A DNA stretch of 64,000 nucleotides, from contig OX442319.1 of assembly GCA_949358305.1 (NCBI GenBank), positions 7,130,001 to 7,194,000 on the forward strand, written 5' to 3'. This DNA comes from Strigamia acuminata (taxonomy: Eukaryota > Arthropoda > Chilopoda > Geophilomorpha > Linotaeniidae). Below, piece after piece: positions 1-64,000 of the stretch. The position numbers were made by a program, and so were the translations under genes. The notes beneath the pieces were generated by a model that was not told the origin of the DNA, made no database searches, and saw only the letters and a list, made by a program, of their open reading frames with translations. Within the stretch, counting starts at the first letter, position 1. The number at the start of each line of letters is the position of its first letter.

Positions 1-1244
1 TCTGAATATAAGTCTTCTTTGAGTTAGTTTGAGTGAATTTCTCAGTACTGGTTGATCTGACCGGATAAATCTGGGAAGAAAAGAGTTTTACATTAGTTAT
101 TTTTCCACTTAGAATTTATTTTCTATCTTGTTTACCTGTGTTATACATGTTTTGATGTTTCCAAGTGTTTTCCTGTTTCCAGTCCACTACTGTCAATGTA
201 GTGACAAGGTGTAGTGATGCTTTCAGACAGCAAAAGTGTACTAGAATGAGAAATGTATGTTATTATCAGTTTTAAGCTGTTTCAATCAATTTCTGTGAGT
301 TTTCTGTATATTACTAACCAATTAAGCGTTTTGTTAACTTAGATTGTGTGTAGCCTGTCTAGTGAGCTAATTTCAAGCCTTTTTATCCTCCTGCAAGTGA
401 TCTTTGTTTACATTGTCGGCCATTACTGTGGGAGTGGTCTACTTGTATCTGTAAAGAGAGGAGATAATGTTTAATCCCAAAGAGTTTTTGTGGGTTCTGA
501 TTAATAATTAATCACTTAATTATTATGCAATGTAAAAGTGTTAAGTTTGAGATTTATCTGTGTTGATTTATAACTTAACTTCTGCACTTACTGTAAAGTT
601 GCCAGCTCATTGGTCTAAAATGTCTTTACTTATTCTTTTCTCTATTTTATGAGTTGTTCAGTGTGTTTTAGAGTGAATAATTTAGTTCTCAATGAGCATT
701 GTGTTTAGAGACTGTTGTTAATGTATACTTTTGCATTTAATGCCAAATACTTGCTGTTCGGCTTATGTGTTTTCAACTATTAACTTCTACGGTAGTTTTG
801 TTGTGCCAGCAGTACTTATTTCTCTTTACAAGCACTTAGAGACCTCTGTAACTTTAAGTGCAAGTGTCCTTATACAATGTGGAGATAGTTACACTTGTTG
901 TTTCTTATTATTGTTAAAGTGTGACTTCTTTGTAAAATCCTCGTGATTCAATTGTAGTAGTGTTGTTAAGAATTTAGAGAATAAAATGGTTGCTTTTTAT
1001 TTCTCTCCAAGTCTCATTTCTCTATACAACCAGAAAGCAATGTGCAGTGAGTAGAAAAATCCTCCTTCCTCCTCCTTGAACTCACCAGTGGCAGATCATC
1101 ATGTGAAGCAGCAAGTTCAAGTCCAGTGTTTGCATTTCTTCAAGTCTTTGGCCAACTTCTGTTTATCAATTTGTGCCAAGCAGCAGTCAAGTATTGCCGC
1201 CCCTCCTTCTGGCCTGGTTGTCGCCTGCGACCTTGCCAGAAACA
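1..1244 (+). repeat. BEL-TK LTR, first copy (5' end outside window)
   Basis: Matches 5221-6464 without a difference that I can see, so about 113 bases at its left end are missing. It contains an AATAAAA polyadenylation-like signal near 980. It ends in CAGAAACA at 1244. The short ORF at 731-946 recurs unchanged in the second LTR and has no recognisable domain. It is probably chance coding inside the LTR. Confidence 0.9.
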
Positions 1245-2066
1245 ATTTGGTACCGTGAACCAAGGATTTCTTCCAGTTATCTCAGTGGACCTTCATGTGT
1301 GCTGCAAAATTCATCAGTGGGTTTTGTTCTCAAGCTGTGCAAAGCTTTTATGTGTAAAGTGCCATTGAAGCTGTGCCACTACAGTGAAGTGTATGCTCTC
1401 GTCCGCCTTTCACAGGCAAAAAAGTGGGTTTTTCAAGTTGGATTCTCAAATTGTCAAGATGGTCAAGAGGTTTTTCAACTTGGATCAAGCAAAGCTTCGA
1501 GAGTACGAGCGATCCTGCACGACAATCAAACCCAAACACAACGCAATGTACATCCTACAAGAAGATTTGAAGAAATAATTATTAAGAATTATTATTTAAA
1601 TAGAATAATATCCGAATTTGCTGCTGTAATTATTTCAAAAAGAGTTTTTGATTAGAAACTGGTGTAGTTGGGGGGAGAAGAAGTTTAAGTCTTAACAGTT
1701 TGAATAAATTCTCGATTCCAGTTTGTGGAATTTAGAGAATATCCAGTGAATTAGTGAATAATACCAAGCTTTAGTGTTGGTATCCCAATTTTAAAACGAG
1801 TATCTAGTCAGAAACTCAATTGTGAAAATAAGAGAATTGTCAATTACCTTTAATTATTGAATTTTGGGGGTTAATTTGCCAATCCTTTTAACATCTCGTG
1901 TGTTTCAATCCTGTTAACAGCTTGTGGATATCCATCCTGTTTTTGTGTGTTCAGTAAATCCTAGAGTGTAAAAGAATTAGACAAATTCTTGTTAACCAAT
2001 TTAGTCAGTTAAGTTGAGTTTGAATCCTGAACTGATCCTTGAATTCTTCATTTCTCGGTGAGGATT
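1245..2066 (+). other. BEL-TK copy 1 untranslated leader with candidate PBS
   Basis: About 820 bases between the LTR end and the ATG of the ORF. The sequence TGGTACCGTGAACCAAGG at 1248-1265 lies three bases past the LTR, where a tRNA primer-binding site is expected. I cannot name the matching tRNA. Overlapping short ORFs here have no recognisable domain. The first 718 bases of this leader, including the candidate PBS, are absent from copy 2. Confidence 0.6.
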
Positions 2067-5000
2067 ATGGCTACATTATCCGCTGCTGATCTCGAGGAAA
2101 AGGAGGTCATTTGGAAAGCAAAGGCTCAAGGAGCCGAGGATCTGCTGGGATCTTCAGTCAACATTCTAGACGGAGGAGAGCTGGAAGCCATGCAAATAAC
2201 GGTTGACCAGCAATTGAGTGATCTCGCCGACGAATTGAAAGCTCTTAAAGACGAGTCAAAAAGAGAGGACTATTTAGCAGGGCTTCAACGAATTGAAGAC
2301 ATTAGAACCAGAGTTAATTTATTGAAACAAAGAGCCAAAGTGTCTGGAAAAACGGCAGGGCAATTTGGTTCCCATCCGGGACAGAATTCCAGTTTAAACC
2401 AGACGTCCGCTTCATCTAGGAGAAACACGAGATTGCCGAAAACCGACATTGCCAAATTTAGTGGCGATGCAACTGAATATAGAGGCTTTGCGAATTTATT
2501 CGAATCAGCGGTTGATCCGAACACGGAGCTTTCGAACGTGGAAAAGCTTATATATCTGAGATCATGCTGCACTGGGGCTGCAGAATCCGCAATCAAGTCG
2601 TACCCAATAACTGATGACGCCTACCCATTAGCGAAAAATACATTGGAGAGTCTATTCGGATCTGAAAACACGCAGAGAAATGCGATTTCAAAGATGATTA
2701 GGGAGTCGAAACCCGTTTTCGATCTCTACCCAATCGAGCCACTTAAAGCTCTATTCACGTCATTGGCATCTGCTGTCCGGACCATGGCGCAACTGTCTGT
2801 GTCAGTTGACACTACTGGAACGTACCTTATTCCAGAACTACTTAGAAAATTTCCACCGGAGATCTCCCAACGTTTTTACCGAAAGCATCAAGGAAAAGTT
2901 GATGATGTTAACGTTTTTCTGGACTTCGTAGCAACCGAGATACAACTGGCTGAATTGTCGGAAGAAAGCGTTCTCCTTAAGCGCGCTCATCTGAAGAAGT
3001 CAGAAAAATTTGAGAAAACTTCAAAGGAAACAAGAGAAAGACCAACTGGAACAATGTCCTCATTCGTGACTTCTGAGAATGGAAAATTAAGCATGAATTC
3101 CAAGTCGAATCCAAACCGCAAACCCGCTTGCGCTTATTGTGATGGTGATCACGCACACGCAAACTGTGACGCCGATCTAGATGTACCGGCGAGGATCGAA
3201 ATAGTGAAGAAGAAACGACTTTGTTTCAACTGCTTGAGATATAACCACACAGCCAAAGAATGTACCGTGAAGTTTTGTTGTCGCTTGTGTGGTGGAAGAC
3301 ATCACACATCGATCTGCAACAAAAACAACAAAGAAAAAGCGATTACACCAAAAGAAGAAAACGTGTCTACTAATGTATCGCTTACCGAGTCGGTGGAGAT
3401 TCAACTGATGGTCTTCACTGCTCTTTTTGTGAAGAAAAATGGAGACATGTACCCCGTCCGCGGATTACTAGATCCAGGAAGCCATCGCTCCTACGTCACG
3501 AAGAGACTAGTAAATAAATTCCGGATGCAAAAGATCGAGACACTACACACGATGACACAGTGTCTGCTCAACAAAAAGCCAGTTCCGACGACACATGATG
3601 TCTTTAGATTCGAACTGCAATCAAGACACGGAACGGAAAAGACATCAATCCTTGCATTAGAAACCGACACGCTCCCGAAAGTCAAAGGGATAATTGGAGT
3701 AGAAGCCATAAAGCAAGTCCAATCACTCGGACTTGAGATGGCTGAGATACATCCGTCAGAATCGGAAGACATTGACGTCTTATTAGGAAGCAACGCATGG
3801 TGGAAGATTTGTCAAGGTGGAAGCCGAAAAATCAACGACGAGTTGGGATTAATGCAGACAATTTTTGGGTGGATTCTAAACGGTCGACTGAAACCAAACA
3901 ACCCGCTTGAAGAAAACATGGCAGCATGCAACATTTCTTGCATGGCGGTCGAGTCCAAAGAAGAAGTGATCTCAAATCAACCTGAAAATGACGAAAACAA
4001 AATAGTCCAATTAATTCCGAAATCACCGTCCGACATGAATGGCGAACCCGGTGTGAATAAACAGACAGACGTCACACCTTCTTGTTTTGCCGCGAGCCTC
4101 TCCAGTGGTCTGGAGAAAGAGGAACTGGACACCACCCTCCAAAAAACGAAAAAGTCGTTCAAGGATGGAGGATTGGCCAACAGAACTCCAAGCTCGGACA
4201 TGAAGCCGGAATTACGAGGGCGAAATCAGTCGGAGTCACTGAGAAAGAAAGCAAACCAAGTGCCCAGTTTACCCAAATTGTGTGCAATCTTGAGATGGAC
4301 CGGAGAATTGATTTTCAATTTCTGGAAAAAGAAAAATGTCTTATCGAACAATCAAAGAGGAATTCACCTTATCCTTGGTCCAATGTATGCCGGGAAAACG
4401 ACCAAGTTATTGAAGATCTTAGAAAAAGAAGAGAAGACGTCGTCCTTGCTCATTAAGCACTCCAATGACGAACGTTACAGTAAATCCGAAGTCGTGACCC
4501 ACGATGGTCATCGACGAGAAGCAATCGCGACCAGTAACCTAATCAATGCTGTGGAAAAAACGAAATTAATGAAGACAATCGGAATTGATGAAGGACAGTT
4601 TTTTCCCGACATTTTTACTTTTTCAAATGAAATGGCTGAGCAAAAGAAAAAGGTAATAGTCGCCGCATTAGACGTCGATTTCAAGAGGAAGCCATTTGAT
4701 CAGATATCCAAGTTAGTTCCACTAGCCGAGTCTGTTGTGAAACTACAAGCAAAATGTTATTTTTGCGGAGATAAAGCTGAATTTTCAAGACGAATTTCGC
4801 ACGAAACCAGAGTCAAGGTGATAGGAGGGATCGACAAATACAAACCAACCTGTCGAGTATGTTTCTCAAAGCCCATGGAGTCAGTAGAGACAAAAAGGAA
4901 AATCATCAACGGAATTATTCGACTTAGTTGTATGATTGTCAACCGAAGAATACCTCCGTGGATACCATATTTGATCCGTCAAAGAATCTTGCCATCCAGA

Positions 5001-5072
5001 GTGAAATACAAAAAGGTGAAAGAGGTCTCCCAAATATTATCATCAAAGACCAGAAGTAATCAAACTAAATGA
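2067..5072 (+). CDS. Gag-protease-thymidine kinase fusion polyprotein, BEL-TK copy 1
   Basis: Intact 1001-residue ORF. I take ATG 2067, because the upstream in-frame codon at 2058 is GTG. The N-terminal 350 residues are BEL/Pao Gag (DUF1759-like core opening RLPKTDIAKFSGD). Three zinc-knuckle motifs start near C355 (CAYC, CFNC, CRLC). A DUF1758-like aspartic protease has its active site at D469 (LLDPGSHRSY), followed by the conserved FGWILNG stretch that precedes RT in full BEL elements. Instead of RT comes a low-complexity linker and then a type II thymidine kinase: P-loop GPMYAGKT (771-778), THDG, catalytic motif DEGQFFPDI (D841, E842), a lasso region with LVPLAESVVKL, and zinc ligands C897/C900 and C929/C932. 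A basic tail of about 65 residues follows. Family knowledge: type II TKs phosphorylate thymidine to dTMP using ATP. The kinase looks complete; activity and a dNTP-supply role are inferred. Confidence 0.92.
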   Translation: MATLSAADLEEKEVIWKAKAQGAEDLLGSSVNILDGGELEAMQITVDQQLSDLADELKALKDESKREDYLAGLQRIEDIRTRVNLLKQRAKVSGKTAGQFGSHPGQNSSLNQTSASSRRNTRLPKTDIAKFSGDATEYRGFANLFESAVDPNTELSNVEKLIYLRSCCTGAAESAIKSYPITDDAYPLAKNTLESLFGSENTQRNAISKMIRESKPVFDLYPIEPLKALFTSLASAVRTMAQLSVSVDTTGTYLIPELLRKFPPEISQRFYRKHQGKVDDVNVFLDFVATEIQLAELSEESVLLKRAHLKKSEKFEKTSKETRERPTGTMSSFVTSENGKLSMNSKSNPNRKPACAYCDGDHAHANCDADLDVPARIEIVKKKRLCFNCLRYNHTAKECTVKFCCRLCGGRHHTSICNKNNKEKAITPKEENVSTNVSLTESVEIQLMVFTALFVKKNGDMYPVRGLLDPGSHRSYVTKRLVNKFRMQKIETLHTMTQCLLNKKPVPTTHDVFRFELQSRHGTEKTSILALETDTLPKVKGIIGVEAIKQVQSLGLEMAEIHPSESEDIDVLLGSNAWWKICQGGSRKINDELGLMQTIFGWILNGRLKPNNPLEENMAACNISCMAVESKEEVISNQPENDENKIVQLIPKSPSDMNGEPGVNKQTDVTPSCFAASLSSGLEKEELDTTLQKTKKSFKDGGLANRTPSSDMKPELRGRNQSESLRKKANQVPSLPKLCAILRWTGELIFNFWKKKNVLSNNQRGIHLILGPMYAGKTTKLLKILEKEEKTSSLLIKHSNDERYSKSEVVTHDGHRREAIATSNLINAVEKTKLMKTIGIDEGQFFPDIFTFSNEMAEQKKKVIVAALDVDFKRKPFDQISKLVPLAESVVKLQAKCYFCGDKAEFSRRISHETRVKVIGGIDKYKPTCRVCFSKPMESVETKRKIINGIIRLSCMIVNRRIPPWIPYLIRQRILPSRVKYKKVKEVSQILSSKTRSNQTK

Positions 5073-5107
5073 TGGGTTGTTCGCACTTTCTTTTCGCCGG
5101 CAATCTA
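5073..5107 (+). other. Short 3' untranslated segment before LTR 2, no clear polypurine tract
   Basis: Only 35 bases separate the stop codon from the next LTR. They are not purine-rich, unlike the obvious tracts in the Copia elements of this window. The equivalent segment of copy 2 (9587-9621) is the same, so the plus-strand primer of this family is not evident from sequence. Confidence 0.5.
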
Positions 5108-6464
5108 TGTTGCTAGCAACATAAAGGAAAGTTGCTAAACGTCTTAAAAATTAGTCATCTGGAATTATTAAAAAGGGTTTTTAATATTTATCTTAGATTG
5201 GGAATTTAATTAGGCACTTATCTGAATATAAGTCTTCTTTGAGTTAGTTTGAGTGAATTTCTCAGTACTGGTTGATCTGACCGGATAAATCTGGGAAGAA
5301 AAGAGTTTTACATTAGTTATTTTTCCACTTAGAATTTATTTTCTATCTTGTTTACCTGTGTTATACATGTTTTGATGTTTCCAAGTGTTTTCCTGTTTCC
5401 AGTCCACTACTGTCAATGTAGTGACAAGGTGTAGTGATGCTTTCAGACAGCAAAAGTGTACTAGAATGAGAAATGTATGTTATTATCAGTTTTAAGCTGT
5501 TTCAATCAATTTCTGTGAGTTTTCTGTATATTACTAACCAATTAAGCGTTTTGTTAACTTAGATTGTGTGTAGCCTGTCTAGTGAGCTAATTTCAAGCCT
5601 TTTTATCCTCCTGCAAGTGATCTTTGTTTACATTGTCGGCCATTACTGTGGGAGTGGTCTACTTGTATCTGTAAAGAGAGGAGATAATGTTTAATCCCAA
5701 AGAGTTTTTGTGGGTTCTGATTAATAATTAATCACTTAATTATTATGCAATGTAAAAGTGTTAAGTTTGAGATTTATCTGTGTTGATTTATAACTTAACT
5801 TCTGCACTTACTGTAAAGTTGCCAGCTCATTGGTCTAAAATGTCTTTACTTATTCTTTTCTCTATTTTATGAGTTGTTCAGTGTGTTTTAGAGTGAATAA
5901 TTTAGTTCTCAATGAGCATTGTGTTTAGAGACTGTTGTTAATGTATACTTTTGCATTTAATGCCAAATACTTGCTGTTCGGCTTATGTGTTTTCAACTAT
6001 TAACTTCTACGGTAGTTTTGTTGTGCCAGCAGTACTTATTTCTCTTTACAAGCACTTAGAGACCTCTGTAACTTTAAGTGCAAGTGTCCTTATACAATGT
6101 GGAGATAGTTACACTTGTTGTTTCTTATTATTGTTAAAGTGTGACTTCTTTGTAAAATCCTCGTGATTCAATTGTAGTAGTGTTGTTAAGAATTTAGAGA
6201 ATAAAATGGTTGCTTTTTATTTCTCTCCAAGTCTCATTTCTCTATACAACCAGAAAGCAATGTGCAGTGAGTAGAAAAATCCTCCTTCCTCCTCCTTGAA
6301 CTCACCAGTGGCAGATCATCATGTGAAGCAGCAAGTTCAAGTCCAGTGTTTGCATTTCTTCAAGTCTTTGGCCAACTTCTGTTTATCAATTTGTGCCAAG
6401 CAGCAGTCAAGTATTGCCGCCCCTCCTTCTGGCCTGGTTGTCGCCTGCGACCTTGCCAGAAACA
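5108..6464 (+). repeat. BEL-TK LTR, second (shared middle) copy, 1357 bp
   Basis: Complete LTR starting TGTTGCTAGCAACA and ending GCCAGAAACA. It serves as the 3' LTR of internal region 1 and the 5' LTR of internal region 2. An AATAAAA signal lies near 6201. It appears identical to the first LTR but about 2% different from the third. Confidence 0.93.
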
Positions 6465-6568
6465 AGAGTGTAAAAGAATTAGACAATTTCTTGTTAACCA
6501 ATTTAGTCAGTTAAGTTGAGTTTGAATCCTGAACTGATCTTTGAATTCTTCATTTCTCGGTGAGGATT
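6465..6568 (+). other. BEL-TK copy 2 shortened leader, candidate PBS lost
   Basis: The first base after the LTR corresponds to position 1963 of copy 1. Copy 2 therefore lacks 718 bases, and the missing block starts exactly at the LTR boundary. The sequence TGGTACCG that follows the LTR in copy 1 is not present. The deletion ends do not form a GT-AG intron. Confidence 0.85.
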
Positions 6569-9500
6569 ATGGCTACATTATCCGCTGCTGATCTCGAGGA
6601 AAAGGAGGTCATTTGGAAAGCAAAGGCTCAAGGAGCCGAGGATCTGCTGGGATCTTCAGTCAACATTCTAGACGGAGGAGAGCTGGAAGCCATGCAAATA
6701 ACGGTTGACCAGCAATTGAGTGATCTCGCAGACGAATTGAAAGCTCTTAAAGACGAGTCAAAAAGAGAGGACTATTTAGCGGGGCTTCAACGAATTGAAG
6801 ACATTAGAACCAGAGTAAATTTATTGAAGCAAAGAGCAAAAGTGTCTGGAAAAATGGCAGGGCAATTTGGTTCCCATCCGGGACAGAATTCCAGTTTAAA
6901 CCAGACGTCCGCTTCATCTAGGAGAAACACGAGATTGCCGAAAACCGACATTGCCAAATTTAGTGGCGATGCAACTGAATATAGAGGTTTTGCGAATTTA
7001 TTCGAATCAGCAGTTGATCAGAACACGGAGCTTTCGAACGTGGAAAAGCTTATATATCTGAGGTCATGCTGCACTGGGGCTGCAGAATCCGCAATCAAGT
7101 CGTACCCAATAACTGATGACGCCTACCCATTAGCGAAAAATACATTGGAGAGTCTATTCGGTTCTGAAAACACGCAGAGAAATGCTATTTCAAAGATGAT
7201 TAGGGAGTCGAAACCCGTTTTCGATCTCTACCCAATCGAGCCACTCAAAGCTCTATTCACGTCATTGGCATCTGCTGTCCGGACCATGGCGCAACTGTCT
7301 GTGTCAGTTGACACTACTGGAACGTACCTTATTCCAGAACTACTTAGAAAATTTCCACCGGAGATCTCCCAACGTTTTTACCGAAAGCATCAAGGAAAAG
7401 TTGATGATGTTAACGTTTTTCTGGACTTCGTAGCAACCGAGATACAACTGGCTGAATTGTCGGAAGAAAGCGTTCTCCTTAAGCGCGCTCATCTGAAGAA
7501 GTCAGAAAAATTTGAGAAAACTTCAAAGGAAACAAGAGAAAGACCAACTGGAACCATGTCCTCATTCGTGACTTCCGAGAATGGAAAATTGAGTATGAAT
7601 TCCAAGTCAAATCCAAACCGCAAACCCGCCTGCGCTTATTGTGATGGTGATCACGCACACGCAAATTGTGATGCGGATCTCGATGTACCAGCGAGGATCG
7701 AAATAGTGAAGAAGAAACGACTTTGTTTCAACTGCTTGAGATATAACCACACAGCCAAAGAATGTACCGTGAAGTTTTGTTGTCGCTTGTGTGGTGGAAG
7801 ACATCACACATCGATCTGCAACAAAAACAACAAAGAAAAAGCGATTACACCAAAAGAAGAAAACGTGTCTACTAATGTATCGCTTACCGAGTCGGTGGAG
7901 ATTCAACTGATGGTCTTCACTGCTCTTTTTGTGAAGAAAAATGGAGACATGTACCCCGTCCGCGGATTATTAGATCCAGGAAGCCATCGCTCCTACGTCA
8001 CGAAGAGACTAGTAAATAAATTCCGGATGCAAAAGATCGAGACACTACACACGATGACACAGTGTCTGCTCAACAAAAAGCCAGTTCCGACGACACATGA
8101 TGTCTTTAGATTCGAACTACAATCAAGACACGGAACAAAAAAGACATCAATCCTTGCATTAGAAACCGACACACTCCCGAAAGTCAAAGGGATAATTGGA
8201 GCAGAAGCCATAAAGCAAGTCCAATCACTCGGACTTGAGATGGCTGAGATACATCCGTCAGAATCGGAAGACATTGACGTCTTATTAGGAAGCAACGCAT
8301 GGTGGAAGATTTGTCAAGGTGGAAGCCGAAAAATCAACGACGAGTTGGGATTAATGGAGACAATTTTTGGGTGGATTCTAAACGGTCGACTGAAACCAAA
8401 CAACCCGCTTGAAGAAAACATGGCAGCGTGCAACATTTCTTGCATGGCGGTCGAGTCCAAAGAAGAAGTGATCTCAAATCAACCTGAAAATGACGAAAAC
8501 AAAATAGTCCAATTAATTCCGAAATCACTGCCCAACATGAATGGCGAACCCGGTGTGAATAAACAGACAGACGTCACACCTTCTTGTTTTGCCGCGAGCC
8601 TCTCCAGTGGTCTGGAGAAAGAGGAACTGGACACCACCCTCCAAAAAACGAAAAAGTCGTTTAAGGATGGAGGATTGGTCAACAGAACTCCAAGCTCGGA
8701 CATGAAGCCGGAATTACGAGGGCGAAATCAGTTAGAGTCAGGGAGAAAGAACGTCGAATTACTTACAAACCAAGTGCCCAGTTTACCCAAATTGTGTGCA
8801 ATCGTGAGATGGAGTGGAAACGTGATTCTGAATTTCTGGAAAAAGAAAATTGATTTGTCAACCAATCAAAAGGGAATTCATCTCATCATTGGTCCAATGT
8901 ATGCGGGAAAAACGACCAAGTTATTGAAGCTTTTAGAAAAGGAAGAGAAGACGTCGTCCCTGCTAATTAAACACTCCAATGACGATCGTTACAGTAAAAC
9001 CGAAGTCGTGACCCACGACGGTCATCGACGAGAAGCAATTGCTACCAGTAGCCTAACCAATGCTGTGGAAAAAACGAAATTAGTGAAGACAATCAGAATT
9101 GACGAAGGACAGTTTTTTCCCGACATTTTTACTTTTTCAAATGAAATGGCTGAGCAAAAGAAAAAGGTAATAGTCGCCGCATTAGACGTCGACTTCAAGA
9201 GGAAGCCATTTGATCAGATATCCGAGTTAGTTCCACTAGCCGAGTCTGTTGTGAAACTACAAGCAAAATGTTATTTTTGCGGAGATAAAGCTGAATTTTC
9301 AAGACGAATTTCGCACGAAACCAGAGTCAAGATGATAGGAGGGATCGACAAATACAAACCAACCTGTCGAGTATGTTTCTCAAAGCCCATGAAGTCTCTA
9401 GAGACGAAAAGGAAAATCATCAACGGAATTATTCGACTTAGTTGTATGATTGTCAACCGAAGAATACCTCCGTGGATACCAAATTTGATCCGTCAAAGAA

Positions 9501-9586
9501 TCATGCCACCCAGAGTGAAATACAAAAAGGTGAAAGAAGTCTCCCAAATATTATCATCAAAGACCAGAAGTAATCAAACTAAATGA
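6569..9586 (+). CDS. Gag-protease-thymidine kinase fusion polyprotein, BEL-TK copy 2
   Basis: Intact 1005-residue ORF collinear with copy 1. I take ATG 6569, since the codon at 6560 is GTG. All key motifs are retained: the zinc knuckles, LLDPGSHRSY, GPMYAGKT, THDG, DEGQFFPDI, and two CxxC zinc pairs. It differs by a four-residue insertion just before the kinase linker and by scattered substitutions. Hand comparison of the kinase region gives about 15 synonymous and 13 amino-acid-changing codons, none in a catalytic motif. In the Gag-protease part synonymous changes outnumber replacements by more than two to one. Both patterns fit purifying selection during the element's history. Copy 2 lacks the leader with the candidate PBS, so it may be unable to prime its own reverse transcription although its protein is intact. 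Confidence 0.92.
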   Translation: MATLSAADLEEKEVIWKAKAQGAEDLLGSSVNILDGGELEAMQITVDQQLSDLADELKALKDESKREDYLAGLQRIEDIRTRVNLLKQRAKVSGKMAGQFGSHPGQNSSLNQTSASSRRNTRLPKTDIAKFSGDATEYRGFANLFESAVDQNTELSNVEKLIYLRSCCTGAAESAIKSYPITDDAYPLAKNTLESLFGSENTQRNAISKMIRESKPVFDLYPIEPLKALFTSLASAVRTMAQLSVSVDTTGTYLIPELLRKFPPEISQRFYRKHQGKVDDVNVFLDFVATEIQLAELSEESVLLKRAHLKKSEKFEKTSKETRERPTGTMSSFVTSENGKLSMNSKSNPNRKPACAYCDGDHAHANCDADLDVPARIEIVKKKRLCFNCLRYNHTAKECTVKFCCRLCGGRHHTSICNKNNKEKAITPKEENVSTNVSLTESVEIQLMVFTALFVKKNGDMYPVRGLLDPGSHRSYVTKRLVNKFRMQKIETLHTMTQCLLNKKPVPTTHDVFRFELQSRHGTKKTSILALETDTLPKVKGIIGAEAIKQVQSLGLEMAEIHPSESEDIDVLLGSNAWWKICQGGSRKINDELGLMETIFGWILNGRLKPNNPLEENMAACNISCMAVESKEEVISNQPENDENKIVQLIPKSLPNMNGEPGVNKQTDVTPSCFAASLSSGLEKEELDTTLQKTKKSFKDGGLVNRTPSSDMKPELRGRNQLESGRKNVELLTNQVPSLPKLCAIVRWSGNVILNFWKKKIDLSTNQKGIHLIIGPMYAGKTTKLLKLLEKEEKTSSLLIKHSNDDRYSKTEVVTHDGHRREAIATSSLTNAVEKTKLVKTIRIDEGQFFPDIFTFSNEMAEQKKKVIVAALDVDFKRKPFDQISELVPLAESVVKLQAKCYFCGDKAEFSRRISHETRVKMIGGIDKYKPTCRVCFSKPMKSLETKRKIINGIIRLSCMIVNRRIPPWIPNLIRQRIMPPRVKYKKVKEVSQILSSKTRSNQTK

Positions 9587-9621
9587 TGGGTTGTTCGCAC
9601 TTTCTTTTCGCCGGCAATCTA

Positions 9622-10979
9622 TGTTGCTAGCAACATAAAGGAAAGCTGCTAAACGTCTTAAAAATTAGTCATCTGGAATTATTAAAAAGGGTTTTTAATA
9701 TTTATCTTAGATTGGGAATTTAATTAGACACTTATTTGAATATAAGTCTTCTTTGAGTTAGTTTGAGTGAATTTCTCAGTACTGGTTGATCTGACCGGAT
9801 AAATCTGGGAAGAAAAGAGTTCTTACATTAGTTATTTATCCACTTAGAATTTATTTTCTATCTTGTTTACCTGTGTTATGCATGTTTTGATGTTTCCAAG
9901 TGTTTTCCTGTTTCCAGTCCACTACTGTCAATGTAGTGACAAGGTGTAATGATGCTCTCAGACAGCAAAAGGGTACTAGAATGAGAAATGTATGTTATTA
10001 TCAGTTTTAAGCTGTTTCAATCAATTTCTGTTTGTTTTCTGTATATTACTAACCAATTAAGCGTTTTGTTAACTTAGATTGTGTGTAGCCTGTCTAGTGA
10101 GCTAATTTCAAGCCTTTCTATCTTCCTGCAAGTGATCTCTGTTTACATTGTCGGCCATTACTGTGGGAGTGGTCTACTTGTATCTGTAAAGAGAGGAGAA
10201 AATGTTTAATCCCAAAGAGTTTTTGTGGGTTCTGATTAATAATTAATCAGTTAATTATTATGCAATGTAAAAGTGTTAAGTTTAAGATTTATCTGTGTTG
10301 ATTTATAACTTAACTTCTGCACTTACTGTAAAGTTGCCAGCTCATTGGTCTAAAATGTCTTTACTTATTCTTTTCTCTATTTTATGAGTTGTTCAGTGTG
10401 TTTTAGAGTGAATAATTTAGTTCTCAACGAGCATTGTGGTTAGAGACTGTTGTTAATGTATACTTTTGCATTTAATGTCAAATACTTGCTGTTAGGCTTA
10501 TGTGTTTTCAACTATTAACTTCTACGGTAGTTTTGTTGTGCCAGCAGTACTTATTTCTCTTTACAAGCACTTAGAGACCTCTGTAACTTTAAGTGCAAGT
10601 GTCCTTATACAATGTGGAGATAGTTACACTTGTTGTTTCTTATTATTGTTAAAGTGTGACTTCTTTGTAATATCCTCGTGATTCAATTGTAGTAGTCTTG
10701 TTAAGAATTTAGAGAATAAAATGGTTGCTTTTTATTTCTCTCCAAGTCTCATTTCTCTATACAACCAGAAAGCAATGTGCAGTGAGTAGAAAAATCCTCC
10801 TTCCTCCTCCTTGAACTCACCAGTGGCAGATCAACAGGTGAAGCAGCAAGTTCAATTCCAGTGTTTGCATTTCTTCAAGTCTTTGGCCAACTTCTGTGTA
10901 TCAATTTTAGCCAAGCAGCAGTCAAGTATTGCCGCCCCTCCTTCTGGCCTGGTTGTCGCCTGCGACCTTGCCAGAAACA
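9622..10979 (+). repeat. BEL-TK LTR, third copy, 1358 bp
   Basis: Same termini as LTR 2 but with roughly 25-30 scattered substitutions by eye. Its last base abuts the satellite array directly. It is the oldest-looking LTR of the three. Confidence 0.92.
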
Positions 10980-13900
10980 GTCTTGTGGTGTTTGTGCTAA
11001 GTCAACTGTGATGAGATCAAAAGTCTATTCTCCCAAATCATCGGTTGAATGTTTCTAAAACTTACATTGGAGCCTTCTACTAAGGTTTAAACACTATTTC
11101 TGAACATTCAGAGACATTGGTCTTGTGGTGTTTGTGCTAAGTCAACTGTGATGAGATCAAAAGTCTATTCTCCCAAATCATCGGTTAAATGTTATAAAAC
11201 TTACATTGGAGCCTTCTACTAAGGTTTAAACACTATTTCTGAACATTCAGAGACATTGGTCTTGTGGTGTTTGTGCTAAGTCAACTGTGATGAGATCAAA
11301 AGTCTATTCTCCCAAATCATCGGTTGGATGTTTCTAAAACTTACATTGGAGCCTTCTACTAAGGTTTAAACACTATTTCTGAACATTCAGAGACATTGGT
11401 CTTGTGGTGTTTGTGCTAAGTCAACTGTGATGAGATCAAAAGTCTATTCTCCCAAATCATTGGTTGGATGTTTCTAAAACTTACATTGGAGCCTTCTACT
11501 AAGGTTTAAACACTATTTCTGAACATTCAGAGACATTGGTCTTGTGGTGTTTGTGCTAAGTCAACTGTGATGAGATCAAAAGTCTATTCTCCCAAATCAT
11601 CGGTTAAATGTTTCTAAAACTTACATTGGAGCCTTCTACTAAGGTTTAAACACTATTTCTGAACATTCAGAGACATTGGTCTTGTGGTGTTTGTGCTAAG
11701 TCAACTGTGATGAGATCAAAAGTCTATTCTCCCAAATCATCGGTTGGATGTTTCTAAAACTTACATTGGAGCCTTCTACTAAGGTTTAAACACTATTTCT
11801 GAACATTCAGAGACATTGGTCTTGTGGTGTTTGTGCTAAGTCAACTGTGATGAGATCAAAAGTCTATTCTCCCAAATCATTGGTTGGATGTTTCTAAAAC
11901 TTACATTGGAGCCTTCTACTAAGGTTTAAACACTATTTCTGAACATTCAGAGACATTGGTCTTGTGGTGTTTGTGCTAAGTCAACTGTGATGAGATCAAA
12001 AGTCTATTCTCCCAAATCATCGGTTAAATGTTTCTAAAACTTACATTGGAGCCTTCTACTAAGGTTTAAACACTATTTCTGAACATTCAGAGACATTGGT
12101 CTTGTGGTGTTTGTGCTAAGTCAACTGTGATGAGATCAAAAGTCTATTCTCCCAAATCATCGGTTGGATATTTCTAAAACTTACATTGGAGCCTTCTACT
12201 AAGGTTTAAACACTATTTCTGAACATTCAGAGACATAGGACTTGTGGTGTTTGTGCTAAGTCAACTGCGATGTGAAATGAGCTCAAAATTTTTTTTTCAA
12301 AATTTATTGCTTGGGTGTTGCTAAAACTTAGATTGAAGGTTTCTACTAAGGTTTAAACACTATTTCTGAACATTCAGAGACATTGGTCTTGTGGTGTTTG
12401 TGCTAAGTCAACTGCGATGTGAAATGAGCTCAAAATTTTTTTCTTCAAAATTTAATGCTTGGGTGTTGCTAAAACTTATATTGAAGGCTTCTACTAAGGT
12501 TTAAACACTATTTCTGAACATACAGAGACATTGGACTTGTGGTGTTTGTGCTAAGTAACTGTGATGAGATCAAAAGTCTATTCTCCCAAATCATTGCTTG
12601 GATGTTGCTAAAACTTACATTGAAGGCTTCTACTAAGGTTTAAACACTATTTCTGAACATTCAGAGACATTGGTCTTGTGGTGTTTGTGCTAAGTCAACT
12701 GTGATGAGATCAAAAGTCTATTCTCCCAAATCATCGGTTGGATGTTTCTAAAACTTACATTGGAGCCTTCTACTAAGGTTTAAACACTATTTCTGAACAT
12801 TCAGAGACATTGGTCTTATGGTGTTTGTGCTAAGTCAACTATGATGAGATCAAAAGTCTATTCTCCCAAATCATCGGTTGAATGTTTCTAAAACTTACAT
12901 TGGAGCCTTCTACTAAGGTTTAAACACTATTTCTGAACATTCAGAGACATTGGTCTTGTGGTGTTTGTGCTAAGTCAACTGTGATGAGATCAAAAGTCTA
13001 TTCTCCCAAATCATCGGTTGGATGTTTCTAAAACTTACATTGGAGCCTTCTACTAAGGTTTAAACACTATTTCTGAACATTCAGAGACATTGGACTTGTG
13101 GTGTTTGTGCTAAGTCAACGGCGATGTGAAATGAGCTCAAAATTTTTTTTTCAAAATTTATTGCTTAGGTGTTGCTAAAACTTATATTGAAGGCTTCTAC
13201 TAAGGTTTAAACACTATTTCTGAACATTCAGAGACATTGGTCTTGTGGTGTTTGTGCTAAGTCAACTGTGATGAGATCAAAAGTCTATTCTCCCAAATCA
13301 TCGGTTAAATGTTTCTAAAACTTACATTGGAGCCTTCTACTAAGGTTTAAACACTATTTCTGAACATTCAGAGACATTGGTCTTGTGGTGTTTGTGCTAA
13401 GTCAACTGTGATGAGATCAAAAGTCTATTCTCCCAAATCATCGGTTGGATGTTTCTAAAACTTACATTGGAGCCTTCTACTAAGGTTTAAACACTATTTC
13501 TGAACATTCAGAGACATTGGTCTTATGGTGTTTGTGCTAAGTCAACTATGATGAGATCAAAAGTCTATTCTCCCAAATCATCGGTTGAATGTTTCTAAAA
13601 CTTACATTGGAGCCTTCTACTAAGGTTTAAACACTATTTCTGAACATTCAGAGACATTGGTCTTGTGGTGTTTGTGCTAAGTCAACTGTGATGAGATCAA
13701 AAGTCTATTCTCCCAAATCATCGGTTGGATGTTTCTAAAACTTACATTGGAGCCTTCTACTAAGGTTTAAACACTATTTCTGAACATTCAGAGACATTGG
13801 ACTTGTGGTGTTTGTGCTAAGTCAACGGCGATGTGAAATGAGCTCAAAATTTTTTTTTCAAAATTTATTGCTTAGGTGTTGCTAAAACTTATATTGAAGG

Positions 13901-16900
13901 CTTCTACTAAGGTTTAAACACTATTTCTGAACATTCAGAGACATTGGTCTTGTGGTGTTTGTGCTAAGTCAACTGTGATGAGATCAAAAGTCTATTCTCC
14001 CAAATCATCGGTTAAATGTTTCTAAAACTTACATTGGAGCCTTCTACTAAGGTTTAAACACTATTTCTGAACATTCAGAGACATTGGTCTTGTGGTGTTT
14101 GTGCTAAGTCAACTGTGATGAGATCAAAAGTCTATTCTCCCAAATCATCGGTTGGATGTTTCTAAAACTTACATTGGAGCCTTCTACTAAGGTTTAAACA
14201 CTATTTCTGAACATTCAGAGACATTGGTCTTGTGGTGTTTGTGCTAAGTCAACTGTGATGAGATCAAAAGTCTATTCTCCCAAATCATTGGTTGGATGTT
14301 TCTAAAACTTACATTGGAGCTTTCTACTAAGGTTTAAACACTATTTCTGAACATTCAGAGACATTGGTCTTGTGGTGTTTGTGCTAAGTCAACTGTGATG
14401 AGATCAAAAGTCTATTCTCCCAAATCATCGGTTAAATGTTTCTAAAACTTACATTGGAGCCTTCTACTAAGGTTTAAACACTATTTCTGAACATTCAGAG
14501 ACATTGGTCTTGTGGTGTTTGTGCTAAGTCAACTGTGATGAGATCAAAAGTCTATTCTCCCAAATCATCGGTTGGATGTTTCTAAAACTTACATTGGAGC
14601 CTTCTACTAAGGTTTAAACACTATTTCTGAACATTCAGAGACATTGGACTTGTGGTGTTTGTGCTAAGTCAACTGCGATGTGAAATGAGCTCAAAATTTT
14701 TTTTTCAAAATTTATTGCTTGGGTGTTGCTAAAACTTAGATTGAAGGCTTCTACTAAGGTTTAAACACTATTTCTGAACATTCAGAGACATTGGTCTTGT
14801 GGTGTTTGTGCTAAGTCAACTGCGATGTGAAATGAGCTCAAAATTTTTTTCTTCAAAATTTAATGCTTGGGTGTTGCTAAAACTTATATTGAAGGCTTCT
14901 ACTAAGGTTTAAACACTATTTCTGAACATACAGAGACATTGGACTTGTGGTGTTTGTGCTAAGTAACTGTGATGAGATCAAAAGTCTATTCTCCCAAATC
15001 ATTGCTTGGATGTTGCTAAAACTTACATTGAAGGCTTCTACTAAGGTTTAAACACTATTTCTGAACATTCAGAGACATTGGTCTTGTGGTGTTTGTGCTA
15101 AGTCAACTGTGATGAGATCAAAAGTCTATTCTCCCAAATCATCGGTTGGATGTTTCTAAAACTTACATTGGAGCCTTCTACTAAGGTTTAAACACTATTT
15201 CTGAACATTCAGAGACATTGGTCTTATGGTGTTTGTGCTAAGTCAACTATGATGAGATCAAAAGTCTATTCTCCCAAATCATCGGTTGAATGTTTCTAAA
15301 ACTTACATTGGAGCCTTCTACTAAGGTTTAAACACTATTTCTGAACATTCAGAGACATTGGTTTTGTGGTGTTTGTGCTAAGTCAACTGTGATTAGATCA
15401 AAAGTCTATTCTCCCAAATCATCGGTTGGATGTTTCTAAAACTTACATTGGAGCCTTCTACTAAGGTTTAAACACTATTTCTGAACATTCAGAGACATTG
15501 GACTTGTGGTGTTTGTGCTAAGTCAACGGCGATGTGAAATGAGCTCAAAATTTTTTTTTCAAAATTTATTGCTTAGGTGTTGCTAAAACTTATATTGAAG
15601 GCTTCTACTAAGGTTTAAACACTATTTCTGAACATTCAGAGACATTGGTCTTGTGGTGTTTGTGCTAAGTCAACTGCGATGTGAAATGAGCTCAAAATTT
15701 TTTTTTCAAAAATTAATGCTTGGGTGTTGCTAAAACTTATATTGAAGGCTTCTACTAAGGTTTAAACACTATTTCTGAACATTCAGAGACATTAGACTTG
15801 TGGTGTTTGTGCTAAGTCAACTGTGATGAGATCAAAAGTTTATTCTCCCAAATCATTCGTTGGATGTTTCTAAAACTTACATTGGAGCCTTCTACTAAGG
15901 TTTAAACACTATTTCTGAACATTCAGAGACATTGGTCTTGTGGTGTTTGTGCTAAGTCAACTGTGATGAGATCAAAAGTCTATTCTCCCAAATCATCGGT
16001 TAAATGTTATAAAACTTACATTGGAGCCTTCTACTAAGGTTTAAACACTATTTCTGAACATTCAGAGACATTGGTCTTGTGGTGTTTGTGCTAAGTCAAC
16101 TGTGATGAGATCAAAAGTCTATTCTCCCAAATCATCGGTTAAATGTTTCTAAAACTTACATTGGAGCCTTCTACTAAGGTTTAAACACTATTTCTGAACA
16201 TTCAGAGACATTGGACTTGTGGTGTTTGTGCTAAGTAACTGTGATGAGATCAAAAGTCTATTCTCCCAAATCATTGCTTGGATGTTGCTAAAACTTACAT
16301 TGAAGGCTTCTACTAAGGTTTAAACACTATTTCTGAACATTCAGAGACATTGGTCTTGTGGTGTTTGTGCTAAGTCAACTGTGATGAGATCAAAGTCTAT
16401 TCTCCCAAATCATCGGTTGGATGTTTCTAAAACTTACATTGGAGCCTTCTACTAAGGTTTAAACACTATTTCTGAACATTCAGAGACATTGGTCTTATGG
16501 TGTTTGTGCTAAGTCAACTATGATGAGATCAAAAGTCTATTCTCCCAAATCATCGGTTGAATGTTTCTAAAACTTACATTGGAGCCTTCTACTAAGGTTT
16601 AAACACTATTTCTGAACATTCAGAGACATTGGACTTGTGGTGTTTGTGCTAAGTCAACTGCGATGTAAAATGAGCTCAAAATTTTTTTTTCAAAATTTAT
16701 TGCTTAGGTGTTGCTAAAACTTATATTGAAGGCTTCTACTAAGGTTTAAACACTATTTCTGAACATTCAGAGACATTGGTCTTGTGGTGTTTGTGCTAAG
16801 TCAACTGCGATGTAAAATGAGCTCAAAATTTTTTTTTCAAAATTTAATGCTTGGGTGTTGCTAAAACTTATATTGAAGGCTTCTACTAAGGTTTAAACAC

Positions 16901-19900
16901 TATTTCTGAACATTCAGAGACATTGGACTTGTGGTGTTTGTGCTAAGTCAACTGTGATGAGATCAAAAGTCTATTCTCCCAAATCATTGGTTGGATGTTT
17001 CTAAAACTTACATTGGAGCCTTCTACTAAGGTTTAAACACTATTTCTGAACATTCAGAGACATTGGTCTTGTGGTGTTTGTGCTAAGTCAACTGTGATGA
17101 GATCAAAAGTCTATTCTCCCAAATCATTGGTTGGATGTTTCTAAAACTTACATTGGAGCCTTCTACTAAGGTTTAAACACTATTTCTGAACATTCAGAGA
17201 CATTGGTCTTGTGGTGTTTGTGCTAAGTCAACTGTGATGAGATCAAAAGTCTATTCTCCCAAATCATCGGTTGAATGTTTCTAAAACTTACATTGGAGCC
17301 TTCTACTAAGGTTTAAACACTATTTCTGAACATTCAGAGACATTGGTCTTGTGGTGTTTGTGCTAAGTCAACTGTGATGAGATCAAAAGTCTATTCTCCC
17401 AAATCATTGGTTAAATGTTTCTAAAACTTACATTGGAGCCTTCTACTAAGGTTTAAACACTATTTCTGAACATTCAGAGACATTGGTCTTGTGGTGTTTG
17501 TGCTAAGTCAACTGTGATGAGATCAAAAGTCTATTCTCCCAAATCATTGGTTGGATGTTTCTAAAACTTACATTGGAGCCTTCTACTAAGGTTTAAACAC
17601 TATTTCTGAACATTCAGAGACATTGGTCTTGTGGTGTTTGTGCTAAGTCAACTGTGATGAGATCAAAAGTCTATTCTCCCAAATCATCGGTTGAATGTTT
17701 CTAAAACTTACATTGGAGCCTTCTACTAAGGTTTAAACACTATTTCTGAACATTCAGAGACATTGGTCTTGTGGTGTTTGTGCTAAGTCAACTGTGATGA
17801 GATCAAAAGTCTATTCTCCCAAATCATCGGTTAAATGTTATAAAACTTACATTGGAGCCTTCTACTAAGGTTTAAACACTATTTCTGAACATTCAGAGAC
17901 ATTGGTCTTGTGGTGTTTGTGCTAAGTCAACTGTGATGAGATCAAAAGTCTATTCTCCCAAATCATCGGTTGGATGTTTCTAAAACTTACATTGGAGCCT
18001 TCTACTAAGGTTTAAACACTATTTCTGAACATTCAGAGACATTGGTCTTGTGGTGTTTGTGCTAAGTAAACTGTGATGAGATCAAAAGTCTATTCTCCCA
18101 AATCATTGGTTGGATGTTTCTAAAACTTACATTGGAGCCTTCTACTAAGGTTTAAACACTATTTCTGAACATTCAGAGACATTGGTCTTGTGGTGTTTGT
18201 GCTAAGTCAACTGTGATGAGATCAAAAGTCTATTCTCCCAAATCATCGGTTGGATGTTTCTAAAACTTACATTGGAGCCTTCTACTAAGGTTTAAACACT
18301 ATTTCTGAACATTCAGAGACATTGGTCTTGTGGTGTTTGTGCTAAGTCAACTGTGATGAGATCAAAAGTCTATTCTCCCAAATCATTGGTTGGATGTTTC
18401 TAAAACTTACATTGGAGCCTTCTACTAAGGTTTAAACACTATTTCTGAACATTCAGAGACATTGGTCTTGTGGTGTTTGTGCTAAGTCAACTGTGATGAG
18501 ATCAAAAGTCTATTCTCCCAAATCATCGGTTAAATGTTTCTAAAACTTACATTGGAGCCTTCTACTAAGGTTTAAACACTATTTCTGAACATTCAGAGAC
18601 ATTGGTCTTGTGGTGTTTGTGCTAAGTCAACTGTGATGAGATCAAAAGTCTATTCTCCCAAATCATCGGTTGGATGTTTCTAAAACTTACATTGGAGCCT
18701 TCTACTAAGGTTTAAACACTATTTCTGAACATTCAGAGACATTGGTCTTGTGGTGTTTGTGCTAAGTCAACTGTGATGAGATCAAAAGTCTATTCTCCCA
18801 AATCATTGGTTGGATGTTTCTAAAACTTACATTGGAGCCTTCTACTAAGGTTTAAACACTATTTCTGAACATTCAGAGACATTGGTCTTGTGGTGTTTGT
18901 GCTAAGTCAACTGTGATGAGATCAAAAGTCTATTCTCCCAAATCATCGGTTAAATGTTTCTAAAACTTACATTGGAGCCTTCTACTAAGGTTTAAACACT
19001 ATTTCTGAACATTCAGAGACATTGGTCTTGTGGTGTTTGTGCTAAGTCAACTGTGATGAGATCAAAAGTCTATTCTCCCAAATCATCGGTTGGATGTTTC
19101 TAAAACTTACATTGGAGCCTTCTACTAAGGTTTAAACACTATTTCTGAACATTCAGAGACATTGGACTTGTGGTGTTTGTGCTAAGTCAACTGCGATGTG
19201 AAATGAGATCAAAATTTTTTTTTCAAAATTTATTGCTTGGGTGTTGCTAAAACTTAGATTGAAGGCTTCTACTAAGGTTTAAACACTATTTCTGAACATT
19301 CAGAGACATTGGTCTTGTGGTGTTTGTGCTAAGTCAACTGCGATGTGAAATGAGCTCAAAATTTTTTTCTTCAAAATTTAATGCTTGGGTGTTGCTAAAA
19401 CTTATATTGAAGGCTTCTACTAAGGTTTAAACACTATTTCTGAACATACAGAGACATTGGACTTGTGGTGTTTGTGCTAAGTAACTGTGATGAGATCAAA
19501 AGTCTATTCTCCCAAATCATTGCTTGGATGTTGCTAAAACTTACATTGAAGGCTTCTACTAAGGTTTAAACACTATTTCTGAACATTCAGAGACATTGGT
19601 CTTGTGGTGTTTGTGCTAAGTCAACTGTGATGAGATCAAAAGTCTATTCTCCCAAATTATCGGTTGGATGTTTCTAAAACTTACATTGGAGCCTTCTACT
19701 AAGGTTTAAACACTATTTCTGAACATTCAGAGACATTGGTCTTATGGTGTTTGTGCTAAGTCAACTATGATGAGATCAAAAGTCTATTCTCCCAAATCAT
19801 CGGTTGAATGTTTCTAAAACTTACATTGGAGCCTTCTACTAAGGTTTAAACACTATTTCTGAACATTCAGAGACATTGGTCTTGTGGTGTTTGTGCTAAG

Positions 19901-22900
19901 TCAACTGTGATGAGATCAAAAGTCTATTCTCCCAAATTATCGGTTGGATGTTTCTAAAACTTACATTGGAGCCTTCTACTAAGGTTTAAACACTATTTCT
20001 GAACATTCAGAGACATTGGTCTTATGGTGTTTGTGCTAAGTCAACTATGATGAGATCAAAAGTCTATTCTCCCAAATCATCGGTTGAATGTTTCTAAAAC
20101 TTACATTGGAGCCTTCTACTAAGGTTTAAACACTATTTCTGAACATTCAGAGACATTGGTCTTGTGGTGTTTGTGCTAAGTCAACTGTGATGAGATCAAA
20201 AGTCTATTCTCCCAAATCATCGGTTGGATGTTTCTAAAACTTACATTGGAGCCTTCTACTAAGGTTTAAACACTATTTCTGAACATTCAGAGACATTGGA
20301 CTTGTGGTGTTTGTGCTAAGTCAACTGCGATGTGAAATGAGCTCAAAATTTTTTTTTCAAAATTTATTGCTTAGGTGTTGCTAAAACTTATATTGAAGGC
20401 TTCTACTAAGGTTTAAACACTATTTCTGAACATTCAGAGACATTGGTCTTGTGGTGTTTGTGCTAAGTCAACTGCGATGTGAAATAAGCTCAAAATTTTT
20501 TTTTCAAAATTTAATGCTTGGGTGTTGCTAAAACTTATATTGAAGGCTTCTACTAAGGTTTAAACACTATTTCTGAACATTCAGAGACATTAGACTTGTG
20601 GTGTTTGTGCTAAGTCAACTGTGATGAGATCAAAAGTTTATTCTCCCAAATCATTCGTTGGATGTTTCTAAAACTTACATTGGAGCCTTCTACTAAGGTT
20701 TAAACACTATTTCTGAACATTCAGAGACATTGGTCTTATGGTGTTTGTGCTAAGTCAACTGTGATGAGATCAAAAGTCTATTCTCCCAAATCATCAGTTG
20801 GATGTTTCTAAAACTTACATTGGAGCCTTTTACTAAGGTTTAAACACTATTTCTGAACATTCAGAGACATTGGTCTTGTGGTGTTTGTGCTAAGTCAACT
20901 GTGATGAGATCAAAAGTCTATTCTCCCAAATCATCGGTTAAATGTTATAAAACTTACATTGGAGCCTTCTACTAAGGTTTAAACACTATTTCTGAACATT
21001 CAGAGACATTGGTCTTGTGGTGTTTGTGCTAAGTCAACTGTGATGAGATCAAAAGTCTATTCTTCCAAATCATCGGTTAAATGTTTCTAAAACTTACATT
21101 GGAGCCTTCTACTAAGGTTTAAACACTATTTCTGAACATTCAGAGACATTGGACTTGTGGTGTTTGTGCTAAGTAACTGTGATGAGATCAAAAGTCTATT
21201 CTCCCAAATCATTGCTTGGATGTTGCTAAAACTTACATTGAAGGCTTCTACTAAGGTTTAAACACTATTTCTGAACATTCAGAGACATTGGTCTTGTGGT
21301 GTTTGTGCTAAGTCAACTGTGATGAGATCAAAGTCTATTCTCCCAAATCATCGGTTGGATGTTTCTAAAACTTACATTGGAGCCTTCTACTAAGGTTTAA
21401 ACACTATTTCTGAACATTCAGAGACATTGGTCTTGTGGTGTTTGTGCTAAGTCAACTGTGATGAGATCAAAAGTCTATTCTCCCAAATCATCGGTTAAAT
21501 GTTATAAAACTTACATTGGAGCCTTCTACTAAGGTTTAAACACTATTTCTGAACATTCAGAGACATTGGTCTTGTGGTGTTTGTGCTAAGTCAACTGTGA
21601 TGAGATCAAAAGTCTATTCTCCCAAATCATCGGTTGGATGTTTCTAAAACTTACATTGGAGCCTTCTACTAAGGTTTAAACACTATTTCTGAACATTCAG
21701 AGACATTGGTCTTGTGGTGTTTGTGCTAAGTAAACTGTGATGAGATCAAAAGTCTATTCTCCCAAATCATTGGTTGGATGTTTCTAAAACTTACATTGGA
21801 GCCTTCTACTAAGGTTTAAACACTATTTCTGAACATTCAGAGACATTGGTCTTGTGGTGTTTGTGCTAAGTCAACTGTGATGAGATCAAAAGTCTATTCT
21901 CCCAAATCATCGGTTGGATGTTTCTAAAACTTACATTGGAGCCTTCTACTAAGGTTTAAACACTATTTCTGAACATTCAGAGACATTGGTCTTGTGGTGT
22001 TTGTGCTAAGTCAACTGTGATGAGATCAAAAGTCTATTCTCCCAAATCATTGGTTGGATGTTTCTAAAACTTACATTGGAGCCTTCTACTAAGGTTTAAA
22101 CACTATTTCTGAACATTCAGAGACATTGGTCTTGTGGTGTTTGTGCTAAGTCAACTGTGATGAGATCAAAAGTCTATTCTCCCAAATCATCGGTTAAATG
22201 TTTCTAAAACTTACATTGGAGCCTTCTACTAAGGTTTAAACACTATTTCTGAACATTCAGAGACATTGGTCTTGTGGTGTTTGTGCTAAGTCAACTGTGA
22301 TGAGATCAAAAGTCTATTCTCCCAAATCATCGGTTGGATGTTTCTAAAACTTACATTGGAGCCTTCTACTAAGGTTTAAACACTATTTCTGAACATTCAG
22401 AGACATTGGTCTTGTGGTGTTTGTGCTAAGTCAACTGTGATGAGATCAAAAGTCTATTCTCCCAAATCATTGGTTGGATGTTTCTAAAACTTACATTGGA
22501 GCCTTCTACTAAGGTTTAAACACTATTTCTGAACATTCAGAGACATTGGTCTTGTGGTGTTTGTGCTAAGTCAACTGTGATGAGATCAAAAGTCTATTCT
22601 CCCAAATCATCGGTTAAATGTTTCTAAAACTTACATTGGAGCCTTCTACTAAGGTTTAAACACTATTTCTGAACATTCAGAGACATTGGTCTTGTGGTGT
22701 TTGTGCTAAGTCAACTGTGATGAGATCAAAAGTCTATTCTCCCAAATCATCGGTTGGATGTTTCTAAAACTTACATTGGAGCCTTCTACTAAGGTTTAAA
22801 CACTATTTCTGAACATTCAGAGACATTGGACTTGTGGTGTTTGTGCTAAGTCAACTGCGATGTGAAATGAGATCAAAATTTTTTTTTCAAAATTTATTGC

Positions 22901-25900
22901 TTGGGTGTTGCTAAAACTTAGATTGAAGGCTTCTACTAAGGTTTAAACACTATTTCTGAACATTCAGAGACATTGGTCTTGTGGTGTTTGTGCTAAGTCA
23001 ACTGCGATGTGAAATGAGCTCAAAATTTTTTTCTTCAAAATTTAATGCTTGGGTGTTGCTAAAACTTATATTGAAGGCTTCTACTAAGGTTTAAACACTA
23101 TTTCTGAACATACAGAACCATTGGACTTGTGGTGTTTGTGCTAAGTAACTGTGATGAGATCAAAAGTCTATTCTCCCAAATCATTGCTTGGATGTTGCTA
23201 AAACTTACATTGAAGGCTTCTACTAAGGTTTAAACACTATTTCTGAACATTCAGAGACATTGGTCTTGTGGTGTTTGTGCTAAGTCAACTGTGATGAGAT
23301 CAAAAGTCTATTCTCCCAAATCATCGGTTGGATGTTTCTAAAACTTACATTGGAGCCTTCTACTAAGGTTTAAACACTATTTCTGAACATTCAGAGACAT
23401 TGGTCTTATGGTGTTTGTGCTAAGTCAACTATGATGAGATCAAAAGTCTATTCTCCCAAATCATCGGTTGAATGTTTCTAAAACTTACATTGGAGCCTTC
23501 TACTAAGGTTTAAACACTATTTCTGAACATTCAGAGACATTGGTCTTGTGGTGTTTGTGCTAAGTCAACTGTGATGAGATCAAAAGTCTATTCTCCCAAA
23601 TCATCGGTTGGATGTTTCTAAAACTTACATTGGAGCCTTCTACTAAGGTTTAAACACTATTTCTGAACATTCAGAGACATTGGACTTGTGGTGTTTGTGC
23701 TAAGTCAACTGCGATGTGAAATGAGCTCAAAATTTTTTTTTCAAAATTTATTGCTTAGGTGTTGCTAAAACTTATATTGAAGGCTTCTACTAAGGTTTAA
23801 ACACTATTTCTGAACATTCAGAGACATTGGTCTTGTGGTGTTTGTGCTAAGTCAACTGCGATGTGAAATAAGCTCAAAATTTTTTTTTCAAAATTTAATG
23901 CTTGGGTGTTGCTAAAACTTATATTGAAGGCTTCTACTAAGGTTTAAACACTATTTCTGAACATTCAGAGACATTAGACTTGTGGTGTTTGTGCTAAGTC
24001 AACTGTGATGAGATCAAAAGTTTATTCTCCCAAATCATTCGTTGGATGTTTCTAAAACTTACATTGGAGCCTTCTACTAAGGTTTAAACACTATTTCTGA
24101 ACATTCAGAGACATTGGTCTTATGGTGTTTGTGCTAAGTCAACTGTGATGAGATCAAAAGTCTATTCTCCCAAATCATCAGTTGGATGTTTCTAAAACTT
24201 ACATTGGAGCCTTTTACTAAGGTTTAAACACTATTTCTGAACATTCAGAGACATTGGTCTTGTGGTGTTTGTGCTAAGTCAACTGTGATGAGATCAAAAG
24301 TCTATTCTCCCAAATCATCGGTTAAATGTTATAAAACTTACATTGGAGCCTTCTACTAAGGTTTAAACACTATTTCTGAACATTCAGAGACATTGGTCTT
24401 GTGGTGTTTGTGCTAAGTCAACTGTGATGAGATCAAAAGTCTATTCTTCCAAATCATCGGTTAAATGTTTCTAAAACTTACATTGGAGCCTTCTACTAAG
24501 GTTTAAACACTATTTCTGAACATTCAGAGACATTAGACTTGTGGTGTTTGTGCTAAGTAACTGTGATGAGATCAAAAGTCTATTCTCCCAAATCATTGCT
24601 TGGATGTTGCTAAAACTTACATTGAAGGCTTCTACTAAGGTTTAAACACTATTTCTGAACATTCAGAGACATTGGTCTTGTGGTGTTTGTGCTAAGTCAA
24701 CTGTGATGAGATCAAAGTCTATTCTCCCAAATCATCGGTTGGATGTTTCTAAAACTTACATTGGAGCCTTCTACTAAGGTTTAAACACTATTTCTGAACA
24801 TTCAGAGACATTGGTCTTATGGTGTTTGTGCTAAGTCAACTATGATGAGATCAAAAGTCTATTCTCCCAAATCATCGGTTGAATGTTTCTAAAACTTACA
24901 TTGGAGCCTTCTACTAAGGTTTAAACACTATTTCTGAACATTCAGAGACATTGGACTTGTGGTGTTTGTGCTAAGTCAACTGCGATGTAAAATGAGCTCA
25001 AAATTTTTTTTTCAAAATTTATTGCTTAGGTGTTGCTAAAACTTATATTGAAGGCTTCTACTAAGGTTTAAACACTATTTCTGAACATTCAGAGACATTG
25101 GTCTTGTGGTGTTTGTGCTAAGTCAACTGCGATGTAAAATGAGCTCAAAATTTTTTTTTCAAAATTTAATGCTTGGGTGTTGCTAAAACTTATATTGAAG
25201 GCTTCTACTAAGGTTTAAACACTATTTCTGAACATTCAGAGACATTGGACTTGTGGTGTTTGTGCTAAGTCAACTGTGATGAGATCAAAAGTCTATTCTC
25301 TCAAATCATTGGTTGGATGTTTCTAAAACTTACATTGGAGCCTTCTACTAAGGTTTAAACACTATTTCTGAATATTCAGAGACATTGGTCTTGTGGTGTT
25401 TGTGCTAAGTCAACTGTGATGAGATCAAAAGTCTATTCTCCCAAATCATTGGTTGGATGTTTCTAAAACTTACATTGGAGCCTTCTACTAAGGTTTAAAC
25501 ACTATTTCTGAACATTCAGAGACATTGGTCTTGTGGTGTTTGTGCTAAGTCAACTGTGATGAGATCAAAAGTCTATTCTCCCAAATCATCGGTTAAATGT
25601 TTCTAAAACTTACATTGGAGCCTTCTACTAAGGTTTAAACACTATTTCTGAACATTCAGAGACATTGGTCTTGTGGTGTTTGTGCTAAGTCAACTGTGAT
25701 GAGATCAAAAGTCTATTCTCCCAAATCATTGGTTGGATGTTTCTAAAACTTACATTGGAGCCTTCTACTAAGGTTTAAACACTATTTCTGAACATTCAGA
25801 GACATTGGTCTTGTGGTGTTTGTGCTAAGTCAACTGTGATGAGATCAAAAGTCTATTCTCCCAAATCATCGGTTAAATGTTTCTAAAACTTACATTGGAG

Positions 25901-28900
25901 CCTTCTACTAAGGTTTAAACACTATTTCTGAACATTCAGAGACATTGGTCTTGTGGTGTTTGTGCTAAGTCAACTGTGATGAGATCAAAAGTCTATTCTC
26001 CCAAATCATCGGTTGGATGTTTCTAAAACTTACATTGGAGCCTTCTACTAAGGTTTAAACACTATTTCTGAACATTCAGAGACATTGGACTTGTGGTGTT
26101 TGTGCTAAGTCAACTGCGATGTGAAATGAGATCAAAATTTTTTTTTCAAAATTTATTGCTTGGGTGTTGCTAAAACTTAGATTGAAGGCTTCTACTAAGG
26201 TTTAAACACTATTTCTGAACATTCAGAGACATTGGTCTTGTGGTGTTTGTGCTAAGTCAACTGCGATGTGAAATGAGCTCAAAATTTTTTTCTTCAAAAT
26301 TTAATGCTTGGGTGTTGCTAAAACTTATATTGAAGGCTTCTACTAAGGTTTAAACACTATTTCTGAACATACAGAACCATTGGACTTGTGGTGTTTGTGC
26401 TAAGTAACTGTGATGAGATCAAAAGTCTATTCTCCCAAATCATTGCTTGGATGTTGCTAAAACTTACATTGAAGGCTTCTACTAAGGTTTAAACACTATT
26501 TCTGAACATTCAGAGACATTGGTCTTGTGGTGTTTGTGCTAAGTCAACTGTGATGAGATCAAAAGTCTATTCTCCCAAATCATCGGTTGGATGTTTCTAA
26601 AACTTACATTGGAGCCTTCTACTAAGGTTTAAACACTATTTCTGAACATTCAGAGACATTGGTCTTATGGTGTTTGTGCTAAGTCAACTATGATGAGATC
26701 AAAAGTCTATTCTCCCAAATCATCGGTTGAATGTTTCTAAAACTTACATTGGAGCCTTCTACTAAGGTTTAAACACTATTTCTGAACATTCAGAGACATT
26801 GGTCTTGTGGTGTTTGTGCTAAGTCAACTGTGATGAGATCAAAAGTCTATTCTCCCAAATCATCGGTTGGATGTTTCTAAAACTTACATTGGAGCCTTCT
26901 ACTAAGGTTTAAACACTATTTCTGAACATTCAGAGACATTGGACTTGTGGTGTTTGTGCTAAGTCAACTGCGATGTGAAATGAGCTCAAAATTTTTTTTT
27001 CAAAATTTATTGCTTAGGTGTTGCTAAAACTTATATTGAAGGCTTCTACTAAGGTTTAAACACTATTTCTGAACATTCAGAGACATTGGTCTTGTGGTGT
27101 TTGTGCTAAGTCAACTGCGATGTGAAATAAGCTCAAAATTTTTTTTTCAAAATTTAATGCTTGGGTGTTGCTAAAACTTATATTGAAGGCTTCTACTAAG
27201 GTTTAAACACTATTTCTGAACATTCAGAGACATTAGACTTGTGGTGTTTGTGCTAAGTCAACTGTGATGAGATCAAAAGTTTATTCTCCCAAATCATTCG
27301 TTGGATGTTTCTAAAACTTACATTGGAGCCTTCTACTAAGGTTTAAACACTATTTCTGAACATTCAGAGACATTGGTCTTATGGTGTTTGTGCTAAGTCA
27401 ACTGTGATGAGATCAAAAGTCTATTCTCCCAAATCATCAGTTGGATGTTTCTAAAACTTACATTGGAGCCTTTTACTAAGGTTTAAACACTATTTCTGAA
27501 CATTCAGAGACATTGGTCTTGTGGTGTTTGTGCTAAGTCAACTGTGATGAGATCAAAAGTCTATTCTCCCAAATCATCGGTTAAATGTTATAAAACTTAC
27601 ATTGGAGCCTTCTACTAAGGTTTAAACACTATTTCTGAACATTCAGAGACATTGGTCTTGTGGTGTTTGTGCTAAGTCAACTGTGATGAGATCAAAAGTC
27701 TATTCTTCCAAATCATCGGTTAAATGTTTCTAAAACTTACATTGGAGCCTTCTACTAAGGTTTAAACACTATTTCTGAACATTCAGAGACATTAGACTTG
27801 TGGTGTTTGTGCTAAGTAACTGTGATGAGATCAAAAGTCTATTCTCCCAAATCATTGCTTGGATGTTGCTAAAACTTACATTGAAGGCTTCTACTAAGGT
27901 TTAAACACTATTTCTGAACATTCAGAGACATTGGTCTTGTGGTGTTTGTGCTAAGTCAACTGTGATGAGATCAAAGTCTATTCTCCCAAATCATCGGTTG
28001 GATGTTTCTAAAACTTACATTGGAGCCTTCTACTAAGGTTTAAACACTATTTCTGAACATTCAGAGACATTGGTCTTATGGTGTTTGTGCTAAGTCAACT
28101 ATGATGAGATCAAAAGTCTATTCTCCCAAATCATCGGTTGAATGTTTCTAAAACTTACATTGGAGCCTTCTACTAAGGTTTAAACACTATTTCTGAACAT
28201 TCAGAGACATTGGACTTGTGGTGTTTGTGCTAAGTCAACTGCGATGTAAAATGAGCTCAAAATTTTTTTTTCAAAATTTATTGCTTAGGTGTTGCTAAAA
28301 CTTATATTGAAGGCTTCTACTAAGGTTTAAACACTATTTCTGAACATTCAGAGACATTGGTCTTGTGGTGTTTGTGCTAAGTCAACTGCGATGTAAAATG
28401 AGCTCAAAATTTTTTTTTCAAAATTTAATGCTTGGGTGTTGCTAAAACTTATATTGAAGGCTTCTACTAAGGTTTAAACACTATTTCTGAACATTCAGAG
28501 ACATTGGACTTGTGGTGTTTGTGCTAAGTCAACTGTGATGAGATCAAAAGTCTATTCTCTCAAATCATTGGTTGGATGTTTCTAAAACTTACATTGGAGC
28601 CTTCTACTAAGGTTTAAACACTATTTCTGAATATTCAGAGACATTGGTCTTGTGGTGTTTGTGCTAAGTCAACTGTGATGAGATCAAAAGTCTATTCTCC
28701 CAAATCATTGGTTGGATGTTTCTAAAACTTACATTGGAGCCTTCTACTAAGGTTTAAACACTATTTCTGAACATTCAGAGACATTGGTCTTGTGGTGTTT
28801 GTGCTAAGTCAACTGTGATGAGATCAAAAGTCTATTCTCCCAAATCATCGGTTAAATGTTTCTAAAACTTACATTGGAGCCTTCTACTAAGGTTTAAACA

Positions 28901-31900
28901 CTATTTCTGAACATTCAGAGACATTGGTCTTGTGGTGTTTGTGCTAAGTCAACTGTGATGAGATCAAAAGTCTATTCTCCCAAATCATTGGTTGGATGTT
29001 TCTAAAACTTACATTGGAGCCTTCTACTAAGGTTTAAACACTATTTCTGAACATTCAGAGACATTGGTCTTGTGGTGTTTGTGCTAAGTCAACTGTGATG
29101 AGATCAAAAGTCTATTCTCCCAAATCATCGGTTGAATGTTTCTAAAACTTACATTGGAGCCTTCTACTAAGGTTTAAACACTATTTCTGAACATTCAGAG
29201 ACATTGGTCTTGTGGTGTTTGTGCTAAGTCAACTGTGATGAGATCAAAAGTCTATTCTCCCAAATCATCGGTTAAATGTTATAAAACTTACATTGGAGCC
29301 TTCTACTAAGGTTTAAACACTATTTCTGAACATTCAGAGACATTGGTCTTGTGGTGTTTGTGCTAAGTCAACTGTGATGAGATCAAAAGTCTATTCTCCC
29401 AAATCATCGGTTGGATGTTTCTAAAACTTACATTGGAGCCTTCTACTAAGGTTTAAACACTATTTCTGAACATTCAGAGACATTGGTCTTGTGGTGTTTG
29501 TGCTAAGTCAACTGTGATGAGATCAAAAGTCTATTCTCCCAAATCATTGGTTGGATGTTTCTAAAACTTACATTGGAGCCTTCTACTAAGGTTTAAACAC
29601 TATTTCTGAACATTCAGAGACATTGGTCTTGTGGTGTTTGTGCTAAGTCAACTGTGATGAGATCAAAAGTCTATTCTCCCAAATCATCGGTTAAATGTTT
29701 CTAAAACTTACATTGGAGCCTTCTACTAAGGTTTAAACACTATTTCTGAACATTCAGAGACATTGGTCTTGTGGTGTTTGTGCTAAGTCAACTGTGATGA
29801 GATCAAAAGTCTATTCTCCCAAATCATCGGTTGAATGTTTCTAAAACTTACATTGGAGCCTTCTACTAAGGTTTAAACACTATTTCTGAACATTCAGAGA
29901 CATTGGACTTGTGGTGTTAGTGCTAAGTCAACTGCGATGTAAAATGAGCTCAAAATTTTTTTTTCAAAATTTATTGCTTAGGTGTTGCTAAAACTTATAT
30001 TGAAGGCTTCTACTAAGGTTTAAACACTATTTCTGAACATTCAGAGACATTGGACTTGTGGTGTTTGTGCTAAGTCAACTGTGATGAGATCAAAAGTCTA
30101 TTCTCCCAAATCATTGGTTGGATGTTTCTAAAACTTACATTGGAGCCTTCTACTAAGGTTTAAACACTATTTCTGAACATTCAGAGACATTGGTCTTGTG
30201 GTGTTTGTGCTAAGTCAACTGTGATGAGATCAAAAGTCTATTCTCCCAAATCATTGGTTGGATGTTTCTAAAACTTACATTGGAGCCTTCTACTAAGGTT
30301 TAAACACTATTTCTGAACATTCAGAGACATTGGTCTTGTGGTGTTTGTGCTAAGTCAACTGTGATGAGATCAAAAGTCTATTCTCCCAAATCATCGGTTA
30401 AATGTTTCTAAAACTTACATTGGAGCCTTCTACTAAGGTTTAAACACTATTTCTGAACATTCAGAGACATTGGTCTTGTGGTGTTTGTGCTAAGTCAACT
30501 GTGATGAGATCAAAAGTCTATTCTCCCAAATCATCGGTTGGATGTTTCTAAAACTTACATTGGAGCCTTCTACTAAGGTTTAAACACTATTTCTGAACAT
30601 TCAGAGACATTGGACTTGTGGTGTTTGTGCTAAGTCAACTGCGATGTGAAATGAGATCAAAATTTTTTTTTCAAAATTTATTGCTTGGGTGTTGCTAAAA
30701 CTTAGATTGAAGGCTTCTACTAAGGTTTAAACACTATTTCTGAACATTCAGAGACATTGGTCTTGTGGTGTTTGTGCTAAGTCAACTGCGATGTGAAATG
30801 AGCTCAAAATTTTTTTCTTCAAAATTTAATGCTTGGGTGTTGCTAAAACTTATATTGAAGGCTTCTACTAAGGTTTAAACACTATTTCTGAACATACAGA
30901 GACATTGGACTTGTGGTGTTTGTGCTAAGTAACTGTGATGAGATCAAAAGTCTATTCTCCCAAATCATTGCTTGGATGTTGCTAAAACTTACATTGAAGG
31001 CTTCTACTAAGGTTTAAACACTATTTCTGAACATTCAGAGACATTGGTCTTGTGGTGTTTGTGCTAAGTCAACTGTGATGAGATCAAAAGTCTATTCTCC
31101 CAAATCATCGGTTGGATGTTTCTAAAACTTACATTGGAGCCTTCTACTAAGGTTTAAACACTATTTCTGAACATTCAGAGACATTGGTCTTATGGTGTTT
31201 GTGCTAAGTCAACTATGATGAGATCAAAAGTCTATTCTCCCAAATCATCGGTTGAATGTTTCTAAAACTTACATTGGAGCCTTCTACTAAGGTTTAAACA
31301 CTATTTCTGAACATTCAGAGACATTGGTCTTGTGGTGTTTGTGCTAAGTCAACTGTGATGAGATCAAAAGTCTATTCTCCCAAATCATCGGTTGGATGTT
31401 TCTAAAACTTACATTGGAGCCTTCTACTAAGGTTTAAACACTATTTCTGAACATTCAGAGACATTGGACTTGTGGTGTTTGTGCTAAGTCAACTGCGATG
31501 TGAAATGAGCTCAAAATTTTTTTTTCAAAATTTATTGCTTAGGTGTTGCTAAAACTTATATTGAAGGCTTCTACTAAGGTTTAAACACTATTTCTGAACA
31601 TTCAGAGACATTGGTCTTGTGGTGTTTGTGCTAAGTCAACTGCGATGTGAAATGAGCTCAAAATTTTTTTTTCAAAATTTAATGCTTGGGTGTTGCTAAA
31701 ACTTATATTGAAGGCTTCTACTAAGGTTTAAACACTATTTCTGAACATTCAGAGACATTAGACTTGTGGTGTTTGTGCTAAGTCAACTGTGATGAGATCA
31801 AAAGTTTATTCTCCCAAATCATTCGTTGGATGTTTCTAAAACTTACATTGGAGCCTTCTACTAAGGTTTAAACACTATTTCTGAACATTCAGAGACATTG

Positions 31901-33608
31901 GTCTTATGGTGTTTGTGCTAAGTCAACTGTGATGAGATCAAAAGTCTATTCTCCCAAATCATCAGTTGGATGTTTCTAAAACTTACATTGGAGCCTTTTA
32001 CTAAGGTTTAAACACTATTTCTGAACATTCAGAGACATTGGTCTTGTGGTGTTTGTGCTAAGTCAACTGTGATGAGATCAAAAGTCTATTCTTCCAAATC
32101 ATCGGTTAAATGTTTCTAAAACTTACATTGGAGCCTTCTACTAAGGTTTAAACACTATTTCTGAACATTCAGAGACATTGGACTTGTGGTGTTTGTGCTA
32201 AGTAACTGTGATGAGATCAAAAGTCTATTCTCCCAAATCATTGCTTGGATGTTGCTAAAACTTACATTGAAGGCTTCTACTAAGGTTTAAACACTATTTC
32301 TGAACATTCAGAGACATTGGTCTTGTGGTGTTTGTGCTAAGTCAACTGTGATGAGATCAAAGTCTATTCTCCCAAATCATCGGTTGGATGTTTCTAAAAC
32401 TTACATTGGAGCCTTCTACTAAGGTTTAAACACTATTTCTGAACATTCAGAGACATTGGTCTTATGGTGTTTGTGCTAAGTCAACTATGATGAGATCAAA
32501 AGTCTATTCTCCCAAATCATCGGTTGAATGTTTCTAAAACTTACATTGGAGCCTTCTACTAAGGTTTAAACACTATTTCTGAACATTCAGAGACATTGGA
32601 CTTGTGGTGTTTGTGCTAAGTCAACTGCGATGTAAAATGAGCTCAAAATTTTTTTTTCAAAATTTATTGCTTAGGTGTTGCTAAAACTTATATTGAAGAC
32701 TTCTACTAAGGTTTAAACACTATTTCTGAACATTCAGAGACATTGGTCTTGTGGTGTTTGTGCTAAGTCAACTGCGATGTAAAATGAGCTCAAAATTTTT
32801 TTTTCAAAATTTAATGCTTGGGTGTTGCTAAAACTTATATTGAAGGCTTCTACTAAGGTTTAAACACTATTTCTGAACATTCAGAGACATTGGACTTGTG
32901 GTGTTTGTGCTAAGTCAACTGTGATGAGATCAAAAGTCTATTCTCCCAAATCATTGGTTGGATGTTTCTAAAACTTACATTGGAGCCTTCTACTAAGGTT
33001 TAAACACTATTTCTGAATATTCAGAGACATTGGTCTTGTGGTGTTTGTGCTAAGTCAACTGTGATGAGATCAAAAGTCTATTCTCCCAAATCATTGGTTG
33101 GATGTTTCTAAAACTTACATTGGAGCCTTCTACTAAGGTTTAAACACTATTTCTGAACATTCAGAGACATTGGTCTTGTGGTGTTTGTGCTAAGTCAACT
33201 GTGATGAGATCAAAAGTCTATTCTCCCAAATCATCGGTTAAATGTTTCTAAAACTTACATTGGAGCCTTCTACTAAGGTTTAAACACTATTTCTGAACAT
33301 TCAGAGACATTGGACTTGTGGTGTTTGTGCTAAGTAACTGTGATGAGATCAAAAGTCTATTCTCCCAAATCATTGCTTGGATGTTGCTAAAACTTACATT
33401 GAAGGCTTCTACTAAGGTTTAAACACTATTTCTGAACATTCAGAGACATTGGTCTTGTGGTGTTTGTGCTAAGTCAACTGTGATGAGATCAAAGTCTATT
33501 CTCCCAAATCATCGGTTGGATGTTTCTAAAACTTACATTGGAGCCTTCTACTAAGGTTTAAACACTATTTCTGAACATTCAGAGACATTGGTCTTATGGT
33601 GTTTGTGC
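10980..33608 (+). repeat. 140-bp satellite tandem array with higher-order structure
   Basis: About 22.6 kb of head-to-tail monomers. The block beginning CTTGTGGTGTTTGTGCTAAG recurs every 140 bases (for example 11401, 11541, 11681), giving about 160 copies. Class A has the centre TGTGATGAGATCAAAAGTC. Class B has TGCGATGTGAAATGAGCTC followed by a T-rich run. Class C has the left half of A with a one-base-shorter AAGTAACTG and the right half of B. All share the segment from TCTACTAAGGTTTAAACAC to CATTCAGAGACATT, which carries the GTTTAAAC palindrome and TCTGAACATTCAGA. No ORF of note is present. The left edge is a BEL-TK LTR end and the right edge a BEL-2 LTR start. Confidence 0.97.
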
Positions 33609-34527
33609 TGTTGCTAGCAACCGCGATGGAATCGTTAGCGGTTCAACTTTTGGTTTTTAGACAGAAAGTGCCTTTAGATTTTCAATAATCTTTTTGTCTT
33701 CATTTAGTATTTTCTAGCCTGATCGCCAGGAATTTGGAGCACTTACCTGCACTGATTTCTTGGTCTTGACCGTCTGGACGAGCTGCGTTGCCATGCCAAC
33801 TCGTCACTGTTTTAGATTTAAGTTTTAGTAGAGCTTAGAGCATTTTCTCCTATGTTTGTATAAGTTTTTAGGCCTCCCGTGTTTGAGCGCCATCTCTTGT
33901 TCTGCTTGGTAATTAGTTATTGTTGTTGATATGCCTTATTGACAAGTGTTAAAGTGTTATTTGATTTAAGTGACACTGCTCATGCCTGTCAAAGCTTTGA
34001 GCTGTGTCTGAGGTTTAGTTTTGGGCCTTTCAGGCCAGAGTGTTCTTTGCCTGAGTGCATCTGTTACTTATAAGTATTTATTTCCTATGTATTTGCTTTA
34101 TTTCCATGTAACTGATGCATTTCGCTCATTTTGTTCTTGCCTATTGTCGCGCGCCTAACAATGAGCGCGTGCCTCTTGTGTTGTTGAAACTTAACCCTAA
34201 CGGTTGAGTTTTTTTTTCCTCTCTCTCACTTTGGAATAAAACTGTTGTTTTCTTCCCCAAACCAGTCTATTTCTTCTGCCTACATGATGTGTAGTGAGTA
34301 GAGAACCGGGCGCGCTTTCTCCTCCTACTGGCCGCCACTTTGTGAGTTGATTCGAACGTTTATGCCTGAGATCGTTAACCCTAATTTGCCGTGGTTGGGC
34401 CCGACCTTGTCTGGTTGCGCATGCGCACGTCCACACACCCACTATACTTTCACTTTTCTCCTGGGATTTCTTCCGCCATCGTCGCTGACCGTTTCCCCGT
34501 CCTGGTCTGTTGCCAGTGCTAGCAACA
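33609..34527 (+). repeat. BEL-2 5' LTR, 919 bp
   Basis: Begins TGTTGCTAGCAACC directly after satellite sequence and ends GTGCTAGCAACA. The tips form a perfect 10-base inverted repeat (TGTTGCTAGC and GCTAGCAACA). The 3' boundary rests on this inverted repeat, because no second LTR is in the window. A GGAATAAAAC polyadenylation-like signal occurs near 34231. Confidence 0.8.
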
Positions 34528-35245
34528 GAATTCACTTCGTGGTGCCGTTTTGCTTGACCAGGATAGATGACCGTTTTCGCCAGTTGTGTGCGCCTGATCA
34601 TCGCGTGCGACTGCGAGCTTCGACCGTCTGTTTCCTGCCTGAGTTTGCGCCAGTGTTTAGTCCAGTCGTCGCTGTCGTGTGTGTCCAGCGTGTGGTTCCT
34701 TGTAGGCAATCGAGCTGCAGAGAAGCCGCATCCAGTTTACGCCGTCGTGTCGAGTGGATCGTCCAGTTGGCGTCCGAATTTCGTCGTGTGATCACAACGC
34801 AGCGTGCATTTGTGCTTTCCATTCTGGAAGATGACATTTCTTGTGTCTTTTCTTGGCTTTTTGGGGGTTTTTTCGAGTCGATTAGCTTAGTGTGTGTATC
34901 AGATTCGGGGAAAAAGTGTGTCTTTTTGTGTAAAGAGTATCTTATCGTGTTAGCTCCGTATAACTGCTGGAAAAAGCAGGGGAGTTTAAGTCGCTTTAGA
35001 TAAGATAGTTTCTAGACGTTGTATCGTCTCGTTAGTTAGCTAAAAGATAGTTTCTAGACGTCTGACCGTCTTGTTAGTTGTGTGTTTCTCAGTGAAGCTC
35101 ACGCGCCATTGGTTGCTATCAAACCGTGGTGTTGTTTTCTTGCTTACGCCAGTGGCAGTTGTGTCGCCTTGGTGTCTTGCCGTGTGTTAAAAGTTACCGT
35201 GCTATCTAATTGTCTTTGCTTTCCTACTTGCAGAGGACAGTTGGC
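34528..35245 (+). other. BEL-2 leader with tandem 40-bp duplication and candidate 3' splice site
   Basis: About 720 bases without a supported gene. A pyrimidine-rich tract ending CTACTTGCAG at 35224-35233 lies 12 bases before the ATG and has the form of a 3' splice site, so the leader may be spliced. I could not fix a donor. Two imperfect copies of a roughly 40-bp unit sharing GATAGTTTCTAGACGT occupy about 35003-35083. A TGG-initiated primer-binding site may lie near 34540 (TGGTGCCGTTTTGC), but I cannot match a tRNA. Confidence 0.5.
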
Positions 35246-38200
35246 ATGGCAACTCAGACGGGAACGGGTTCCAGACCCACCACTCCGGGTGGAACTCCAA
35301 TCTCTCCGCGAGCTCCTACGCCAGAGCAAATGGACTTGGTGGAGGCTCGCTACAATTCGCTGGTCCAAGCATTGGATCAATTCCTGACGAGGTCGCGTAT
35401 CTTGACCGATCCCGGGGAAGTGGAAGCAGCTCTCTTGTCTGCGGAGCAGCAAGAGCGTCGTCTTTTGAACGATGCGAATACGTTGCAGGCTTATTGGACT
35501 CGTGCAACATATTTGCAAGGAATAGCTCAGATAGAAGAATTGTCTTCTCAGGTAGATCATCTGCGTAACAGACATCAGGTGTCTCAGAGGATGGTCGCTC
35601 ATTGGTCAGCGTCGCAGTTGAACCAAACGATTAATACGAGTGCGTTGTCTGGCTTTCCAGGGGCTGGAACGACGGTTAATACCCGCCGGCCTCCTAATAC
35701 GAAATTGCCTACGCTGCAGACAGTGAAGTTCACTGGAGATGTGGTCAAATTCCGCTCCTTCTTGAGTAGCTTTGACACATCAGTGCACACAAACTCGAAG
35801 TTGTCCGAGACAGAGAAGTTGCAATACTTACAGTCTATGTGTGAAGGTGATGCTGCAACGCTCATCTCTTCCTATCAGTTGGTTGATGGGTCGTATATTC
35901 TTGCTAGAGAAGAGCTCATCCGCAGTTACGGAGGTGATGAGGCTCAAAGAACGGCTCTCATGAAGAGCATAAAAGATATGAAGCCGATTCTTGACGTGCA
36001 TCCTACCAAGGTGCTCAAGTCGCAGCTTGCCCGTGTTTCCACGACAGTTCGCATGCTGGAGCAACTGCAAGTTCCGGTTCAGACTGCGGGGTACGTGCTA
36101 GCTGACGACGTTCTCAGGAAGTTCCCGTATCGAATGGTTCTTCGATATTACGAGGTTAAGGGAACCAAGTCACAGAATTTGGTGAACATGTTGGACTTCT
36201 TTGCGGAAGAACTTAAGATTCTTGAGCGCATTGAAGAGGTTATCGGGTTCACACACCTGCCGTCCTTGAAGCAGGTTTCCGAAAAGGCTGACCGGTCTGA
36301 GAAAGAGCGTAAAGGTGCCATGGCGTCTTTGGTCGCTGCTCAGAGTCCGAAAGGGCCGTTAAGTCCAAGACAGGGGCCAACCAAGCCCGCTTGTCCGTTC
36401 TGTAAGGCTGATCATTTGGCTCAAGATTGTACAAAGGTTGTAGAGGTAGAGGCAAGAACTGAAATAGTTCGCCGTGACAGGCTCTGTTTCAATTGTCTTC
36501 GCAGCGGTCACTCATTCAAGCAGTGTCCGAGTCGTTTTGCCTGCCGTTCGTGCGGTGGTCGTCACCATACCGCAATTTGTCGGGGTGCTAAGGACAAATC
36601 TCCTGTTCTTCAAGACAGACCAAGGGAATTGCAGGTCGTTACGAACGTTACATTGTTCGTTGCTTCATCTTTGCAGCTGATGATCTTTTCAGCAGAACTG
36701 ACCACTAAGTCAGGTGGGTCGCATCGCATTCGAGGCATGCTGGACCCAGGAAGCCATCGCTCATACATTCTGAAGAGCTTGGCCGACCGCATTAAGTTGC
36801 GACGATGTGGTGTCGTGCACGCTTCTACTCAGCGCTTTAATGAGCGTGATCCAGTGCCGACAGATTACGACGTTTTCTCCATACGTCTTAAGTCTCGCCA
36901 TAGCGCGAAAAACATCACAGTGTCCGCTCTGAGTGTGGAACATCTTCCGCAGGTGTCGGGAATCGTTCACGCCGAGACCATTGAGAAGGTCAAAGCCCTA
37001 GGTCTTGAGTTGGCCGAGGACTTACCGTCGACCGCCCAGCACATTGACGTCCTGTTAGGGGTTGATGTTTGGTGGCAGGTCTGTCTAAACGGTCGCAAGC
37101 GACTCGACCAGTCGTCCGGGTTGATTAACACCATATTCGGATGGATTTTGTCGGGTGCAGCTGGATCTGCGGATTTGCTTCTCGATGACACGTCTTCAGT
37201 AGCTTGCTGTGCGACGTGCGACGTTTCTCCTGACAAAGAGCTGGAACGCCTATGGTCACTTGAAGCTGTGGGTATTCGTGCAGGGGAGCGCGATTCTGAT
37301 TTCGTTCGAGATCGATTCGAACAGTCCACTGTTCGCCTCGAAGACGGTCGTTACCAGGTACGCTTACCTTTTAATGAGCATGTTACCGGACTTGAGTCCA
37401 ATTGGGAGCTGGCAGTCACGCAGCTTTCCAATACGCTGAAGCGCATAGATGCGAGTACTGACCACAAGAAACGCTATCATGACGCGATGTGGGCATATGT
37501 TCGCGAGGATCATGCCGAAGTGGTTCCTCCGGCCGAACGTTTCTGGACAGAAGGGGTTTACAATATCCCACATCACCCTGTTATTAAGGAGGACCGTGAG
37601 ACCACGAAGTTCAGGGTCGTTTTTAACGCCTCTTCTTCAAAGAAGGGCGCGCGGTCGCTCAATGACTGTTTATACCCGGGGACGTCTCTCAATCCCGATA
37701 TCATCCGGGTTTTGATTAGGTTTCGTTTGATGTGCATTGCTATCATTGCCGACATCAAACAGGCATTTCTGCAAGTATCGATCGATCCGAAGCATCGCAA
37801 TTTCTTGCGCTTTCTTTGGGTGGCGGATGAATATTTCGCCGACGTGTATTCGTGGCGAAACCTGTGGGACAACTTGGTTGTCCTACGGATGACGGTGGTT
37901 CCGTTCGGTGTAAACTCATCACCATTTTTACTTTGCGCAACGATTCGTGCGCAAGGGCAACTTCATGCTGCCTCACACCCGAAAGAGGCGGATGCTCTCG
38001 ATAAGGGTATCTTCATGGACGACCTTACGTCTGGCGCTGATCGTCCGCCAGCAGCTGTTGCTCATTGTTTGAATTTACGCAATATTCTCGACGACGCAAA
38101 GTTACCACTTGTTAAGTGGGCAGCGTCGAATGGTGAAGTCTTTGGTTCCCTGAAAGAGGAAGGGTTCCATATGAGAGCTGATTCGTTCGAGAATCTCGGT

Positions 38201-39136
38201 GTTATTAAAATGCTGGGCATTCTCTGGGACGTCCAGCAAGACGCGATTCTTTTTCGAGTTCCCGAGTTCGATGAGGTCCCTAGCACTAGGCGGGGAGTCC
38301 TCTCGCTCGTCGCGTCCCTGTTTGACCCGTTAGGTTTCCTGGCCGCGATCGTTTTGCCGATGAAGCTGCTGATGCAGAGCTTCTGGGGCCGAGCTTTCGC
38401 CTGGGACCAGGTGTTACCGGACGACGACCGTGTTCAGGTTGCTCGTTGGTATGCCGACCTTCAACATCTGAAAGAAGTAAAGGTGCAGAGATGGGTGGGC
38501 ACGTATTCTGGTGAAGGTCTAAGTTTAGAAGTGTATTGCGATGCGAGTCCTCGAGCTTATGGATGCGCAGTTTACATTCGGAATTCTTCCGGTGTAAGCA
38601 AGCTTCTCGTCGGAAAGAGCAGGATCGCTCCGTTGGACAAGCTTACGCTCCCGAGACTTGAGCTGACCGCCACGGTGATTGGTGTTCGCATGCTCGAATA
38701 CATTCAGACCGATTTTTTACCTGATTTCCCTATCTCGAGTGTAAGATTTTTTACCGACTCTATGGTCGCATTGGGTTGGATCCGATCAGAAAAGAACCGT
38801 TGGAAACCCTATGTTTCGAATCGAGTAGCCGAGGTCCTCGACAAGTCAAGGGTTGACCAATGGTCTTACGTCCCAACCGCAAAAAATCCTGCCGACATTT
38901 TGACACGTCCTTGCGACGTACCGACCTTGATTTCAAGTCACCTTTGGTGGAATGGTCCAGACCCGAAGGAGTTCGACCAGGTCGACGCCCCTCCGGTGGT
39001 CCTTCCCAAAGAAGAAGAGAAGCTGGTCTCTTCTGCAGTGACGTTGTACGATGACTTTCTCGATCAGTTTTTTAAGCGATTCCGCTCATTCAATCGCTTG
39101 ACTCGCGTACTCGCGTTCATTCGCCGATGGCGCTTT
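35246..39136 (+). CDS. BEL-2 gag-pol polyprotein (Gag, protease, RT, RNase H), interrupted at 3' end
   Basis: Open for about 1297 codons from ATG 35246; the frame then enters the Copia-1 LTR and stops at 39142. Gag resembles BEL-TK Gag (KLPTLQTVKFTGD core). Three zinc knuckles start near C383 (CPFC, CFNC, CRSC). The protease site is at D500 in MLDPGSHRSY, with FGWILSG downstream. Pao-type RT has its first catalytic Asp at D836 (ADIKQAFLQVSI) and the active pair at D925-D926 in IFMDDLTSG. RNase H follows with D1099 (VYCDASPRAYG) and D1171 (FFTDSMVALGWI). The ORF ends in the linker before integrase. There is no internal stop or frameshift, so the element was coding-competent in this part when Copia-1 landed. 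The upstream in-frame codon at 35210 precedes the candidate splice acceptor, so I prefer 35246. Confidence 0.9.
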
Positions 39137-39805
39137 TGTTAGTATTTGGAGCAGACATATGGTCACAGCCAGTTAATCTTGCGTGTTTCTATATTGTAAG
39201 CGGCTCATGTAGCGCGGTGATCGATTGTTGAGTCGTCTGCTCGAAAGAGCTTATCGTTTAGTCTGTTTTGGTGTGTTATCACTTGATAATACATGGCTTT
39301 ATTCTATAATGATACGCGTTTCCGGATTAGCGTATTGATGACATTGTCTTGTATCACATATCGAGTTGTGTAGTATTTCCCATCTCTGTATCTGTATAGC
39401 GTGTCTACGTGGGAATGCACATAATCTATGTTAACAATAACATATGTCTAGTGGTGTATTGTAATTAATTAGTTGGATCTCAAATGGTATGATCTTATGT
39501 TATAAGAAGTGTAATATAACATCGAATATTTATTACAATTATGTATAAGTTGTTTTAGTTATTTCTTAATGGTTATTGTATTATTTTCCAAGTTATAATG
39601 TAGACTTGTCTTGTGTATAACCATTTTATGTCACATGTCAACTGTAGTGACACATGTCACAATATTGAATGATTTGTTCTACCTGTATTGTTTTTGACAC
39701 ACTTGGCTTTGTTTTCTGCCAATAAAGATGGCGGCACGATTTGTGCACTTCACGCACAGCTAGAAAATTGCTTGGGACTCACCTTATTCCGATTATAGGC
39801 CAACA
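39137..39805 (+). repeat. Copia-1 5' LTR, 669 bp
   Basis: Starts TGTTAGTATTTGG and ends GGCCAACA one base before the PBS, giving TG...CA with TGTT/AACA tips. An AATAAA signal at 39721-39726 overlaps AAGATGGCGGC at 39725-39735, a match to the YY1 consensus. Confidence 0.9.
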
Positions 39806-39806
39806 G

Positions 39807-39818
39807 TGGTAGCAGAGG
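39807..39818 (+). other. Copia-1 primer-binding site (initiator tRNA-Met)
   Basis: TGGTAGCAGAGG is complementary to the 3' terminal 12 bases of animal initiator tRNA-Met, the primer commonly used by Copia elements. Confidence 0.85.
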
Positions 39819-41481
39819 CTTGCGTTTGGTGAGTTGCTGTCATCAATAAGCATTTTCTCGGCGAATTTTTCCACGTCGCGGACGGCCACGACGCACGGAA
39901 AACGGGGACGGGACGACACGAGACGTTTCCCGCACGTCGCCGAGCAGAGAAGCCGACGATAGGAGCAGCCAAGCAGTATTTTCGCCAAAATTCGCCTGCG
40001 AATAGCGAATTCCACGTGTTTGATGTTGTAAACACATTTTCGGACGTTTTGGAGCCCAATTGCGTTCGAAAATTGGTGGAAAATTTGACGGAAACCTCTT
40101 TTCTGGATGAAAACGGCGAACCACTTTTTCGGAAATCCAAGATGGCGGCGCCCACGACTGTACGAGTCTGAGGCCGTGTTTGGACTGTTTTCAAGTCGAC
40201 GAGTGGATCCCAGCGCTGGAAATAACAACGTGGGATCACATAAGGAGCCAAGGAAGTTTTTGGAACCGGTTTGGAGTTGAATCGGATTGTTCTTCGTCGG
40301 AAACGAAGCATTTTTCGGCGGCGACGAGTGCAAACATAGTTCGCCAACGTTTAGAGGCTTACCGCACGTATTAAATACGTGCCCACCGATTTGAAGGCGT
40401 TTAGCAAACGTATTTCGGTGGGAAGAGAAGTTTTTCGTGTCCGGGACACGACAAACGAACGGTTGGAACTGGTTATGGAGCGACGAGACACGCTGTGAAC
40501 GAGCGGCGTCGCATTCGACGATAAAGCGTCGAAAACCAGTGAATTTCGATTGGAAATCACGGGAATCAGTGCCTGGAAAGCAGGAAGGATTGCTAAGAGA
40601 CGGTAGGAACACAAAATATAATTTATTTGTTGTATTTTTGCCGATTTTCCACCATGATGTGCGGTGCAGCCAGATCCAAGATGGCGCCGCCCATGCCAAG
40701 CTGGTGAAAAAGGACGAGAATCGTTGCCAACGAGTATTTGGAGCATCTCCATCGTTGGATAACGTCGGGAAGACGTTCTACGGAACAGCGGCTAGTGTTT
40801 CGAGAGGTTTTTGGAATTTTTTTCGGCGAACATTTCGATTTTTGGAGCGATTTTTCGCACGCGACGTGCGAATCGAGATTTTGGAATCACGGATTGGCCC
40901 GTACAGGGTATCTGTGCATCGTTGGACCGGTTAAGTCTTGTACCAGGTGTACAAGTGAATTGCAACGGATTCCAGCGTTAGGAGCGACGTTTCAGCGACG
41001 TCTTCGCGGGATTTGCGACGCAAAAATCCCGCAAATTTCAACGACAACGTGCCAGCATTGTTTTGTTTATTTGGGATTGTCGTGAAACTCTGTTATAGTT
41101 ATTTAAGGTTTTGTTTTGGGGTCCCTTTGTTTGTTCCTTGCCCTTTACTCGGTCGAGTAGCAAGGTCCTATTTCCTCACAGGCTATTTCTGGCCACCAAG
41201 TGTCCCGCGGGCCCAGGAGCACCGGTCGGAACTTGGGAAATACTGTGGTGGAGTTTGTCATCTCACTTAGTGAGATTAGCCCAAGGGAAGTTGTGCATTT
41301 TCTCCTTCATTTTGGTTGGGAAAAATGTTTTTGTGTATTTTCAAAGTGGAAAAGTGTTTCTAGTGAAAGTGCTACGGTTGAATTTGTGGAAATGTGTTTT
41401 GTGCCATCACTAAATTTATTAGTGAGTGTGGTGTGGTTGTGTGGCTCAAGTTTTGTGCACACAGTGTTTTGTGCAACGAAA
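39819..41481 (+). other. Copia-1 leader, structured, no supported gene
   Basis: About 1.66 kb. It contains a second AAGATGGCGGC at 40139-40149 and a related AAGATGGCGCC at 40678-40688. A pair of small hairpins lies at 40901-40917 and 40937-40955. A structured block at 41136-41276 has equivalents in Copia-3 and Copia-4. Sense and antisense ORFs here have no recognisable domain. The frame of the downstream ORF is open back to 41200. Confidence 0.6.
41136..41276 (+). promoter_or_regulatory. Copia-1 copy of shared structured leader RNA
   Basis: Pairings seen: CCTTGC 41136-41141 with GCAAGG 41160-41165, enclosing TACTCG/CGAGTA; CCACCA 41193-41198 with TGGTGG 41246-41251; CCAAGT 41196-41201 with ACTTGG 41231-41236 (these last two overlap and may compete). 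The motif TCCCGCGGGCCCAGG is at 41203-41217. A terminal hairpin ATCTCA/TGAGAT spans 41260-41276. The order matches Copia-3 and Copia-4. Function is unknown; packaging, translation control or dimerisation are possibilities. Confidence 0.55.
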
Positions 41482-44136
41482 ATGTCTGTAACAGACAATG
41501 GGAATGCCTGCAGCAAACAAACAATGGACAATACACACAAAGCTCAATTGAAGACGGAAACACACGAACAAAGTGTCTCTAACGGACAAACAGTGCGTAA
41601 CGCACTTGATGAACAATTGGAGAAGAAAATTGATTCTTTTGAGAAAAAATATTTGAATTTGGATTTGAATGCTGATTTAAATGTGGATAAAATTGCATTA
41701 TTACTAACCCATTTAATTGATAAGAGCGAATTAACAGACAACATAGATACTGTGATAAAGGGCATGGCTAATTTAATCTTAGCAATTAGTAAAATGCGTG
41801 TGCAAGAAGAGAAAGCAAATGGGGTTAGTTATGGCAAAGTGCGGGGCACTAGCAGTTTAAATCAGAGCAATGAAATGGTTGATTCAAATAGAATGTCGGA
41901 TGACTTGAATGATTTGAGCGTAATCTCAAATGGTGATGTAGGAAACATCAAATCCCAACATGGAAACGGGAATTTAGAGTTTTTGGACCAAGTTCAAATG
42001 AAAGCTAGCAATGGAAATAAGAAATTGAATTTCACCACAGTTAAAAGTGGTAAACCCCTCAATTGGAATAAGAAAAATGGGGAAAATAACCAATGTAGGA
42101 TTGGTAACTTAGAATTTTTGAACCGGGTTCGGAATAGAAAGAGAGAGGGGAACCCAAATAGGAGTGATCTTTTAATAGAGATTTCAGGGAAATCTAATAC
42201 GGGTTTGAGTAACCAAAAGTCAAGTATGACAACAGGGATTAAATGGAATGGTCCCCTGAATTCTGGTATTAAAAACCAGAAAAAGAATTATAAAAATGTG
42301 ACAAAGCAGAAAGGAGAGTGTAACAAGGACAGGGTCCTTCCATTCTCATTGTGGCATACCCGGATGGGGTATTCGAATGAAGAGAGTGTTTATGCCATGA
42401 ATGGGTCACAAAGTGTGTTTGGTGTCCGATTAGAAGACACGGGGACCGCCCCTATAACAGGGGATTTTGCAAATACAAATATTTGCCCGACACAAAGAGA
42501 TAACGGCAGGAAAGCTTTAGAAGCTGTGCATTTGAGTGTTTGGAAGGCCCCAACTAAGGAAAAATATCTCATTATAATAGATAATTGTTCTGAATACGCA
42601 TGGTTTAGACCATTAAAGGAAAACAGCATTGTACTGGAATTTCAAGATTGGTTAAATGAAATTAAATGCTTTCCAGGAACTGTGAATAAAATTTATTTAG
42701 GCCCTGGGATGGAATTTTCCACAGAAGAATTGACAGCGTGGGTAGAAGTAATGAAGAATTTCGGGATTACAATTGATAATTTAGATTCTGATAACCCAAT
42801 GGCTGACTCCATCTCCGAGAGGGCTAATGCAGATATTGTAAATGGGGTGGAAAGTTTGATTGTAGAAAATAAATTCCCCAGTAATTTGTGGTTGGAGCTG
42901 GCCAACACAATGGTCTATTTAAGGAATAGAGCCCCCAGGATTAATTTAGACTGGAAAACCCCATACAACGTATTGTATGACCGATGTGTATCGGTACGGC
43001 ATCTCAGATGCGTTGGGTCAAAAGTTAGAGTTTTCCACATTAATGATGGGAAGAGGTGTTCCTGGGTGGGCGCCTTAGTTGGGTATTCGACATTTAATAG
43101 AAAATACCGGGTCTGGGACCCATTGAGAGATAGGATTTTTCAAACGAATAATGTACAAGTAGATGAGTGGAGTTATTGGCACGAGGGGGAAGTTAAACCC
43201 TCTCTGGGAATTTCTAATGTGGGCCAAACTTCAGGTAGTGAAGGAATTGAAATTCCATCGACGGTTGTTGGAGTGCCAACATCTCCTCAGTTTGAAATGC
43301 TTTCCTTATGGCAAGTAGGATCTGAGAATCCCCCATTGTCATTAAGCAAAGAAAGGGAACACTTAGGAAGTGTTGAAAGTGTTAAAAACGAGGGGGAACA
43401 TTTAGGAACATTTACTTCAAGTGATGAAGAGTTTTGTGCGGGACTGGCTTGTGAACAGCAATCTTCCCCTTTGGTGAACACAGTGGAAGATGAAATTTCT
43501 CCATTAATTGAGACAGAGGGGGAGTTTAAAAAGAAACCGGAAAAATTGGAACAAGAAGGGAAATTTAGTGATAGGGTAAATAATTTGCCACTAGGAATTC
43601 CTCCCGAGTTAACACATGAGGAATCTGAGCCAATTGCAAACAAAAGTGAAGGATTAGAACAGTTTGCATTGGATTATGAGCCCAAGTCCGTTGAAGGGAT
43701 TAGGCAGGATCCCATGAAAGTTTGCGATATTTCTTCGACGTCACGGGAAGATGACATTTCCCCAACACCGGTAGAGACACTGATAGGTGTGGGTGAAGAT
43801 AAAGTCTTTAGGACAGAGGGGGAATGCGGAAAGACTAAAAGACGCAAGAAAAGGTGTAGGAAATCCAAGAATGTTGTTTTAATGAAAACAAAGGATGATG
43901 AATATCGTTTGGCGGTTAATGAACCGATATTGGATAATGAAACAACTAAAAATGTTACGTTGATGGAAGCGGATGACATGGAATGTGAATTGATGGCTGG
44001 TGAGCCGGATTGTATTAGTTATGTCCTGACCGAAGGGGATGTGAAATTTGAAGAGCTAAGCGAACGGGACAAACAAACTATAATTGATAAGTTAGGATTC
44101 ACGTGGGACAAAAACTTCATTTACCCCAAATATTAG
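41482..44136 (+). CDS. Copia-1 protein: unknown N-terminus, catalytically dead integrase-like domain, acidic C-terminus
   Basis: Intact 884-residue ORF from ATG 41482 (MSVTDNGN). Residues 1-290 are polar, with a predicted helical stretch and a repeated GNLEFL motif. There is no zinc knuckle, DSG-type protease or recognisable Copia Gag. From W291 (LWHTRMGYSNE) the protein follows the pre-integrase and integrase layout of Copia-4. The three catalytic acidic positions read S352 (VHLSVWKAP, normally HxDVWG), G407 (IYLGPGMEF, normally TDxGGEF) and E446 (ISERANADI, normally AERxNR). Two of three are lost. The downstream integrase C-terminal block (VGYSTFNRKYRVWDP) is conserved. The last 350 residues are acidic with a basic patch KTKRRKKRCRKSK. 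No RT or RNase H is present. The frame stays open over 2.65 kb in a young insertion, so it probably encodes a protein that is used. Its role is unknown; a DNA- or capsid-binding scaffold is one guess. Confidence 0.8.
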   Translation: MSVTDNGNACSKQTMDNTHKAQLKTETHEQSVSNGQTVRNALDEQLEKKIDSFEKKYLNLDLNADLNVDKIALLLTHLIDKSELTDNIDTVIKGMANLILAISKMRVQEEKANGVSYGKVRGTSSLNQSNEMVDSNRMSDDLNDLSVISNGDVGNIKSQHGNGNLEFLDQVQMKASNGNKKLNFTTVKSGKPLNWNKKNGENNQCRIGNLEFLNRVRNRKREGNPNRSDLLIEISGKSNTGLSNQKSSMTTGIKWNGPLNSGIKNQKKNYKNVTKQKGECNKDRVLPFSLWHTRMGYSNEESVYAMNGSQSVFGVRLEDTGTAPITGDFANTNICPTQRDNGRKALEAVHLSVWKAPTKEKYLIIIDNCSEYAWFRPLKENSIVLEFQDWLNEIKCFPGTVNKIYLGPGMEFSTEELTAWVEVMKNFGITIDNLDSDNPMADSISERANADIVNGVESLIVENKFPSNLWLELANTMVYLRNRAPRINLDWKTPYNVLYDRCVSVRHLRCVGSKVRVFHINDGKRCSWVGALVGYSTFNRKYRVWDPLRDRIFQTNNVQVDEWSYWHEGEVKPSLGISNVGQTSGSEGIEIPSTVVGVPTSPQFEMLSLWQVGSENPPLSLSKEREHLGSVESVKNEGEHLGTFTSSDEEFCAGLACEQQSSPLVNTVEDEISPLIETEGEFKKKPEKLEQEGKFSDRVNNLPLGIPPELTHEESEPIANKSEGLEQFALDYEPKSVEGIRQDPMKVCDISSTSREDDISPTPVETLIGVGEDKVFRTEGECGKTKRRKKRCRKSKNVVLMKTKDDEYRLAVNEPILDNETTKNVTLMEADDMECELMAGEPDCISYVLTEGDVKFEELSERDKQTIIDKLGFTWDKNFIYPKY

Positions 44137-44321
44137 AGGGGGAATGAGATTGTACGTTAATTGAACTGGAGTCTTTAACATCAAGTACGTTTTGGTTAGG
44201 AGAGAACAACTTGTAACCCTAGATAAATGCATTTTCGGGGCGCATTTGAAATACTGCGCAGTGATGGGGTTATTGCGTATTCTTCTGTCCGGTTTAGACC
44301 ATATGCTGCTCAGAGGGGGTA
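44137..44321 (+). other. Copia-1 3' untranslated region with polypurine tract
   Basis: CAGAGGGGGTA at 44311-44321 abuts the 3' LTR and is the likely plus-strand primer. A second purine block, AGAGGGGGAATGAGA, follows the stop codon at about 44135-44149 and could act as an additional tract. Confidence 0.75.
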
Positions 44322-44792
44322 TGTTAGTATTTGGAGCAGACATATGGTCACAGCCAGTTAATCTTGCGTGTTTCTATATTGTAAGCGGCTCATGTAGCGC
44401 GGTGATCGATTGTTGAGTCGTCTGCTCGAAAGAGCTTATCGTTTAGTCTGTTTTGGTGTGTTATCACTTGATAATACATGGCTTTATTCTATAATGATAC
44501 GCGTTTCCGGATTAGCGTATTGATGACATTGTCTTGTATCACATATCGAGTTGTGTAGTATTTCCCATCTCTGTATCTGTATAGCGTGTCTACGTGGGAA
44601 TGCACATAATCTATGTTAACAATAACATATGTCTAGTGGTGTATTGTAATTAATTAGTTGGATCTCAAATGGTATGATCTTATGTTATAAGAAGTGTAAT
44701 ATAACATCGAATATTTATTACAATTATGTATAAGTTGTTTTAGTTATTTCTTAATGGTTATTGTATTATTTTCCAAGTTATAATGTAGACTT
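44322..44792 (+). repeat. Copia-1 3' LTR, truncated by Copia-2
   Basis: Matches 39137-39607. The remaining 198 or so bases of this LTR must lie downstream of the nested elements, outside the window. Confidence 0.92.
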
Positions 44793-45651
44793 TGTTACAT
44801 AAAGAGATAATTGTTAGACGTTAAAATCTGATAATTGAATTGTATAACATTGTTTAAATACGAGAATTTAGAGTCTTAAGTCGAAATTGTGAAAGCATAT
44901 TTGTGTCAGTAAATGGTTTGATATATGTTGATCGTTTATTGTATAAACTGGATGAATTTCGGCTTATTTGATGTAAAATGTTATAGTGTTGTTGCTTGTA
45001 TGCGGTACGAGGGCGCCACACGAAATGTGTTAATGTTCTCGTAACGTGTTAGTCTGTGGTGATGATGTCAAAGCAATGACATCATCGTGGTGAGAGATTG
45101 TATCTTTATTTATTATCTTTTTCGTTTTGTCATAAGATTTGTACTGTGTGTAAATTCAATGACGTCACCAGAATAAAAGTCATTCTTTCTGTTTTAGTTT
45201 TCAACCGTGTACGTGTGTTTTTCTTCTGCCAGACACCTCATTATACATTCATGAAAATAGGCCCAGATTGGACCAACTTCACCTATTTTCTAGGCATGGA
45301 AAACTAACAGTTTTGGACATTACATTTAAGATTCAACTACATTTGAACACAGCTTGGATTGTGAAACCCAGACATTGGTTTCACATTGGTTAATATGTGA
45401 TAATATAACATTATCACATGTGAGTACATTTATTTTACAAAACTTTATATTTATTTTCGTTGTATTTCACGTTGAATACACGTCCCGAGGAGCGAACGTT
45501 TCCACAACGCGAACGACGCCGAGCATACGCATCGCCGGAAAGCCTAACGACGCGCCGCCCGACGTTTGACGATTTATTGGATAGGACATTCATATATCGG
45601 GTATTTTATTATTTCCACTGCGTTTATGAATATTTTGGCGAGTGTCCTACA
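44793..45651 (+). repeat. Copia-2 5' LTR, 859 bp
   Basis: Starts TGTTACATAAAGAG and ends GTCCTACA directly against the PBS. It contains GATGATGTCA/TGACATCATC as an inverted repeat (45061-45086), a perfect CRE palindrome TGACGTCA (45160-45167) and AATAAA at 45172-45177. Confidence 0.92.
45061..45177 (+). promoter_or_regulatory. CRE-like cluster and polyadenylation signal in Copia-2 LTR
   Basis: Two TGACATCA/TGATGTCA half-palindromes form an inverted repeat with a 6-base spacer. A full TGACGTCA lies 74 bases downstream, and AATAAA follows at once. bZIP factors of the CREB/ATF family bind this type of site. The same block recurs in the 3' LTR (TGACGTCA at 50987-50994). Regulation by such factors is inferred. 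Confidence 0.55.
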
Positions 45652-45663
45652 TGGTAGCAGAGG
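45652..45663 (+). other. Copia-2 primer-binding site (initiator tRNA-Met)
   Basis: TGGTAGCAGAGG starts immediately after the LTR. The extended sequence TGGTAGCAGAGGGTGGTT has one mismatch to the 18-base complement of initiator tRNA-Met. Only about 54 bases lie between PBS and gag ATG, so the long structured leader of the other Copia elements is missing here. Confidence 0.88.
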
Positions 45664-45717
45664 GTGGTTCTGCTAAAACCCGATATCGACGGAAAATAGC
45701 GACGATACGACGGAAAA

Positions 45718-48700
45718 ATGGCGTCGAAGGGAAGCGCGGCGTCGGCGGCGGCAGGAATCGCGCCGCTTGACAAAAACAACTACGAGACGTGGAAAGTGGA
45801 CGTTCAATTGTTGCTTCAGGAACTCAATTTGTGGGGATTCCACGACGAAACAATTAAAGCGCCGCCGGATGGAACGTCGGCAGCGGATTTGGCGAAATAC
45901 GAGAAGCGGAAAGCTCGTGCACGTGGAATTTTGTGCAACAGCGTCGCAACCAGACTGAAACCGTCGCTGTTAAAGCTGGATACATCGAAAGAGGTATGGG
46001 ATTACCTGAAAAAGCTGCATGAACCCACGTCAGTCGCGAGAAATGCAAAGATTCTCGAGGATTTCTACACGATACGTTGCGGCGATAAAGAGGAAGTCGA
46101 TACGTTTATCACACGTGTCGAATTGGCAGCCGACGAATTGAAATCAATAAAACAAGAGCCGAATGACAAAGTAAAAGCCTATACTTTAATAAATAGAATT
46201 CGTAAAGACTACGAACATCAAGTGCAGGCTATTTACCAGTGGAGTGACGGGGACTTCACGTTTGATAAAGTTTCCGAGGCATTGCTTGCCGAGAGTGCAC
46301 GTCGTCGATACACGACAGGAACGAGTTCTCCAACGATGGAATCCAGTGCTCTCAGTGTCAGTGCTTCCAACAATCAGCAAGGATCGAGGAAACAAGACAA
46401 CAAAGGAGGTAAGAGCAACTTTTCCAATATTTTATGTTACAATTGCCACGAAAAGGGACATATTGCACGGAACTGTCAAATGCCAAATACAAAACAACAG
46501 GACAACACTCGTGGACGTGGCAAAGGGCGCGGACAGCCCCAACGAGGCAAGGGTTTGCGTGGAGCCTTTTATGCATCATTTTTGGGGGAAAGTGTGTCCA
46601 ATTCAATTGAAAAAGTATGTGATGAGGACGCATGGTTTGTGGATTCCGGCGCATCAGACCATGTATGTGGAAAATTGGAATATTTTCAGACTTTCAAGTC
46701 ATTACCTCCAACCAAATTACAATTGGGCCAGGGCACAGCTAGTATTACTGGCTGTGGTGCTGTAAACATCAGCACATTTGCGAATGGAATCCACAACCAT
46801 GTGGACTTAATAAATGTGTATTTTGTCAAGGGTTTCAAACGCAATTTAATTTCGAGTGCTAAAATTGATGAAGCAGGGTTCAATCAACACATTTACAATG
46901 GTGTGTTGAGAGTGTATTTACAAAACAACAAAGAGTGTTTATTGTTAGCGAACAGGCAGACAGATGGATTGTATCGTGTCCAAGGCCAGGTTCAAATGAA
47001 TCAAAATGTGTCAAATACCATTGTTAATCCAATTTCACAAAATGTTACCCAGGTTTTACCATTGATTGAACAAAATGTTGTAAAACGAATTGAGCAATTG
47101 CAGAGCAAGAGTCCAAATTATGAAATTGTTTCCCAACAACCTGCACCTGTTGTGCAAAGTTTTGCAGTTTCGGTCGACACGTGGCATAAGCGTTTTGCCC
47201 ACATGCATGTTCAGGGGCTAGCCACGTTGTTGAAAAGTGAGGAGACCACGGGATTAGATTTCACAGGAAATCTAAACAATTTTGCGTGCGATTCATGCAG
47301 AATTGCAAAATCAACCCGTGCTAATTACAAAGTTAGAGATGATCGCGAGCGTGGGGAACCGCTTGAATTGTTGCATATAGACGTGTGGGGGCCCAACCCC
47401 ACAACATCACTGGGTGGTGCACGTTATCTGTTGTGCATTGTTGATGATGCAACGCGTTTTTCGTGGGTTTATCCTATGAAAACAAAAGATGAGGCCTTTC
47501 CGATTTTTAAAACATTCTTGGCGCGCGTTGAGCGCCGTTCAAATAGGAAAGTTCATGAAATTAGAACGGATCGGGGTGGAGAGTTTTGCAGCAAGGAATT
47601 TGATTCTTTTCTGCAACAAAAGGGCATTGGTGCCCAAAGAACAAACCCGTACTCAGCACAAATGAACGGCATTGCGGAGCGATTAAACCGCTCAATATTA
47701 AACAATGTGCGCGCAATAATTGAGGATACAAATTTGCCGTGGATTTTGTGGGCAGAATTGGCTGTCAGCTACATTTATTTAAAGAACAGGTATCCACATT
47801 TATTTGCGAAGGGACAAATTCCTTACATTAAATTCAGACAAAGAAGCATGGCAGTGAAGCATTTACGTGCAATTGGCTCGTTATGTTTCGTACATATTCC
47901 CAAACCCAAAAGAGCTAGCAAACTCGACTCAAGAGCATGGAAGGGCATACTGGTGGGGTATGCATTCACTACAAGGGGTTATAGGGTTTGGAATCCAATT
48001 ACAAATGAGGTAGTCGAAACAAAACATTTAGTCATTGATGAGTCCAGGGACTGGAAGTCCTTTAATGCTGTGGACATAAATGTTCAACAACCAGATTTGG
48101 ATACAAATGGTTACGATTCGGATGAGAGTGGGTTGTATCAACAGGAATTCCATGATCCGATGCCACCCACTACACCACCGGGTTCACCTCCCGTTATGCG
48201 TAAAGTCCCAGCACCCCTCGCGCAGGTCCCACCACAAGTGGGACCAATGGCCCAAGCGCCTATTCCCACACAGCCAGTCCAAGGGGGGGCAAAAGTTAAG
48301 AAACCTCGAATTGCCACCCGAACCACAGATGCAGATGGGTGGGATAGGGAGCAAGTGACCAGGCAAGGAGGTGTTACAGCTGGGAGAATTGATGTGCTGT
48401 TTTACGCACCAGATGGCACAGGGCCTTTGAAAACAAAGAAAGATGTTGAAGCGTATTGCCGGGGAAATAGGATATTTTTCAATCCATTAAAATTCGATTT
48501 CACCCCAGTGAAGGAGCCCATCAATACAATCGAGCAATCGTCCGACGAGGAACCAATGGAGACGGTTCTCACTGCAACGACACCTCCCATCAGCGTGTAT
48601 TGTGCTGTCACGCAGCCCAAAACATACGAGGAGGCAGCTTCCTCGCCTCAATCTAAAGAATGGAGAGAGGCGATGGAAGAGGAGATTGAAACATTACAAG

Positions 48701-50139
48701 AAAGAGAAGTGTACGAGGAGGTGCCGCGACCGAAGGCCAAGGTCTTGGGTCACAAATGGGTATACAAGTTGAAACCAGACGAAGATGGCAATATTGTGAG
48801 ATATCGTGCCAGGGTAGTCGCACAAGGGTTTAGACAAACGCAAGGTGTGGACTACACAGAAGTGTTCTCGCCGGTCGTAAATTTCACATTAATCCGACTG
48901 TTTTTCTGTTTATTGGTGATCTTGCGTGGCTGGGTCGACGTCCATCTGGACGTCAAATGCGCGTACCTTTACGGCAAATTAGATTGTCCCATACATATGG
49001 AGATCCCGCAAGGATTCAAAACACCGGGAACGGACAATGTTTGGCTCCTGTACAAATCATTGTACGGATTACACCAATCCGGCAGGATGTGGTTCGAGGA
49101 GTTAAATACCAGTCTGCTGGATTTGGGTTTCACCAAAGTGATTGGATGCAATTGCGTTTACACTTTTGATCGCAATGCCGTCCTCTTGATATACGTGGAC
49201 GACATGATTTTGTTTGCAAAAGATGTGGAAACCCAGAGCGCCCTAATTGACCTCATTAAACAAAAATTCAACATTGTGAACTTGGGTCGGATCACAAAAT
49301 TGCTAGGTGTGAAATTTTATCGTGAGAATGGGAAGGTATGCCTCCACCAGAAGCATTTCATAGATAAGTTGGCTGTGAAATTCAACTTGACTCAAAATAC
49401 GAAAGTGAGAGTTCCTATTGCAGCCGGGTCAACGTTTAATCACAATGTTAAAGAAGTTGATCCGAACTCAGACTTTCCATATCGTTCGCTGGTCGGGAGT
49501 TTGATGTTCCTCGCGTCCAGGACAAGGCCGGACATTTTATATTCCACAATATACATGTCCCAATTTAACACAAGCTACACTCAGAAACACGTCAAGGCTC
49601 TTGTGCAAATTGCTCAATACGTTGTGAATACTAAAAATTATTGTGTTAATTTATCAAAGTGTATAAATACAGATTTGCGCATTTACACCGATGCTTCCTG
49701 GGCGACGGACCTCCATCACTGCAAGAGTTTTGGGGGGTTTGCATTGTTTATGGGCGATGCCCTCATTAGTTGGGGTTGTCGGAAACAAAGTTCCGTCGCG
49801 TGCAGTACTATGGAGGCGGAATATTTGGCGCTAGTTCACGCCGTCCAGGAAGGATATTGGCTATCCAGCATATTCGAAAGCTGTGTGCTTTTTGATTATA
49901 TTAATATGCCAATAGTGTATTCGGATTCGTTGTCATCGATACAATTTGTGGAAAATGATCTTGAAAATTCTAAAACTAAACATATCCGAATACGCTATTG
50001 CTTCTTAAGAGACTGGTTCGAGAAAAAGTATTTCTCAATTGAGAAAATTCCGACAAAATGGAATTTAGCAGATTTGTTCACAAAGTGGCTGCCTCAGGAC
50101 CGGTTAAAAGACTTGTGTGCAGATATGTTGGATGTTTGA
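45718..50139 (+). CDS. Copia-2 gag-pol polyprotein, intact
   Basis: 1473 residues from ATG 45718. Order: Copia Gag (UBN2-like, opening with KNNYETWKVDVQLLL), a CCHC zinc knuckle CYNCHEKGHIARNC from C240, protease with DSGASDH at D309, a pre-integrase zinc domain (WHKRFAH ... CDSCRIAKS), and integrase with D555 (HIDVWGP), D618 (TDRGGEF) and E654 (AERLNR) in D,D(35)E spacing. A proline-rich acidic linker follows, then RT with YVDD at 1159-1162 and YGLHQSGRMW, and RNase H with D1325 (TDASWATD) and the ADLFTKWL end. There is no stop or frameshift, so the element looks able to move. The last part of this ORF is duplicated in inverted and then direct orientation just downstream. Confidence 0.96.
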   Translation: MASKGSAASAAAGIAPLDKNNYETWKVDVQLLLQELNLWGFHDETIKAPPDGTSAADLAKYEKRKARARGILCNSVATRLKPSLLKLDTSKEVWDYLKKLHEPTSVARNAKILEDFYTIRCGDKEEVDTFITRVELAADELKSIKQEPNDKVKAYTLINRIRKDYEHQVQAIYQWSDGDFTFDKVSEALLAESARRRYTTGTSSPTMESSALSVSASNNQQGSRKQDNKGGKSNFSNILCYNCHEKGHIARNCQMPNTKQQDNTRGRGKGRGQPQRGKGLRGAFYASFLGESVSNSIEKVCDEDAWFVDSGASDHVCGKLEYFQTFKSLPPTKLQLGQGTASITGCGAVNISTFANGIHNHVDLINVYFVKGFKRNLISSAKIDEAGFNQHIYNGVLRVYLQNNKECLLLANRQTDGLYRVQGQVQMNQNVSNTIVNPISQNVTQVLPLIEQNVVKRIEQLQSKSPNYEIVSQQPAPVVQSFAVSVDTWHKRFAHMHVQGLATLLKSEETTGLDFTGNLNNFACDSCRIAKSTRANYKVRDDRERGEPLELLHIDVWGPNPTTSLGGARYLLCIVDDATRFSWVYPMKTKDEAFPIFKTFLARVERRSNRKVHEIRTDRGGEFCSKEFDSFLQQKGIGAQRTNPYSAQMNGIAERLNRSILNNVRAIIEDTNLPWILWAELAVSYIYLKNRYPHLFAKGQIPYIKFRQRSMAVKHLRAIGSLCFVHIPKPKRASKLDSRAWKGILVGYAFTTRGYRVWNPITNEVVETKHLVIDESRDWKSFNAVDINVQQPDLDTNGYDSDESGLYQQEFHDPMPPTTPPGSPPVMRKVPAPLAQVPPQVGPMAQAPIPTQPVQGGAKVKKPRIATRTTDADGWDREQVTRQGGVTAGRIDVLFYAPDGTGPLKTKKDVEAYCRGNRIFFNPLKFDFTPVKEPINTIEQSSDEEPMETVLTATTPPISVYCAVTQPKTYEEAASSPQSKEWREAMEEEIETLQEREVYEEVPRPKAKVLGHKWVYKLKPDEDGNIVRYRARVVAQGFRQTQGVDYTEVFSPVVNFTLIRLFFCLLVILRGWVDVHLDVKCAYLYGKLDCPIHMEIPQGFKTPGTDNVWLLYKSLYGLHQSGRMWFEELNTSLLDLGFTKVIGCNCVYTFDRNAVLLIYVDDMILFAKDVETQSALIDLIKQKFNIVNLGRITKLLGVKFYRENGKVCLHQKHFIDKLAVKFNLTQNTKVRVPIAAGSTFNHNVKEVDPNSDFPYRSLVGSLMFLASRTRPDILYSTIYMSQFNTSYTQKHVKALVQIAQYVVNTKNYCVNLSKCINTDLRIYTDASWATDLHHCKSFGGFALFMGDALISWGCRKQSSVACSTMEAEYLALVHAVQEGYWLSSIFESCVLFDYINMPIVYSDSLSSIQFVENDLENSKTKHIRIRYCFLRDWFEKKYFSIEKIPTKWNLADLFTKWLPQDRLKDLCADMLDV

Positions 50140-50619
50140 ATCAAGATATAACGTGTAACATTTAAGGAGGTGATTGTTACATAAAGAGATAATTGTTAGA
50201 CGTTAAATCTTGATTCAAACATCCAACATATCTGCACACAAGTCTTTTAACCGGTCCTGAGGCAGCCACTTTGTGAACAAATCTGCTAAATTCCATTTTG
50301 TCGGAATTTTCTCAATTGAGAAATACTTTTTCTCGAACCAGTCTCTTAAGAAGCAATAGCGTATTCGGATATGTTTAGTTTTAGAATTTTCAAGATCATT
50401 TTCCACAAATTGTATCGATGACAACGAATCCGAATACACTATTGGCATATTAAGAGACTGGTTCGAGAAAAAGTATTTCTCAATTGAGAAAATTCCGACA
50501 AAATGGAATTTAGCAGATTTGTTCACAAAGTGGCTGCCTCAGGACCGGTTAAAAGACTTGTGTGCAGATATGTTGGATGTTTGAATCAAGATATAACGTG
50601 TAACATTTAAGGAGGTGAT
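50140..50619 (+). repeat. Copia-2 3' fold-back: inverted then direct copy of the ORF end
   Basis: After the stop codon and a first LTR start (50175-50207), sequence 50208-50453 is the exact reverse complement of 49901-50146, with a 61-base loop between the arms. From 50450 the forward sequence resumes and repeats 50005 onward, leading to the true 3' LTR at 50620. The join has TTAA microhomology at 50450-50453. The minus-strand ORF at 50215-50526 is only the inverted C-terminus of the polyprotein and is not a gene. The polypurine tract AAGGAGGTGAT at 50609-50619 precedes the 3' LTR. Confidence 0.93.
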
Positions 50620-51142
50620 TGTTACATAAAGAGATAATTGTTAGACGTTAAAATCTGATAATTGAATTGTATAACATTGTTTAAATACGAGAATTTAGAG
50701 TCTTAAGTCGAAATTGTGAAAGCATATTTGTGTCAGTAAATGGTTTGATATATGTTGATCGTTTATTGTATAAACTGGATGAATTTCGGCTTATTTGATG
50801 TAAAATGTTATAGTGTTGTTGCTTGTATGCGGTACGAGGGCGCCACACGAAATGTGTTAATGTTCTCGTAACGTGTTAGTCTGTGGTGATGATGTCAAAG
50901 CAATGACATCATCGTGGTGAGAGATTGTATCTTTATTTATTATCTTTTTCGTTTTGTCATAAGATTTGTACTGTGTGTAAATTCAATGACGTCACCAGAA
51001 TAAAAGTCATTCTTTCTGTTTTAGTTTTCAACCGTGTACGTGTGTTTTTCTTCTGCCAGACACCTCATTATACATTCATGAAAATAGGCCCAGATTGGAC
51101 CAACTTCACCTATTTTCTAGGCATGGAAAACTAACAGTTTTG
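50620..51142 (+). repeat. Copia-2 3' LTR, truncated by Copia-3
   Basis: Corresponds to 44793-45315 and ends at AACAGTTTTG, after which the Copia-3 LTR begins. It includes second copies of the CRE-like sites and AATAAA. Confidence 0.93.
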
Positions 51143-51695
51143 TGTTGGACTTTGGAACCGCTTTTCACCTAATTAAATCGTTTTTCGATGTGAAATGACT
51201 TTGAAATGTTTATTTTATTATCCATCGGTTATCTTTTCTTATTCGGGGTAATTTAGTATTGTTTCTTATGTTTTTCCTTAGTTTCTATGTAAAGGGAATG
51301 CATGATGCCTTTTAGATGTGTCTTATCCATCTGGCATCATGCATCCTCTATTCTGTGTGTATTTCTACTTATTGTTTCTATTTTCGGCCACCAGATGTCT
51401 CTGGCAGATTGCAAATGGCCGCGCACACAGCCAGTGTGTTTCTCTGTGTTTTCCAATGGTTTTTGGATCAATTATGTAAGTTTTCTCGAATTAAAGTGTA
51501 TTTTGTTAATTATCAGTATTAGTTTATGTGCCACACGTCTTTATAAGTGTGGCACACGCGTTTTCTGGCCCAATACAGACCCGAACTCGCGTTTACGCAT
51601 CACGGCAATTTTTCCAGCTCATGCATTGCCGTGAGCACGTTATTTTCACGCTTCCAGCACGATTTATCGTGCATTTATTGCGCCACAGAGCTACA
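51143..51695 (+). repeat. Copia-3 5' LTR, 553 bp
   Basis: Starts TGTTGGACTTTGG at the break in the Copia-2 LTR and ends GAGCTACA two bases before the PBS. The 3' LTR lies outside the window, so the boundaries rest on the insertion break, the TG...CA tips and the PBS. Confidence 0.85.
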
Positions 51696-51697
51696 AG

Positions 51698-51709
51698 TGG
51701 TAGCAGAGG
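51698..51709 (+). other. Copia-3 primer-binding site (initiator tRNA-Met)
   Basis: TGGTAGCAGAGG, 12 bases complementary to the 3' end of initiator tRNA-Met, two bases after the LTR. Confidence 0.85.
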
Positions 51710-52420
51710 CCTGGAAAGACACCAGTGCCTCGTTTTTTCACTAATTTTCCGTAAATTTCGCGATTTTTTCGCGATTTGTGCGGAAATTTTTGTTTATTTC
51801 CAGTTTTTCGCCGAATTTCCGATGTCTCAACACACTTTGTACCCCGGAGTACAGTGTGGCCACATAGAACTTCATCTCGCTTAGTACCCCGGTGTACGGC
51901 GAATTTTTTTTTTCAGAAGTTTTTCCCGATTTTCACAATCGGACGGCGATTTTTTTCCCGATTTTCGAAATCGGTCGGCGATCTTTCGAAGAATTCCGCA
52001 TTTTTTATGCGCGGTGTGCACAGGGACGTCTGTGCACATAGATTCATCAACTTCTCCTTCTTTTTATTTCAGATTTCGAATTTATTTGTTAGTTTTAAGT
52101 TTTTTTGGTGTGGGTCAATTAGAATCCTTGGCGCCCTTCGTCCAAATCTGGGCAAGCGTCACTGTATTCTTAGACAAGGCTGAGCCCTGCGCCACCTAAC
52201 ATTCCCGCGGCCCCAGGTGGTCATAAAGGACGTTAGGGGGACACTTGTCTAAGGTTTTCAAGCCAATTTTAGCATTGGCTCCCCGTCGAGGTCTTTCCGC
52301 TTCGAACAACGTTTGTGTGTGCGTCGGTAGTGCTTCGAGTGCTTCGAGTGAAAAGTGCTTCGATTTCGTCAATTGTGCTTCAATTTTCGGAAATTTTTCG
52401 ACGATTTTTCCTCCGCAATC
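51710..52420 (+). promoter_or_regulatory. Copia-3 structured leader
   Basis: No supported gene in about 710 bases. Twin hairpins GTACCCCGGAGTAC (51839-51852) and GTACCCCGGTGTAC (51884-51897). A later block has CTTAGACAAG 52169-52178 pairing with CTTGTCTAAG 52244-52253, CCTAAC 52195-52200 pairing with GTTAGG 52232-52237, the motif TCCCGCGGCCCCAGG at 52203-52217, and a terminal hairpin AGCCAAT/ATTGGCT at 52261-52280. The same order occurs in the Copia-1 and Copia-4 leaders with different stem sequences. Confidence 0.55.
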
Positions 52421-54478
52421 ATGCAAAAGGCTTCCGAAGCGACGTCGGGACGTGTACCGGTCCTGACGACCGGCAACTACGAACAATGGCAACGAACAGT
52501 TAAGATGTTGCTCAAAAGTGAAGGCCTGTGGCATCACGTCACAGAAGACGGCGAGGAGGATTTTCTGAAGACGGCGGATGACAAGGAGAAACGCAAATAT
52601 CAACGTCGGAAGGAACGAGCCCTAGGAACCATTTATTGTTTGGTATCCGAAGCCAAACAGTCGGCACTCGATGGCTGCGAGACACCGAAGGAACAATGGG
52701 ACATGCTCGCCAAAATCTACGCCCCCAGTTCACTCGCCCGTCAGGCAGCTATGCGCCGACAGTTCTTGCAATTGAAACTGGAGCCGAACGAGGAGATGCC
52801 CGATTTCCTGGGGCGTGTAGACCTGATGGTTCGTCAATTGAAGGACATCGGAGAGGACATTCTCCCTCGACATCAGGCCTACCAGTACCTCGATTTTCTT
52901 CCAGCGGATTACGACCAGGCAACGTTCTCCATTTACCATTGGCCGTTGGCGAATTTTACCCCGGCCAAAGTGTCCGAACAGCTCTTGTCGGAATACCTTC
53001 GTTTGAAGTCGAAATCCGACCACGATACGAAGAAGACGTCGACATTCGCCGCGGACAATCGCAACCGCAGTCAATCTCGCAATCCTCGTCCACTATCGCA
53101 AATTCGTTGTTTCAATTGCGATCAGATGGGCCACTACGCGAACAAATGCCCTCTTCCGCGCCGACAATCGAAGGAACAGCAACCGGCAGCTGCACTACAA
53201 GGACGATCTCGCAGCAAAAACCGACGTCGAAAGGGAACCAATTCTCAGCAACCGGGTGGTCAAAGCCGTGAAATTTCCCGCCCGCGACGTGATGCTGCGT
53301 ACCTCTTGTCTGCGCCACCAGTTGTTACAGCACCGACTGTGCATTTCCTCCAATCCCACGAATGGATCGTTGATTGCGGCGCAACCGACCACGTGTCGCA
53401 CGTTAAAGCGTGGTTCACGAACTTTGTTTCCGTTGTCCCGTTCAACATCGAGCTGGGACAAGGCAGTTCGAAGGTCACAGGCAAAGGTGATGTTCCGGTC
53501 AAGTCGCTCATCGATGGCTGCGAATGCACCGTAATGCTACGCGACGTCTTATTCGCACCGGACTTCGGCGCCAATCTTATCTCGGTTTCTCGGATTGATA
53601 AATGCGGACATCACATCCACATTCACAACTCGGAATTGCACACGTATGAAACGGATATCAAACTAAGTGTTCTTCGGGCGAAACAGAAGTCTGGACTTTA
53701 TTTCGTGGATGGGCTTATCTCGCCATTCGCCGCTCCGACTAATGTTTCGAGTCCTCCACCCGTTTCATCGTTGCCTCCGACTCCGACACCGACCACTCTA
53801 GTGACGAAGGAAGAGGACTTTCCCGCATTGCCCAAGTCTTCCAACAAGGCTAAGACGAAGTCGGCTGACAATATGACCGATTTCCGCTTGCCCGTCTCCT
53901 CCAACACCTTACTGGTCCCTTCACTTTTTCCTACCAGTCCTGCTCCTATTCCCGGATCCCAACCTCAACAGATCCGGATGTATTCCAATGCCCTCACCTC
54001 TCCTCTTCCCGTTGCCAAGTCAAACGCAACATCACCTCCTCCTGTTGCTAAGTCAAATGCAACATCACCTCCTAAACAGGTTACTACGTCGGTCAACGTC
54101 GCGGATGCCACGGGATTGTGGCACAGCAGACTGGGTCACCTGCACACCAAAGCCATGCGGACTTTGGCTGTTAACTCCCAGGTTTACGGACTTGATCCAG
54201 CTGCTGTTCGACAGGAACTTTCATGCAACACGTGCCGTGTCGCCAAGTCTACGCGTGCTTCGCATAAGCCGATTTCCGCGCCTTCGACCACGAAACCGCT
54301 TGAATTGCTTCACATGGACGTCTGGGGCCCGTCGAGACTGCCTTCCATTGGTGGCGCTAATTTCGCCTTCACCATTATCGACGACGCCACCAGGTATGCC
54401 TGGCTTTTCCCGATTGCCCGTAAATCCGATGTTTTCGCTACGTTCAAAGACTTTGTTTCCCGTGTCGAACGTATAGCC
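52421..54478 (+). CDS. Copia-3 gag-pol polyprotein, 5' part (Gag, protease, start of integrase)
   Basis: 686 codons from ATG 52421 (MQKASEATSG) to the insertion point. The open frame extends back to 52355, but the M at 52421 best matches the start of the other Copia Gags. Gag opens with TGNYEQWQRTVKMLL. The zinc knuckle CFNCDQMGHYANKC begins at C230. The protease site is D318 in DCGATDH, a cysteine where Ser or Thr is usual. A proline/serine-rich spacer is followed by the pre-integrase domain (WHSRLGH ... CNTCRVAKS) and the first integrase Asp D633 (HMDVWGP). The frame is cut by Copia-4, which supplies a stop at 54484. The continuation at 61501 is in the same frame, so the gene was intact before this insertion. 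Confidence 0.93.
54474..54478 (+). repeat. Target-site duplication of Copia-4, left copy (TAGCC)
   Basis: TAGCC flanks Copia-4 at 54474-54478 and 61499-61503. It is a 5-bp duplication as expected for Copia integrase, and it fixes the ends of the element. Confidence 0.85.
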
Positions 54479-54955
54479 TATTGAGTTGTGGTGGAAATAT
54501 TGTGTGTTTGGTTGTTTGTCGCCATATTGTATAGTTTGTGAATATTTACATTACACACTTTCCGGATATGTGTAATGAATGTGCTGCTATTTAATGTCTC
54601 GATGTCGCGTTCAATCGATCTCGATTTTTATTAATGCTGGTTCTGTACCGCGGTTGAACGTTTCCATTTAGCAGCATGCGCTGATAACATCGTCTGCTCA
54701 AAAGAGCGAGTCCTGTATTGTTATTATTGCTTAGTTATCGATTATGAATGTCATTGCTTTTATTTTATAATGTAAAGGACAAATCATTGAAATCCAACAA
54801 TGATTTATCCTATTTTTCCGAGTGCAGTTGTTAGCCTCGAAGCGTGTACACTTTTATGTGATATTAAACATGGCGCACGCATGTCGGTGTCGCGCACCTG
54901 TTTAGACACTCGTCAACTCCTTTCTAACCGATGTTTTGGCCAGGAAATCGCTTTA
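54479..54955 (+). repeat. Copia-4 5' LTR, 477 bp, TA...TA termini
   Basis: Starts TATTGAGTTG and ends AATCGCTTTA. The ends were set by the TAGCC duplication and by comparison with the 3' LTR. An inverted repeat AAATCATTG/CAATGATTT lies at 54781-54806. Confidence 0.88.
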
Positions 54956-54957
54956 TA

Positions 54958-54975
54958 TGGTAGCAGAGGATGGTT
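54958..54975 (+). other. Copia-4 primer-binding site (initiator tRNA-Met, 18 bases)
   Basis: TGGTAGCAGAGGATGGTT is complementary over 18 bases to the 3' end of animal initiator tRNA-Met. It is the best PBS match in the window. Confidence 0.92.
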
Positions 54976-56156
54976 CTCGACGGCCTGACCAGTTTGTAAA
55001 GGATTTCCGACCTTTTTGGACGCGAGACGAAGCCAAGACGTCGCCCGACTTCGCCGCAAACGCGAACCGACCGACGCAGACGGATTTTCTTCGCCAAATC
55101 GATTGGAAACGATCGGCAACGTGTGCGGACATTACTACGGACATTTTAGTGTGTAAGCAGCTTTATTTCGAAATTTTTCTGTGCGAAATAAGCACTTTTT
55201 CCGACGTCGTTGTGAAATTCTCCTGCGGCGGCCATTTTGGATTCGGCCGTGAAGCGAATCGCAGCCCAGACGTGCATCTGAACCGATACACGCCAACACG
55301 ACGTTATTTTGCCGAGGCAATCAGTATTGCCAGCGAGACGACGCCCATTCACGTCGACACGACGGAGTTTCGACGCAAAACGACCGATATTTGTCGTAGG
55401 ATCGTCGAGGACGAAGATTTGTTCTGTGGCGACCATTTTGATCGTTTTTCATCGCCATCGACGGTGAATATTCGTTTTGGAGCTGTGTTTACGTGTAAGT
55501 CCACGTACACAGCCATATTTAGCACGAAGAGCCGTGATTTACACCCGACGTGGAATTACGAAGGCGCGGACGTGCGCAACGACGATTTCAAGAGGAAACC
55601 CTGGTTTTGCACGCAGGGTGCACCAGTTGAGAGGGTTTCTCCTCACATTAGCACCCCGGCGTGCGTGTGAGTTAATTCGACACGTGAAGCCGACGTTGAA
55701 CACACCGTGGGAACCGATTACGGCGCAAGGATCCCGTAATTGGCCAACTTCACATCTAGACTGTTTTGATTTATTTGCATACTTTCGTGAAACTCTGTAT
55801 AGTTTTAAGTTTTTGTTGTTGGTCCCTTGTTAGATTCGGTGCTACCCTACGTCCAGTCGGGCACGTAGCACTGTATTCTTGGCTGGGCTTATCCAGGGCC
55901 CCCAACCATCCCGCGACCCCAGGAGGTCGGACGGAAGAGTTGGTGGATTGCCAGTCAAGGTTTTCCAATCTCACTTATTGAGATTCCCCGGGTTGAAACT
56001 GTATTTTCGCCTTCCTTTTTGGTTTTTGGGACTAGAGACAATTGTGCATTGTGTGATTAAGTGCTCCTGTGAAGTGTGTGTGCGGAATAAATTCCGAAAT
56101 TGTGTTCTCTCTGTGCATAACCAATTATTATTGTGCATTTTCCTGGTGTCGTCGTG
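54976..56156 (+). promoter_or_regulatory. Copia-4 structured leader
   Basis: About 1.18 kb without a supported gene; the sense ORF at 54936-55670 has no recognisable domain. Twin hairpins GCACGCAGGGTGC (55609-55621) and GCACCCCGGCGTGC (55651-55664). Then GTGCTAC 55839-55845 pairing with GTAGCAC 55865-55871; CTTGGCTGG 55878-55886 with CCAGTCAAG 55951-55959 (one G-U); CCAAC 55902-55906 with GTTGG 55939-55943; the motif TCCCGCGACCCCAGG at 55909-55923; and a hairpin AATCTCA/TGAGATT at 55967-55985. Confidence 0.55.
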
Positions 56157-59100
56157 ATGGCTTCAAAGCACGACGATTACAAGGATATTAAAAAGCTCGA
56201 TGGCACGAACTATGCCACCTGGTCCGTGCAGGTCCAGTTATTGCTCAAATACAACGGCGTTTGGGGACATGTTAGTGGCTCTGAGCCACCACTGGCTGCA
56301 ACAGCCACTGCAAAAGAGAAGCGAGAGTTTAACGCTCGAGAGGACAAGGCAATGTCCACTATCTGCATGAGTTGCGCTGAGCCGCAGCAAGTGATAGCTG
56401 TTGCCTGCCCCACCGCTGCGAAAGTTTGGGAAGCCCTAAAGGACGCTTATCAACCGACGACGAGGGCACGTCGTGCTCGGTTGCGACGTGAATTCCTCAA
56501 CATGAAACTTCGAGATAATGAGGAAATGCTAGTTTTCACCGGGCGGGTCGACCGCAAAATCGTCGAACTGAAGGACGTTAAAATTGAGGTCACCGATGAA
56601 TTCCAGGCATTCCAATATTTAGATCTTCTGCCCCCACAATACGAGGCTGTGAAACAGACCGCGTATCACTGGTCGGATACGGAATTCACAGCGAAAAACG
56701 TTAAAGAACGTTTACTTGGCGAGTACAATCGCCTTTATGAACAGACCAATGAATTTGGCGTCCCACCTGTATTGGCAGACAATACTACCGCTTTCTATAC
56801 TAAAGGGAAATGGAAACCTCGTGGAAAAACCCCAAATTCCCCCGGAACTTCGCGTGGAACATGTTTTACTTGCGGTGGGTCGGGACACTTCGCCAGGGAG
56901 TGCCCATCGCCGCCGAAACAGCAAGGGACTTTCCCCGCCAGCGCTGGCTCGCCAGCCCAATTGAATCGTGGAGGCACCCGTGGCAAAGGACGAGGCAGAG
57001 GGGGTCCACAGAGAGCAAATCTCACACAACTGGACCCCTATACAGATGAGCCCTACACTTTGTATTCTGCGGTGTCGGAAGAGAAGCCCACAGTGCCCTT
57101 ATCTCTTGTGTCGCACGGAAACTACGATTCACAGTGGTACGTGGACACGGGAGCGACCGACCACTTTTCCTTCAACCGGAATTGGTTTTCAAACTTCAAA
57201 CCGTTGTCTAACTTCAGCGTTCTACAAGGAGAAGGAAAATCGAAGATTGAAGGTGTGGGCAACATCGTCCTCACTTCGCTCTATGGACAAAGAACGAGGA
57301 AAATAACTTTGACGAATGTATTCTTCGCACCGAATTTTCGGAAAAACCTTATTTCGCTCGGGCGCACCGATGAGGCTGGGTTGTGCACAATTGTTAAAGA
57401 TGGGAAGATGAGTATTTTCAAAGATAAAATCGAGGAACCATTGATTTCGGCAGTTCGGACTAGCGACAGGCTGTACAAAGTCAACTGCCGGGTCGAGGTT
57501 AATTCTGTAAACACAGCTGCATTAACTGCGCAACAGGATACAGCTGCTGTCCTCGATTTAATCAAATCATCCGTGAAGGATGAAAAATTTGTACAACCGC
57601 TACTAACCATTTTAGATTTTAAGTCAGCTTTACTAAAAAGTTTCTGTAAGCCGGATATGGGAAAATCCGCATCTAATTTGAGTACGCAAGTAAGCGAGCC
57701 AACCAAAGCGAATGCGCCTGCGGCGATTAATTTACAGAAAACAGTGAATGAGGTTCAGACACCTCCTGCTATTGTTCCCGAAGCTAATGCGACTGCGAAA
57801 GTTAACAAAAGCGGGGATACTGGGATCAAAATGAGAAAGAAAGAAATATCCCAGAGTATGGACACGTGGCATTCCAGAATGGGCCACCATAATGCTAAAG
57901 GCATTATTAAATTAACCGAATCCGAGGACGTTTTTGGGATCAATTTGTCTAACAAAGAATTATCCACTTGTGACGCATGTGCCCGTGCTAAGAGCACTAG
58001 GGCGAGTTTTCCCCCGATAATTACCATTTCCACTAAGGGAGTATTAGATTTAGTGCACATGGATGTTTGGGGGGCATCACAAGCTACTTCCTTGGGTGGG
58101 GCTAATTTTTACTTTATATTGGTTGATGATTATTCACGTTATATGTGGATCATAACGATGAAGACCAAAGGGGAAGTTTTGGGCCATTTTAAACGTTGGT
58201 TGACGGAAGTCGAAAGAACGACATCACGGAAAGTGAAATGCATTAAAACTGATAATGGAGGAGAATTTATTTCGCGGAATTGGGATGATTATGCATCCAA
58301 AATTGGTTTGAAATGTATTCGTACGAATACATATAGCCCGGAAATGAATTCTGTTGCAGAACGTGCAAACCGTACCATTGTCGGTGGCGTCAGAGCTTTA
58401 ATGTTGGAAAATGATTTCCCCTATCCCCTTTGGGCTGAATTAGCGACGACCATAGTTTACTTAAAGAACCGATTCCCCCATGAAGGGCTTGGAGGAAAAG
58501 TGCCCTATACCGTGTTTTTCGGCAAGAAATTGTCTTTGCGACACATCAGGTGTATTGGGTCGAAGACATTTGTACATATCCCGTCCCAGGTCAGAAAGGG
58601 CAAACTGGAAGGAAGGGCTTGGGCGGGAGCACTCATTGGATACGCAATATCAACTAGGGGCTACAGGGTTTGGGATCCTGTACGGAATCAAGTTTTTGCG
58701 TCCAAACATGTCCGAATTTTCGAAGACTCATATTGGTATGAGATTGGCAAACGGCTACAACAGCCCATCAAGCAACCGCAGGGTGGCCAATTCAAACATT
58801 TTGGGGATTCTTCCTCGGACACCGAGGGAGATGATGATGATTCCGTTGCCCCTATCCCTGAAATTGTTGAGGAAGTGCAAGAGGCACTACCACCTCCTAT
58901 TCCGCCCCCTGTTGAACCCCCGGTTCCGAAGGAGAAGCCTCCTTTACCCACAACCCCAAAGCCTGTTTTCAGACCTGAATTGAGGCCGCTTGTAAAACAA
59001 GCGATACAACAGCCTGCGATAGAAACTGTTGAAGGTGACTTGGTTGGGGATGCTGGTGCTGGGGATAATCCAGTTGAAGAAATTGGTGGGGCGAAGGGGG

Positions 59101-61004
59101 ATAACGGCGATGGCGAGAATTACTTCAATGTTTATCCTGACGACGATGAGGAGGTTGATCTTCCTCCTACGATACAAGCTCGTCGTGGTTCGGGCAAAAA
59201 GGGAAAGAAGGTCAAAGATCCTTTGTCGCTGCCGCTGGATATGACTAAGTGGAGACGGGTCCAGTCTGTCCGGAAAGCCGGGGCAACGGCTGGGAAAATT
59301 GATGTGGTTTATTTCTCGCCCAATGAAGACAAACTTAGAAGTCGGACTGACGTTGCGCGATGGTGCGACGCAGAGGGTTACCACTACGACCCAGATCTTT
59401 TTGACTTCAAAACCTTAGAGGGTGAAGAACCCGAACTCCCTTTTGCCGGTTTCTGTGCCGTAGAGCCTGATACCTACGAGGAGGCAATGAGGCACACCAA
59501 CAAACGGGACTGGGAAAAGGCGATGAAAGAAGAGACAGATATCTTCGACGATCGAACTGTCTATAAAGAAATTGATAAGCCCGAAGGAGAGTTGCTTTTG
59601 GGATCAAAATGGATTTATAAAATGAAAAGGGACCAGTCGGGTGCAGTCGCGCGCTACCGGGCTCGCTTGGTAGCACAAGGCTTCAAGCAGAGGCCGGGCA
59701 TTGACTTTACGGAGGTATTTTCCCCCGTAGTCAATTTCGTCCTCGTTATAGTGTTTTTCTGTACCTTGGTGATACTGAAAGGTTGGAGAGATGTCCACCT
59801 TGACATCAAGGCCGCGTACTTGTACGGGGACCTTGATAAGGTCCAATTCATGGAGATTCCCAAGGGCTACAGAACAGCCGAAAACCAACATAAGTGTTGG
59901 ATGCTGTTGAAGTCATTATATGGACTACATCAGAGTGGACGGATGTGGTACCAAGCCCTCCACGACCGTCTACTCCAACTGGGATTTGTGCCCTTGTTGG
60001 GTCTTAACTGTGTTTATGCGTTAGACAACGACGCAATTCTTATCTTTTACGTGGACGACATAGTTCTCTTCTCCAAGGATGACTACGTCGAGGAATGCGT
60101 TGTTCGATGGATTAGGGAATCCTTTGACACGGTTGATTTGGGTCCCGTGACCCTCTTGTTAGGCATAGCCTTTGATAGGTCTGGGGGCCAAATTAGGATC
60201 CATCAAAGGGCATACATAGAAAAACTTTGTAAGTTGTATGGGGTCGACTCATGCCTTCGGATTAGAGTACCTGGGACGCCAGGAACGATTATTCAGGGCG
60301 TGACGGAAAAGGAGCGGGTTGATTCCACTTTCCCCTATCGCAACTTAGTGGGAAGTCTCTTGTTCTTGGCGAGCAGGACAAGGCCAGACATCCTGTTCTC
60401 GGTCATTGTCCTCTCACAATACAATGAGAAACATTCGACGCGTCACATTAGTATGTTATTGCAAATTTTGCGATATCTGGCAAATACGTCGGATTATATG
60501 ATTAATCTTTCCAATTGCCGAAATGATAATCTAACTGTGTATACCGACGCGTCGTTTGCCCTCGATGCAGACAAAAGGAGAAGCTTCGGGGGTCACATAG
60601 TCTATTTGGGTGGCGTTCCGATCATGTGGAACTGCCATAAGCAGTCAATGACTGCGTTATCGATCATGGAGAGTGAATTTCTGGCCGTGGTCGATGGCGT
60701 AAAGGAGATTATATGGCTAGAGAGGCTTTACGATGCCGACATCATGTTCAGCATCAATCGGAACACCCCATGCGTGTACGCGGACAGTATGCCCGCGATA
60801 CAATACGCCAAAAACCGAATAGAGAATAGGGCGAATAAACATATCGACGTAAAGCTTCATTTCCTCAGGGACTGGTTTGAGCGCGGAACGTTTGCTATTA
60901 AGCATATTCCAGGGGCCCTGAATGTCGCCGATGTGATGACCAAATGGTTACCCAAGCCCAGACTTAACACCTTGTGTGAGCATTTATTTGTAAGGCGCAA
61001 ATAA
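56157..61004 (+). CDS. Copia-4 gag-pol polyprotein, intact
   Basis: 1615 residues from ATG 56157 (MASKHDDYKD); the codon at 56133 is GTG and is rejected as a start. Order: Gag with DGTNYATWSVQVQLLL, zinc knuckle CFTCGGSGHFAREC from C236, protease DTGATDH at D330, pre-integrase WHSRMGH ... CDACARAKS, and integrase D636 (HMDVWGA), D699 (TDNGGEF), E735 (AERANR) in D,D(35)E spacing. A long proline-rich and acidic linker follows, with two or more runs of Asp/Glu. RT has YVDD ending at D1300-D1301 and YGLHQSGRMW. RNase H has D1464 (TDASFALD) and ends with ADVMTKWLPKPRL. There is no frameshift. The integrase resembles the degenerate one of Copia-1 more than those of the other elements. Confidence 0.96.
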   Translation: MASKHDDYKDIKKLDGTNYATWSVQVQLLLKYNGVWGHVSGSEPPLAATATAKEKREFNAREDKAMSTICMSCAEPQQVIAVACPTAAKVWEALKDAYQPTTRARRARLRREFLNMKLRDNEEMLVFTGRVDRKIVELKDVKIEVTDEFQAFQYLDLLPPQYEAVKQTAYHWSDTEFTAKNVKERLLGEYNRLYEQTNEFGVPPVLADNTTAFYTKGKWKPRGKTPNSPGTSRGTCFTCGGSGHFARECPSPPKQQGTFPASAGSPAQLNRGGTRGKGRGRGGPQRANLTQLDPYTDEPYTLYSAVSEEKPTVPLSLVSHGNYDSQWYVDTGATDHFSFNRNWFSNFKPLSNFSVLQGEGKSKIEGVGNIVLTSLYGQRTRKITLTNVFFAPNFRKNLISLGRTDEAGLCTIVKDGKMSIFKDKIEEPLISAVRTSDRLYKVNCRVEVNSVNTAALTAQQDTAAVLDLIKSSVKDEKFVQPLLTILDFKSALLKSFCKPDMGKSASNLSTQVSEPTKANAPAAINLQKTVNEVQTPPAIVPEANATAKVNKSGDTGIKMRKKEISQSMDTWHSRMGHHNAKGIIKLTESEDVFGINLSNKELSTCDACARAKSTRASFPPIITISTKGVLDLVHMDVWGASQATSLGGANFYFILVDDYSRYMWIITMKTKGEVLGHFKRWLTEVERTTSRKVKCIKTDNGGEFISRNWDDYASKIGLKCIRTNTYSPEMNSVAERANRTIVGGVRALMLENDFPYPLWAELATTIVYLKNRFPHEGLGGKVPYTVFFGKKLSLRHIRCIGSKTFVHIPSQVRKGKLEGRAWAGALIGYAISTRGYRVWDPVRNQVFASKHVRIFEDSYWYEIGKRLQQPIKQPQGGQFKHFGDSSSDTEGDDDDSVAPIPEIVEEVQEALPPPIPPPVEPPVPKEKPPLPTTPKPVFRPELRPLVKQAIQQPAIETVEGDLVGDAGAGDNPVEEIGGAKGDNGDGENYFNVYPDDDEEVDLPPTIQARRGSGKKGKKVKDPLSLPLDMTKWRRVQSVRKAGATAGKIDVVYFSPNEDKLRSRTDVARWCDAEGYHYDPDLFDFKTLEGEEPELPFAGFCAVEPDTYEEAMRHTNKRDWEKAMKEETDIFDDRTVYKEIDKPEGELLLGSKWIYKMKRDQSGAVARYRARLVAQGFKQRPGIDFTEVFSPVVNFVLVIVFFCTLVILKGWRDVHLDIKAAYLYGDLDKVQFMEIPKGYRTAENQHKCWMLLKSLYGLHQSGRMWYQALHDRLLQLGFVPLLGLNCVYALDNDAILIFYVDDIVLFSKDDYVEECVVRWIRESFDTVDLGPVTLLLGIAFDRSGGQIRIHQRAYIEKLCKLYGVDSCLRIRVPGTPGTIIQGVTEKERVDSTFPYRNLVGSLLFLASRTRPDILFSVIVLSQYNEKHSTRHISMLLQILRYLANTSDYMINLSNCRNDNLTVYTDASFALDADKRRSFGGHIVYLGGVPIMWNCHKQSMTALSIMESEFLAVVDGVKEIIWLERLYDADIMFSINRNTPCVYADSMPAIQYAKNRIENRANKHIDVKLHFLRDWFERGTFAIKHIPGALNVADVMTKWLPKPRLNTLCEHLFVRRK

Positions 61005-61008
61005 CCAA

Positions 61009-61021
61009 ACAAAGGGGGATA
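61009..61021 (+). other. Copia-4 polypurine tract
   Basis: A purine run AAAGGGGGATA directly precedes the 3' LTR, 5 to 17 bases after the gag-pol stop codon. It is the expected plus-strand primer. Confidence 0.85.
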
Positions 61022-61498
61022 TATTGAGTTGTGGTGGAAATATTGTGTGTTTGGTTGTTTGTCGCCATATTGTATAGTTTGTGAATATTTACATTACACA
61101 CTTTCCGGATATGTGTAATGAATGTGCTGCTATTTAATGTCTCGATGTCGCGTTCAATCGATCTCGATTTTTATTAATGCTGGTTCTGTACCGCGGTTGA
61201 ACGTTTCCATTTAGCAGCATGCGCTGATAACATCGTCTGCTCAAAAGAGCGAGTCCTGTATTGTTATTATTGCTTAGTTATCGATTATGAATGTCATTGC
61301 TTTTATTTTATAATGTAAAGGACAAATCATTGAAATCCAACAATGATTTATCCTATTTTTCCGAGTGCAGTTGTTAGCCTCGAAGTGTGTACACTTTTAT
61401 GTGATATTAAACATGGCGCACGCATGTCGGTGTCGCGCACCTGTTTAGACACTCGTCAACTCCTTTCTAACCGATGTTTTGGCCAGGAAATCGCTTTA
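61022..61498 (+). repeat. Copia-4 3' LTR, 477 bp
   Basis: Same length as the 5' LTR with one visible substitution. It is followed directly by the TAGCC target duplication and the continuation of Copia-3. Confidence 0.95.
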
Positions 61499-64000
61499 TA
61501 GCCGATTGCCGGATCAAAACGATTCGTACCGACCGTGGAGGAGAATTCATTTCAAGGGATTTTGACCGTTATCTCGCCGACAAGGGTATTGTTGCGCAAC
61601 GGACCAACCCCGCGAGCCCACAGATGAATGGAGTCGCCGAACGCCTGAACCGGACGATGGGCGATTATCTCCGCTCCGTTAGATCCGAAACCGGATTTCC
61701 GCATACGCTTTGGGCCGAACTTGCTGTGACATTCGTGTACATCAAGAACCGAAGTCCACATTCGAAGCTCAACGACGAAATCCCGTACATTTTGTGGCGC
61801 CAGCGAGCTCTTTCCGTCAGACATTTTCGTAAAATCGGTTCCAAGTGCTGGGTGCACTTCACCGCGCCTGGACGCACCAAACTGGATCCTCGAGCGTGGG
61901 AGGGATTTCTCGTCGGCTACGCTTCTGGTACTCGCGGTTATCGAGTTTTGAATCCGGCTACGAACACTGTCACCGAAACTGTTCACGTCCAAATCGATGA
62001 ACGGCAGAACTTTAAACGCTCGCCCTTTTATGTTCCGGATCCGGATGACAATGCTCCACCCATGGAGGAGCCTGCTCGTGGCCACACCCCGTCGCGTGTC
62101 ACTTTTCATGATAATTTCCCAACTCAACCTTGGCCTCGACGACGTCGCGATTCGGATAACGATTCTTCCGCCGGCAGTAGTGACGATGATGGAATTATCA
62201 GTCGTGCTCAGTCTGTCGCTTCGACCGCTCCGTCTTTCGCTTCATTTGCCCCGTCCGCCGCTGCAAGCGTGCCTCTGGATGGTGAGGCTATTCCTGATGG
62301 CTCCGTGACCGCTGCCGATGACTCCGTTACTGCAGCGACCGTTGCAGGACATGGCCAATTTTCTCCAACCATACGTTCCACGCGTTTACCCCAGCTGCGA
62401 CGTTCGATCTCTTACCCAACTCTTCCATGTCTTGACGATACCACGGCGATGTCTGTACAGGGTTCTGACTTTGACGACGACCTTCTTGACGAAGCGGCCG
62501 CCTTGCCTATTCCCGCTCCGGGTACGCCTAATTTGGCCCCTTTACGTGCTCTTCATTGCCCTTGGAGTTTTATTGGCGGCGTTTCGCCCTTCAGCGGATG
62601 GAGGAGAGAGGAACATCTCCGGAAAGATCAAATCCCGGGAAAGATCAAGGTCGACGTTTATTATTATCCGGAACACGGTGTCCGCTTGCGGTCGCAAAAC
62701 GATATCGCCGCTTATTGTTTCGCACATCGGCTACCGTATGACGAGTCTATTTTCTTTTTTGGCAATTTGGAACACCACATGCCCTATGTTCCACCATCGC
62801 CTCATCGTGTCTTCATGTGTTTTCGGGAACCGGCCACATATGCCGAAGCAGTTAAATTGCCCGAAGCACCGAAATGGACCGAAGCAATCGACGAGGAGCT
62901 TTCTACTTTCAAGAAGCGCGAGGTTTACAAAGAGGTTCCGCGTCCACCCGATAAGACAGTCCTAGCTTGCAAGTGGATTTTCAAGTTAAAATCGGACGCC
63001 ACCGGGACAATTCATCGATACCGTGCCCGACTTGTCGCACAAGGTTTCCGCCAAACAATGGGCGTTGATTTCGATGAAGTTTTTAGCCCGGTAGTTAACT
63101 TCGTGCTCATCCGATTCTTCTTCTGTCTTCTAGTCGTCTTGTTGGGATGGAGGGATACTCATCTCGACGTAAAATGTGCCTACCTTTACGGCGACCTCGA
63201 CCACGAAATCTACATGCGGATTCCCGCCGGTGCCACATGCTCCTCGCCCGACAACGTCTGGTTGTTGACCAAGTCGCTTTACGGTCTTCATCAGTCGGGG
63301 CGCATGTGGTACCAAAAGCTCGACGAGACATTAACCGGACTCGGATTCCAGAAATTTCCGGCTTGTAATTGCGTTTACGCATTTGGACATTCGGCCATCA
63401 TGTTAGTTTACGTTGACGACATCGTTTTATTTTACGCGTCGGAGAACATCCGAGACCGTATTCTTGCATTGATCACGAGCAAGTTCGAAATCGTCAACCT
63501 CGGCCCGATAACCAAGTTGCTCGGAGTGGAATTCGAGCGTCGTGACGGGAAAGTCTTCATGACTCAACGCAATTACATCGATAAACTCCTCAAAAAGTTT
63601 AATGTTTCGTCCGATGCACTCATTAAAGTGCCTGTTACACCGGGAACCACGCTCGTGAAAGGCTCGTTGGACAATCTCCCGGATTTCCCGTATCGGTCGC
63701 TCATCGGATCATTACTTTTTCTCGCTTCTCGCACTCGTCCCGATATCTTATACTCGGTCATCGCTCTCTCGCAGTACAACAACTGCTACGACCAAAGCCA
63801 CATTAAGTGTTTGCTTCAAGTTCTTCGATATGTGGCCAATACGAGTGATTATTCCATCGAACTTTCGAAATGCGATTCGAGTCAACTGTGGGGTTGCACA
63901 GACGCCTCTTGGGCCTCCGACATTGCTACATCGAGATCATTCGGCGGATACATTGTCTACATCGGAAGTGTGCCCATTGGCTGGAGCTGCAAGAAACAGA
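61499..64000 (+). mobile_element. Copia-3, 3' part, running off the window
   Basis: Begins with the second TAGCC copy and continues the integrase frame interrupted at 54478. RNase H is incomplete at the window end. The 3' LTR is not in the window. Confidence 0.92.
61501..64000 (+). CDS. Copia-3 gag-pol polyprotein, 3' part (integrase, RT, start of RNase H)
   Basis: One frame is open from 61501 to the end of the window with no stop. It carries the second integrase Asp (codon at 61531, TDRGGEF) and the catalytic Glu (codon at 61639, AERLNR), 36 codons apart as expected. It then has the integrase C-terminal block (GYASGTRGYRVLNP) and a long Ser/Asp/Ala-rich linker of about 300 codons. RT follows with ARLVAQGFRQ, YGLHQSGRMW and YVDD (Asp codons at 63415-63420). 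RNase H begins with TDASWASD near 63901 and is cut by the window end. There is no internal ATG start, since this is the tail of the gene split by Copia-4. The motifs are intact, so disruption by Copia-4 is the only visible lesion. Confidence 0.9.

Follow-up and report, generated by a model that had tools for sequence, protein, structure and literature searches.

The window that we analysed is a stretch of 64,000 nucleotides from the centipede Strigamia acuminata (assembly GCA_949358305.1, contig OX442319.1, positions 7,130,001 to 7,194,000 of the forward strand). The COX1 of this genome (contig C157, invertebrate mitochondrial code) also makes a centipede likely, its closest match being the geophilomorph Mecistocephalus marmoratus at 86%, whereas horseshoe crabs and other myriapods reach 82-84%. 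At its left end lie two copies of an LTR element in tandem, 97% identical in DNA and with the middle LTR in common, the tandem copies having a period of about 5.2 kb. The element's LTR is 1,357 bp long, and its start in the A1 subfamily, TGTTGCTAGCAACA, was read in locus L041. The features of the window are collected in Table 1.

Table 1. Features of the window, numbered from its first nucleotide.
Feature	Position	Strand	Basis or remark
5' LTR of copy 1; the first 113 bp fall outside the window, to its left	1..1244	+	100% identical to 5221-6464
Primer-binding-site core TTTGGTACCGTGA, immediately 3' of the copy 1 LTR	1246..1258	+	195 genome-wide vs 3 for the reversed pattern
Copy 1 Gag-protease-TK single ORF, A1 subfamily	2067..5072	+	ORF and Pfam
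Gag-protease part of copy 1 (residues 16-635)	2103..3962	+	36% to pol-bearing Bel/Pao ORF over 645 columns
LLDPG, protease-like motif, copy 1	3465..3479	+	pol-bearing relatives in the same genome have MLDPG
Linker, copy 1	3963..4361	+	constraint weaker than in TK; pol match absent
Type II thymidine kinase domain, copy 1	4362..4865	+	Pfam, sequence match to human TK1 structures, model and fold match
C-terminal tail, copy 1	4866..5072	+	A1 and A2 tails alike
LTR common to copies 1 and 2	5108..6464	+	sequence comparison
Copy 2 ORF, Gag-protease-TK, without leader and primer-binding site (copy 1 positions 1245-1962)	6569..9586	+	
Copy 2 thymidine kinase domain	8876..9379	+	Pfam, residues 773-940 of ORF 6560-9586
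3' LTR of copy 2, running into satellite	9622..10979	+	sequence comparison
140-bp satellite array, 160 copies, adjoining the elements	10980..33609	.	array length 22.6 kb
Pol-bearing Bel/Pao ORF (Gag, RT, Pao peptidase)	35210..39142	+	candidate-helper relative, Gag about 50% identical

Copy 1 is coded by a single open frame of 1,004 codons (ORF 2058-5072, with a likely ATG at 2067). In this frame Pfam places DUF1759, the Bel/Pao Gag domain, at residues 134-275 and a thymidine kinase (TK) at residues 769-936 (E = 1.3e-53; 181.9 bits, cut-off 20.6); two more P-loop families overlapping the TK scored below their cut-offs, and reverse transcriptase (RT), RNase H and integrase were not reported. Residues 16-635 align to the pol-bearing ORF 35210-39142, and there the similarity ends. 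The rest of the frame consists of a linker (about 130 aa), the TK and a tail (about 65 aa); positions 4260-5072 take in the last part of the linker, the TK and the tail. A search for pol remnants in the linker and tail returned nothing better than E 0.46. The initial annotation, which had read a full type II TK in frame after a Bel/Pao Gag-protease and in the place of pol, thus described the frame correctly. The putative protease was assigned from the alignment and the LLDPG motif, Pfam having reported none in the ORF, and because pol-bearing elements in this genome have DPG as well, LLDPG is no decay peculiar to the TK family. We also considered whether the leader-less copy 2 represents a separate subtype and ruled this out, six copies of 1013 aa beginning where the leader would be expected.

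The arrangement is far from unique to the window. A TK profile search of the genome (237.5 Mb in 157 contigs) gave 205 candidates, and all 150 that were scored matched. Sorting these by frame length, score and place, with 12 type A loci read as DNA at least in part, we obtained 92 copies fused to Gag (type A) and 13, 40 and 5 copies of types B, C and D. An unbroken frame of 995-1013 aa is present in 84 of the 92. We also searched with only the Gag-protease part and scored 64 of 1,307 candidates, 51 of them at 97-100% identity and 13 at 56%; a TK match lies at the expected place in 61, the other three have frames of 799, 880 and 954 aa, and no pol-length frame occurs among the 64. The search for further Gag-protease-TK copies proposed in the initial annotation has therefore produced them in large number. 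The A1 subfamily of the window and a second, A2, are 52% identical across the entire fused ORF, and a third, A3 (L002), is closer to A2. Among eight ORFs scanned in the other TK repeats, no coding domain scored above cut-off. Since DUF1759, paired LTRs, a primer-binding site and target-site duplications are present and pol is absent, we file the Gag-TK element under Bel/Pao only as a non-autonomous derivative.

What kind of kinase is this? Two alignments, of 9 and of 32 TKs, show no variation in the Walker A core (GPMxxGK), in DEGQFF or in the four cysteines of the two CxxC pairs. The TK region of copy 1 matches human TK1 structures by sequence, and human TK1 is also the top fold match of an AlphaFold model (mean pLDDT 86). 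Judged from sequence and model, the protein has the fold, Walker A motif, catalytic Glu motif and zinc cysteines expected of a type II TK. Compared with cellular TK1 (1xbt, 1w4r) and vaccinia TK (2j87), it is alike in fold, Walker A core, DEGQFF and zinc cysteines, while it differs in lying C-terminal to Gag-protease within a mobile element and in having its own tail. Some positions are atypical: one near-invariant Gly is V in A1, the near-invariant Asp next to it is N in A2 and A3, and another near-invariant Gly is R in copy 2. At the position of human TK1 Thr163, A1 has Ser whereas A2 and A3 have Thr; according to the title of mutant structure 2wvj, the same Thr-to-Ser change moves specificity toward a nucleoside analogue. 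The atypical residues in A1, A2/A3 and copy 2 would speak against a fully normal enzyme. The element TK may phosphorylate thymidine.

We built two trees, the second with the viral rows that the initial annotation had asked for. In both, the 13 TK rows from this genome all group together, with the Gag-fused TKs as a clade inside the group; support for the genome's group is 98/96 in the first tree and 91/92 in the second, from which two of the ten viral rows (stop in the reading) and four long-branch eukaryote rows of the first tree were left out. Branches are long in these trees, and the Oikopleura TK, one of the four, joined the base of the genome's TK group in the first tree. Type D consists of five intronless TK copies, closest to spider TK1 (51-52%). 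Intronless TKs of the same clade are also scattered through other repeats. Identity to other eukaryotic, mostly animal, TKs is 40-52%, as against 28-37% for the 80 viral-contig loci among 154 relatives. These identities and the grouping of the genome's TKs speak against a viral origin, and capture from the host lineage appears likelier than capture from a virus. Among the 150 scored of 205 TK candidates we saw no normal host TK1 with introns. As for the earlier proposal that an mRNA-derived TK replaced pol, the replacement stands, while the mRNA origin is consistent with the lack of introns and goes no further.

Few, hand-picked copies entered the tests of selection and sites were treated as independent; on this footing the Nei-Gojobori estimates for the TK are dN 0.028 and dS 0.12 for copy 1 against copy 2 of the window (Fisher p = 6e-5) and dN 0.148 and dS 1.01 for A2 against A3 (Fisher p = 3e-23); in the A1-A2 comparison both Gag-protease and the TK show saturated synonymous change. 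The TK is under purifying selection. Moreover, because all three comparisons give less non-synonymous change for the TK than for the linker (0.027 versus 0.056, p = 0.03; 0.135 versus 0.209, p = 0.003; 0.286 versus 0.459, p = 4e-7), the TK seems to be kept for its own sake, beyond the mere keeping of an open frame.

Could the selected trait be something other than kinase activity? TK1-type enzymes form tetramers, and tetramers could aid assembly, so that the TK might have taken on a new role within Gag, as a binding or structural module for nucleotide sensing or oligomerisation. The unusual residues beside conserved motifs in every subfamily and in copy 2 would suit such a role. However, none of the aligned copies departs from the Walker A core, DEGQFF or the zinc cysteines, and the TK is under purifying selection, and we consider this repurposing unlikely. 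The contrasting idea is that the TK is a passenger retrogene of a Gag-only parasite, its frames intact through the youth of the copies. Most copies are indeed near-identical, the LTRs of copies 1 and 2 completely so, and intronless TKs of this clade occur scattered in other repeats; but the fusion is common to subfamilies whose synonymous changes are saturated, and the linker has changed more than the TK. A passenger is thus, in our judgement, quite improbable.

We inspected by eye both ends of ten plus-strand A1 copies. Target-site duplications of 4-5 bp flank nine of them (AGTC, GCGC, CCAA, TCAC, CCTT, CTCC, CAAA, CCGT and the 5-bp GCATC), the sole exception being C13:9021541, and therefore the Gag-TK element was moved by an integrase that it does not itself code. 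Three of the ten insertions lie inside the 140-bp satellite and the other seven in different sequence. Recombination too multiplies the element, because tandem copies are seen. Of the 74 Gag-TK copies on large contigs, 72 fall in six blocks totalling 10.4 Mb, a share that is partly circular, the block limits having been drawn from the TK copies themselves; small contigs hold 18 further copies. Neighbouring Gag-TK copies are close together, the median nearest-neighbour distance being 41 kb for them, 2.0 Mb for the type C TK repeat and 360 kb for the best 150 of 1,068 Bel/Pao pol candidates, a list with hardly any of the block families that reflects the spread of other Bel/Pao families only. The satellite-rich blocks may be centromeric, and are known here from position alone.

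Such concentration in blocks, the tandem copies with their regular period and the many near-identical copies might also be expected if the repeats were immobile parts of satellite arrays, perhaps host TK genes, spread by unequal exchange. That nine of ten copies have target-site duplications at different sites, with seven of the ten outside the satellite, makes this reading very improbable. Finally, an assembly or mapping error that fused a host TK to the element has next to no probability, being refuted by 92 copies on many contigs, by diverged subfamilies and by frames open across the junction, with nothing found in its favour; of the two outcomes named beforehand as fatal to the initial annotation, such an error and a TK missing from other copies, neither occurred.

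If the element does not code its own integrase, where might one come from? The primer-binding-site core TTTGGTACCGTGA occurs 195 times in the genome, as against 3 for the reversed control. Of 100 listed sites, 28 are upstream of a TK copy and 72 are not, and 49 of these 72 sit in blocks on C1, C5 and C8. The stretch beside one non-TK site codes a Bel/Pao Gag that is 90-96% identical to the Gag adjoining the A2 copy in L044. A search with that Gag gave 1,119 candidates, of which 115 were scored and 62 proved at least 84% identical; 42 of the 62 have frames of 1,760 aa or more (Gag-Pol length, about 1,770 aa), and 45 of the 52 close matches on large contigs fall in Gag-TK blocks. A listed helper Gag follows 21 of the 72 non-TK primer sites at 647-783 bp, the other 51 being matched to no element. 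A stretch of one such copy, C8:7223260, reads as a reverse transcriptase with a YMDD box.

The 3' LTR junctions can be compared directly: CTTTCTTTTCGCCGGCAATCTA followed by TGTTGCTAGCAACA in A1, CTTTTCTTTTCGGCGGCAATCTC followed by TGTTTCGAGCAACA in A2, and CTTCTTTTTCGGCTGGCAGCGA followed by TGTTGCGAGCAAGA in the helper copy C8:7223260, where the LTR start was placed by analogy. The 5' ends of the LTRs, TGTTGCTAGCAACA (A1), TGTTTCGAGCAACA (A2) and, by analogy, TGTTGCGAGCAAGA (helper), are alike and not identical, and the 3' ends differ or are ambiguous; the 13-nt core of the primer-binding site is common to A1, A2 and the helper, and the flanking bases differ. The pol-bearing Bel/Pao family in the Gag-TK blocks is a likely helper. 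An element that codes no pol yet was inserted by an integrase must depend on a helper, as originally proposed, and a candidate partner is at hand. Co-assembly of helper and TK element is uncertain, because the Gags of the helper family and of ORF 35210-39142 are only 36-42% identical to those of the TK elements.

Taking these results together, we think it probable that the Gag-TK elements are a non-autonomous Bel/Pao lineage with its own Gag, perhaps its own protease, and a TK1-type kinase in the place of pol, which receives reverse transcriptase and integrase in trans from a helper and whose kinase aids the supply of dTTP. How might such a system work? From its anatomy and location, the element's RNA would be packaged by its own Gag, and the Gag-Pol of the helper would co-assemble in mixed particles, giving reverse transcriptase and integrase in trans. 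Fusion to Gag might hold the kinase in or near the particle or assembly site, where it would phosphorylate thymidine. The product of a TK is dTMP, and dTTP still needs host kinases, which would carry out the remaining steps. Such a supply of dTTP would help reverse transcription wherever host TK1 is scarce, for example in cells outside S phase, and the TK element would contribute to the partnership instead of being purely parasitic. More specifically, and more tentatively, we can imagine a division of labour within the same satellite, perhaps centromeric, blocks, the non-autonomous partner giving Gag and a salvage kinase and the autonomous Bel/Pao partner giving reverse transcriptase and integrase, with local thymidine phosphorylation supporting reverse transcription; this fuller scheme is possible, though we would not yet bet on it.

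Parts of this arrangement have counterparts elsewhere. The TR-GAG elements of plants are non-autonomous LTR elements that code Gag without pol, as here, and to our knowledge they have no enzyme fused to Gag. A dUTPase protects retroviruses and some LTR elements from dUTP. In Juno, Vesta and TelKA of bdelloid rotifers the dUTPase follows the protease in the polyprotein (PMC5408684). These elements, as described there, resemble ours in having an enzyme of nucleotide metabolism 3' of the protease, but their dUTPase was added to a complete pol, whereas here the TK replaces pol; the words thymidine and kinase are absent from the main text of PMC5408684. Teratorn, a fusion of piggyBac and a herpesvirus, is likewise a mobile element discussed for nucleotide-metabolism genes, its authors noting that TK and dUTPase are absent and maybe unneeded after endogenization (PMC5601938). 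Unlike in Teratorn as so described, a TK is retained here in a fully endogenous element.

The nearest known arrangement to the Gag-TK element and its helper is, on the published description (PMC11302176), the pair RLG_Cereba and RLG_Quinta of einkorn wheat, in which a non-autonomous element with Gag and an extra domain has the same primer-binding site and chromosome niche as its autonomous partner. Partner pairs are recognised in that account by the same primer-binding site, identical LTR termini, a conserved second LTR half and a pol-coding partner; of these we see the same primer-binding-site core and a partner with pol-length frames, with RT in one copy. The wheat elements are Gypsy, they lie in CENH3 chromatin, and the extra domain of Quinta is presented there as having no known function (PMC11302176). 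By comparison, the centipede pair is Bel/Pao, belongs to an animal, carries a recognisable TK, has LTR termini that are alike and not identical, and is known from position only and not from centromere chromatin.

The initial annotation knew of no LTR retrotransposon family with a TK, and none of the papers listed by our literature searches on TK with retrotransposons and Bel-Pao, judged by title and abstract start, is about one, nor was one among the 12 proteins matched by the whole ORF in a search of at most 7,999 candidates. We know of no other retroelement with a salvage enzyme making dTMP. Gag-coding non-autonomous LTR elements are themselves already known, and the new part is the captured nucleotide-salvage enzyme. 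If our reading is true, this would be the first known retroelement with a dTMP-making salvage enzyme, one that stands in the place of pol, and the pair would be an animal counterpart of the wheat partnership. It would also imply that a retrotransposon can be short of thymidine to such a degree that selection acts on the supply over long times. More generally, what a non-autonomous element gives to mixed particles is a question that an intact and distinctive TK allows biochemistry to address.

Besides the Gag-fused TK, the 150 scored TK matches include intronless TK repeats of three other types, which we call B, C and D (loci L009-L028, on contigs C1, C3, C4, C5, C8, C9, C12, C13, C17, C22 and C130). 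Within each type the flanks are long and common to the copies, and a scan of eight ORFs recovered no second recognised domain above its cut-off in these flanks.

Repeats of TK and neighbours of the TK elements in the window (TK counts among the 150 scored matches; Copia-like translations judged by eye)
Feature	Window position	Copies	Length
B-type TK repeat		13	216-269 aa, plus longer frames across N
C-type TK repeat		40	190 aa
D-type TK repeat		5	221-239 aa
140-bp satellite array	10980-33609	160	
Partial Copia-like ORF	41200-44136		
Copia-like large ORF	45718-50139		
Copia-like large ORF	52355-54484		
Copia-like large ORF	56133-61004		

The second Gag-fused copy in the window lacks the leader and primer-binding site (copy 1 positions 1245-1962), the element immediately left of the window lacks the ORF (L041:1380-1400), and both junctions fall near position 1963-1969. 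Between copy 1 (2067-5072) and L043:723-3749 there are zero synonymous differences in the linker and TK, while Gag-protease has a dS of 0.063; from these sequences, such uneven synonymous change reads as a pattern of recombination or template switching.

The window's satellite also flanks three of the ten TK-element insertions inspected. The large ORFs of window 41200-61004, which by sequence look like Copia retroelements, lie in the same block as the TK elements. Bel/Pao proteases of this genome (window 3465-3479; L044; window 35210-39142), from TK-bearing and pol-bearing elements alike, carry DPG, whereas the usual protease motif is D-S/T-G.

At least one amplified TK, the B-type copy at L019:4200-5003, is probably dead, because Glu replaces a Walker A Gly (GPMFAEK). 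TK has been amplified repeatedly in the Strigamia acuminata genome.
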